Source: Dioscorea cayenensis subsp. rotundata
Lineage: Eukaryota > Streptophyta > Magnoliopsida > Dioscoreales > Dioscoreaceae
Assembly (NCBI RefSeq): GCF_009730915.1
Contig: NC_052475.1
Location: 31,247,016-31,311,015, forward strand
DNA length: 64,000 bases
Reading direction: 5' to 3'
The position numbers and the translations under genes were made by a program. Shown here piece after piece: positions 1-64,000 of the stretch. Position 1 is the first letter of the stretch, and each line of letters opens with the position of its first letter. The notes beneath the pieces are model-generated. The model ran no database searches, had not been told where the DNA came from, and saw nothing but the letters and a program-made list of their open reading frames with translations.

Positions 1-3000
1 TCAGCACCAAGCCACCAGCGCTTTCCTTCAAGAGGCCTATCTGCTGAATCAAATATATCTGCCAAGTGATTTTCTGTAAATGCTAGTCTCCCATCATATG
101 ATAATTTGTCCACACCATTAGCATACAGATTCGCTAGATGTATTTTCAACCATCGCAACCCAGACTTTCCTAATGGGCGTCCTTCTGCAAACTCCAGAAC
201 ACCTCGACATAAGTCTGAACCAAGATGGTTCAAATATGGGTGCATGGGATATGCACGGCCTCTAAAATCTAGGTTGTGTGGGTAGTAAAAGCCCTCCTCA
301 TCTTTCATCTTTCTAGCTACCTACAATAAGACAAAAGAACTTGATGTTTGATAACATATACAGCTAACGATTAATTAAATGGAATTAGGAGCATTAAAAA
401 GTTTTAGATAACTTACAGCAAGTTTAAGTTCAACATCACACCGCTGAGAATGCCTTTCACTATTTTCTTTCTTTGCTGCTCTTAGCTTCCACTTCCACTT
501 TTTCAGCGCATTCTCATCTTCAGTAACTGGTTTCTCTGGGAGAGGAATCTAAATGGAGAAATCACAAGAATCAATTGAAAGGAGATGCGCTCACTCTTTT
601 GCATAAGGAAGGAAAAACTCACATCGTCACGGTCCACCAAGTCTGCAAGCCGGCCTCCACTAGACCATATTCTGTCTACAATGCTAAGTACTCTTTTATT
701 AATCCTCCATTTGGTATTTCCAAGAGTATCTAGGGCCTGGATGTCATACAGATGCAATGGTATAAGAAACAAAGAGAGGAGCATACATCTGAGGATGGAA
801 GAAAATTAAAATAATCTATTTGTAGCTACACAAACACATTACTTTTAACTAAGGATTTGACACCGATTACATAAAATGGAGTACTTCAGAACCATCAAAG
901 ACATGCAGACAATAACAAAGACGCTCTAAACAATATATAAATGCAGGAACTTCACTTAAGCCAGGATTGAATACTAGTGAATAATCCATCATTATAACAA
1001 AAAAAGAACTATGGCCCATAGTTACCAGAAACGCGGTACGATCCAAGTCGCAAGAAACGATGCTTGTAGTGTATCTGATACGGTGGGGGGTAGGCTTACT
1101 TGGTACGATTAATTCGATTCAAGATACGATTGAAATTTACACCCGAGTCGGTTATATAAAATACATACAAAATTATAAGACAAAATGTTCTTAGATTAGT
1201 AAATAGATCCAAAAGTGCATAAGAATAACACTTAATAAAAAAAAACATTATAATTAAAGTTATAAAATGAATTATGCAAACTTTAAAGAACTAATTTTAT
1301 TGCAATGTTAAAGAATGTATAGATTATAATTTTATATAATAAAATTTTATATTATATAATAATTTAAAAACTTACGCTAGATTTTAAAATAGATAGCAAT
1401 TTTATCTATAACAACTTTTAAAACATACTAAATTGTAGCATTATCTATACCTAGTTAGATAGATTTTTATAAAATCTACGGTTAATTAATTTTGATACGC
1501 CTCTCCAATCGATCAGAACGAAAACGAACTCCGATTGGGTACGAGCGATCTAGATCGAAGAACGGTGGGGGACTTAGCGAATCTGGTAACTATGCTACGG
1601 CCTCTAGAACATGTAGATATAGAAACCAAGTTGCATACGTGCTTTATAAAAGGATAAGTAAAAAATAAAACAAAATTATGACTAAAATTTGTAAAGTTAC
1701 AATATTTGGACAAGAGAAGGAACTAACCCTAAAAACATACCTCAAAAACTCTATCCAATTGCTTTCTTGGAGCTCTTTTAACTGCTTCACGTTGCTGTTT
1801 TGCTCCATGGATGCGCATAACATAAGATGGTAAAAATAGATGCGCACCTTTGTCATACCTACCAAGAACCATGAGATAATGATGACAAATAAGAATGAAC
1901 TAAAAGAAACTAGTATCCACTTTCTACATTAGCTTGATATGTCATTAGTAACCGCCAAAAAATATATGAGTGATTAGACAAATGGGTTAACAGCTTAGCA
2001 AGAAGCCACCACTTGATATTTAACACTTGACCAATGACCAAGTACAAGAAAATTTCATACCCTGTCCAGTTTACTGGAGGAACCAACATTGGCATGTAAG
2101 GAATAACCATGTGTCGTGCCTAACAAGCGAAGAGCATCCACAATTCAGTTTTAAGTAAAATAGATAATGTGCAAAACAAATATGATAGTTTGCAGTCATT
2201 TATGTAAAATAGCTCTACTTACAGTTCTATCCAGTCCTTGGCGGATAATTGGGTCACATTCAATAACGCCAAAGCGTTTACTATTCTTCCTGTGGAATAG
2301 AAGACGGGTAAATGACTGCCTACAAAGATATTAACACCACAAAACTTACCGTTGCTCCTTTGTGACCGTTCGAAGTGAGTGTCTAAAAGCAGGGCGGATA
2401 TCAGGTGGACCATCAGCTGCTTGATCAACAGGAGGTTGTACATATGCCGTCTCCATCAGAAGTTCAATTAATCTGCTCCCTACCTTAACAAAATGGAAGA
2501 ATAGTTCTGTATGAAAAAAAAATTGAAGAATAGTAAGTGTATGGTTTAACACTGCCAAAAAAATTATATACCTTGGCCTGCGCATCCTGGCCCCATGGCC
2601 TAGTATCATCTTGTCCCCTCACTATCTTCCGCACTAAATGCAGCTTTTGTTTTTTCATCAGATTTGTAACCTTTTTTCTCAGAATGTCTTGTTCTTTAGT
2701 GACAATGACATCATCAGTATCTTCAAGCTTCTTTCCTTTATCAGTCTTTTTCTTAGTCCTCTCCAAAAAACTATGGATCCTTACCTAATCCGCATGAAAT
2801 GATAGGTCGTGACAACAGCAAATGTGAAATCACTAGAAGGAAAAAATAATACAAGAACAGATGCCTGCGAGCAGATAGATTTTCTTACAGGCAGGCATGG
2901 TTTCAGTCAACACAAGCATGGATCAATAACTCAAATAGAACTAAATACATATCTAAATAAATATAAACACAAGTAGCAACAAATATCATTCTCGCAAACC

Positions 3001-3795
3001 AAACAACCGCTAATATAAATGAAAAAGACTCACCTCCTGCTCAATGGCCTCACCAATGTGGCACGCTGCGTGGACCACACGAACACTCCCAGCCCCCTCC
3101 CCAGTCATCAGAAGGCTCATCAGCTTGTGCATCGTGATGACCGCCATCATATCTGCGGGCAGCCGATTAAAGTAAGGAGCGTGTGAAAGCCTGCTCTTTG
3201 GATCACTACACAGCTGCTGCTCCGCCACAATCTGATCCCGCAGCGGTTCAAACCATCCGAGAAACAAAGACTTCACATAGGGCAAGTTAGGAGCCAACTT
3301 CTGCTCGCACATATCCATCAACAGCTCCTTGTACTCCTTAGCCGCCTGCTCCCACGCCTCAGTCTCGATCTTTATCTGCCTCCTCTTAAGGATCAGATAC
3401 TTCCCGGAGCCGATCCCGCACACCGTCCGCTGCTGCACTGGCTGCGGCCTCCGGTACTTCTCATCAAACCCCTCATTCCTGCCCTGAGTCCCAACAGCCT
3501 CGGCCTTGCTCAGCTCCTTCAGCATTCCTTGAATCCCTTCAATGCACGCCGCCTCCTCATCAACATCCGTGGACGAGACCGCCTCCGCGACGCTCGCGAA
3601 GCCTCTGAAACTACTCCATAGACCAGAAACCCGCAAAACACGATCATGGCGAGAACCGAGCTCAAAAAGCCGCAGATTAAGGATGCGATTCCTCTCAAAG
3701 GACAATGGATATTGGGAGAAACCAAGAAAGCAAGAAGGAGGCTTTCGGATTATTCCTAAAGGGTTCTTGGCCTTCCTGGCAATGGCTCGCAGCAT
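1..3795 (-). CDS. RPOTm: Phage-type organellar RNA polymerase (RpoTm-like), 5' part
   Basis: Single-subunit T3/T7-type RNA polymerase that transcribes organellar DNA, most likely mitochondrial. Nine exons read on the minus strand: 3795-3034, 2784-2572, 2483-2350, 2289-2223, 2119-2061, 1858-1741, 736-623, 548-417 and 320-1; all phases join. The first exon carries a basic, Arg-rich N-terminus ([12 protein letters not shown]) suited to a presequence, then the family's N-terminal domain ([38 protein letters not shown]). Exon 7 has [17 protein letters not shown] and exon 9 has the conserved [17 protein letters not shown] block, matching the T7 RNA polymerase DWRGR region. The palm/fingers catalytic part lies beyond position 1, so the gene is cut by the window edge. 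An in-frame ATG at 3900 could add 35 residues. Mitochondrial rather than plastid assignment rests on resemblance to monocot RpoTm and is moderately sure. Confidence 0.92.
1017..1594. mobile_element. Candidate non-autonomous TIR transposon inside RPOT intron 6
   Basis: The intron between RPOT exons 6 and 7 (737-1740) contains a block bounded by a short inverted repeat: CATAGTTACCAGA at 1017 and its reverse complement ending at 1594. The flanks carry near-identical 8-bp direct repeats, CTATGGCC (1009-1016) and CTACGGCC (1595-1602), as expected of a target-site duplication with one mutation. The interior is AT-rich and has no convincing ORF. The 8-bp duplication would suit hAT, but the terminal bases do not look like canonical hAT, so the superfamily is left open. 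Confidence 0.5.
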
Positions 3796-4926
3796 GGCTT
3801 TAGGGATTTGGGGCAGAAACGGCTCTGAAACAGCTTGAATTGTAGGATTTTGAGGGCAAAGCTTGGGAGTTGAGAGGAAGGGGGTTGTGGCGCTGCACAT
3901 CAACGTGAGGGTTTGGATTGAGAGGAGTTCATGAGAGGAGAGCGGAGCGTGGAGAGAAGAAAGAGAAAAAAGAGCCGCCTTTGAAAACAATGAAAAGCCC
4001 CTCTTAAACCCTTGCTTTGGTTTGTACTTTGTAGAGAGGGGGAGAGACGAGGGCCGGTGCCTAGATATTTGGAAAGGGTTGGACCGGACCGGACCGGACC
4101 AAAATGAACCGGTTTTGAGTTGGTTGCTTATAAATTTTGATAATTTTATAATTTTTTTTAGATATTCATATTAAAATAATTAATGTGTGTATATATTACA
4201 TACATGTTTAGTCCCACATCACCCCGTGCTTTGTGCTTTGTTGAGAGCAGAAAATTAGAACCTCTATAGGACACCAAGGTAGTATTAATATTTTTTTATT
4301 TAAATAAACGGTTAAATCATTTTAAAAAAATAGAGATGTACAAGATACACAATCACTACTCACATTCCTAAAAATATATTTTCATTTATAATTCAAACTC
4401 TCACCGTTTATGAAAAATTCTATTCAAAAATCTGAATTCGTCTATAGTTTAAACTCCCATTATTTATGAAAAATTCTAATAAAAATCTGACAATCAATAA
4501 ACCACTTGGTCCTCGACAGATATATCATTAATGTTCAAAAAGCTTCGAATTGCCTGCACATCAGTAAATCTAAGCTTCACGAGAATATGCATATACACCA
4601 ATTCAGTGAATGAATAAAATATTCCTCAACGAGAAAAGAATTGTCATGGTTAACAAAGAGATCATCACTGAACAATAGTACGCTTGCATTTTGATATCAC
4701 ATGAATTCAAACAAGGCGCTTTTTGGAACACAGTTTCTTTAAATAATTTATTAAGCATTACCATGATTTAAACTAGCAGACTACAAAAACTGGCATGTTC
4801 TCATTCAGCTCTATTGTATAATTCATCTGTTTTGGAAACACAGCATCATTCCCTCCTTATAACCTTCTTTGGCCGTCCACCGGTTCACTGGCAAGAAAAG
4901 ACTTCTGTCATTTTCAATTTCAGAAC
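3796..4926. other. Spacer between RPOT 5' end and HSP90C 3' end
   Basis: AT-rich spacer holding the RPOT leader/promoter (right up to about 4080) and the 3' UTR side of HSP90C (left of 4927). It contains four GGACC units (4081-4100) and, around 4390-4490, two imperfect copies of a roughly 55-bp AT-rich segment containing TTTATGAAAAATTCTA. No supported gene. Confidence 0.6.
4081..4100. repeat. (GGACC)4 short tandem repeat
   Basis: Four perfect pentamers, GC-rich in an AT-rich setting, about 285 bp upstream of the chosen RPOT start. Confidence 0.9.
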
Positions 4927-7900
4927 TCAATCTTTCCATGGATCATTCTCAGTCCTCACTTCAGAGGGCTCAACCACCTCCGCATCTGTGGGTTCGGAGA
5001 ATGCTGTTTCAGAGCTAGCTTCTGAAATAGGTTCGTCCCCCTCGTCCGTCTCTGATCTTCCCCATCTCCCACCAAGAGCAATAGCCATCATTTCGTATAT
5101 TTTGTTTCCTAACTCAGCCGGGCTGTCAGGCTGTAATGATTTGTTTCGACGAAAGAGAAGATAAGATTACAATTGTCCAAGAATATGATTAATGCAGTTT
5201 GTGAAAGGCTCACCGTGAATCCACTCGAGATAAGGGCAGTGTCATATAATAGATCAACAGCCCTCTGAGCTTCTGTGCTGCTTGGATCGTTCTTGCAAGC
5301 AGCCTGCCAATCACAACATCAACTTATATTTGACTGGGCCTTCCATTTATGTCTAAACTAACAAATGGGTTTATATGCTTTTTTTTTTTTTTTTACTAAT
5401 TTCAGTTATTTCCATGAAACATTCAGGTATAGCAGAGTATTAATCACAGAACTCTTAAAACAGGAAGCATGTGAAAGAATCTCACACTCAAGTCTTTGAT
5501 GATTGGGTGATCTGGATTGATTTCGAGTATTCTTCTTCCTCTCATGAACTCCAAACTAGAGGTATCACCAAGTGTCTGCGCTCTCATGAGCCTGAAAACC
5601 ACAAACTTTTATTTCTTGATGGATACAAGGCATCATGAAAAAAAACCGAAGGAAATCAAGCAATAACACAGCTTAAAGGTGTATGAGAAGAAAATGAAGT
5701 ATAAGATACCTTTCCATGTTTGCAGACCATCCAAACTTGCCAGAAACGAGAACACAAGGTGAAGAGCTAAGCCGCTTTGAGATTTGAACCTTTGCTACCT
5801 TGTCACCAAGCTGCTGCTTTATCCAATCACATAGAAGATTGTATTCTTGCATGCTTTCTCTTTCTTTGACCTCATCGTCATCACCTACATTGGAATCCTT
5901 AATTCATTAAACAATGCCAAATAATGAATGATGCTGATCTAATCTGAATTAAATTCAAGATCACAAACCTAGTTCTAGATCCTCCTTGCTAATATCCACA
6001 AATTTCTTTTCTTTGTAGGTCTGCAAGTTCTGGATTGCCACCTCATCAATGGGCTCAACAAGGTACAAAACCTAAAAACGAACTTTTGAGATCCAACAGA
6101 CTTCGACATATATATTATTCAGAAAACATCAAAGCATATGCTTACTTCAATATCCTTCTGGACCAACTTCTCCAAGAATGGGGCAGTTTTGGCGCTCTTT
6201 AGGCTGTCTGTGGCCAAGTAGTAAATAGCATTCTGACTCTCAGCCATATTCTCAACATACTGATCAAGGCTTATCATATCCTCTTCACTCTTTGAAGAAT
6301 GGAACCGAAGTAAAGGAGCAAGACGCTTATGATTTCCGGAGTCCTCTATACATCCCAACTTGAGAAGCTTACCAAAGTTCTCCCAGAATTTCTTGTAATC
6401 CTGATGCAGGAACAACACAGGAAAACAAAATTTCTTAAACGAAGCAGCCCTCTCTATGCACACAAACTAGGGAAATTACTCCATACCTCTTTGTCATCTT
6501 TTTCAGATATCTCCTGAATCATATCAAATGTTTTTCTGACAAGTCTCTTGCGCATGATTCGCACCTATAAACAATATTATGTAACAATATTTTATATATC
6601 AAACATACATTTCACATTCTGCAAGTAATATGAATAATGTCCATTGACTCACAATTCGGCTCTCTTGAAGAATCTCACGTGAAACATTAAGAGGAAGATC
6701 ATTGGAATCCACCACACCTTTCACAAAGCTCAAATATCGGGGAAACTGCAATTTAGATCAAAATCAACAATGTGAGCATTACCAAATAATAAAAAACATA
6801 CAAGAATATAAAAATAATGGCAACCACTGCACATAGCAGCCAAAGATTTAGCAACCAATGTCCTTAGCAAATCTCTCATACTTACCAGTTCACCATCGAA
6901 ATCATCTGAAATAAAAACACGTTTGACATACAAGCGTATATTCTTTGTCTTGGGGTTCACTATATCCTCGTTGTTTAATGGTGCCATTCCAGGAACGTAT
7001 AGTACACTTCTGAATTCAACCTCACCCTGAAAAAGTTTGAAAAAGTTACCATCAACAGAAAACACTCCAAAGTCATGTGGTCACAATTAAAATATGCAGA
7101 CCTCCGTGGAGAAATGACTGTATGCAAGAGGATCCAAGAATTCATTGAATGTCTTCTTATAGAACTCATTATATTCATTTTTCTCAACCTCCTTTGAATT
7201 CCGCATCTGTAAAATGACAAAATAAAATAAAATAGAGTCAGCTAACTTTACAGTTCACATTTTTACTAGAATTCGCAGGCATGCTGCTCGAGCAATTTCC
7301 AAACACAGAACTTGGTAAATTCAGAAAATTCAAGTGAACCCAATGGCAACATAAGTTGCATCCATACTGACAAGACAGGGACTCAACACCTACCCAAATA
7401 GGTTTGGTTTCATTTGCCAATTCCCAGTCCCAATATTTCTCAGTGACAGTTTTCTTTTTCTTATTAGTCTCGTCCTATAGAGAAAGCAAGGAAAAGATTA
7501 ACTTCATCCAGGTAATTAAGTAAACAATAGGTAAACCAAATACCAACTGCTAACCTCTGGTTTTACTTCTTCACCTTCCTTCGGTTCTTCCTCCTCCTCA
7601 ACCTATCCAGTAACATTAAAAATTCAGTCAAAATATCATATGCCAGGCAGTCCTCATAATCAAATTGCTGTTATTGGACTGCACTGTTCAAACGAAATTT
7701 AGTGGCAAATAGCGGGCCAAGTCTGTCTCTCACCTCTACAGTCCTTGACTTCTCTTGCCATGTGAAAATGGGAAAGGCCACAAACTGTGAGTAATTCTTA
7801 ACCAGACTCTGAATCCTTGATGGGTCAGAAAATTCATACTTATCATCTGGCTGCAGAGTGGACAGAAACACAAGTCAGGCGAGCAATCAATGAAACACTG

Positions 7901-9770
7901 AAGAATAGAAGATGTAAAGAATAATACCCGAAGATATAGGGTTATTTCAGTTCCGCGGGGGATCAATTTCTCAGGATCTGTCTCTTCTCTAATCACATAT
8001 GAGCTACTGTCAGCTACTGCTTCCCAAACATATTGCTTGTCCGATTTAGGGCTTTTTGTTGACACAACAACCTATTGACCAATGTGGAAGACTTTTTTAA
8101 ACAGAAAAACCCTCACTATACCTCATTTGCACAATAAATAAATGTTCACTAACTCCACATTAAAACAACACATAAAATATACAAAACATCAACATTGTGA
8201 TGGGCTATATTATTCCATTGCAATGAAAGATATTATGACTCAAGGATGAGATCGATGCAAAAGTGTCTCACTAACAAATGCAAGCTTCTAAGAATGTGAA
8301 TTACCCGATCTGCAACAAGAAAAGCAGAGTAGAATCCAACACCAAACTGGCCAATTAAGCCATTGTCTGCCCCAAGATCCTTGTTCTCCTGTAAGTAATA
8401 AGACAGATTTGATTAACCAAATTGTAGAGCAGATAATTTGTGGTATTGCATATGCATTAACAAGTGAAGCACAAGAAGGCTACTGCAGCAGAATGATAGT
8501 TTACTAGAAAAATCACTACCTTCAGAGCTTTTAAGAATTTTGAAGTTCCACTCTGAGCAATAGTCCCAAGACAATCAACAAGTTCTTGCTTAGTCATACC
8601 AATTCCAGTGTCTCTGTCAATTCAAAAGGCTAATAAAATATATGCCCACAGTTTTAGGAAAAAATAAAGATGCTCAAGAAAAATACCTTATGGTAATAGT
8701 CCCATTGTCAGGATCTGGTTTGATACGGATCTCCAATTCCCCGGCATCACCAAGCAATGAAGAATCAGTGACACTTAAAAACCTCAACTTATCTAGAGCA
8801 TCACTAGCATTGCTGCAATGAGAAATATCAGCTAACAGTTATCTTAACTGATGTTGCTACCTCAGTCAAGCACTTAGCAAAATTCCATCACATGTGAAGC
8901 TATTTGATAAAGAAGGGACAAAATTCAGGCAACGCAACCCAGAAATCAAACCATATTTGTTGATTTTTACAAAATCCCCAGCTTCTAGTGATTTATTTCG
9001 AAGAAAAGGAAGTTTTTTCATCAACATTGCAGACATGACAACCCAACATATCTATACAGCAACACACAAAATGGCCATGCTATTGTAAAGTTTAAGGAAA
9101 AAATGATATCAGAACAAAACTGAAGGATTAAGTCAATAATCTAAAATAAAATCTTTTGCTTGTTTTCACAGCAAAGTAACAATTATTGATTGGCAGCAGG
9201 CTATGCACCCATACAAAATGGCCAGCTCATCTACGGCTACACAAATTTTGAAACAAACTTAGAAGAGATGGATATGTCAAATCTAAATGTTAGTCTAAAC
9301 TTCTTAGCATGCCTGCATATATGCATTTTACACCTGCTACACATTTTTAGTGGCGTGCAATCATCAAAAAGTACAACAATTGAGAACTGGAGCATCTAAC
9401 CTACAATAATCATAGTGGCAATACATTCCCTCATGGCCAATCAAACGACACTCAAATCACATGTGTAACACAATGCATAAAAGATGATGAAAGATGTGAG
9501 AAATACAAACCTTACGAGTTCCCGGAGGAATACTTCCTTGTGGCTATACAAACTATGAACAATTAAATCCAACAGGCGGCTCACCTGCCATTGTGAAATA
9601 TCATTTAGGCTTAGTGAACTCCAACTAATACGACATGCTCCAAAGTGCAATTCTTTTTTTTTTTTCCCATCAAAAACAGGCAATAGAACTTTTTCCTCAC
9701 AAAAAAAATCTCAGAATAGCATTGAAAGAAATGACATCAAGCAAACAAGGATAATCAAATTAAAGCCTGA

Positions 9771-9806
<36 letters not shown>

Positions 9807-10646
9807 AAAAATAATAATAACAACATATCAGAATTCAAAACGGAAAAAAGAGACCATACAAACAGATACACAACAGATATAGACTCATTAAAATTACAAC
9901 AAAATTCAAAGTTACATCTTCTACACAGACAACTCTGGATAAATTAACGAATAATAGAAAGAAGCAAACTCATACCAAACAAATCCAAGAACACTCAGAA
10001 GCAAAGAGAACATAGTTACATAGTCCATCAGGTAAAAAAATAAAATAAAAAAATAAAAAACCGTAAATGCAAATAAAAAAAATGTCACAATGGAAACAAT
10101 CAATCAGGTCAACAAAAAAATAAATAAATAAAACACATCCAAATAAAGCAAAATTCAGAAAGAGCTCAGCAAAATGAAGCAGAATAGGCTGGGAAAGAAT
10201 AAAATTAAGAACCATCAGCGAATAAAAAATTAGAAACTACATTAAAATCCATCAAAATCGTAGCTTTCACACATATAGAACAAACAACTGGTCACGAATT
10301 CGAGAACAACGCCACAATAAACCAAAAACAAAACGAATGATTTTTTTTTAAAAAAAAAAAGAAATTAGAAACAAAAAAAACAAAGTCACACCTCGGCCTG
10401 ATACTCAAACTTCTCACCAGAGGTCTCCTCAGCGTCCTTCTCAGCAACAGCAGCGTCGCACCTAATCCCTCTTCTCAATCTCAACCCCTTCTGAGCTAGG
10501 CCCCTCTTAGAGCTTGCAACCAAACCCGGAAAAAATGAAGCCCTCAATCTCAAAGCTCGGGCACCACTGGAGGCCAAAGGAGAAGAAGAAAGATGGAGAG
10601 AGGGGAGTGTGGAAGCGGCCATGCACCTTCCCAGCGCGTGAGCCAT
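4927..10646 (-). CDS. HSP90C: Plastid heat-shock protein 90 (HSP90C / HSP90.5)
   Basis: ATP-driven stromal chaperone of the HSP90 family, known to act in plastid protein import and folding. Nineteen exons: 10646-10392, 9584-9511, 8812-8687, 8613-8520, 8388-8305, 8071-7928, 7850-7734, 7602-7555, 7474-7394, 7206-7102, 7026-6886, 6745-6653, 6564-6487, 6400-6146, 6071-5969, 5884-5710, 5591-5486, 5303-5214, 5130-4927. They join in phase to 790 residues, close to Arabidopsis HSP90.5 (780). A Ser/Arg-rich transit peptide (about residues 1-65) precedes [10 protein letters not shown]. ATPase motifs are intact: [15 protein letters not shown] (Glu107, Asn111), RDTGIGMT (Asp153) and [11 protein letters not shown] near 197. 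The charged linker is short ([16 protein letters not shown]), and the C-terminus ends [15 protein letters not shown], the plastid-type tail rather than cytosolic MEEVD. The start was chosen by the MAHALGR/MAPALSR match; an in-frame Met lies at residue 9. Confidence 0.97.
9771..9805. repeat. (AAT)n microsatellite
   Basis: About a dozen AAT triplets inside HSP90C intron 1, followed by interrupted AAT units. Confidence 0.9.
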
Positions 10647-10649
10647 GGT

Positions 10650-10672
10650 GGAAACCCTAGAAAAACCCTAGA
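10650..10672 (-). promoter_or_regulatory. Two telobox motifs in the HSP90C leader
   Basis: Two copies of the AACCCTAG core sit directly upstream of the HSP90C ATG. Teloboxes are frequent near starts of plant housekeeping and organelle-biogenesis genes; function here is inferred only. Confidence 0.45.
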
Positions 10673-11470
10673 ACCGGCTCGAAGGATAAGGAGGGAGATG
10701 AGCTTAAAATAGAGGGTTCTAGAGAAAATGGGAGAGCATGTGATCCCCATTGCATAGAGTTCTCTTGCAATTCCGTGGAGCTGATGCCACGTCATCACTC
10801 TGATATTTTTGTATTTTAACATGAAAAATGGAGAATTTCTTTTTCTTTTTTTTAAAGAAAATAATAATAATAAAATGATTAGAAAAACATCTGTCTTTAA
10901 GAGCAAATTGACAATTTTTTTTTTGGAGGATAGGTATTTTGTTGATTATTTTAATTTTCTTATTTTTTTACAAAAATTATCTTAAATTAAAATGAATTAT
11001 TTTACTCTGGATTATTTTACTCTATCACTGATGCAATAGGATAATTAATATTTCTTTTTTTTTTCCAATTGATTTTTTTCAGTGAGTCAGGAGTTTGTTT
11101 ATTTGTGATTTGTCCATAACTCTAAATATATATATATATATATATATTCATAAATTACAATATATTTCTTGTAATAGATTATGTGTTGGTTTGAGATGAT
11201 AAATAGTTGTAAGTGAAAGAGAGTAGACGGCAATGGCAGAGATGCTCTCCGTTTTCACTACTTACAGAAAAATATATGTGTAATTTTTCATTTACATGTT
11301 ACTCTGTTAGCTTGATTGATTTTTGTGAAATTTGGTTATTTTAATTTGTATGAACAAGTAAAAATTAAAACAAGAAAGAAAAATAATAAGTGCAACATTT
11401 AAATTGATGGTTTTGAATGGATAGACAATAACATTAAAAGAGAATATTAGTTTGCCATGAAACAGACACA

Positions 11471-11516
<46 letters not shown>

Positions 11517-12179
11517 GTTTTCAGAGTATAGATTATGTCTTTGTAAAATGAAGAGCTTTCTTCTGTTATTCTCCAAGACAAGAACTTGGTGAGAAACAAG
11601 AGGTCATACTTAAAGCTTTACCAAATATAATGTGGATATATCATTTATTAAATGCGTTCATGCTGCTATTCACATGCCATGCATTTTTGCTTTTTATGAA
11701 TAATTTATTCCACATTTTAATGCAAACAATCAAATACTGAATTTAAAAAAATAAAAACCCAAAAGATTTCAAGCAGAACATAAAAAAGCTGTGTCTGCTA
11801 AATAGATCCATGCATAATCAGATACTAATACAAGGAAATACTGTTTCTGATGAAGCTTCCAAAATCTTTCTATTCTTCAACACATTGCACTGATTGCCAT
11901 GAAAACCAACAAGTTCCATACCTTAAACACTATGGCAATCAGAAGTGGCAAAGGAAAATACTGTACAATAAATTATTGATAACTTTTCTGATTAGTAACA
12001 AATAATTCATGAAAGTTTTCAGAAATTTCTCATTCTTGCACAAGAGACTGAATGAAACTTTGAAGTTCCGGTTAGATTGATCTATACTGTTTTTCATTAT
12101 CACAATGACAAACCACGCGACAGATCAATTAAAAGAATAATCAGTTACAACATGCTGCAAACACTGACCTTTCTAGTTT
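10673..12179. other. Spacer: HSP90C promoter and ABHD17-like 3' region
   Basis: AT-rich spacer. It holds the HSP90C promoter at the left and, presumably, the 3' UTR of the hydrolase gene at the right. There are an (AT)n run near 11128-11147 and an (AAT)n microsatellite at 11471-11516. I saw no clean heat-shock element array and no gene. Confidence 0.6.
11471..11516. repeat. (AAT)n microsatellite
   Basis: About fifteen uninterrupted AAT triplets. On the other strand this gives a meaningless poly-Tyr reading frame. Confidence 0.92.
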
Positions 12180-15100
12180 CTACCCCTCAAATCCTCGAGC
12201 TGTAGGTCTGAAGCAGTTGATATTGCACAAGCTGACTGACCGCATGATTTCTCCAAACCTGCCACCATATGATTTACTGAGTTAGTATTAACTATTTCGT
12301 GACATATAAAAGTAAACTAGGCAATTGTGTTTATCAAACCGATCAATGCTATTTCTTGGCTTCTCGTGGTTGTCCATATGGTTGCTCTTCTTGTCTGAAT
12401 TGTCAAGGCTCTTCCTCGGCTTTTCCTTCTTTTCTGTGCTGTCTATTGGCTTCTCTCTTTGATCTGTGCTATGCCTATGCTTCTCCTTATTGTCAGTCAT
12501 TGGTGTTGACTTACTTCCTTGATCTGTACTTTTTCTTGAAATTTCGAAACAACCAATGCTTGGCCTAGGTGAATCAGAGGGATCAGAGCTTTTTGTAGAT
12601 TCATTTCGAGTGGCAGGTGATTGCTCCATGGCGGATATGAACTTCTTAAGGTGCCTTATGTATTCTGGGAAGAGTTCCAAATCACAGTGGTTCCCACCTT
12701 TAACCCATAAAGGCTCATATTTCTCTTTGCTTAACTCCCATAGCTTCTTGCCGTGAGAGAAATCAACTACATCATCCTCTGTCCCCTGGAAATACCAAAA
12801 GCAGTTCAAGGAACTTGTGTTTCTGGAAGTGAAAGGAAATCTACTTCCAAAGAATTTCTTGATAAATAAATGGTGAATGATTTATTTTTCTTGCATTCTG
12901 ACTCACCAAGTCATGATCCAAAAATGGCAAGAAAATGCAACACAAAGGGAAAGTCGTAGAATTTGTGGAGAAAAATTATGTTAATATCAACAACTCAGTC
13001 CTCTACCAACATAAGGTTGAAGAGAGGATTGTATTATTATGATACTATCAAATGCATAAATGTTCGCTAAACACCATTGGCATCCTAGGATCATTTCCCG
13101 ATTTCAAGGCTTCCCATTTCTGGCAACGCACTTAAGGCAATAGCCAATTCCTGAATAAGCTCAAGAAGTTGGCAAAAGTCACAAGCCTTTCTATTACATT
13201 TGAGTGATATAATATTAGCACTTTTAATAAATGATTTTGCATGAGAAAAAACAACAATTTAAAGCTTGGACCAAAGGATCTTCAAAACAAAAGATAAAAT
13301 GTCCTTCCAACAAATGCATCTGGGTTTATAAATTCCTATCCACGAAGGAAGCACATAATCTCATCATATACCTTTAGTATAAACCAACCTACAGCAAAGT
13401 TTTCAAATATCGTCAATCATGGTGGTATGCTTCCTATGCCTACCAAAATATCTCTATCCACAGGAAATTGTACATGGTGGTGTGCTTCCTATGCCCACCA
13501 AAATATCTCTATCCACAGGAAATTGCCTGTGTGATACATTTAGCTAACGAATGAGACACATAACTAATGTTGATAACGTCCTTAGATCTTGCTAACTCAC
13601 ACAGATAGCAGATTCTTGCAAAAATTCAGAAAGACAAGGTATCAGCATTTGGAAAACATAAATGCAAAAAAATTTTGCAGGGTTATCCCATAAGAAACAT
13701 TTAGCATTTAAATGAGTCTCGAGAATCAGTAGCAATTATTAAACAATAAAAATGGCAAACAACCAAGTTTCAGAAACATTACTCACATGAATAACTAACA
13801 CTGGGCATTGAACCTGCGGAATTTTGTCTATATTCTGCAATAGAGACAAAGGCGCATATTCATGTGTTAATAACAAAATAAACCAACTTATAATAATAAA
13901 GGAAAAGGAGAAATTTGAACCTTGTATATGTCAAACCAGTAAGTGTGCTTCAAAGGATACATGACACGCAGTCCAGACAAGATGGGGCTATGTAGAACAA
14001 CGGCCCTTAAGCAAGGCAATCTCATAGCTAAATCCAAAGTCGGGCCACTTCCAACTGATTGTCCATATAAAATGATATCTTCTTCATGAGCACCATAAGT
14101 CTCCAATAAACATTTATAAGCAGCCTCTATATCTGCATAAGTATTCTGTTCACTTGGCTGAAAGCAATGATAATAAAGATGGAATCATTTATCACATCAT
14201 ACGATGGCATTTTACAACAAATATATATACATATATACATATATATAAAGATATTATCTCAGTGATTCAAGTCACCTTTCCAGAAGACCTCCCATAACCA
14301 GAATAATCATATCTGCAGGAAATATTTTCTATATTAGACACCAAATCTTTCAAGGAAAAAAGACCAAGAATCTACTGAAGTACTGATTTACAAACCTGTA
14401 ACCAAAACATGCGCCATAAAAACTATGGGCTGATATCATAAATGCATTGGCCTTAAAAAACTGGGTTAATATCATAAATGCGTTGGCCAGTTTGGTCTTC
14501 TCCTAAAAACAACTAACCTGGACCAATCCAAAGTTTAGGTGGAAAGTGAAAAAACAAAAAAAACAAAAACAAAAAAAACAAAAACAAAACAAAACAAAAC
14601 AAAGAGTCTACATTTTCTACTGGAGCCACCACCAACCTTGGATTGGGATTTAAAAATTGCTAATTGCTAGGAAAGAGTGCACTTATGATGAACACTGACA
14701 TGAACAACAAGAAATTTTTTCCCATTATATATGAGATTAAATTTTGGATATTTGGAAATTATTCTACTATTACAATCGCATCCTCTAAAGTATCCTCATA
14801 TCTTCATCTGATACTTCAATAAATCAGGCACATTCCTCAAGGGATTGAATCATTTTCTGCACTCTAATTTACCTTGTCAGTAAATCCCTAACTAAATTCA
14901 GTATGATTTATAATTTTAAAATTCCATAATATATTCCTTTCATCTTTCCTTCTCTGACTTTTGCTTCTAGATGTTCATATCCATTTACCAAAAAATCGAG
15001 TAACAAAGAAGCAAAACAAACCAACCTAGAGAAACCCAGAGTCCAATCAAGTATAATCCGACAGCCAACCCAAATTTGTCACTTGCAAAAGCCAACAAAT

Positions 15101-17131
15101 GGACAAGCTAAACTTGCAGCACAGTCAATTGATCCTGAAGCAAAAAGACTACAAGTCATATTCTAAGATAAGAAAATTTGAACCACAAGGCATATTCAGT
15201 TCCACCAAATCTTGGTTTACAATTTGCCAGAAGATGATTACATTTTGTTGTGGAAAATTCAAATCCAAAAATAAAGTTGAACAGAATACAATACTGATAC
15301 AAATAAAGAAAATTTTTTTACCAAATTCAACCATGTGTCTCCTTATAATGGCTTATTAAAGCACAAAATTATCTTTTCCTTAATAAAAGAACCAAGGTCC
15401 ATTATTCAATTAATTCTCTTCTTTCTACTTCATAAATAAAGCCTATGCCGTCTTGTGCAGATTTAAGCCAGCAACCTTGCCTGTCAACCTTGCCCGTTTC
15501 ACGGTTCTCTTTTCATCCAAAACTTGGCATCTCCAATTAAAGCAACCACCCACATTAAAAAAAAAAAAAGATTTAAGCCAACAACCTTGTGCATTTTCTA
15601 GTTCTCTTTTCATCCAAAATTTGGCATCTCCAATTAAAGCAACCACCTACATTGAAAAAAGAAATCCTTTGGCATTGAAATAGATAAGTTACGTCTCCAA
15701 ATACGCCACTGAGCAATGCTGCAAGCCTTTTTGTTGTTTAAATCATATAATAAAGGAAGTAGTTCATTACAAACAGCTGGAGTACTAACTAGTTTTTCAA
15801 AGGCATCAGCTCTTTTAAGAAATTAAAAAAACAAAAAACAAAAGCACCCATCACCCTGTGTGTCAGATAAATTTATCTAAAGAGCATAAGGCACTTTTCA
15901 TCAACTAAAGCATCCTACTGAAAATCAACCCTGCCTTTATTTGAAAAGAAGAGCATGGAATATATAATATCTTAAACCAAATCCCCCAAACAAGGTAGAT
16001 CAAAAGGATAAAACTAAACAAAGAAATGTGCTGCTAGTGTTATCCAAAGGGCAAAACTTTTCTATTATGGCAGCAACTAAGCATCTATCCTGACCTTTAC
16101 CAATCTGTTAGATAATCAAAAATAGAAAGCACAAAATCACACCAACTAAACCAAAACTTCGAAGAAGAAACAAACCATAAAGGAATGTCTTGAAGACAGT
16201 ATTTTGTCTTAGGTTCAATATCACAGTCTTTGATGTAATAACTAAACAATGCAAAGTTAGCTCCCATAGATCACATCATATGTACATTATACCTAAGGCT
16301 CAAAAAAGTTAGCAGACCATTAATGCAGTTCACCAATTACTTCAATCAAATTAACATATAAACAATAACAATCTGTTGCTTTTGCAATTCTACACCATTT
16401 AAGTCTAAAACCCCTAAATTTCATCAACAAGAAGAAAAAAAATTATATATTTACCCATCAATCTCATCAAATAAAGCGTAAAAATCAAAGATTTCACATA
16501 AGCACATAACCTAACAGCCACAGATTAATTTTCACTTAAGGGAACCCAAAAATAACTCGTAAACTAAATTCTCAAAACTACACGAATTCAATCAGACCAA
16601 AGATTACCAATAGAGGGGCGAAAACAAAAAAGAAAAATAGTTTGAAAGGTTATGAGTCAAAGCAAACTGAAATCGAATTAATCACATAAAATAAATCATA
16701 AAAACCTAAACTTTAACCAAGTTAGCAACCCAAATAATTCATTTCCACCCACAAACAACCACACAAACATCAAAAGAAAAATCAAAGAAAAAAAAACAAC
16801 AACAAAAAGAGAATGGAAATGTAAGACCTCACCCCATAAGATTGACGCGAAGGTGCGTGCTGAGCTCGGCGAAGAGCTCGGAGAGCTGGCCAAGATCCGC
16901 GGCGTTGCCATGGGAATACAACACCGTGAGCTTCGCCGACGCGTGCCGGACATACACGGCGACGATCTCGTTTCCCCTCCTCGTTTCCAGAATCCTAACC
17001 TCCGCGTTTCCCACCCTTCCCGGCATCCCCTCGAGCGTGAGCCTCCCAACCGACGCGTCCACACGGTACGAAGGTGGCGTCGGCGGGAAGAAAGCGAACC
17101 TCGCCGCCAACGCCGACGCCATGCCCCCCAT
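12180..17131 (-). CDS. ABHD17-like alpha/beta hydrolase (probable thioesterase)
   Basis: Serine hydrolase of the ABHD17 group; animal members remove palmitate from membrane proteins, and the plant role is inferred. Six exons: 17131-16833, 14312-14276, 14157-13921, 13834-13787, 12785-12340 and 12258-12180, joining in phase to 381 residues. The N-terminus MGGMAS fits an N-myristoylation site (Gly2, Ser6), and [11 protein letters not shown] is typical of the plant family. The fold is visible in [30 protein letters not shown] and the nucleophile elbow YGQSVGSG (Ser146). The charge-relay residues are Asp211/212 in [10 protein letters not shown] and His240 in GGNHCDLE. A hydrophilic tail of about 120 residues repeats KEKxxxSTD/EKPxxSxD-like units. 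The last intron starts GTTTGATA, a weak but phase-consistent donor. Intron 1 is about 2.5 kb. Confidence 0.93.
13418..13527. repeat. 55-bp tandem duplication in intron
   Basis: Two near-identical copies starting CATGGTGGT at 13418 and 13473, lying between hydrolase exons 4 and 5. They differ at only a few bases, so the duplication is recent. Confidence 0.85.
15461..15665. repeat. 110-bp tandem duplication in intron 1
   Basis: Copies begin ATTTAAGCCA at 15461 and 15571 and share TTCTCTTTTCATCCAAAA and GGCATCTCCAATTAAAGCAA. The first ends in an A-run; the second carries a short internal deletion. They lie in the long first intron of the hydrolase gene. Confidence 0.82.
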
Positions 17132-18783
17132 CCCTCGCCGGAGCTCGGTGGGGAAACGCGTTCCCTACGAGAGGCCTCGCGTTTCCATCTCCGACGACGA
17201 AAAGGATCGACCCGTTGAAGAAGAGGCATATAACGTGCACTTCTTCGGTTCTTATTTGTTAACCAATGCCTTTTCTCACTTACAACCTCCTAAATTTTTA
17301 TATTATATATAAGCCCTTGTAAAAGATTAATAAATTAATTGCGTGTAAACAACATATTTATATAACTCCCTAGAATATCTATTTGTACATGCATTTACGA
17401 TGATTAAGTTTTAACATTATGAAACAGTATATGTGGATCATGAGTTTTATTCTTATTAAAAAAATATATAAAATTTCTTGTGACAATGATTTCAAGATTT
17501 TTTTTAATTATTAGTTTATTGGTTGGCATGTTTTGATGAAAAGAAAAAAAAAGTTTATAAAAAAATAAATAATCAATATTAGACTATCCCAAAAAATAAA
17601 GTATTCACTAACATGTAAGAGCTTCAAATTCCACCTAACTTATGATAAGTTTAATATGTAAAAACGGTGGAAGATCTTTCGTGCACAAGGTACTATAGGG
17701 TTCTCGGTGTGTGTAGAAGTAAATTTGCAACCCAATCTTTGTGTTACAAGTCTGAGTATATAGTTGGATGTTTAATTTTCACTCATATACATGTTTTTTT
17801 GTTATTATTTATCGTATTTGTCAAAAATAAAAAATAAATATGTAGAAAAAAAATATTTTAGTAAAATAATAACAACTCAAAGAGATATTTTCTCCAACTT
17901 TTGTTAATCCAAAAAATTATAATTTATATACAAATATATTAAATTTTTTAATTAATGAGGCATATATAAATATGGAACATGACAGGGTGATTTGTAAAAA
18001 GTAAGGGCCCTCATAAAATTAGAGAAAATGTCGGAGATGATTTTCAATTTTACAGGGGGTATTTCAAAAATTCATATATAACTAGAAAGCAGGTACAATA
18101 AAAGAAGGGATGTTTGATTAATTTCCATTGTGTACGTGGCAATTTATTATTAGCCACAATTTTTATAAAGCTCATGACTAGTTTTTTAAAGAATAAAATA
18201 AAAGACAAATAAAAGTGATGAGATGTTGCCACGTGTCAAGCAGAGCAGGATAACAGAAAGCTATGTAGACTGACGCCGACTGAGTGGAACGGCACGTGAA
18301 TGCTCGTGAAGGCACGTGCTCTTCCAAATTTAATAATAATTTATTTGACTTTTTTAAAAAAAAATATGTATGCAACTAGTTTTAAAAAAAAATTTGCTCT
18401 TCCAATTTTTCTTGCTTTTTGTTTCGTGTGTTTTTATTGTGTTGGTTGTTTGTATTCAGTGACTTTGTTTCTTTTTAATAAAGCTGTGGTTTATCCACTT
18501 TTTATCAAAAATTTAGTCCGAAATAATTTTATTTTCGTTCTACTTAAATTACATATGTACCCTGAGAAATTAGGTGTTCACTTATATATCCTTTAAAAAA
18601 ATCATATTTATGAATATAAGTTTATTTTTAAAAACATTTCAATTAATTTAAATCTACCTGATGCAAATTAAATTGAAATTTGCTGGAATATTTGATTAGA
18701 TTGTAATAATCATATGTTATTTATTCAAATTCTTGTAATTTGAAAGTGGAAAAAGACAAGTTCGTTGGTCCTCTCATATATAT
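17132..18783. other. Spacer upstream of the hydrolase gene
   Basis: AT-rich, no supported gene. Three CACGTG G-boxes stand at 18230-18235, 18293-18298 and 18313-18318, about 1.1 kb upstream of the hydrolase start and far from any other start. Confidence 0.55.
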
Positions 18784-18792
18784 TTACCTCAA

Positions 18793-18991
18793 GAGTAATG
18801 TTATATAGAACGAACAGATCACACGAAACTAGCCACACGAATGATGTGGCTGGTGACGTGTGATCTGTTCTCTTTTTATTTTATTTAAAAAATAAAATAA
18901 AAAGAGAACAGATCACACGTGATCTCTCTTCTCTCTCTCTCGTATGATCTCCCTCTCTCTCCTGTATGATCTCTCTCTCTCTCTTGTGACT

Positions 18992-19028
<37 letters not shown>

Positions 19029-19688
19029 TGAGTGTGTGCTCCCATCCCGGGAGCGGGGGAGACAGACGGCGGCCGGGAGTGGGGAGATGGACGGCAGCCG
19101 GGAGCGGTGGAGAGCAGCGGCACGGGAGCGAGGGAGACGAAGGCGGCCGGGAGCGGGGAGACGGACGGCCGCGGAGCGGGGAGAGGGACCAGCCGGGCGG
19201 GAGTGGGAGACGGGCAGACTAGCTGGGAGTGGTGGAGATAGACGGTGACCGGGATGGGGCCGGGAGCGGTGGAGACAGAGCAGTGGCCAGGGATGGGGCG
19301 GGAGCGGTGGAGACGAGCAGTGGCACCGGATGGGGTGGGAGCCGGGGATACAAAGCAGCGACCGGGATGTGGCCGGGAGCGGGGGATACAAACGGGGGCC
19401 GGGAGTGGGGGAGACGGGACGAGGGCGGTGAAGCAGGGAGAGCAGACGGGGACCGGGAATGAGGAGGCAGACGGGCCGGCACGGGAGCGGGGAGATGCAC
19501 GGCGGCCTCGAGCGGGGGAGACCAAGGACAGCCGGGAGCACACACTCAAACAAGAGAGAGAGATCACGTGTGATCTGTTCTCTTTTTTTTTTTTTAAATT
19601 TAAAAAAAAAAAACAGATCACACGTCACCAGCCACATCATTCGTGTGGCTGGTTTCGTGTGATCTGTTCGTTCTATATAGTATTACTC
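18793..19688. mobile_element. Non-autonomous Mutator-like element with long TIRs
   Basis: The ends GAGTAATG...(18793) and ...ATTACTC (19688) are inverted repeats of each other. They are flanked by a perfect 9-bp direct repeat, TTACCTCAA (18784-18792 and 19689-19697), the length typical of MULEs. Inverted similarity continues inward, with an indel, through GTTTGAGTGTGTGCTCCC near 19025 and its complement near 19535, giving long terminal arms. Each arm also contains a nested hairpin: GAACAGATCACACG (18812-18825, 18906-18919) against CGTGTGATCTGTTC (18857-18870), mirrored at 19567-19580 and 19656-19669. The left arm ends in a (CT)n run near 18990-19024. No transposase is present; the core is a GC-rich minisatellite. 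Confidence 0.87.
19050..19540. repeat. GC-rich minisatellite, about 25-bp unit, inside the MULE
   Basis: Roughly fifteen diverged units resembling GAGCGGGGGAGACGGACGG plus a CGGCCGG-like spacer. The block is strongly GC-rich against AT-rich flanks. It opens long Pro/Arg/Gly-rich frames on both strands, which I take as artefacts of composition. Confidence 0.82.
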
Positions 19689-19697
19689 TTACCTCAA

Positions 19698-20360
19698 AAA
19701 GACCACCAGCCCTCAAAGTTTATACATGTTAATAAGTACGTAAATTATTCATCATTATCTTTGTTTTTCTCTACTCTAGTGTTCGCTATGTTTAGTTATT
19801 CTTTTCATTATTGACAAACTTCTAGCTTTTTTTCTTATTTTATGTTATTTTTTATAAGTCTGGACATGTGATGTCTTGTGTTCTTGATTTTTTCTTTCAA
19901 TCAACCAAATTTATCTCTCCTGGGTCCAGCCTATCATATTTTGACACATGTCTCATGTGATGTTATTATATTTTTTTATTGTGATTGGGACAAGTCAGGT
20001 TTTAATAGACTAGAAGCAGGGTATTCTCTGGTTCCAAAACCAGGGGAGATGAGTTCCAATCAACCATGGTATATCCACTTTTATTAGTTTATATATATAT
20101 ATATATAAAGGTTTAGGGAGACCCTCAACTTGAGACTAGATCATATTACTTAGGTAACTTCTCAGCCCAAAATTTCACTACTGAGACTAGAAAACTGAAC
20201 TTCTTTCATTAATTTATAAATATGCTCCTTAACATATATATATAATTTGGAAACAACTGCTGTAGATGATATTTCCAAGCAAAACTTAAGGAACAGTCAT
20301 GCAAGCTCAGGTCCATATATAGACACACACATAAATATATATATATATATATATATATAT
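19698..20360. other. Spacer between MULE and peptide locus
   Basis: AT-rich; includes the likely 3' UTR of the peptide gene and an (AT)n run at about 20338-20360. No gene seen. Confidence 0.6.
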
Positions 20361-21720
20361 CTAAGGTTTGTTATCATGGCCCTCTGATTGTAAGGGTAGA
20401 TGATTGTTGATAGGAGGATGATGGTGAGCTCTTTCATGGTAGTCCTTGTTCAGCATTTTCAGAAGTACTTCAGCTACACCTTCATAAACATCTTCTTCTT
20501 GGAATGATGATGATGATGATGCTGATGATGATGGTTCATGATAAGAAATCTTTGCCACCTTTGTAGTATTTGATTGCTTCTTAACATCAATATCACTCTC
20601 TTTAAGTTTCATTTTCTGATCAGTTCTTGATGAACTTTTAATCTTCTTACTTTTGCAAGTATGATCCTGTGTCATATGCAAAGGAGAAGAAGGAGCAGCT
20701 TCTTATAATTAATTAGGGTTTTATCAATAATTGTATACATTATGGCTTTATTTAATTTATATAATTTGTAACATTAATTAATCTAGTTGCCATATATTCT
20801 TTTATTTTTAGAATACAGTTACATAAAATGAATAATTTACCTCATTATTATCCAATGAGATAAATGGCTCCTTTGAAGAGGTCTTGGCCAAGCCTGCACC
20901 AAAAGAATAATAACTTAAATGGAACAATAAGTATTTATTATTTGCAAGTAATTAATCCTCTTCTTCTTGGCAACCAATTAAGTTCAGAAACAAGATCACA
21001 AGCTAATTAATTAGATTGATGAACATAATTAGAATACAAGTACAATGCTTGGATTTTCTCTGTCTCTCTCCTATATATGGTCATCTAACTAGCTACAAGT
21101 ATATATACTTAAAAAAAAATTTAACTATAATTAAAAAGCCAAATGGCTTAAACACCTTTCTTGATCACATCTAGTTGTTCTTTGGAGGATGACTTTTGGG
21201 GAAATGGTAATCAGAACTGATGAAAGGGAGACTTCTCTTACTTAGTTCACAATCTAAATTCAACTCCTCTTTTGATCCTCCATGCCGACATTTCGAAAAA
21301 GACGAAGAATAAGATTTCACTTTCATCACTGTCTCCACAACTTTCTCTGATTTCATCTTCCTCCCTTTGATACCAGAAGCACTTGTGATCATTTCTGTAT
21401 TACTGTTTCTAAGTTTCTGAAAATTAACATGGATAATTAATTAACTAATAAATTATTATGCAAAACAAAATTGAATAACTTCTTTATATATATATACCTC
21501 ATCATGAGTCTGGACTTGTTGATCAGGCATAATACTAACTACAAAGTAAGATATGAGGAATATAAACTTCAGGATTAGTGTTTAAACATAAATTTAAAGT
21601 GCATGCAAAAAAAGAAAAGTAAATAGCTTTACCTTTAGGAAGGGCAATGGCTTGTTGTAGAGGGACCAAAGAGAGCAAAAGGCAAAGTAGTAAGGTTGTG
21701 CATCTTATGGATTGTGCCAT
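20361..21720 (-). CDS. RGF/GOLVEN-type secreted peptide precursor, module B (alternative end)
   Basis: Predicted second product of the locus. The signal-peptide exon (21720-21633) joins in phase 1 to exon 2B (20893-20841), then in phase 0 to exon 3B (20666-20361), giving 148 residues. The N-terminus MAQSIRCTTLLLCLLLSLV is a clear secretion signal. Exon 3B is Lys/Ser-rich, then acidic (QEEDVYEGVAEVLLKML), and reaches DYHERAHHHPPINN, resembling the RGF/GLV/CLEL mature peptide (Asp-Tyr for tyrosine sulfation, HPP, Asn-Asn end). It has one extra residue between DY and HPP and a 13-residue tail. No separate ATG plus hydrophobic stretch exists between 21170 and 20894, so module B must borrow exon 1 or be a remnant that lost its own. 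Confidence 0.6.
21171..21720 (-). CDS. RGF/GOLVEN-type secreted peptide precursor, module A
   Basis: Root meristem growth factor / GOLVEN / CLE-like precursor; known members are secreted, tyrosine-sulfated peptides controlling root meristem size and gravitropism. Exons 21720-21633, 21538-21498 and 21416-21171 join in phase (1, then 0) to 124 residues. MAQSIRCTTLLLCLLLSLV is the signal peptide. The middle is a variable basic propeptide with SKRS upstream of the mature region. The protein ends exactly at DYHFPKSHPPKNN followed by TAG, the 13-residue family pattern DYx5HPPx(H/N)N. Such precursors are usually about 80-160 residues, so length fits. Exon 1 may also splice to module B further downstream. 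Confidence 0.85.
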
Positions 21721-23367
21721 GACTTTTTAATGACCACTTGCTTTGTATATATGTTTGTCATGTAGCAATGCTTTATAGCAAAAACAGGAGAAGAAGATCA
21801 GGGTGTTTTATGTATTAGCTTGGTCCTTATAAAGAAGAAGTTTAAGGGTGCATGGTTGATTATGGGTCAAAGCAAGGACTCCAACATTTCTCATCTTTCT
21901 AATAAATGTATTACTAACTTGTAAACAAAGTGTTCTCAAGTGTGTCCTTTCACCATTTGACTATTGTCTTGTTTATACTTGTGTACTTGGAAGTACTAAA
22001 AAAAGTAATATCTAATGCAATGATGTGTTCAAAGTTCAAAGAAAGAAGAATACATTCTTCAAGGTAGCAAAAGATAAAAATGATCAATATTGAATATGGT
22101 TGATTAATTGATGTATATCATATTCTAAGTTTGTAAAACATTAATCACAAAAATAATACATTCTTAAGATTAAATATAGAGCTTTTGAACTTAAGTTTAA
22201 TATCTAGCGTTTATGTGATAATATTAGGAGAAAGGTGAACCACGAGAGAGAGTCAGGTATTTTACCGCTAGGCTACTACTGTAATTTATATAGCAATTAA
22301 TATTATTGATTTACTGATTTTTAATTAAAAAGTTTAATAAATAAAAAAACATATAATTATATAATAAAAATAAAACGAAAATATAACTACTAGTAGTAAT
22401 TGTAGAGATCGATGGCGGTGAGTGTGAAATGAGGACTTGATGGGGGCCGTCATGCATGCAACGAGGTTGAGCTTTTTGCCAACCCAAAGGTTTCTAGGGT
22501 TTTGCTATAACTTATTTTAGTATTATTATTATATTATCATGTGAGACTCCAGTTCCAATATATGTTCTAATTTCTAGGGTTTGGTCCTCGTTGCTTTTTT
22601 GCTTTAAATTTGTAGGTAATTAATTAAGACTAATGCAATGAAGTACACTTGAAGTTACAAACTTACAATACAACCATGGCTTGTTTTGGATTCAGATGGG
22701 AAAACACACGCACCATAAAAATAAAAAATAAAAACGGAGAATAGTAATCACAAAAAAAAAAAATATATATATATATAATTTTGTTACATAATGATATTTA
22801 AAAAACAATTTAATTTAATATCAGATACCCTTTAATATGCTTCATGTGCATTCCAATTTTTGACATCAGATACTCTCAATGTCCCATATTTTATTTATTT
22901 ATTTTTATTTTAACATATATATATTGAAAAATATAGAATAGCCACATGATTGGTTCAAACCCTCAAATTTTAACTAACCTTTGAGTTATAAGAGAAATAA
23001 AATAGTAACTACCATATTATAAGATATTTAATGATTTTATAAAAACATTATTTTGGTTGTTTTTATATTCAATTTATTATTATTATTATTATTCTTACCC
23101 ATTACTCTCATGCAAAGCTGGGTAAACTCACCCTAGACTCAACATGGAGTCTAGAGAGCAAGCTATATACCCGGCCCTAGCGAAGCTTGCTCATGCATGG
23201 AGTTTTTTTTTTTTTCTTTGGTTAAACCACACATATTAAAAGTCAAAACAAGAGTCATAGATATGAGTTACATAAAGAGGGGGAAGATTAGCATATAGTA
23301 TCCACTAGGCATGGATAATAACAGAAAAAAAAAAGACATATGGAAGACAAACACAACTTGAAAATGA

Positions 23368-23398
<31 letters not shown>

Positions 23399-26300
23399 GA
23401 CACAAAAAAACTATGGCCTTATAAGAAAAAAAAAAAAGTAGCTTCTTCTAGTAGATTAAGCGAAAGACAAATGAGGATCAATTGAGACCTTATTTAGATG
23501 TAAATTTACGGCCAAGATCATTTACACTTAGGTTAAATATCAAGAATTTTAAGCTTAGCTTCACTACATTGACTTGCTCATCTACTTTTATCCTCTTTGG
23601 TTTAAGAATTACAATAATCCGGGCACATAAAAAACTGATAATTAATATTAGTCATAATGGTAGTTGTCCAGCAATATGTAAAGTTTAAAATCCACTTTTT
23701 TTTTCTCTCAATGCTATAAATGATAACTCTAGCCAGGATGTCCCAAGCATCATGGGCTAAGTCGATTAGATAAACTATTAAAAAAAAATGGTGAAATAAT
23801 GTTTCTAAAGTTAAAAATTTACAAATAAATGTTGAAAGACAAAGAGATGTGATTTGAATATAAAAAAATACAAGAATTTACATGTACTTCTTCCTCTTTG
23901 ATGTATTGAAGAAATAAAAATTAAATAGATATTTTTAAAAATTTAGCACTAGTTACATTTGAGGATTGCACTCTTTGGTGTTTTGGAAATACGTTGGCAA
24001 ACAATAAATTATAAAATAAATAATTTCAACATATGTTTATTATGGTTATTCAGTAGTTTTGGTAAACTCTCCATCTAATGTAAAAATAAGATCACTTAGT
24101 TTGTCCTTTTATTATTCTGCATTAGATTTTTAAGATTACATATTTGTTTTATTTATATAAAAAAGTACACACCTTTGTTTAGTTGTATCTAAGCAAAAAA
24201 TTAACTGAAATAACATTCTGATTATCTAATGATTAATATACATATAAAATATATGTTCCAGGGTTGTCAGTCATATGATAATTGGCAGAGAATAACTGAG
24301 TGATAACAAGATCAATAATATCAAGGTTGTTTGTTAATTATATTAGAAAAAAAAATTAGTACCCTCCACCATTAATCAGGGCAACATTCACAGATGCATT
24401 GCAAATGATCATTTAATATTTTATATTCAACTCCACTCTATGTAAGGACCAAGTAACCATGTTAGTTCTTGACGCTATGATTATTAGTAGTAGTAATGTT
24501 ACAGTTCTATTTGGTTTTCAAAGATCTTTTATTTATATAAAGCGTCGAAAGTCAAAACCCTTGTCATTAATAATCTACAATAGTTCCATATCTTAATAAA
24601 TAAATCTATGAACTTTTGAGATTGATAAGATGCAAAATAAATTTACCTTCAAAGCCCTTCCATCTTTTAGAAAGAACCGAGAAAATTACAAACATAATAA
24701 AATAACTGAGATGCCACTTTTAATAACTGGTTGGTCCCAAAAAACAAAAAATCTTTGCTCAAGTGAGCTCACATCTAACTTAGAGAACCTAACAAATTCA
24801 TGTGTTTACTCGTCAAAGACCGGATGTGTTTTTTATTATTATTATTATTAAAAAAGAACTCAATTTATATGAGAATATATTTGTAATGGTAGTAGTAGTA
24901 GTGAAAATTAGTTGATTGAGTTATTGAATGAGACTAAAAGTCTATTTAGCATATTGAAGAGGGACTGTTAGATCATAACATTAATTTTGACGATTAATGC
25001 GTCGATTCAGAAAATTACAACAATGAAAACCCAAAATAAAAATAAATAAATAAAAACATATGCATAGCCATGAAGTGCTGCCTAACTTTGTTCTTCGGAT
25101 CCACAATGAAGCCTTAAACATAAAATATTAATAACTCATAACCATGCACTCAATTGAGTTTAAGATTAAACAAGAATGAAAGAAGACACTTTTGAAAACT
25201 CTTCAATTAAGACTTACTTCTGTTCTTTAAAATATATACACAATGTGTTGCTTAACGAGCAATCCATGGCTGGAAACTTATATGTATATTTTAACTTTCC
25301 CAAGGGGTCTCACAAAACAAAGATGAAATAAATACATTTAATTAATAAAGAAATGAAGCTTTGAAGTTTTCATATAATAAAAAATAAATAAAAATAAGTG
25401 GGAAACATGAGCAAGTGATTGAAAGTTTGAAACTCCCCAAAAATGGCAAGAGTATGAAATCAAGAGACAAAGAACATGGCCTTGGTTGGTGTTCTCTTGA
25501 TTCAGGGCACCTTGAATCACCCACCCATTCACATTTCTTATTATCACTAAACCATAATCAGAATCAAGTTCACACTCCAAGAAATAGATCTTTAATTATG
25601 TTTTGGAATGCAACATATATATATTATTGATTACTCACTTCTGTCCAAATTACCTAACATTAGTTACCACTTTTCAAAATCCTTGAATGAAGTTAATTTA
25701 ATATAAAGAGTGTCTGACTGTGTATGAATCAATGGAGTAAATAATTCCAATAAATTAAAAAGTAAACTTGTCATATCATACTTTCTTAATTTTATGAGTT
25801 TTAATAATATTTTTAATTTTTATTTAAAATTTAGTTTAGAACATTAGTTATAAGATTTTTTTTACGAAAGCCACTTGGTTCTTGTGGTTGACGGTATAAA
25901 TAAATCTCTCATATAATGTGGAGAATGGTGAGGGTTTAAATTCTCATGAAAGAAATTAACTCACGAGTGATGTCGCTATTCATACTCACACATTATAAAA
26001 GTGGTTAGTACTTGGTCCCGTACTACATAACGGGTGTTTTAGTAAGAAAATTTTTATTTTTATATAAAAATTGGTTTATTAAGAATATAATAATTTATTT
26101 TCAAAATTTATCCTTATATTAATAAAAAAAACTTTTATAAATAGTAATGAGAGAAAATTGTTGAGTAAAAAAGAATTAATAGGATAATAATTGATTTTCT
26201 TTTTTTTTTTGGTAAGAGAGTATTTCAGTCAAATACTCGATATTAAATATTTTTTTTAATTTCACTGCTCAATTTTAAAAAAAACTTATAAATATATTTT

Positions 26301-27780
26301 TACATTGTTATTGATTGTCTAAAATAAAAATAAAAAGAGAGAAATTTTTTTTTTTTTCTTTAAAGTAGAGGTTGAAATCTCTCGTTTGTCCACGTTAGGA
26401 AAAAAAAAAACCCTCCTTTTGAGAGCATGTTCAAAACACGGAACGCACAACGTTAATGTTTATATATAGTGTTTGTTAGTATAATTTATATGAGCAAGTC
26501 AGAAAGGAAAAAAAGTTGAAAAGTTGGTTATGCGGAACCTTTTGTACATATCAACAAGTTTCAAAAACAGTTACTTTGACTACCTGTTTTTAACGGACCA
26601 TGATATATATATATATATATTTATATTTAATCCATGATTTTGAAATCTTAAAAATAGTTAATTACTTTTTGATTAGAATAAGATTCATTTTTATTTATCT
26701 AAATCAATTATTGTGGTTTATCCACATTCTAAAAAGTTATTAACCAGTTAGCACCACATGAGCTAAAAATTGTCATGCAAATCTAAAAATTTTGCAAAAA
26801 TCATACTAGGCTAATAAGTCCCAATTATTGTACAATTTTAGAGAGAAGAGATACAACTCCTCTAGAAAACCCGTATGGGACCTGTTTAAACAGTATTGCA
26901 AACAATACCTAGTCTAAAAACAACGTGTGAATACTACTACTATTACAATGCCATGATATAAGGTTTTGACATTGTGGCTCACCGCTATGTGACAATCAAT
27001 TATGCTATGTAATTCTTGTAAAATAATATTGATGAAAATATGTGGACTAAAAATACCAAATTATAATGTATTATTCATTTTAGTTTTTCTCTCGCCAAAT
27101 GAGATATTGTGGGATCAACTCTCCCCACACCATTGGTTGAGGTTAGTGCATTGTTCGGCTCATTAAAAGCAAAAAAAAAAACAATGCTACAATTGAGCAC
27201 GCGTAATCTGAATGTTTGTATTAACCGATTGAAACTATTTAATCAACAATAACACGGTGAAAAAGTGGGATGTACAATATTTTATTAAAACCGTAGATCG
27301 TAATCGTAACAGTAACATAATCAATATGAACCGTCAAAATTTATTTTTAGTAGATCTATAAAAACTTATTTATAAACCACAACACATCCAAATAAACATA
27401 TTTGTCTCACTGTGCTCAGTTACGGATGTTCATAGAGCATATGTAGTTGAGATATATAAAAAGATTTAATATAAAATAAAATATATATTTAATACGTTGA
27501 AAAACAATTTATTATTACATGTTGGAAAAAATAAAAAAATATGCCAATAATACTCAAATGTACGTGAATAATGAATACTTTTTATTTTTAATTTAGATAA
27601 ATTATGTGTCAGGGATCTATATAGATATGGAGCTATCAACCCATGCCCTCACTGTATATGAAGTAAGTTTTGAACCACCTTCTCAGTATGGATATGAATA
27701 TTCTATACAGGTGATCCAGTGGCTATAGATAAAAAAGTTGATGGGTACCTACTTTCTTATATATAAAGAGAAAACATCAT
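21721..27780. other. AT-rich spacer of about 6 kb
   Basis: No supported gene. The right-most few hundred bases before 21720 on the minus strand form the peptide-gene promoter. A modestly structured patch lies near 23100-23200, where CTAGACTC pairs with GAGTCTAG and AGCAAGCT with AGCTTGCT. Otherwise I see homopolymer and AT-repeat sequence, and short frames that look random. Confidence 0.6.
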
Positions 27781-27807
27781 CTGTGGACATTCTACGAATG
27801 TCCACAG
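27781..27807. repeat. Perfect 12-bp-arm hairpin
   Basis: CTGTGGACATTC, a 3-base TAC loop, then GAATGTCCACAG: fully self-complementary. It has neither a bacterial-type terminator role nor a Helitron CTRR end beside it; it probably belongs to a MITE remnant. Confidence 0.8.
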
Positions 27808-27939
27808 ACAAGCACAGTAACCATTAAGCAGCTACAACGAGAGTTTGTTCAGTTACTGTGCACAAATTGATTGAATGGTTCAGATCAAATTACTGTGCAT
27901 CTAACTTTTTACTGTACAACTATTTATAAGCACATTAAA

Positions 27940-28987
27940 GGTCTGTTTGGATGCATAGTAAATTTTTTCATAGGAATTTTATTTCATAGGATTCAAAAAT
28001 GATTTATATGGAATTTACTACAGGAAAAATTTCGATAGATGGGTGTTTGGATGTGCATAGAAATTTTTCCATAGGAATTTAAGTTTGAAAATGAAATTAG
28101 CCATTAGAGTTTTAAATAACTTTCTTTAGCTCTTTCTAAATAACTTTTTAGTCCTCCAAACTTATAATAATAGCATACCTTAGTATGAAAAACATAAACA
28201 AACAGGCTGAAGAATTGATCTCTTCCAAACAAGATATGTAATTGTCACAATCCTGATAGACATCAAAGACATACAAAAGTATTGAACTAAATTTCTCAAC
28301 AAAAGAGAGGCCAACTCTATCTAATCTTTGGCATAATATTATCACCAATTCTATTAAATAACATCTACTCCGCAAAGCAACACAATAATTCAAAGTTTAG
28401 AAAAGAAGAAGCCAACAAAATACATCAATTTCAAACACAGCTAAACAAACAAAAATCTCACCACACAAGTCACTTCAAACATCCATAGATTCTGACAAAG
28501 AAAAATAGTCTTGAGCTAACTGCATGAGCAAACACACACAAACCTACTTGCATTTCAATCTATTAAAACAACTTCATTAAACAAACAAAACATAGAATTC
28601 TGAGAACAGAATGAAGAATGTGAATCTCTCTCAGTCATTTTCACAAATACCTCATCAACAATAATATTTTTTTTTAAAACAAAGGCAACCAGACAGTAAT
28701 TCAACAACAGAATTAGTACAAATACCTCATCTTTGCACTACTTTATTGATTTCCATGCATGATAACCAACAAAGACCTAACAATCAAACTAATGTTTCCA
28801 AGAAAAAAACAAACCAACATCATATATAAAGCAAAAACAATCAATCCACACATCTAAACCCTTGTCAGCAACCAGAGATTTCAAAAGAAATCAACATAGA
28901 AACAGTGGTCAGTAAGCAGAGATTTATTTTCATAATCACATGAATTAATATTATTCCTATGGGATTTAATGGTACCCAAACAAGTTC
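27940..28987. mobile_element. Candidate MITE/TIR element with TGTTTGG ends
   Basis: Left end GGTCTGTTTGGATGC at 27940 and right end GTACCCAAACAAGTTC (complement GAACTTGTTTGGGTAC) ending near 28987 are imperfect inverted repeats. Subterminal TTCCATAGGAATTT-like blocks at the left also recur inverted near 28955 (TTCCTATGGGATTT). Such ends are common in plant PIF/Harbinger and hAT MITEs. I could not find a convincing target duplication, so boundaries are tentative. Confidence 0.4.
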
Positions 28988-29239
28988 TATACTATTCATG
29001 ATATACTGTAGAACAGTTGAATTTTGACATTCATTGATTTAAAATCTACTACGAACGTTGGTAGAGGATGCATTCTCATATATAAATATTGCTTGTTCTA
29101 AATTTCTAATCAAATACTAAGTAATAACATTTGCCTCGTGATCAGTCTAGGTCATCACATCATAAGAATGCTTTTCCCGAGGCATCAGACAACGTGTGTG
29201 ATGATGAGTACATTCAGAAGCCCGGGCACGAGCGAACAC

Positions 29240-29323
29240 CACGTGAAGCTTGTAAATGTTTGGACTCGCACTTGCCGACTCATCGGTGTCCGCACGTGAC
29301 ATCACCCACGTGAACTTCACGTG
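29240..29323 (+). promoter_or_regulatory. Cluster of four G-boxes upstream of BIM
   Basis: CACGTG occurs at 29240-29245, 29293-29298, 29307-29312 and 29318-29323, about 220-300 bp before the BIM start codon. The encoded bHLH has the residues that read G-boxes, so self-regulation or regulation by related bHLH/bZIP factors is plausible (inference). Confidence 0.6.
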
Positions 29324-29543
29324 ATCCCACTTGTTTAACAGCGACCTCTCACTTTTTCAGCCGTCCATCTAGTCCCAAACTCGAATCTCAAAGATCAGGG
29401 CAATAACCCCATTTGGCCCTTTGCGTCCTGCTTCTCTTCTCCTCGTCTCGCATCGCCGGCGGCGGAGATTGCGATTCATGACGGATTTTGAGGGTTTCTT
29501 GCTCTGGAATTCGTGAAGTTTGAAGCTTTTTTGGGTGGGATCG

Positions 29544-32500
29544 ATGGAGGCGGCGTCGGATTCGGGGCGGGAGTTTCCGGAACCTGATGAACCTTTCGAG
29601 GGTGAGCCATGGAGGAGAAATGGCTCCTCTCGCAAAGGTTTCCTTTCTGGATTTTGTTTTTTCGTGTGCTTTTTGGTCGTCATGCGGGTTTTCTTGGTTG
29701 GAATTAGTTTTCTATGGTGGGATTTTACTGTTGTTGTTTAAATGGTTTGGGACTGGGATGCAGGGGAAATGATGATGAGAATGGATGGAGTGGGGAGGGA
29801 TCAGAAGTCGGGAGAACCGACGACGCCGAGGTCGAAGCATTCGGCAACGGAGCAGCGCCGGAGGAGCAAAATCAATGAGAGGTGAGTTCGTATCTGGTAA
29901 TTTTCCAGATTTTCTTTTATTATTTAAAGTCTGGTGGAAAGAAAGGATTTTTATGCTCTATAATTCAATGAATTTATCGAGCTGGCTGGTAGTATACTTG
30001 TTTGACAAGGGGTTTCTAGTGCACGCGGCTATAAATCAGTCCGGTCAGAAGGGATAAATATAAAATAGAACTAATCTACGTATGACTGGAATATATTGGC
30101 AAATTTAGGTAAAATGTACTCTCACTGCAAAATGTGCGAGTTTTTATGAATTTTTTAGGTTGCTAATCAGTTTTAGTGTTTGATCTCGAGGATTAAGGAC
30201 AATTGGAGTTAATTCACGGGCTTCGGAACCATATTTTAGTTTGAGAAAGTTAAGGCCTGCATTGCCACACAGGATCTGAAGAAGTACAAAGTGAGCTCTG
30301 AGTTATAGTGAAGAGTGATTAGAAAAGGGTAGAATGAAGATGTGCACAGTAGGAAAACATAATCAGTCCCCAACTTTATGGTACTGATTGTTTCCTTTTG
30401 CATTAGCTGTTGTTCAGTAGAGGTCCTAGTATTTGAAATTAAACATATTAAATTCTTCCTTGTCTGCACTTTTGCCAATGTATGGGAAGAATGTTTAAAG
30501 ACTATCGCTAATTGTGTTGGCTTAAGTGAAGGATTCTTGTTTGTAGCATTATTCATGAATCGGATTTTAGATTCCTAGGAATGGTGTGAGTTGGATGCTT
30601 GTTGCTAGAAATATGCTTCTATTCTTTACGGAGCTGTCTCTGCATCTGACAGTTGATGTTTTGTTTAGATGATGATAACTAGTCTCCCCTTCTTAGTTTT
30701 GTGTTTTCTTTTGTTAAATCTGATCCGCTTGACGACTTGAGTATTCTTTCATATAGTGACCAAATTATTGTGTTTCTGCTGTTTCTTATCCTTACCTAGA
30801 ACTTCAATTTGCAATTTATAGCAATTCTGAGGTTGTTAAACTTGTTGGTTTTATCCATGTGTCATACTCCCATAATTTGTGGTTCCATTCCTTCATGTGA
30901 TCGACTATTTTCTGAAGACTGAATTGTTTCTTTTGTTTCAGTCAACGAGTTCCTGTAAATTTTAAATATCTTGTTCACAAAGGAAATGTTATAGGCTCAT
31001 TTACTGAAACAATGAATTAAAGTTTAATAATAATGTTGACAATTCATAATGCCGACCTCATAAGCAATATTGCATGGATGTGGTGTTTTTCTGCTAACAG
31101 GTACACAGAATGCTTTTAATGTTAGTATGCCACTAGTATCATATGGATTTTGGTTCACAAACTATTTATGCATTTGAGGGATTTGTTATAGTTTTAAACT
31201 AGTGTGAAAGAAAATATAGATTGATTTCTATTTTTTCTTTTAATAGTTTGTCACATGTAGTGGACCTTCTTCAGTTTCTCCTGATGAGGAAAAGATGCAA
31301 ATCCTCTTAAAAGCATAAAAAGATAATGCAGAAGGCTTTTAGCTCGTAGTCATATTTAGGTATTATTTTAAGATGAATATGTTTTAATATTATTTGAAGT
31401 TTGATTCAAGTGAATTTTTATCAAGCGTCTAGTTTATATTTGTTTTTTTTTCTATTATTTCATTAAAGCCTGTTGTAATTAAAATTGTTAATATTCTATA
31501 GAAAAATGGTTTATGTGGATGTGAATATGTGATGGGGAAGATTAATTAAAAATGGGTTTTGGGTTTTGTTCCTTAGTGTAAAGATATAGGTAAATTCAAA
31601 GGAGGAGCAACTTTGAAATTCATTATTTGCATGTCAGCTGTATAAGCTATTAAAATGGTGAAACCTTTTTGTTGTTATATATATTTTTTTCTTGTATTTA
31701 TTTGTAAAGGTCCTTGGTTGATTTGGTCTTCAACGTCTGGTTCTCTTCTTTTCTGGTAATTTAGTTGATAGAATTTCCAATGCTTTTCTGTATTGACTTC
31801 TTGGAACATATCAGTTTTCTTGAGGGCAAGCATTTTTTATTTTATTTTTTGGTTGCTTTTAGTAATTTATGTTTTGAGCATGAGCCAAAAGAAGATTCGT
31901 GTATATAACTTAAATGGCTAGTAAGAGAAACGGTCTAATTTGTTTAACTTTTTAGGACCTGTTTCTGTACCATATTTTTATGTACTTATGATGCATTGCA
32001 ATCCGACTTGTAGATTCCAGATTCTTAGAGATCTCATACCCCATAGTGATCAGAAGAGAGACAAAGCATCATTCCTTTTGGAGGTAAAGTTTTGTTTTGT
32101 TTGGACTGTTAAAGTATATTACTTGGCCTAATCATCCAGCTCTTCGGAAATGTTCTGTTTTTATCCCTTATGCCCCTTCGCAGGTCATTGAGTACATTCA
32201 CTATCTACAAGAGAAGGCTCAGAAGTACGAGTCAATTCAACCAGGATGGATTCAGGAAAATGAGAAATTGGTTCCCTGGGTAACACTTAATGTACTCTAT
32301 TTATGTGCCATGTGATGATATGCGTAATTATATTTGCATATTATAGTAAGTTTTTTTATGCCTCCACCTATTTGTTGTCTTGAGATGATCTAACTAGTTA
32401 ATGTGGTTATTTATGACTGAAATCAGGGGTTGGTCTGTCCTTGACCAATTATGAGGTCTTGTTTCTCACATAGGCAAAACAGTTCTCTCTAGTTAGAGAA

Positions 32501-33210
32501 CTATGAATAGAACATATTAAATGCTACTTTAACTAGGACGTTTTCACTTGGGGAAGATGACCAAGTGGCAAACCCTCGAAGTTTCATTTCTTTATGTAAA
32601 AACCCAAAAGTTTATTGTCTCTATGAATATTCTCTTTTCAAATTCTAGTAGAAAATAGTTAACTCATTTTTATAAAATTGAAAACAACATAACTATCCCT
32701 CCTCAAAATAATAAGTAAATTAATTAAAAATAATATCTTTATGTTTTTATGGAATTTTTTTGTTAGATATGTTTTGTAACTTTATTTTTTTAATGAGTTT
32801 AAATAAAATTTTTAACAAAGTTTTGCCATTTTCTATCAAATTTTAACTTAGATTTCAGAAGATGGAATTTTTTTTTTAGAGAAATAAAATTTGAGGTTTT
32901 TGAAAAATAAAGATGAAGTTTATAAAATTTGAATAATTGATAGGATGCAAGAGCGTCAAAAAAGATTTTAAAGAAATATTTATAAAATTTTAAAAAGATA
33001 AAGAAGATGCATGGAAGTTTAGTATAATAAACAAACAAAAATATGGTAGAATAAGAAAAGGAAAAACTGAGATATGTGAATATCGCTCACCCATATCTAG
33101 GAGAAAATTGGTAGGGCTGTTTTGATTTAGCTTATTATACAAATTTGGACATCTTCATTTCGTTCGTTGTGTTTGTTTTGAGATTTAAGCTCATATTTTT
33201 AATGTCTGCT

Positions 33211-33244
<34 letters not shown>

Positions 33245-35308
33245 ACATTCTGGGAGCAATTATACGCTGATGTTTAGCATGCATGTTTATTTTAGGCCTT
33301 TCTTTGGAAGACCTCTATCAACCAGCTTTATTTGAGATGAAAGGAGCTTTGACTGTTTTAATTTAAGGAACTTATCAATCATCCTTTGGTGCAGACTAAC
33401 AACCAGGGCCCTGTAGATGGTATTCCTGATGCCTCCCAAATCATGAAAAATGGCCCTTCTCCTGGATTTATGTTTGGAAAATTTGATGAGCGTAACATGC
33501 CGCTTGCCCCATCAATACTTTCTAACGCACATAATCCAACTGAATCTGATATGCGTGCTGGTGTTCAGTCAAATCTCTATGCAACTGTAGGTGGAGAAAC
33601 TAATCATACACAACAGCAGCAACAAAGACTTGTTTCAAATTCAGATAATCTGGCATCTCACTCTCAATCTCCGTGGTTAAGGTCATATAATGTTGCTGAT
33701 TGTACTCTCAGCAGTGATATTTTGAATGAACAAGAAGGGCTGGCAATTGATGAGGGCACTATAAGTGTCTCTAGCGTCTACTCTCATGGGTGAGCTTTTT
33801 AATCTAGTTATCATGTTTTCGTCTTTCTAATTCAGAAGTTCAAACTGATGGGTACAATGATTTAGTAGTTGCTTTGTTCTCTTTCCTGTGAAGCCAATTC
33901 TCAGACTGTAAGATGCTTGCATACCACTTCACTGATATGATTCTGCCCAAACTTGCTTCAGAGGAAGATTATGTTACCTGTTTTATTTCTTTCTTCTAAA
34001 TGTTAGTTTTATCAATTTACTTCTGTTTTAGTTTCTGGATTTTAGTTGTGTTAATTGCCTCTGAGAGCATTTTTTAGATTTTTATTTATTTATTTGGCAT
34101 CCATATCTTTCATCATCATAATGCATAGGTTGAATGCATGGTATTTGTTTCATTCGTGGACTGCAGGTTACTGGGTGCACTGTCTCAGGCATTGCAGAGT
34201 TCTGGTTTAGATCTGTCTCAAGCAAATGTCTCCGTACAGATCAATCTAGGAAAGAGAGCTGCAAGAAGACGGACCACAAATCACATGACCAATCTTAGGG
34301 TAATGGATTCTGTGCCTTGCTATTATTGTTTGTGTTGTTTAATTATTTTAGACATAATGTTTAGGTTATTCTTTGGTGGTCAAATTCGAATTATATTTGC
34401 TTTTTTGATTCACATGCCCTCACAATTGTTAGCAAGTGTTTTGTTTGTCCATCACCCATGCATATCTCATTTCATTTTCTTTAGCATTTATGATTGAATC
34501 TGCAGCTGTAAAAGAAAGCTTCTCAACATTTCAAGCTATGGGGCCTGATATTTGTTGACAAAATCTTGCCCATTTAAATTTTGTGGACACTATTGTAGCA
34601 CGGTCCAGCTTTATCAATATATGGAGAAGTCTCACATGTCCCACTAGTGGTCATTGAAAAACAACATGACATATTATTATGAAAGGAACAGTAGTGTCTT
34701 TATGTATTTTTTTAATCTCTGGTTCCTTAAAGAAAGATGTACATGGTATATGCAGGATTAATGCATTTGGTACATGGTATATCAGTGTAGTTTCTTGCAT
34801 GCACACTCATTATGGTATCTGACGACAGCTTCCATGAATAAATTCCCAATAAATCGAGATGAGTTTTGTTTGCTCCTTGCATCTTTATAGTTGACAATCC
34901 CTCACGTGTGATTGGCCTTACATGTTATTTGAAATACAAGGGCTCATGGATGGGTGGGGCTTACTTAACTCTAACAGAGGCATTGGCACGCTTGAAAACT
35001 GTTTTGTGCCGACATTAATATTTTACCTGCTTTATATTTTTGTCTACTCTATTAGAAAAGTTAAAACCTGAGTTTCAATTGTCTTGAAACAGATAGAAAG
35101 CTGATTGAATGCATTATGATCGCATTTACGCAGGACTACCTGATCAATTCAATGTAAAATTCAATGTAACTTATCGAAACTTAGTTATTGTATGTTGCAG
35201 GACCAGAATGATCCTTCTGGGAATCAAGCAATGGAGCACTCGAGAGTGGGGAGCAGTGACGAGGAATCCGAAAAAGCTTTGAAGAAACATCGTTCTGATA
35301 GCTGCTAG
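29544..35308 (+). CDS. BIM2: BIM-type bHLH transcription factor (BES1-interacting Myc-like)
   Basis: Nuclear bHLH factor of the BIM1-3 group; Arabidopsis BIMs pair with BES1 in brassinosteroid-responsive transcription. Seven exons: 29544-29637, 29764-29881, 32014-32083, 32184-32279, 33395-33789, 34167-34299 and 35201-35308, in phase, 337 residues. The basic region [17 protein letters not shown] has His57, Glu61 and Arg65, the G-box-reading triad. The helices continue in [20 protein letters not shown] and [27 protein letters not shown] directly after is a BIM signature, as is [20 protein letters not shown] near the C-terminus, followed by KRAARRRT. The protein ends [13 protein letters not shown]. 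The assignment to BIM2 rather than a paralogue is by overall resemblance. Intron 2 is about 2.1 kb. Confidence 0.93.
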
Positions 35309-35804
35309 TGCTACCATCACCATCACCATCACCATTTGTTGCTGAGGGGTTTCATCTATCTAAGTTAAATTCCTAGTTCTTCCAACGCTTCACCTCACAG
35401 CTGTAAGATCAATGTACATGCTGCTTTGCTCTTTTAGATTTTTAACTTGTTTTCGGTGAGGTCTGGTTGTTTGTCTATTCATGGAAAATTTAGCTGTTTT
35501 ATTACACCTTCCAGGCTTGTACTGTCGAGAGAAGTTGCGTTTCTGTTTTTCAGAACAAAGTTGTAAATTGTTATGAATTTGCTCACCAACTAGTATTTAT
35601 TGTCTGAATTTACGAGTATTCACTCTTTATCTTTCTAAAGTTACGGTTTGTTTGTTTGTTTGTTTGTTAGCCAAGAACTGGGGAAGAAGCTGGTGTATTT
35701 ATAATTCTTGGAGTGGGTATGAATCAAGAAAAATTCAATGTGGAAGTGTTTTAAGGGTTTTGGTTGCTCAATTTCTTAAAACTTTCAGATGGCTTGCTCA
35801 ACAT

Positions 35805-36728
35805 GAGGCTTTTTTTTTTAAATAATGCATTTTTTTTATTTAATTACCAAAATAGGTATATTTTAAAATATTTACGTGTTTAGGTAAAACGGTAAGATTG
35901 ATACCGTTTATAATAGAATTTAAAGAAAACGGGATCAACCTTACCGTTTTCATTGCATAAGCACTTATGAAAACGGGATGGTTGATCTCGTTTTTAGTTT
36001 ATCATTTTTATTTATTTTTTAATAAAGTATGCATGCTGGGGAGTGTGTGCTTCCTTCGTGCCCTTCCTCACACTCCCCTGCCTTGCATATATTTTTAGGG
36101 GGTGTAATTGCATTTCTATCCCACCAAAAAACAAGCCAACACACACTCCCCTGCCCACTCACGCTTATCCACACCTCCTTCCTCCTTCTATAACCGCCCC
36201 ACCCACCCACCGGCGAAGGACGACACCGATCCCACCACCAGCCCCTCTGCTCGATATGGACGAGTTCATCGTCACTCTCATCTTCCTCTACATCACAGTC
36301 GCCACCGTCATAGGCTACAAAGCTCAGTTCGCCACTGACACCTGCGGTGGCGTCGGCGTTCTCGGCATCGCTTGGGCCTTTGGCGGCATGATCTTCATCC
36401 TCGTCTACTGCACTACCGGCATCTCAGGTCCTCCTCCTCCTTCTCCCAAACCCTAAACTCATCAAACAAAGGTTTCAAATTGACACTATATTCTAATGTT
36501 TTCAGGTGGCCAGACAAGGCCGTGAGTGTGTGCATGCGTACTTAATTAAAAAAAAATAAAAATGATAAACTAAAAACGGGATCAACCTTCCCATTTTTTT
36601 AAAATTCTATTAAAACCGGTATCAACTTTACCGTTTTACCTAAACTCATAAATATTTTAAAATATACCTATTTTGGTAATTAAATAAAAAAAATTGCATT
36701 ATTTAAAAAAAAAAAAAAAAAAAGCCTC
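35805..36728. mobile_element. Pack-MULE-like element carrying an aquaporin fragment
   Basis: Two long inverted arms, 35805 to about 36035 and about 36540 to 36728, both start GAGGC + T-run + AAATAATGCA and continue almost identically through TACCAAAATAGGTATATTTT and AGGTAAAACGGTA to TTTAGTTTATCATTTTTATT. The left arm has an extra segment of about 45 bp. Between them lies unrelated, GC-rich, gene-like DNA of a PIP2 aquaporin. Flanks show only a degenerate direct repeat (TCAACATGA / TAACGATGA), so the target duplication is uncertain. No transposase. Confidence 0.82.
36213..36520 (+). pseudogene. Captured PIP2 aquaporin fragment, broken
   Basis: The codons from 36256 read [20 protein letters not shown], then [18 protein letters not shown] and [11 protein letters not shown]: the first two membrane spans of a PIP2 plasma-membrane water channel. 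A 78-bp intron (36428-36505, GT...AG) lies at the usual PIP2 position before GGHINP. Upstream, AKDxTDP and PAPLLDMDE are still recognisable but in different frames, so there is a frameshift. About 13 residues normally found between LLDMDE and the EF(I/V)ATL helix are deleted. Homology stops just after the intron; pore NPA motifs and four helices are missing, so it cannot form a channel. Confidence 0.85.
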
Positions 36729-36738
36729 TAACGATGAA

Positions 36739-37417
36739 CCCGGAAATTGTCACTGGTAGACTTGGTAAAGGGGTGGATGGTCGTTTTACCTGAGTGGATA
36801 TATATATAATAAAAATTTAAATGCAATTATGTAAATACCTATCAAAAAACATGTAATTATTACCCACCACAATCTCTCACTCTTAGAAATTACACGTTAT
36901 GAGAAAAGTGTGTATGCAAATAGTCTAACAAATCATTAATTTATGAAAAATTTAGAATGAAATGAAATTTTACTTTATCTATAATATTTACTATAAATAT
37001 ATATTTATATATATTAAAAATATACTTTTAAAACCCAAAGACACCCATTTACTTAAAAAAAAAAACGGTTTCACTGGTAAAATTATGGGTAGATAAATAA
37101 ATCTTTTACCCGTGCAGACAAATTACGGTCGGTTACTCACGAGTATTGGCCCCCTTTTACCAGATCAAATCCATAATGGGGCACATACTCAGCCTCAGCA
37201 ATTAATCTTTTATGTAGATGGAGTGATGCACAATGGCCAATAATAGTTCACGCAAATGAATAAATCATTAATACAAATTTATTATATCAATGCTCATGTT
37301 TCCGAATTTATGAAGACATCTATATATATATACATATACATACCACTTCAATGAGCAACTACTTTCAACCAAAACATGCAGTACCACTGCAGGATAATAC
37401 TAATGATATATCACAGC

Positions 37418-37454
<37 letters not shown>

Positions 37455-37626
37455 TGAATACTTGATGCTGCAGATGACTGAAATGTGAAAAAGTCAGGGA
37501 AAATCATAGGGTTGACAACATACTGAACAAGATCTGGGTTATTACTCTCCCAAATGAGTTCGTATACGCTACAGAAATGATGATGCTTGCGCTAGTCACG
37601 GCAAATTCACATCCATGCAGCTTGTG
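36739..37626. other. Spacer with (CA)n microsatellite
   Basis: AT-rich spacer; about fifteen CA dinucleotides at 37421-37451. The right part may be 3' UTR of the mTERF gene. No coding region supported. Confidence 0.6.
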
Positions 37627-37918
37627 TCAAATTAATGAAATGAAAGGTCTATAAAGAAAAGAGAAAATTTGAAAGACGGTGACCTCTAATCTAAGGCTTC
37701 TCCTTATCCAGCATGAACTCTGCAGTGCACCTCGGCCATTTTTTTTACCATTATTTTCTTTCTCACCTTTACCCATGACTCCTTCCATGTAACTTGAAGT
37801 GTCCACAGAAGAAGGGGCACTGAACAAGCATCCAGCAATCCGGTCCATCACTTTACCAATTATTCCAACAATGATTGCTCTGAGCATGAGATCTGAAAAT
37901 GAGAGACTAGTCATGCCT
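37627..37918 (-). other. Possible spliced 3'-UTR exon or unrecognised small ORF
   Basis: An open frame of unknown family (contains LMLRAIIVGIIGKVMDRIAG) follows a good acceptor, CTACTGATGCAG, at about 37919. A matching donor (CAG followed by GTTAACT) lies about 23 bases after the mTERF4 stop codon. The simplest reading is a 3'-UTR intron with this as the terminal exon; the frame itself has no recognised domain. Confidence 0.25.
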
Positions 37919-38930
37919 GCATCAGTAGACACCAAACATCAGAGGATAAATACCAGTGATCCTACAATCAGCTGAGATTATCAATAGTTTACATTGGCTA
38001 ACAGAATATAACCAATAGGAACCAGCAACTACATCTCTCAGGGTAGATAACCTTATCAGAATAAAAGAAGAACAAGATCAGTAGATCACAATGTTCAAGG
38101 TATTCATGGTAATTCAAATGATCAACCTTAAAATGTGCTAAAAATACATGATATCAAATGTCAACCTGCTCTTGAGAAACCCAATAAGAAGAGCAGAGTA
38201 ACACTTGAGTGACAAGGGCTAAAAAGAATGAAGGAAAGAAAGATTAAAAAAAAAAAACTCAACAAAAACATATTATTCATGTGAGTAACAGAAATGAGCT
38301 TCTTTCTCTATTAAGTAAAACAACTCCTTAGTTGGCATTGAAAAGATTCTGAAATGAGAAGACTCAAGGGTCTACATCGACCACGAGTTGAAGCTTCCAT
38401 GCTAAGAAATGTTCATGAATTGATATGCAAAACAGAGACAAGATAAACATCAGCAAACATGAAAACTAAAGAGTATCTTAAAAGAAGCTACCCATTTCAT
38501 AAGCAGTGTCAACAAAATAACAAAGGCAACAAAAACCAAACCACCACAAGCCCACTGAAAAGAGGTATCAAATTGTTAGATGAGCCTATTGAGTGTTCCA
38601 TTCGGTTAAATTTTAACGACTTTGTTGATAACTGTATTCCATGTACATTAAACTAAGGATTTACATATGGAATACAACCAAGCAAGTACGATTAAGTAAT
38701 GAAATAATTAAGCAGGTTAATTTCATGCAAGAAAAAAGAATCCCAAATTTATATAAATAAGAAACTTATAAGTGACTAATGATACCTTTCCCATGCCAGA
38801 AAAAGTAAGGTGTGCAGCATTGCCATACAAATAGACCAGGCGATCAGACTATAATATCAATCGTAACTTAAATATTTAGGGTATTCTTATCGCCAGCAAA
38901 AGTTAACCTGATCCGTATAAAAAACATATA

Positions 38931-40397
38931 CTATAGTGAAACAGTCCGCCGGTAAAGCACTTCACCATCACTGTCCTCATCCTCATCTTCTGAAACCAAC
39001 TCATTTCCGGGCATCTCCAATTTCCCTCCCATAGCAAAAGAAGGTCCAGGAGTGTCTGCATCAATATATTCAGCTTTCATCCTCTCCTCAAACCGCTGGT
39101 CACTACAATTCAAGAACCACCCCAAGCTACACTTAATCCCCTTGCTAGCAAGCACCCGATACCTTGGCTTAATCCTCGACTCCAAACTATATGTAAAATA
39201 TTCTGGGAATTCCACCAGCTCCTCCATCGGACGTTTCATCTCACTTTTACAGAAATAGAAACTATTCTTCATGAGCTCTACTCTAACCGCAGCCAATTGT
39301 GGGCATTTCACAAACATTTTGGCAACATCCTCAGTGGAGAACCCACGAGCCCACAAAAACTCAATGGGCTTCATGATAATACTCTGGTTGAGACTAACAA
39401 TCTGAGGCATCCTCTCCAGAGCTCGGGCGAATCCATCAGGATCAATCCTGAGCTTCAAGTTGAAGAAATACTGCTGAGATGACAGCTTGGCCTTGAGAGG
39501 GAGACCGAGAATTTGTGGGTACTGAACAATCACCGAGGGAAGCCTCTCACTGCGAACACCAAAACTAAGTAATGCCTCCACATTCGGCTTCACAGTCTCC
39601 TGCAGATCATAGCCCAAAATGTAGGTCCTTTTCTCTAGAACCTTGGCCAAGATCTTCTTGGGAATGCCAAGTGAAAGCAAGAAGTCCACCAAAGGTTTGA
39701 TCTTTGTGCCAACACGCATGCCCAAGAAGTACGGGAACTGAGTCACCATCGGGCCAATGTCCCGCGGAGAAACGCCGATGCTGACGAGATACGCAACAGA
39801 TGTGCTCATTGTTCCTTCAAGCTTGAAACCGAGAAGCTCTGGGTACTTCTGAAGAACATAAGGGATGTCATGGCGCTCAACATCGAGCCCGCGAAGGAAC
39901 TTGACGACAGGGACGAGCTCAACGACGACGCTGGAGTGGAGTACCTGGGGATAGTTCCGAACGAACTCGCCGAGCTTGGATCGAGGGATGCCGAGCTTCT
40001 CAAGGTATCCAAGGACAGGGATAATGTTTTTGCGGACGCTGCAGGCGAGGACCAGGGGGTAGGCGTTGAGGTCATCCACAGTAAGGCCGAGGCGGTGGAG
40101 GAACTCGACGCGCTCGCGCATGACGTCAACGGTGGAGGGGAGCTCAAGGGGCTCGAGCTCATCGGGGACGATGCCGATGGACTTGAGATAATCAGAGATG
40201 ATAACCCTGGAGACAAGGCGCTCCTTGCGGCCCTGGATGACGCCCCAGGTCACTGACGGCATCTCGTACTCCGGCGGCTTCGCCGGCGATTTGGAGGAGA
40301 AGCGGGAAGCATTGAGATGGAATGGGATTGGGGTTAGGGTTTGAGAGATGCGGATTGGGATGCGGAATCGAAGGTTTCGACGGAGAAGATGGAGCAT
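38931..40397 (-). CDS. MTERF4: mTERF4 (BSM/RUG2), plastid mTERF protein
   Basis: Helical-repeat nucleic-acid-binding protein. The orthologue (Arabidopsis BSM/RUGOSA2, maize mTERF4) acts in chloroplasts, notably in group II intron splicing and rRNA maturation, and its loss gives albino or variegated plants. One uninterrupted exon, 488 residues. The start is the first in-frame ATG, MLHLLRRNLRFRIPIR, a basic targeting peptide. The diagnostic YEMPSVTWGVIQGRKE follows near residue 43. Tandem mTERF repeats with the LGxxxxxxxxxxxxYPxxL pattern cover about residues 100-370, e.g. LGEFVRNYPQVL, IPYVLQKYPELLG, IGPMVTQFPYFLG. SLGWFLNCSDQRFEERM and the acidic tail ending DGEVLYRRTVSL match the family end. 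High GC at the 5' end, no introns. Confidence 0.96.
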   Translation of the reverse strand: MLHLLRRNLRFRIPIRISQTLTPIPFHLNASRFSSKSPAKPPEYEMPSVTWGVIQGRKERLVSRVIISDYLKSIGIVPDELEPLELPSTVDVMRERVEFLHRLGLTVDDLNAYPLVLACSVRKNIIPVLGYLEKLGIPRSKLGEFVRNYPQVLHSSVVVELVPVVKFLRGLDVERHDIPYVLQKYPELLGFKLEGTMSTSVAYLVSIGVSPRDIGPMVTQFPYFLGMRVGTKIKPLVDFLLSLGIPKKILAKVLEKRTYILGYDLQETVKPNVEALLSFGVRSERLPSVIVQYPQILGLPLKAKLSSQQYFFNLKLRIDPDGFARALERMPQIVSLNQSIIMKPIEFLWARGFSTEDVAKMFVKCPQLAAVRVELMKNSFYFCKSEMKRPMEELVEFPEYFTYSLESRIKPRYRVLASKGIKCSLGWFLNCSDQRFEERMKAEYIDADTPGPSFAMGGKLEMPGNELVSEDEDEDSDGEVLYRRTVSL

Positions 40398-40410
40398 TTG
40401 GGAGGAAACC

Positions 40411-40456
40411 AAACCCTAGAATCGGAGGAAGAGGACGGAGTTGGGAACTAGGGTTT
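40411..40456 (-). promoter_or_regulatory. Telobox pair upstream of mTERF4
   Basis: AAACCCTA at 40411 and the inverted TAGGGTTT at about 40449 sit within 60 bases upstream of the start codon. They are common plant promoter elements; activity is inferred. Confidence 0.4.
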
Positions 40457-40472
40457 TGCGAAAGCGGGTTGG

Positions 40473-43317
40473 TTTATTACTGGTTCATGGTTGAACCAAG
40501 TTGGTTTTTTTATTGGTTCAATTTTGAACCGGGTTGGTTTTTCCATATAGAGTAATATATTATATATATACATTGATTTTCTATGATTTGAATTTTATAT
40601 ATTTTTTATTTTTTATTTTTTATTTTTTTTATACAATATAAATAGACCACCATGCATGTATTTTTTATTATTATGCCTCAACCATACATTAAAAAGATAG
40701 TCAAACTCTCGATCTTCCACATAGGAATCAAATGTCTTACCATTAAATTATTATTGTGGTGATAGATTTAAATTTTATTAAAAATAATTATTTTTTATCA
40801 AATTATTATTTATCATTATTATTATTATTTTGGGTTTTTATCTACAAAGTTTTAAGAGTGATGAGATCTAAATAATTTTTTTATATAGTGGTTAAAAATA
40901 ACTTGCATAATCAACCCAAGTCTATATAATTTGGATCAATGCTTGCTAATAATTTATTAATTATATTGCATTGAAATTATTTAATTCATATGATTATGAC
41001 TAATATTTTGTATTTAAATGACTAGTTATTAATTTAATAAATTTTGCAACTTATTTTGAGTGCTTACCAAAAGTAATTTGTTTACATGTGATTTGAATTT
41101 GACTCTCTAAGAGGATTTTGTCATGACCAAAATTACTGGTTTAAAAATAAAACATGGCATAAAGAAAAATCCCTTGTGTAAAAGGGGATTTTTTTAAGGG
41201 TTGTGTTATGACAAAAATTTAAAACCCACAAAATTTAATTTGATTTTGTCTTCAATAATTAACTATGTCAAGTCTAAGGCAGCAGAACTAGTGGACCACC
41301 CTTAAAATTTTCAATGAAAATATTAATTTGAAGCATCTCTTTTACATATACACCCTTAAACAAATTATGAAATTATATTTTCTTTTATGAAAATTGTTAA
41401 AAATAATAATAATGTAATATGTGGATCATTTTTAGCATCCAATTTCAAAGAACTAAATTTAGATTTGATAGAAGTTTAAATAAATGCAAATAGTATGGAA
41501 GAGGTTGTAATATTATACTCTATATGATCCCAAATAAATGTTGTTTAAAGTTTTAATACTAGAATTAGAAAAAATATATATTTAATAGCTTAAATGATAT
41601 GAATACTTGACTAAAATATTTTTTCATAAAAATATACTTCATTAATATCTCCCACCCAATATCAATCTCTGACATTGAAAAATATGGAATTGATTAAGAA
41701 TTATATATAAGAAAAATCTTTTATTAAAGCAAGAATAACATTAAAAAAAATTAAAATATTGTTTTTCACATTTTTATAAAAGAAAAAGTGCATCTGACGA
41801 AGGCTTCTTTGTGTATTTATTAATATTTATTTATCAAGTTACTATATTTCATTTTTTTGATGGTATATGGGATCTAATAAATGCTAAGTCAAAAGATTTG
41901 TAACAACCTTTTCAAAAATTTGTAACATGCAATGAGATATAATAGTATTAATATTTTTCAATTTTTTAAAATTACCCTGCAGTATTCAGTTCGATGAAAT
42001 ATTATAAAATAAAAAAATTCACTAAATTACATAATGGTTTGAGTTTGTAACTTTGTACATTTTAATACCCTATAGTATTAATTATTTATAAAAAAAGTGT
42101 CAAAATGCTTAACCCTATATTAATACTTATTGACATTGAAAAAAATATATTTGAATTTTTTTTTCTGCACTTATTTACTTTACTGCAATGAATTTCCTCT
42201 CATAATTATATTATTTTATTTCTAAATTGGTTGATAAATGAAATAAATTAAAAGTGAATTGTATAACTCATCATATCTATTTTTATGACATGCTAATAAG
42301 TAGCAATTGGGTTAACACCTTTTGGCAAAAGATTTAAACTATAAAATACTAAAATGTTAAAACTCAATCCAGAAATTAAACCCGAATTGTATTATTTAGC
42401 GAAATTTCCTCTAAAAAAATTTCTCCATTAAAATTTTAAAATTATTTTTTTCCACCTTCAAATTAATTTTTAAAATTATGTAATGCTATTAATATAATAA
42501 ACTCTCACTTCGAAGCACTCATGTTTCTTTTTTTTTAAAATTTATAAATTATAAAAAAATATTATAATTAGTTCTATACAAAGTTTTTTTTAACATTTAC
42601 GATTAATATATATATATATATATAATCAGGATATGTGCACATCTGAAAATTGATTATTTAGTTATATGTCCTCAACTGAAGGTAGAAGAACTTAGAGCAT
42701 TATAGAAAATGAATAATAAATAGTGCTAAAGTTGATATATAATTGCTAACATACATATAGAGAGAGAAAAAAAAAAACACATAATTCCAAATGTTATATA
42801 TTCAAAGGTTTGATTTTAAGGAAATTTCTTCTTGGCCCCTGCACACACCAAAATGGTTAGATGGAAGTTGAGAGCAAAAGAGCAACAATGACGTCCACCC
42901 ACAAATTGAACAAGTTGTTGGAAGATGGTTACATAAGAATGGGGGATGGAATACATGCAATAAAGTCTATATAGAGAAGACTTATTTATAATTCATATAT
43001 ATCTTTTAAAATATACATTTGAATATAATTGGACGTGAAGCTCTCTTTAGAGTTTATTTTAATACATTATTGTAATTCCCACCTCTTCTTCTTTCATCCA
43101 TGTTTAGAAGTTCAATGCATGCATGCATGCATGCATTTGTCTAGTTATTTATGTGTGTGTATTATATATATAGTGAGGTTAATAAAGAGAGAAGCATGAA
43201 AACCGCCCCATGTGGCCTTATTATGCAACTTGCATTTGATTCATAACTCAGTTTGACAAATTTGGCTTTTCTTTTTGTTTCTTCCTATCAAAGTACTCTT
43301 ATGATTAACATGCTAGC
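40473..43317. other. AT-rich spacer
   Basis: About 2.8 kb of AT-rich DNA. At 40480-40545 there are three GGTT-containing direct and inverted copies (GGTTCAxxxTTGAACC). A GCATGCATGCATGCATG run lies near 43118-43135. I see no gene or RNA. Confidence 0.6.
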
Positions 43318-43334
43318 AACTTAGGTTTCTTTTA

Positions 43335-43539
43335 GCCAACGACCTTCGGGTCTATTGGTACACGGGTCGCCGATAGAGCTCTCACCGAGTGGTGAGAGTT
43401 CGATTCTCGATCGATCAGACATTTCGAGAGTTGTGAATAGTGGTTGTGACTGGGCGTGGTTCAGCGCACGTGACGTGCCCCATCCCCACTGTCAGCGTCC
43501 CCGGCCTCCAATGGGTTCGCCCCACTCCTCTTTCCCAAA
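43335..43539 (+). mobile_element. SINE-like retroposon with 17-bp target duplication
   Basis: A 205-bp GC-richer insert flanked by perfect 17-bp direct repeats AACTTAGGTTTCTTTTA (43318-43334 and 43540-43556). Its first 90 bases look tRNA-derived: a box-A-like GGTCTATTGGTACACGG and a box-B-like GAGTTCGATTC. It ends TTTCCCAAA. Length, internal promoter-like boxes and a long target duplication fit a plant SINE. The perfect duplication means a fairly recent insertion. Family name not assigned. Confidence 0.82.
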
Positions 43540-43556
43540 AACTTAGGTTTCTTTTA

Positions 43557-44005
43557 ACACAATTTTTATAAGTTTCTTATGGTCCTATTTACATATTATA
43601 GATGGAAGAAATTATTTATTTTTGTTTCGTATCCTTTAGATTTCTTTGGTTTTAACCGAATACATCTAGATAGAAAGTCTCTACAAAACTCTAATGTTTA
43701 CTAGATTGGCTTTAGTTTTATATATATATATATATATATAGTTTAAATGACGAGCAATGAAGACCACTTTTCCGGTCCTAACTATTAGTGGAATATCATT
43801 CGGAAAAATTAAATTTTAATCATATGCGAGAACATATAAGTTTAAATTATAAATTTAAATCTTCTTCTCATGATTATTAATGTTGAAAAATTATAATGTA
43901 ATTAAAATATAAAACTAAAATCTCAAAGCAAAATTGAGGTATTATAAAATTGGTTGAACAACATGAATGCTTTAGTTCAACTCTATTATGAGCAATAATT
44001 ATGTT

Positions 44006-44043
<38 letters not shown>

Positions 44044-45680
44044 TTTGAATATGGTGAATAAAAGGGGATTTTCTCACCAAGTGCTTGGCACATTAGATAC
44101 AAGATCTTTTTGATTGATTTTGTACCATATTAGTTATTTAGAAATATCATTTACATTACATTTGAATTAATTAAACATAAAATATATGCACATACTCAAT
44201 GCAAAATTAAGTTCAAGAAAAATTTTATTCAGCCTCATTAATCCAACCACAAATACTTAATTTTGACATTAATGGCTAAAACATTATGTATACATGAATA
44301 TATTTGGTGTTATATATATATATGTGTGTGTGTGTGTCACATAATATTTGGAATCAACCTAAGAAAATATATGAATGTTAGTCTATGCAAGAAGGCTACA
44401 TAGAGTAGATAAATAGGACCAAGTCATGGAGCCATATCATGTCATTTCTTCTTCTGAAAACAAATATATCAAGTTGGATGTTGATGTGCTGCATGTCTTA
44501 TTAATGAAATTAATTAATATTTACATGAATATATAGAGCTATGAGCCTATGAGCCTAACTGTTCTGATTTTTTAATAAGCAATCAAAATAATAATAATAT
44601 AATAAAATGTAGAGCTATGGATTATGTTTATGAATAAACAAATAACTAAATTATTAATATGGAAATAATTATTTATAGTATAATTAAGATTATGTGAAAA
44701 ATATAAATTTCATCTAAATTGATATAAAGAGACATTGTAAAAATTGATATAATTTACACACATAATGAATTTGATATGAACTAGTTATTAGAGTAACTAA
44801 ATTGTATCAAGATATAAGGTACGTCTAAATATTTTAATTGAAAGCATTAATGGTAATAATTTGTTCTTTTTCAAAATCACCAAATTATTTTTTTTTCTGT
44901 AAAATCACTTAGAAAAATAAAAAAACAAAAATCAAATATGTATATATATATATATATATATATATCATATCATAATAAACAAAATAAATGGTGTTGTATG
45001 GAAGGAAACTAGAACTAACAACCATCTACCAACCTTGTTGACCATTAGCCACCATCATATCATCTGTCCATATGCTAGATTAATTAATGTATATTTTTAT
45101 TTATTTTCTTTTTTTTTGCAAAATGTAAATATTTATTACAACCAATAAAACTTAACTAATTCGAACTAATTTTTAACATATTATTAAATTCTATATCTCT
45201 CATATATTAGTCCCACAATTAATTGCTGTTTATGTCATTCATTGAAATAAGTATAAATATCACCCTGTGCCATATAATATTAGATATGCTTTCCAATAAA
45301 TAGGATTATTATATTTAATATTCATCAATTATTAATTATTATAAAAAATTTCCCTTGATGCTCAGAACACAAATTTAAAAAATAAATAAATAAATAAATA
45401 AAATATTTAATATCAGAATGGCAAGTATGTTAGTTGACAAGTAATTTAGTAAAATGAAGAGGGGTATAATCGTAAAAAAGCAAGGAAGACGACAAGAAGA
45501 GAAGGATATGAACGAAGATCACGAAACAGTGGAAGATATTTGCGAGTCGAGAGCGTGAAGTTGCTTCTCTCTCACGCTTCCATTATCTTCGCCGGAGATG
45601 ACGATCATCACCGCCGGAGCTCACCAGAAGTTTTCCGGAAGCTCATAGGAACGATCTCTCTGTCCGATCGATCGCGAGGA
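43557..45680. other. AT-rich spacer upstream of the Dof gene
   Basis: Holds several (AT)n runs (for example 43719-43740, 44011-44040, 44941-44966) and a (TG)n run near 44323-44337. The last 250 bases form the Dof leader/promoter. No other gene seen. Confidence 0.6.
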
Positions 45681-46343
45681 ATGCAAGACTTGCAAGCGAT
45701 GATGTTGCAGCGCCGATTACGAGGGTACGAGCCGCCGTCTCAGCACGCCGCCGCCGTAGCGCCACCTCCGCCGATCAAGTGCCCCCGTTGCGACTCCACC
45801 AATACAAAGTTCTGCTACTATAACAACTACAACCTCTCACAGCCCCGCCACTTCTGCAAGGCTTGCCGGCGGTACTGGACTAAGGGCGGCGTCCTTCGCA
45901 ACGTCCCCGTCGGCGGTGGCTCCCGTAAGAGCTCGTCGAAGCGTAGTTCCTCATCCTCCTCCAAGAAACCCTCCGCTGTCGCCGACAGCGATCGCCGCCG
46001 CCCCGTTGTCTCCCGATCCAACAGCGATGCGTCTTCCCTTTCAAACCCTAACCCTAACCCTAACCGTAGCCCGCCACGTCATCCGGAGCCGGATCTGAAC
46101 CCGGACGCCGGTGGTTCTCTCACTGGACTCATAGCAGCGGCAGAGAAGCAGTCTACGGTGGGGATGGGGTTTGGGTTCAGTGATCCAACGGCTGGGATCA
46201 CGGATCTGGGACCGAGGATGGTTGGCGGTGAGATCAACGGCTTGGATTGGCCGGCGCCGGTGTTCGAACAGGGAGAGTTCTGGAATCAGGGTCAGTGGAG
46301 CGAAACCGACCCGAACCCCGACCCCTCTCTCTTTCTTCCCTAA
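45681..46343 (+). CDS. Dof zinc-finger transcription factor
   Basis: Plant-specific nuclear factor; the Dof finger binds AAAG cores. Single exon, 220 residues. The finger is complete: Cys34-X2-Cys37-X21-Cys59-X2-Cys62 in [19 protein letters not shown] and [14 protein letters not shown], then the basic [21 protein letters not shown] stretch. The start ATG encodes [12 protein letters not shown]; the open frame runs upstream to about 45540 but without an in-frame ATG. The rest is low-complexity; telomere-like AACCCT repeats at 46044-46065 encode Asn-Pro repeats. The C-terminus FWNQGQW...SLFLP resembles activation tails of several Dofs. Which Dof subgroup it belongs to cannot be settled by eye. 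Confidence 0.95.
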
Positions 46344-49300
46344 TCTCTCCCGCCTCATTAATTACAAACTATTATTATTAATTATTAATTATTAATCAAT
46401 TCTGTGTATTTTTATATATATATATTTTTTATTTATTTTGGTTTCTTATTTACTTGTGTGTTTGGATTTGGCTAACTTTTTTTATTTGTTGTTTATATTT
46501 ATATAAATTAATAATTAATATTTCAGTTTGATATAATGGAGGTCAATTGGGATAGTGCTTGCTGTGGACTATTGCGTGCCACGTGGTACTTAACACTCTT
46601 GCATCACATTGTGATAATAATATCGCATTATTTAGAAGGTTTATTATTATTATTATATACATACATATTGTCTTCTCTGAAGATTTTATTCCTGATATCC
46701 TGATTTGTATTTACTTATATTTTTCAATTAGATATATTTTTTTTATAATGATTTTGTAGTGGTCATGTGAAATAACAAAACTACCTTTGTGAATATGAGC
46801 AGTTGTTCTTATCTCTCAATTGTTTATGAGACAGACCCATGTGAATTAATAATTCTTATGCTCGGTAATCGTCCTGAGAAGAGATCTTTGATTTAATTAA
46901 AGTCATTTATAGTTGTTGCAGTGTATATAGCAAATGATAGGATTAGAATTTAGAAGTCTAGTTATGTTTGCTTGTTTTAAGGCAGTAGAGAAATGGAATA
47001 TGAGTATATAAAATTAATAAAGCAAAACATATTGTTTTTCAATTTAAGAGATGGTTGATTGTTCTAATTGTATGTCCGTTACTTCACAAGTACAAAAGAA
47101 AGTCTAACTAGTAATTTCAACACTCGTTGAGGAAGTGTTGTTTTATACGGCAACAGTGGTGGTAATAGTTGTTCTCTATGTGCTACCAAACTAGTCCTAG
47201 CTTTTCACTTTTCAGCTCAGTTATGAAAAAAAAAAAAAACTAGTCAATTTGAATTTTTCATACTATGATTTGGTGAGCAAATAATTTCAAATTTGAATTT
47301 TTGTATATGAAAAAACACCCCCAGTATGTTACTCAGTAAATCATTAAATCTAAGGACCAAAAAGAAATAGATTTTTCAGTGGGACGAGATGTGTAGTTGT
47401 TGCACCAAAATATAATAAATGCCCCCTGATGAGTTCTTTGACGACTCTGGGAGAAATAACAAAGTTACAACAACATATGACATTGATTTCTCTGGAGAAT
47501 TAACAGAATTCCAAAAGCATGACACAGAGCAAACAAGATTGCGGCTATGAAATTAACGTCAAGAAGTGGTGGTATCTGACACAAAAATAACAAAAGTCAA
47601 ACATCTCAATCCAGCAGGAAACAATATTCAACAGATTTGACTTTGGACGAACTGAAGCAGACCACAAAGAAAATCATATATATTTTTTTTCCCATTCAAT
47701 CAGTACTTGTTAACATTGAAATTGAAGATGGTGATACTTCACAATAAGAATTAGCCTTAAAAAAATAAGTCAGTATTTATCATATAACTAACTACTTCAC
47801 AATGAGAATTAGCCTTAAAAAAGAAGTCAGTATTTCTCATATAACTAACTACTTCAGGTACATTGAAGGCATTAGTTGAGCCTCTGTTGTTATTCCTGAC
47901 CTTTCCCATAAAAGCTAATCAGTCTCAACAACTCTTCTATGAGATGTATAGTTTCATAAAATGAAGATTTGTTTCAAAAAAATAACAAATTGGTACACAA
48001 AGAACAAAACATCTGACAATCCAGCAGTCCAAAATTTTAAAACAATGATACAATCGCGCTGAGCTCGTATTCTGGCAGAAAGAATAATCACAGTAAGGAC
48101 GGGAAATAACATTACTTGTGCACAAAGCTGGTTGTAAACTATGGAACAAAAAAATTACACCTCAATTTACATCAAAGACGCGCAAAAGGATAGAACATGA
48201 CAGTGAACAATGATTAGTGAATGGGGGAACTGAGATACAATATCAGACCACCAACATGAACATTCCAGTGCACGATGAATGATCCACATGAAGCTGAAGG
48301 CCATTGAACTTGGTTTAAAATTTCTCTCAATCTGATGGTACAGTGTACATGAATAGCTCAAGAGGTGAAAAATGCACTGGTCACCCAACCTAACGCTGCC
48401 CTAAACAAGTGGAATGACCAAAAACCCACTTGGTTATATTACAGTACAAGACAAATGAAAAACAAAAAATTTGTTGCACTGAAAGTTACAAGACATCGAC
48501 AACAACCACATTGTACAATTCCTGATTAAGAGGGGTTAAGAGAACAACAAAAGATTCATCTAACCTAAAACCTCTTAGAGGAACAGTAAGAAAATAGAAA
48601 ATAACAAATTTAGACAACACTTGGCTGCACAGGAAATCAAATCGAGCCATAGCAACATAAAGTATGCACCAATGCTTCCAAATATCCCCCCAATCACAGT
48701 GCTAATGACCCGACAACTTCCGCAGCGGGACCAAGGGCATGAGAATGATCTCCTATAGGGAAGCCATATAGGAATCAAATTGGATGCCGAAACTAAAAGA
48801 ATTAGAATAATGATAAAAACTGTCATAGCAACACACAAACTGAAAGCAGTGCATATTAACTAACAAAAGTGAGCTACATGGCCATCCTAATCAAGTTACT
48901 GATCCTCATTAACAATGAATCATAATATACTTGTTTAAAACCATTTACTTGAAATTAAAATGAACCGGTATCATCTTCATAATATTAAGAAAAAGAAGGA
49001 ACAAGAGAATACAAAACCTAGAACAACAATGAAGTTTATTAGTGGAAGCAATCTAATGTTGTTAAAGTGTTGTTCAACACACCCCTCAACCCCCATGCAC
49101 CAAACAAAGACTTATCCAAAGGCCTAAGAATCTTACTAAAAATGATCAATTTCATCTGAAAGGTGTATAAGCGTGAAGGCTCACAACATACATCATCCCC
49201 CAATCCTAAACATTACTCATGTGACATGCCAATGCCATAATTCTGGACCTACCTAATGCATATCAAATAATATAATGTCAAAACATGAAATTACATAAAA

Positions 49301-51892
49301 GCCTTTCTATAGCAGTAAAACCTTTCTCTTCCTCCTCAGGTAATCAATCCTTTCCCCTCTTACGTATTCTAGTATCCAAATAGTCTTCTCTGCCGCACTA
49401 AATTGAAAGTTCAACATTTTAAAGAATTTGCAACTTGTAGGAACAATCAGCCAAGCATTAAGTCTCACTAAATTTTAAACTTATGTCAGCTTAAACACCA
49501 TTGCATCCCAGTTTGCTACCTACTTCATTAAAAACTTTCAAATATTTATTGCACTAAACTGTTAGTTCTTTGGCTTGTTCATAAGATGATTTTAGACTAC
49601 TGTTTCCAACAACCAACAATAAGCTTTTCTTTAAAATACGAACAATAAAAACCCTCTACGTTACTATAAAATAACAATAATGGATAATGACTAAATCTCT
49701 AGAAACACCTAAAATATCTAAATGGCTACACAAGCACACTTAACACATTCTATATTAATGGGAATGCTTCTATAGACTCTCATAATTTGCAGCTGATTTT
49801 TCATAATAACAGACTACCATGCACACTCAAAAATAGGATAAAAGATTAGATTAGCACCACCCGCAAAAAGAAAAAAAATGTAAACTTCTTGTATCAATTA
49901 TAAAACAAACCCATCAGCTATATTCACAATATGGAGAAAGGCTTCCTTTTCTTTGAGGAATTTAATCCATAAAAATATAACGCCATATGAGATCAAGTAC
50001 CTTTCAACCATCCCCTCTGCTTAAATTTTGCCTTCTCATATCCCATCCTGACCTTTTAGTTGATCATAAGTAACTACAATAACTATTAGAAAAGGTTGAG
50101 AACAAATCAACATATAATGGTGTCAACATAACAATGGGTCCAAGTGAACAAAAAACTATCCATTTCATTTTTTTTTTAAATACTCCTCATCTACATGGAC
50201 ATTAATTAATTACTTGTCAAGATTGAATATTCAAAATTAATGCAAACCTTTTATACAGTAGAAGACTGCAAGGCTCAGTAAAAATCAATGAAACAAAGAG
50301 ATGATAATGTTAGTCAGTGTAACAATTTATGCACGTGAAAGACATCGCAAGTAAATAGCAGACCAACAAAAATAATGAGAGAGATAAGAGCTAGGAGGTA
50401 AAAAAAAAAAAATCAAGAAATACATCAAGAATAGGTTTGAACTAGGTTCCAGGTCAGTGCCATACTGTGAGCAAGAGATCCAATGAGGGAAACCTAATCA
50501 CATAAGTCATTCCATTAAATAAGTGCAAGAAACGACCAATCTGCATATCCTACTCATTGCGAAGGAAAACATAGACTTTTTAACAGGGCACCACATAAAT
50601 CATTCTTTTCTTATACATAATTTGTCAAAATGGCAACCTAACTACGAAATGCAATGCAAGTGCTTTCAGTATACAACCCCTCTGTAGGCTTTGTCACAGA
50701 AAGCTTTTTCATATGACAAATACATGCCAAATAGGAAAGCAAGTGACATGTACAATTTAGGGATAGAATAATTTGTTTTAAAGTTGAAGTATCACACAGC
50801 CTCTTGAATGACTGAATATCAAACTTTGAGATACAACACGAAACTTGGCAACTGCAAAATAAGGTTCGCTTAAAAATCTGTACACTGACATATAATCCAG
50901 ATTATACTGAAAATAGACATTTAGGGCCTTGTTAAAAAGAGGGAAAAAAATCGTTGGAAATGCGATTAAAGGCAATTATCAGATTATTTAAAGCCTTCTT
51001 GCTACATAATTCCTAAATTAATAAGTTGGAATCCCCAAATAGATTTTCTAAACCACTAGTAAGCTGTTACACTAAAACACAGCAGCAACATAGGATGTCT
51101 CCTTCCCACTTTGACAAAAGAAAATGTAACAGTACATAAATTCTGGACCTTGTATATTTCTTTTAATTAAGAAGTTTTCTAAAGAACAACTAGGAACACA
51201 AACAAAGTAACACACGCTTACTATATGTCAATTTGATACCTTATGTTAATGACACAGATGCCAAACTGAACTTCTTGCAAACACAGCAAAAAGAGAGAAA
51301 TTAGTCAATCATCATCAAAACTTGAACTTTAAATATCAAAGATTTGCAAGTAAAAATCATCTACCTGGACAATTTCTTGAACTGAAGGACCCAGTGACCA
51401 CACACAAAACCCTCCAATTGCCCATATGCCACTTGAAGAAATACAGAATTAAAAAGAATAAAGCATTGCTTAAGACAAGCAAAAAAGGCTATTTCTTTCA
51501 CGGGTCACCAAAGGCAATCAAAAGTTCAACCCAAGGAAAACCATACATTGTAAAGAGGCCTTGTAATAGACACAAGCATAAAAATCAACATCAAAAAACC
51601 AACCAAATTAGGAAACTGCAAAAACAGCCATGAAAAACTATTATGCTAAGATGTCACCTACATGCACAAGTTCCAACATTCAAATGTCATCCAGTACAAA
51701 AAGTCACAAAGAGGAACATAAAAACCAAACAAGCACTGAAAACAGAAAGAATGGCACTCAGAAGGCCTAACCTTTCATACAAGTGGCTACAACAGATCCT
51801 CGAAAGCATCATCAGCAGGAGATGATCCACAGGCAGCAAGTCAACAAAGATGGGAAAAAAGAGGGAGCTGATCACCATCAAGCTTGGCCCAC
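46344..51892. other. Long spacer / 3' region of the CFIm68-like gene
   Basis: About 5.5 kb between the Dof stop and the CFIm68-like stop. On the minus strand a good donor (GAAAG followed by GTTAGG, about 51772) lies about 120 bases past the CFIm68-like stop, so a spliced long 3' UTR is possible. No conserved coding sequence was recognised; small frames here look random. It contains a tandem duplication at 47736-47852. Confidence 0.5.
47736..47852. repeat. 58-bp tandem duplication
   Basis: Two copies starting ACTTCACAAT at 47736 and 47794, each with AGAATTAGCCTTAAAAAA and CATATAACTAACT. Confidence 0.85.
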
Positions 51893-53650
51893 TTATTCAG
51901 GGGATAGCCGACGCCTCTTTGAATGCTCAACCTCCCGAGACTTACTCCGCCTAGACGACCGCCCTCTCTCCCAATCATCATCGCGCTCCAATTCACGATC
52001 CCTGTGTCTATGGTGATCTCCATGCCTATCTCTGTCATCTCGATACCTATCACGCTCCCTGTCCCTCTCTCTTTCCCTCTCCCTATCTCTGTCCCTCTCC
52101 CTCTCCCTGTCCCTTTCTCTCTCCCTGTCTCTCTCCCTCTCCCAGTCTCTATCCCTCTCTCGACCCATTTCCCTTTCATCCCTATGCCTTCTCTCCGGGA
52201 CATCATGCCCCGACCCCAAATCCTTCTCCCTCTCATGCCTCCTCTCAGGAGCACTTCCTGACCAATCTCGTTCTGCTGCACGGTCCTTGCCATGGCTCGC
52301 CTCACCATACTGCTGGTCTGAAGCAGCATCCTCCCCATAACTTGACTGCTCCTCCGCTCCCCACCCGCCCATATTGGGGTCTGACCACATTCCAACTCCC
52401 GCCGGCATTCCTCTACCAAAGAAAGCAGGGTTCACATGCGGAGCCACAACAGGTGGGAAAGAAGGTAACATCCCAGGGAATGGCGCGCCCACTGGTCCTG
52501 GAAAACCACCATACCCACCAGCCATCCTGCCCATGGCTGCACCATACCCAGTAGGATCAAACATTGCTCCTGGGTGCATAACCGGAGGTGGTGGTGCCAC
52601 CATACCACCATTCCCCATAATTCCCCGGCCTCCAACAGGCCCCATTCGGTTCCTCATATTTCCCATTGGTCCACGGTTGCCCATCCCACCACCTCTCCCC
52701 CAATTCCCACCACCACCACCTCTTCCAAAGTTCCCACCCATCTGCCCACCACCGCCGCCGCCACCACTGCCACCACCACCACCAGTCCCCCGACCCTTCT
52801 GGGTGTTTGCAGGCTGCTGTGACTGAGCCATCGGCTGGGTCCTGTTTAGCTGAGCCTCCCCAAGCCTCCGAACTCCATAAGGCGAAGCGAACGCCACGAC
52901 ACAAGGCCGACCATTGAACATATGCCCATGCATCCCTTCTTTGCACGCTGCCGCTGCCATCGGATCAAAGAAGTCCACTTGTGCGTAACCCTTCGACTTA
53001 CCACTCGCTTTTTCATCATAGAATCTCACCTCCTTCACTTGCCCGTACTTAGCGAGCTCCGCCTCAAGCTCCGCATCCGTTGTCCACCAGTGAAGATCAC
53101 CCACAAACAAGGTCGTCCCTCCTCCACCACCGCCACCAGCTCCATTCGTGTTCCCCACCGGCCCTTGCCTTTGAAACCCGTCATTTCCAACGTTTACCTG
53201 AAACCCACCTCCCGCAGCGCCGCCTAAGGCGACGTTTCCAGCGAACCCCTGGATTTCACCGGGTCTGACAAGATTGACGGCAAGATCTGGGCGGACTGCC
53301 GTAGGAGGCGGTGGAGGACGGACCTGCTCAACAGGGAAGCCCCCAGATCGTTCGATAGCCTTGGATTCCGCTACGATGCCGGGGATTTGAACCTTCTCCT
53401 GGGGCTCGTTCACCGGAGGGGGAGGAAGAGATGGAGGCGGCTCGGTGCGCTTATGGTCCTCGGGCACCGGAGGGCGGTGGGTCTGGTGAAAGCCCTCGCC
53501 GACGTTGACATCGTTGTAGAGGTCATCATAATCGTCGTCCTCGCCGTAATACTGTTCCTCATCCTGTACGGCCGAAATCGCCTCACTCCGATGGAACCCT
53601 CCACCGCCGCCGCCGCCACTACCGCCGCCGCTGCCGCCGCCGTGATCCAT
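51893..53650 (-). CDS. CFIm68/CPSF6-like RRM protein (pre-mRNA 3'-end processing)
   Basis: RNA-binding protein resembling the large subunit of cleavage factor Im, which with CFIm25 guides poly(A)-site choice in the nucleus. One exon, 585 residues, starting [10 protein letters not shown]. Order: Gly-rich start, acidic [20 protein letters not shown] (about 37-56, typical of the family), Pro-rich linker, then one RRM at about 179-257 with RNP2 LFVGDL and RNP1 [10 protein letters not shown] and the WWTTDAELE helix. A Gly/Met/Pro-rich middle follows. The C-terminus (about 450-585) is a long Arg-Asp/Arg-Glu alternating domain ending [16 protein letters not shown], as in CPSF6/CPSF7-like proteins. 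The codon repeats there make long antisense frames that are not genes. Function is by family; plant members are less studied. Confidence 0.93.
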
Positions 53651-53668
53651 AGTTTTCTCTAGCTAAGC

Positions 53669-53676
53669 TAGGGTTT
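53669..53676 (-). promoter_or_regulatory. Telobox in CFIm68-like leader
   Basis: TAGGGTTT on the plus strand (AAACCCTA on the coding strand), about 20 bases upstream of the ATG. Confidence 0.4.
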
Positions 53677-55081
53677 GCAATGTATAAAACCCCCCGTTTT
53701 GATCCGTTCGAGCATTCTTGCAAGAAAGCCAATTTGTTTTTCTTTAAAAAAAAATATTTGCTTTTTTTTTCTTTTTTTTCCCAGGTATTTATAGCTGTTT
53801 ATTTTGCAACTCGAGAACTTTTTACTTAAGGTGGTCTATCACTTAAAATCAATCTCTGCCGTTTATTTATACTAGAGATGGTTACTGGTTAGTGGAGTTA
53901 ATGTGCTAATTATGTTAGTTAAAAAGAAGGTGCGGTTTAGAAGATCCGAGAATCGAATGGATAAGGGTGTAGTATGATTCTAGCCGTTAGATTTGATGTT
54001 TAGTAATATCTGATGATGCAAAATGAACCGTTGATATAACTGATAATCAGTGGGACCCTGATAAGATTTATTGTTGGAAATGTATTAATTAATGCTAATC
54101 TTAATTCAGCAAGATTTGATTTTGTTTTTCTTTTGGGTTTCGTTGGATAACCCGGTTCTTCATGCCAAACTAAGGGGGTGTTCATTTCACTATAAGTGAG
54201 AGAGTCAGGAAGTGAGAGAAGTGCCCTAATACATGCATCATTGGAAGGTGTAGGGATTTTACTCTGTTACCCTTGTTATAATTTTGTTTAAATAATTATT
54301 ATTCAATGTTTTAAATGAATAATGTGTTGACTAAGTGGAAGAAGAGATTTAATTAAGTCATCAAAAACAAATGATTTGGAATTTATTATTATTATTTTTA
54401 TATATAAAAGAACACCCGCTAAAATTTTTATAGAGTTTTCAATAACTCCAACCCCACTTAATTTAAAAAAATAAAATCTAAACAAGGTTTGCTTTTTTAT
54501 ACAATATTTATGTGTGTATGTACAAGCCTAAATAATAATAATTTATATAATTACGTATCAAAAGCACTTAGATTTATATTTTGTCTAAATTGTAAGATTG
54601 AATTTATTAAAATTAAATTTCCAAATAATAAAAATTTCATGTAATTTTCTATCAAAAAATACTTGGACTTACATTTGGATAAATTACATAGCTGAGTTTA
54701 TTAAAATTGCACGTCTACACAAGACTATTTTCATGCAATCTCATATGAAACGCATATATTGTAAAATTAAATTTATTAAGATTCTAATCCTGCCCCTCAA
54801 AGGGGAAAAAGATTACTTTTATATTATTTTTATAATAAATTTATCAAATTTCAATAATAAAACCAAATATAGTTAATGGTTGCTTTCTTTATTGGTTTTC
54901 TAATTATTTTCATCCGCATCATTTTAAAACTTAAACCCAAGTGAATTCAGAATGTGGATTCACATTGTTCATTGAAAAGAATTTTTTTGTTATAATCCAT
55001 GTTAACATAATTATATCAGTAAAAATTACTAAAATATGACTATTGTGCAGATCAATTTTAATTACACTAGTAGCTTAAAAA
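53677..55081. other. AT-rich spacer up to the gap
   Basis: Promoter side of the CFIm68-like gene, then AT-rich DNA. No gene. It contains diverged tandem copies at about 54557-54800. Confidence 0.6.
54557..54800. repeat. Diverged tandem repeat, about 94-bp period
   Basis: ATCAAAA-x-ACTT starts at 54557 and 54651, followed in each by TTATTAAAATT blocks; a third, weaker copy near 54745 has TCATATGAAAC and AAATTAAATTTATTAAGA. Confidence 0.45.
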
Positions 55082-56081
55082 NNNNNNNNNNNNNNNNNNN
55101 NNNNNNNNNNNNNNNNNNNNNNNNNNNNNNNNNNNNNNNNNNNNNNNNNNNNNNNNNNNNNNNNNNNNNNNNNNNNNNNNNNNNNNNNNNNNNNNNNNNN
55201 NNNNNNNNNNNNNNNNNNNNNNNNNNNNNNNNNNNNNNNNNNNNNNNNNNNNNNNNNNNNNNNNNNNNNNNNNNNNNNNNNNNNNNNNNNNNNNNNNNNN
55301 NNNNNNNNNNNNNNNNNNNNNNNNNNNNNNNNNNNNNNNNNNNNNNNNNNNNNNNNNNNNNNNNNNNNNNNNNNNNNNNNNNNNNNNNNNNNNNNNNNNN
55401 NNNNNNNNNNNNNNNNNNNNNNNNNNNNNNNNNNNNNNNNNNNNNNNNNNNNNNNNNNNNNNNNNNNNNNNNNNNNNNNNNNNNNNNNNNNNNNNNNNNN
55501 NNNNNNNNNNNNNNNNNNNNNNNNNNNNNNNNNNNNNNNNNNNNNNNNNNNNNNNNNNNNNNNNNNNNNNNNNNNNNNNNNNNNNNNNNNNNNNNNNNNN
55601 NNNNNNNNNNNNNNNNNNNNNNNNNNNNNNNNNNNNNNNNNNNNNNNNNNNNNNNNNNNNNNNNNNNNNNNNNNNNNNNNNNNNNNNNNNNNNNNNNNNN
55701 NNNNNNNNNNNNNNNNNNNNNNNNNNNNNNNNNNNNNNNNNNNNNNNNNNNNNNNNNNNNNNNNNNNNNNNNNNNNNNNNNNNNNNNNNNNNNNNNNNNN
55801 NNNNNNNNNNNNNNNNNNNNNNNNNNNNNNNNNNNNNNNNNNNNNNNNNNNNNNNNNNNNNNNNNNNNNNNNNNNNNNNNNNNNNNNNNNNNNNNNNNNN
55901 NNNNNNNNNNNNNNNNNNNNNNNNNNNNNNNNNNNNNNNNNNNNNNNNNNNNNNNNNNNNNNNNNNNNNNNNNNNNNNNNNNNNNNNNNNNNNNNNNNNN
56001 NNNNNNNNNNNNNNNNNNNNNNNNNNNNNNNNNNNNNNNNNNNNNNNNNNNNNNNNNNNNNNNNNNNNNNNNNNNNNNNNN
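55082..56081. other. Assembly gap of exactly 1000 N
   Basis: A round-number run of N, so the true distance is unknown. It cuts the pol region of the retrotransposon on its right. Frames that translate across it are meaningless. Confidence 0.99.
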
Positions 56082-56466
56082 CCCTACCATCCAAGGAATT
56101 TTTCCAGACAATACCCCAAACGCACATTTCATAGGGTTCATCTTCAAGTTATATTTCCTAATACGATCGAACACTCGCTCTTAAGTCATTAAGGTGTTGA
56201 TCTTTGATTGTGTCTTCACCACCAAATCATCTACATAGCACTCTCACGACTTGGTGAATCAAATCATCAAAAATCTTCGCCATAGCTCTTGATATGTCGC
56301 TCCCAGCATTCTTTTTGAGTCCAAATGGCATAACTTTATAGCAGAGATGCCTATTGGTGTCCTGAACGTAAAGATGCTTTTCATCCTCCGGGTCCATCTT
56401 AATTTGCTTGTACCCAGAGAAACCATCCATGAAAGAAAAACATCTCATAAGAGGAAGTGTTATCAA
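56082..56466 (-). pseudogene. Ty3/gypsy reverse transcriptase fragment
   Basis: Shows FMDGFSGYKQIKMDPEDEKH, then YKVMPFGLKKNAG and AKIFDDLIHQ; after a frame change, FDRIRKYNLKMNPMKCAFGV follows up to the gap. The YVDD catalytic motif should fall just after IHQ but is not readable intact (IHQVVRVLCR, frameshifted). Clearly RT, clearly broken. Confidence 0.88.
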
Positions 56467-57719
56467 TCATGATTTCCATAATGGTAGTGGAAAATCATCT
56501 TTTGGGACATGCTTTTGTTTAAGTCCCTCAAGTCCACACATATTCTCGATTTGCCCATTCTTCTTCTTGACGTGCACTATGCTCGGGTAATCCAATTAGG
56601 GTACTTTTTCCTCCCTTATGAAACCAGCATTTTCGATTAGTTTCTTGGTTTCTTCAATGACGCCTCCTCCAGATCAAACTTCATCTTCCTTGGTGCTTGT
56701 TTTACTGGTGGAAAACTTGGGTCGATGGCGAGCTTATGCACTGCTACTCCTGTGTCAAGTCCTGGCATCTCCTTATAACTCCATGCAAAAATACTCAATA
56801 TACTCCACAAGAATGTTTTGAATGGCTTCTTTCTCTCTTGAGCTAGTTGTGCACTTTAGAAAAGTGGGTTTAGGATCGTCCTCACTTCCCAAGTTGATTT
56901 CTACCAACTCATCAATTGTAGCTTGACCTCCATCTTCAAGTTCGGGGTGCATCCTTCAATTTTATATCTTTCATGAGGTGGTCATCTCGATACTTCTTCA
57001 CCGGATCTTCATCTCCCTGCACCCGACCCTTCAATAGTCGACACCATGCGACATTCACATATTTGCTCATCTTGAAACCCAAGACCCTCTCTGCTCAAGC
57101 CTTGGCCTTGCATAGCAATCTTGAAAGGATGCCAAAGCTTCTCAAATAGAATATGCCCTGCCTCTTGAATGCTTCAAACTAACCCTCACTTTTGCTTTTA
57201 TCAACTTTCTTAGCTTAGGAGGATAGTAGTTTGAATCCTCAAAGGCCAAGGTTCTTCATCTTCCATCGGCTTGTTCATCAAAGATATCTTCATCATCGAT
57301 TTATTGGGATCTAGACTTATAGAAGAGAATCCTCTCTCCTCTTGATGGCGTAGAAGGCACATAGAAAGGTAATGAGCCGCTTCACCGAAGTTAACATGCA
57401 AACTCATCCAGAGCTTTTGTAAAGGCCTTCCCAGATTCTTTGTAACATACGCAGAGCTTTCAACCGAACTTCATCATCATCATCTTCTGCTTTTTAATTG
57501 GTAGAAATGAAAGTTCTTCTCCGTCGTAACCATCACTTCCAAAAATATCGGCCCTCTTGTGACGACATAGCAGTTGAGTGAGCGATTTGTATGTCTTCAT
57601 GATCTTTTTCTTCTTCGGAAGACTCTGCGTCACTTCCAAAGTGCGGTTTCAAAGGCAGAAATGAAACCTTCTTCCGAGTGAGCTTGGTAGTTTTTAGTAA
57701 CTTTCATAAGAGCGTCATC

Positions 57720-58139
57720 TTTGGTCGAGAAAGCTTTGCCCCCTTTTGGGTGTATCCACAAAAATACCTTGCATCCTCATAGTTGATTTCATGCACACCA
57801 AACGGTTGAATCTCACCCATCTATGCGGTATACATCATCATCCTTCATGTACTTCAAACATTGGTGCAAAGTGGAAGGAACCACATAATTTTCATGTAGC
57901 CATGGTCTTCCCAACAATGCTCTATAGGAAGCATCCGTGTTGATAACATGAAACTTCACATCCGACGCCGCCTTCCCAATCTTTAAAAAGGGAGAGTAAT
58001 TGACCCAAGGGCTTTTTGACTATGCTCGGTTAAAGCCTTGGACAACAATCTTTTCACTCGATAGATGATATGTCTCCAACGCCAAGGCATGCAAAGTCTT
58101 TAGTGTCATCGACTTTACTCGATGAGCCCGGATCAATGA
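57720..58139 (-). pseudogene. Retroviral-type aspartic protease fragment
   Basis: LIDPGSSSKV near 58135-58110 is a degenerate active-site triad (DTGS in working enzymes). Further on, [18 protein letters not shown] near 57930 is the family's conserved LLGRPWLH block. Several frame changes lie between them. Confidence 0.75.
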
Positions 58140-59949
58140 GGATTCGTTGACCCTTGTCCCATCACAAGACCCAAGAATATATAAGGGCCTATTGTGCTCC
58201 TTTTGTCCCCAACAACAAGTCCTTCTCTCGAGAAATTAATCACCGGAGAACCAAAATGCGAGAGAGCTTCCGCTATACGAGTTTCAAAGAAATAAGCTTG
58301 ATACTCTTCCTGGTTTTGCAAGACATGGATCAATGTGTCTCTCGAGCTCCCTCGTGACATCATCAACGATCAAAAACACTTAGTTGAGCTGGAATCTTCT
58401 TCAAGTGGGCGTAATATTGTAATCTTGTGTCTTCAAGTAGAAGTCTTCCGTGGTTGCACAATATCTTCATTAACATCAATCACTTTCTTTCCCTTTATCT
58501 TTAGTGCCACGTGCTTGCTCGAGAAGCCTTCAGACGTTGTTAATCATCTCGAGGCTCCTCCTCCCTCATCTTGGTGGATGCACCCATTATCATGCCTTCC
58601 TTTGATTGTCAAGGCATAGCATGTACCGACATCTCAAAAATACTCCCTCGTAGGCTTACGACAGACCGACTTTGAGTACTTTTATGTAACCAGCTCTTGA
58701 AACCATTGCAATCTTCCAATGTATGCCCTATCAAATGATGAAAAAGGACAATACTTAGGATGATTTTTTTAATGTTTATAGTAACATCCCTTTTTCTCCT
58801 TTAGAAGCAATAACCCTTCCTCCACCATTTTCTGAAATAATTTCTTGAATTTTATCTCTTCTTATGGAGAAGCTCCCATCACTTACACTGTTTAGAAGAT
58901 GAGGTGCTCTTTCCTTCCTCCATGTCAACTCTTCGATCTTCACTATGGTGAAGATGTGTCTCCTCTTGACAAAAAAAGAAAGATTCACAGTGTTCCATGA
59001 TCCCGCACTCATTCCAAGGGGCATCACCATCCGGAATATGTGGCTTTCGATGAGTGAGGTCATATGCCACCTCTTTGATAAAAGGATGGAATCTCTTCAT
59101 ATGGCATCACCTTTCAAGTATTTTATACTTAGGTGCTCTTCTTGATTTCTCCTTTGATAATGCTCGGGTTTGCTTTGATAAGATTGTGTTGAAGCTTCCT
59201 CGCAACCTCGCGATTCGCCATTCGAACCCTTTCCTTAAAAGCTTGTTTCTTTTTCTGCTTTTTACTCACATATGGTCTCCCATGTCTATCATATAACTCG
59301 CCAGTACGTAATCATCCTCATCCTGGATAGTGGAGCTCAAGTTCATCTTCATTATCAACATCATCCCATGCTTCTTCTTCAGATATGGTAATAACTCGAC
59401 AAGTCTCAACCATGGGCTCTTCATCTTGAGACTCGCCCAAGTCTCGAGAGTAGCTCCCTTGACCTCATCAGAAAAATAATCACCCAATGTAATTAGGGCT
59501 CTCTCCTTTTGTCGATAATCTTCCAAGGAGTCAATATATTCCTCAATAATTGACTTCTTTGTAATGGAATTCAAAGCAGGCTTCACTTGCTTCCCGCTTC
59601 TTTTTCTTGTTCTTGATCTTTTTATTTTTTTCTTGGATTTTTTTGTTTGGGCTTCTCATTGGGTTCTCGAGCCTCCGCCACTTGATACCGTGGAGCCTCC
59701 CAACTTCTTCAACATTTTTTTCTTGACTTCTTTGAGATGAAAAATTTCCCATAAGCCTTCCTGAACTCCAAGAGGAGCAGTGCTCCTTGGGAACTTGAGA
59801 TCCTCCCTCACCTTGCATGCCTTTTTGATATGCCCCCCGGATCTTGCCCCCCACAAAGTTTCTTCTTGTAGTGCAATTGACACATAGTTGGTATGTTCTG
59901 TTGGTTGGTCGAGCAACACATTTTTAGATAAAGTAATCTTCCCTTCTTG

Positions 59950-61130
59950 ATACTGCCGCTCAATCCAATCTTTTAAATACATAGCAGCTCTCAATTGAAT
60001 GACCCAATATTCTATGGTATGGATGTAAATTTGGGTGATCCTTCTTGTCTCGCTTCTTCCGGTCGCTTGCTCTCCGCAACTCGCAAAACCCACCTTCAAT
60101 GCATCTTTTGAATATCTTCATCACTTTGTCTCTTCTAAAGGAATACTTTTTGCTCATCCTCTCTGAAGAGAACTTATAGGCTTGGGTGGTTCACTTCCAC
60201 CCCAAGTGATGGTGGTTTTGGCTTATCATAATTTGTCGATGTAGTGCTCTCCTTTACCTTATCACTGCAAAGGCCACATGCTTAACACCTTCCCTGGCTT
60301 TCTTGGCTTTTTCTTTTGTCTACTTTGGTAGGGTTGCATCATGGATACTACCCTTGGACTAGTTCTTCCAATTTTTGACTTGAGATATTAAGTCTTGAAG
60401 GTATGAATATCGGATGAGCTCAAGAAATGGAGCCATCCAATTATCAATATTCCCCACCAATAGCCCCCACCGCTAGCATCCGATCAAGTGGTCGCTCACA
60501 CTTGATGCTCAAGTTGCGCCCATCTCATCACATAATCTATGACTTTCTCATCCTTGTTCTGCCTTGTGTTAGCCAAATCAGCTATAGTGATTTTATCAGT
60601 AACTCCACCAAACCGGACCCTAAAAGAGTCCTTCATCTGTTGCCATGTCTGAATGGATCCAGTTGTAGGTTTGCATACCATTCAAAAAGCCACACCCGCT
60701 TAAACTAGCGGCAAATTGTCTTAACAACAAAGATGGGTTGTTACTTGTGTCCCCACATGCTGTTATGAAATGAGCTAAATGTTGATCAGGGTTCCCTAAG
60801 CCGTTAAACTGCTTGAACTTGGGAACATTGTATCCCTTAGGATAAGCCACTTGATCATGAAAGCTTGAGTAGGGCTTGTCACCATCACTTTTCAGCAGTA
60901 GCACCCTTTGGCTTGCTTTTTAATTATGCAAAGAACTATCTTTTTGTACTTCTTCTCGAGACATCATCTGGCTCGCACTCGCCGATGTTCCACTTTTGCT
61001 CATGCAACCCAAGAACTTCTTCTTCATCATCTTCTTCCTCTCGGATAACTTGCACGGATGGTGCTTGCCTATGAACCCTTGAATTATCATGGAGCATATT
61101 CTGGACTTGATCACTCAAACGAGAGATCAC
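59950..61130 (-). pseudogene. Retrotransposon gag fragment
   Basis: Includes the coiled MISRLSDQVQNML segment, the capsid-like block YNVPKFKQFNGLGNPDQHLAHF and, after a frame change, IQTWQQMKDSFRVRFGGVTD and RQNKDEKVIDYVMRW, standard for plant retrotransposon gag. A nucleocapsid-like HPNLHPYHRILGHSIESC with Cys/His spacing lies near 60040-59990. Stops and frameshifts separate the parts. Confidence 0.85.
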
Positions 61131-62494
61131 ACCGCTAAAGACGCAACAGTCCCCGCATCATAGATATGTGATCTTTCTCTCGCTGATCCAATTGCTTTTT
61201 TTAATCTTGCAAACATTGATCTTTGTTTGATGTAAAAAAATAAGGTTGTCATCTTCTTCCTCACTTGAATCATTATTCCTCCTAGGAGGAGTTTCAAACC
61301 CAGCTGCTTGGGCAAAAGATTTTGCCCTTTCTTGTGCCCTTTCTTGTAATACTTGATCAAAATCATCTTGTTGCATGCCACTTGTACCAACCGTTGTCTT
61401 CTTTCTCACCCCTAGTGAAGGGACGCCTCGGTTCGTGTGGGTGTTCGCACCCTTCAAGAATCACACGTACAGCATGTGTACTTCTAGATCCTCCATTTCT
61501 TCATCCGGGTTTCCTTATCCACTCGGAACCTTGAACGATGAGCAGAGGGTATGGTCCTCTTGTAAGCTTGCTTTCTTTCGGTATGGCAAGCCCATCAAAT
61601 ACGTAAGCTTCTCGATTTTGAAAGTAAGTTCTTTTTCCTTAGATAGAACTCTCTCGGTGTCATCCTTTCAGCTTAGTAGCTTCCCTCAGAGGAGGTGTAG
61701 TTATCATAAACTTTTCTTGGAAAAAAGTGTTCTTGGAATCTGTAGGACCTTGGTGGCCCTCGCCCCCCTTTCATCATGCTACTTTGTGAAGACCGAAAGC
61801 TCACCAGCCATGGAGTTCTCCTTCACCATTCTCGCCGGTGTGAAAGAGTTGGTAAATGAATTTGAAGAGCCATTCCCCGAGCCTTGAATGAGACAAAACT
61901 CGCCTTCTCTTGAGGGTGAGGGTGTCTTCCTCTTGGCCACCTTTGTGCGCTCCCCATCATAAAGGATCTTGTTGAGGTAACCTTGGGCTTCTTGAAGATA
62001 CCACTCTTTTTCTCCTTCACCGTGATTGTGAATGAAGGTTCTTCTTCGTCCTCTCCTCCCTTAATGCTCAGCTGAATTTCTTTCGAAGGTGAGTCGGTCA
62101 AAAACAGATGCTTTAGCAAAGAATCGGCATCCTCTTTCGACCTCAAAGCAGTGGTATAACATTCGACCGTCGTCTCCCTTTGATGGCAAGCGTGGACTTG
62201 AACCCTCGCCAGTGATAACGGTGGGCTTGGCACGGTTGACATATTCTCAAATGAGCCCCAAATTTGATCTCGACTCCAGACTATGCCACAGGTACACTGT
62301 AGCATAGGGAAGCTTCACTCTGAGTGCCTTCACCAAGGAAAAATGGTGCATGATGCAACGTGCATTGTTGGTGTTGTTTGTTGGTGCCATTGCAAAAACC
62401 TCACAAAGGAAAGCATCATGCTAACAACAATGGTGATTTTTATCTACTTTTTTTACTTTTCTCATTCACACTTTGTTTCAAAGATGGGAGGAGA

Positions 62495-62522
62495 AGTTAG
62501 TCCCCACCGGGCGTGCCAGACT
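62495..62522 (-). other. Putative primer-binding site / leader junction
   Basis: On the minus strand TCTGGCACGCCCGGTGGGGA marks a sequence often found directly after the 5' LTR of plant gypsy elements. It suggests that the LTR lies to its right. The tRNA used is not assigned. Confidence 0.45.
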
Positions 62523-64000
62523 TTGTGGGTTCCTTTTCTTTCCAATCTCGCCTTTAATTGGGATTGACCGGTTGAAAAGCATGGATCACAAATCAAAAAT
62601 TTAATTTTTTATATTTCGGGATGATCACGGGTTCATGATTCTATTAGGGCAAGCCCCTAATATTAATTACCCCCGCATAATGTCATGGGAACCTCCGATT
62701 AAGAAACAAGTGTGAATGAGAAGTAACTGAGTAAACATGATAAATTTTTTTTATATTTTATTTCAAAGATGCATGCGAATACATGATCATAGACAAGAAT
62801 ACAAAAAGAAGAAAAGCTATTCTCTAAGAGAGCTTTAACAAGAGATTTTTTTAGAAAGAGCTATTTTTTTATCATGCTCTTCAAAAATTTATAGTCGGCG
62901 CCTTAGCTCCTATACTAAAAAGTGTGTCGAAGATCCTTTTTAGCTTTGTGGATGTAGCTCTCCCTCGATTTCTTTTTATGTGGGTTTGTGTCTTGAAACA
63001 TAGCTTAGTCCAAGTCGCGGCCACTCTACATTTACGAGTTGCCTCCTCTGGCCTCTTTTGCTTTCTTTTTATCACTCAAGACTTTGGCTCTTTGCGCTTG
63101 TAAAATCTCCACTCCTTGACTTGTGAAACTCCCTCAAGTTTTTGGCTTCTTGGTGCCTTAAAAACTTCGTGAGTTGCATTTGTCGCTTACATGATGCATT
63201 TAGGTCTCAGCTCTTCAATGCTTTTTGAGCCTTGACCATTTGATTTTTAAGTCGTGACCTTTAGCATGGTTAGGTCATTAACTTGATAATTTTGACTTGA
63301 CTTTTAAAAATGAACCTCAAACTCATGAGACCTCATAATGAGCTTAGGAAAAATCTTTGCCAACTCAACTTTTTTTCAATGAGTGTTGACTTTAGAAAAC
63401 ATTTTTTTCTTCTTTTTATGAAAAATTTTCATTCATTTTTTTATTATCCATCATCATTTTTTCTCTCTCTCGGAAATTTTTCATTTTTACTCTTCATTTC
63501 ATTTCAAGAAAAGATGTACTTTTTCATTGCACCTCTTTTTCACTCCAACGAGTATCAAAAAGACCTCCAAGTGAGCTTTCAAGAAATCTTTGTTAACCTT
63601 TTCTTTTTTTATAAGTGTTGATGAGAGATATTTTTTTGTGAACTCTTTTCATTTTTTTATATTTTTTTATCACTTCAAGAAATTTTTTTATTCTCCTTTT
63701 CATTTCACTTTTTACTCTAATGAGTGTCAAAAGACCTCAAGGTGAGCTTGCAGTAAAGGGTTTGATATGGAAAAATTTCTCTTTACCCCCAAGAGTGTCA
63801 AGACTCAAGGTAGAATTAAAGAAATTATGAAAAAAATTTCTCGCTACTCCCCTAGAAAATCGAGACTTCATAGTGGAATGAGAGAAATTTATAGAAAATT
63901 TCTCGTTACTCCCAAGGAAGTCAAGACTCATAGTGGAATGAGAGAAATTTATAGAAAAATTTCTCGCTACCCCAAGGAAGTGAAGACTCCATAGGAATGA
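62523..64000 (-). mobile_element. Probable 5' LTR region, cut by window end
   Basis: Everything right of the putative primer site to the window end is non-coding, rich in T-runs and short repeats such as GTCAAAAGACCTC and AGTGAGCTTTCAAG-like blocks. It holds tandem repeats at its far end. Position argues for LTR; no terminal TG...CA pair can be checked because the outer end is outside the window. Confidence 0.45.
63776..64000. repeat. About 61-bp tandem repeat reaching the window edge
   Basis: Units begin TCTCGCTACTCCC-like near 63778, 63839, 63901 and 63962, each followed by AAGGAAGTCAAGACTCATAG and GGAATGAGAGAAATTTATAG. Similarity rises to the right, so the array probably continues past 64000. 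Confidence 0.8.

Follow-up and report, generated by a model that had tools for sequence, protein, structure and literature searches.

Precursors of the CLEL type consist of a signal peptide, a variable region and a C-terminal peptide (Strabala et al. 2014, PMC4016512), and RGF genes, most of which have introns, carry a peptide domain of the form DY...P (Fang et al. 2021, PMC8708909). In the survey by Fang et al., covering 203 genes from 24 species, there was one RGF domain per RGF. As for splice variants, one is mentioned among 11 GLV proteins of Arabidopsis (PMC4526923).

The arrangement discussed here, i.e., a common leader with alternative terminal exons, is of a kind already known, having been predicted in spruce for CLEL14/CLEL22, CLEL18/23/24, CLEL15/25 and CLEL20/26; the conifer CLEL genes predicted in that work contain introns (PMC4016512). 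Paired Group H and Group R RGF-like sequences with similar N-termini, possibly derived from alternative splicing, were described in gymnosperms (Furumizu and Sawa 2021, PMC8329595). In the searches of that survey, such pairs were recognised in gymnosperms only, in several lineages; independent origins were deemed possible, and their frequency within and outside gymnosperms was posed as a question. Regarding flowering plants, the literature searched, consisting of mainly open-access main texts, contained no gene whose alternative terminal exons encode different RGF peptides.

The locus described here shares the DY...P peptide domain with intron-containing RGF/GLV/CLEL genes in general (PMC8708909), and it resembles the gymnosperm pairs in having two RGF peptides behind one N-terminal part (PMC8329595). 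Some differences exist: the gymnosperm pairs combine an H with an R form, whereas both peptides of the present locus have H before PP and are H-like; unlike the single-domain RGFs of PMC8708909, its leader can serve two endings, with one domain per precursor. In spruce CLEL14/22 the two forms part at a donor located within the terminal coding exon (PMC4016512), whereas here they would part shortly after the signal peptide, either ending having a second exon of its own. Finally, the spruce cases have some EST support (PMC4016512), while the present locus is predicted from its DNA sequence.

Organization of the locus

The locus lies on the minus strand of the window, that is, of the whole 64-kb stretch of DNA analysed. 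Its leader is exon 1, and it is followed by module A (exons 2A and 3A) and module B (exons 2B and 3B):

21633..21720, minus strand: exon 1, signal peptide MAQSIRCTTLLLCLLLSLVPLQQAIA followed by LPK; 88 nt, phase 1 out, donor AAAG/GTAAAG
21498..21538, minus strand: exon 2A; 41 nt, phase 1 in, phase 0 out
21171..21416, minus strand: exon 3A, pro-region, DYHFPKSHPPKNN and stop; phase 0 in, stop included
20841..20893, minus strand: exon 2B; 53 nt, phase 1 in, phase 0 out, acceptor TGCAG/G, donor GAG/GTAAAT
20361..20666, minus strand: exon 3B, pro-region, DYHERAHHHPPINN, 13-aa tail and stop; phase 0 in, stop included

The exon borders and phases proposed in a preliminary description of this DNA were all present: GT or AG occurred at 7 of 7 borders (three donors, four acceptors), exon 1 ended in phase 1, and both 2A and 2B led from phase 1 to phase 0. 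Joining exons 1-2A-3A gives precursor A, stop-free, 124 aa long and with a C-terminal end that is exactly DYHFPKSHPPKNN; joining exons 1-2B-3B gives precursor B, also stop-free, of 148 aa, in which DYHERAHHHPPINN is followed by the 13-aa tail HLPLQSEGHDNKP. The two RGF/GOLVEN-like peptide ends recognised in the preliminary description were found in the terminal exons 3A and 3B, which had not been given separate coordinates there.

Exon 1 translates as MAQSIRCTTLLLCLLLSLVPLQQAIALPK, and its signal-peptide region reaches a best mean hydrophobicity of 2.89 over 12 aa, as expected for the N-terminal signal peptide of RGF/GLV/CLEL precursors. Signal-peptide cleavage presumably occurs after AIA (judged by eye with the -3/-1 rule), leaving only LPK downstream.

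Splice sites were scored with a table approximating the plant consensus and not fitted to the present DNA, and were ranked among the minus-strand GTs or AGs of the window. On this unfitted table, the exon 1 donor (score 3.76) was in the top 1.59% of GTs, the 2A acceptor in the top 5.82% of AGs and the 2A donor in the top 2.02% of GTs, while the acceptors of 3A and 3B were in the top 3.75% and 2.24% of AGs, respectively. With the same table, exon 2B had the strongest acceptor (top 0.03% of AGs) and the strongest donor (top 0.71% of GTs) at the locus, and the acceptor score was 1.75 for 2A versus 7.58 for 2B.

Upstream of exon 1 and between the modules, two strings were recorded:

21826..21831, minus strand: TATA-like TATAAG, 111 nt 5' of the ATG; string match only
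20934..20939, minus strand: AATAAA in the inter-module gap, possibly the poly(A) signal of isoform A; the 2B acceptor follows after 46 nt

Four TATA-like strings, the first of these two entries included, occur in 22000-21721. As for the second, AATAAA occurs 3.1 times per kb on the minus strand between 22000 and 29000, and the inter-module copy was set aside as evidence, the hexamer being frequent on this strand. A bacterial promoter scan, a tRNA scan and an Rfam search of 15000-30000 returned nothing, which has no bearing on the question.

Exon 3B also contains a triplet repeat (20504-20533; 10 copies, ATG on the plus strand) that contributes to the Ser-rich stretch in the pro-region of this exon; the repeat length could differ among plants, making it a possible marker.

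Reading frames and the search for a second leader

Eight exon paths were tried, three of which encoded the RGF motif, namely 1-2A-3A, 1-2B-3B and 1-2A-3B. The frame was broken in 1-3A, 1-3B and 1-2A-2B-3B, and the paths 1-2A and 1-2B alone were without a terminal exon. As in the spruce-type arrangement, two sets of 3' exons, each with a CLEL peptide of its own, follow one leader and continue its frame. Since 1-2A-2B-3B breaks the frame, the second exons 2A and 2B are mutually exclusive by frame; the mutual exclusion proposed earlier for the terminal exons stands for these two exons, but 3B can be reached from 2A too. This hybrid, 1-2A-3B, which skips 3A and 2B, is open, keeps the motif and has 144 aa; that it is the actual second product is nevertheless very improbable, because it leaves unexplained the best acceptor of the locus and the fitting phases of 2B.

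Regarding a leader for module B, the minus strand was scanned from 30000 to 20894 for first exons with a 12-aa mean hydrophobicity of at least 1.9 and a phase-1 donor scoring at least 0, and exon 1 was the sole signal-peptide-like first exon that passed. The 277-nt gap between the modules holds three ATGs, open for 1, 25 and 7 codons, none of which passed the hydrophobicity scan, in agreement with the proposal that module B itself lacks an ATG with a hydrophobic stretch; likewise, a separate upstream exon for module B, which would have spoken against a shared leader, did not appear in 30000-20894 at these cut-offs. Module B could instead be a separate gene whose leader or promoter was missed owing to weak hydrophobicity, a weak donor, another phase or a distance above ~9 kb, given that the scan was bound by its cut-offs (1.9, donor 0, phase 1) and started at 30000; two TATATA strings between the modules would suit this reading, although the sequence is AT-rich. 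However, a more distant leader could reach module B only by splicing over gene A, and this, together with the failure of the three ATGs in the gap, makes a separate gene quite improbable.

The two peptides

The peptides occupy the following positions:

21174..21212, minus strand: RGF/GLV-like peptide A, DYHFPKSHPPKNN, immediately 5' of the stop
20403..20444, minus strand: RGF/GLV-like peptide B, DYHERAHHHPPINN, 14 residues, pattern match

The pattern DY.{3,9}[HRKS][PR]P.[NH][NH], composed after both peptides were known, matched only twice in the six frames of the 64-kb window (21212 and 20444); 60 simulated windows of the same size contained no match. Both DYHFPKSHPPKNN and DYHERAHHHPPINN start with DY and have P in the second half, as described for the C-terminal peptides of this family (PMC8708909). 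Peptide A matches the Group H layout of PMC8329595, with 13 residues, H at position 8 and PP at 9-10; peptide B has H at 8, but its PP is at 10-11 and its length is 14, the range given for CLEL peptides being 13-16 residues (PMC4016512).

As for processing, GLV1 is cleaved in vitro by SBT6.1 after RRLR and RRRAL (PMC4983112); precursor A contains a site of the RxLx form, RSLP, while B has neither RxLx nor RxxL (subtilase-type). For RGF1, the RxR motif of the receptor is reported to meet the terminal Asn of the peptide (PMC11756074), and peptide A has a free Asn at its end, directly at the stop. Peptide B is thus atypical, with its 14 residues, a 13-aa tail after NN and no RxLx/RxxL site; since this tail would have to be removed and such a site is absent, peptide B may mature differently or be inactive.

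Exon 2B, open frames and chance

A strict test for internal exons comparable to 2B demanded an acceptor of at least 7.5, a donor of at least 4.5, the correct phases, an open frame and a length of 20-200, with cut-offs placed just below the 2B scores (7.58 and 4.53) after 2B was known. Under these settings, no internal exon other than 2B was open and correctly phased on either strand of the 64 kb, and none occurred in 3000 simulated intervals of 504 nt. With looser acceptor/donor cut-offs of 4/3, 1.7/3.4 and 1.7/2, such exons appeared in 10, 24 and 79 of the 3000 simulated intervals, and in 16, 28 and 48 of 1240 real slices of the window, which overlap and include coding sequence and the present locus. 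At the strict setting 4 of the 1240 slices passed, and these must contain 2B because the whole-window strict test yields 2B alone; in the real interval, 2B was the sole solution at all four settings. Having post hoc cut-offs and an unfitted table behind them, these 2B figures are a guide and not a formal probability. Chance is unlikely to account for exon 2B.

For the terminal exons, the probability of remaining open, from base composition, is ~0.002-0.003 for 3A and ~0.0006-0.0007 for 3B. Codon-usage scores, trained on 1770 codons, placed the annotated frame best of six for 2A, 3A, 2B and 3B, a lead that in the longer exons is largely due to stops in the other frames; the measure was weak, as 3B was best of six yet negative (-5.6) and the own frame of exon 1 was the worst of six (-4.5).

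Origin of module B

The most likely source of module B, as we infer, is a tandem duplication that involved either the 3' part of an RGF gene or a whole gene, the copy of which then lost its first exon. The intron phases common to both modules are compatible with such an event having taken place long ago within the family. At the protein level, the pro-regions of A and B without the peptide aligned no better than shuffled sequences (178 of 500 shuffles did as well); once the peptide was part of the alignment, this number fell to 3 of 500. At the DNA level, the comparison of modules A and B gave a best match of 15 bases (E 0.028), lying in AT-repeat sequence and not convincing; a comparison of 21900-21421 with 21170-20601, made to detect remnants of a lost first exon, gave a best match of 16 bases at 87.5% (E 0.11), which was taken as noise.

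Module B, as a tandem duplicate deprived of its first exon and promoter, could also be a mere relic from which no secreted precursor is expressed. The scan that found no leader of its own for module B, the atypical peptide B (14 residues, tail, neither RxLx nor RxxL) and the triplet repeat within 3B would all agree with this, and tandem RGF pairs are reported for some dicots (PMC8708909), while for monocots that study reports no tandem duplicates; the literature searched offered no argument against a relic. However, a relic appears unlikely given that 2B and 3B are stop-free and that the acceptor and donor of 2B are the strongest at the locus; moreover, with pro-regions that align no better than shuffles, an unused duplicate so old would be expected to have decayed.

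A putative gene with two endings

The anatomy of the locus points to alternative terminal exons and not to a dead duplicate, two possibilities that the preliminary description had set side by side: 2B and 3B are intact, phased and well bordered, and no rival leader emerged from the scan; the junction from 21633 to 20893 is what we infer from this. Thus, the locus is probably one gene with alternative terminal exon pairs encoding two RGF-like hormones. Such a gene of the RGF/GOLVEN/CLEL type would have a single promoter and one secretory leader exon, followed by two alternative terminal exon pairs. If cleavage and polyadenylation took place after 3A, exon 1 would join 2A and 3A, and DYHFPKSHPPKNN would be released from precursor A; the 3' end of this isoform would fall most simply within the 277-nt gap that separates the stop of 3A from 2B. 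If transcription continued past 3A, exon 1 could join the strong 2B acceptor, giving a precursor B that carries DYHERAHHHPPINN, whose release would need the loss of 13 residues. With a weak acceptor at 2A and a strong one at 2B, the closer and the more distant exon could be kept in balance. Nearly the whole secreted product would be swapped, as exon 1 extends only three codons past the likely cleavage site. The mechanism presumes transcription, use of the 1-2B junction, a poly(A) choice, processing, Tyr sulfation and receptor binding.

More tentatively, and with somewhat less confidence than doubt, the locus may be regarded as a hormone switch of a flowering plant, in which the leader exon would be spliced to one or the other of two complete propeptide cassettes, the splice or poly(A) choice would set which sulfated peptide is secreted, and the origin would be independent of that in conifers. 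If so, a mechanism predicted in conifers would extend, probably, to flowering plants, suggesting a repeated origin. Were both forms made, it would be decided only once transcription has begun which peptide ligand results, and a single-gene knockout or a promoter reporter would conflate two hormones; an annotation with a single isoform would miss peptide B.

Homology searches and genomic neighbourhood

Pfam scans of both precursors and of P0001 and P0002, the unspliced ORFs of exons 3B and 3A, gave chance-level matches only (best E 0.14). Searches of the protein collection returned only P0001 and P0002, which derive from the window's own exons, and no spliced precursor was found there. P0001 is a 104-aa ORF (window 20361-20675) present in 2 contigs, and bears the precomputed Pfam label PF27951.1, which our own Pfam scan did not return. 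Bacterial and archaeal contigs gave 52 pattern matches and no relative, a result hardly informative for a plant; in viral contigs, a 15-residue match at 67% identity (L001) was taken as chance.

In the surroundings of the locus, plant-type nuclear genes are closely spaced, which makes a flowering plant the probable host, conifers having large genomes; 5 of 10 neighbouring ORFs scanned (3013-53662) had a Pfam family:

3013-4170, minus strand: RPOL_N (RNA polymerase N-domain), Pfam
6122-6466, minus strand: HSP90, Pfam
38934-40415, minus strand: mTERF, Pfam
45453-46340, plus strand: Dof, Pfam
51896-53662, minus strand: RRM protein, Pfam

Finally, a run of N at 55062-56180 interrupts reading frames (the whole window has 1000 N), and the frame beside it resembles, by eye, a fragment of a retrotransposon reverse transcriptase.
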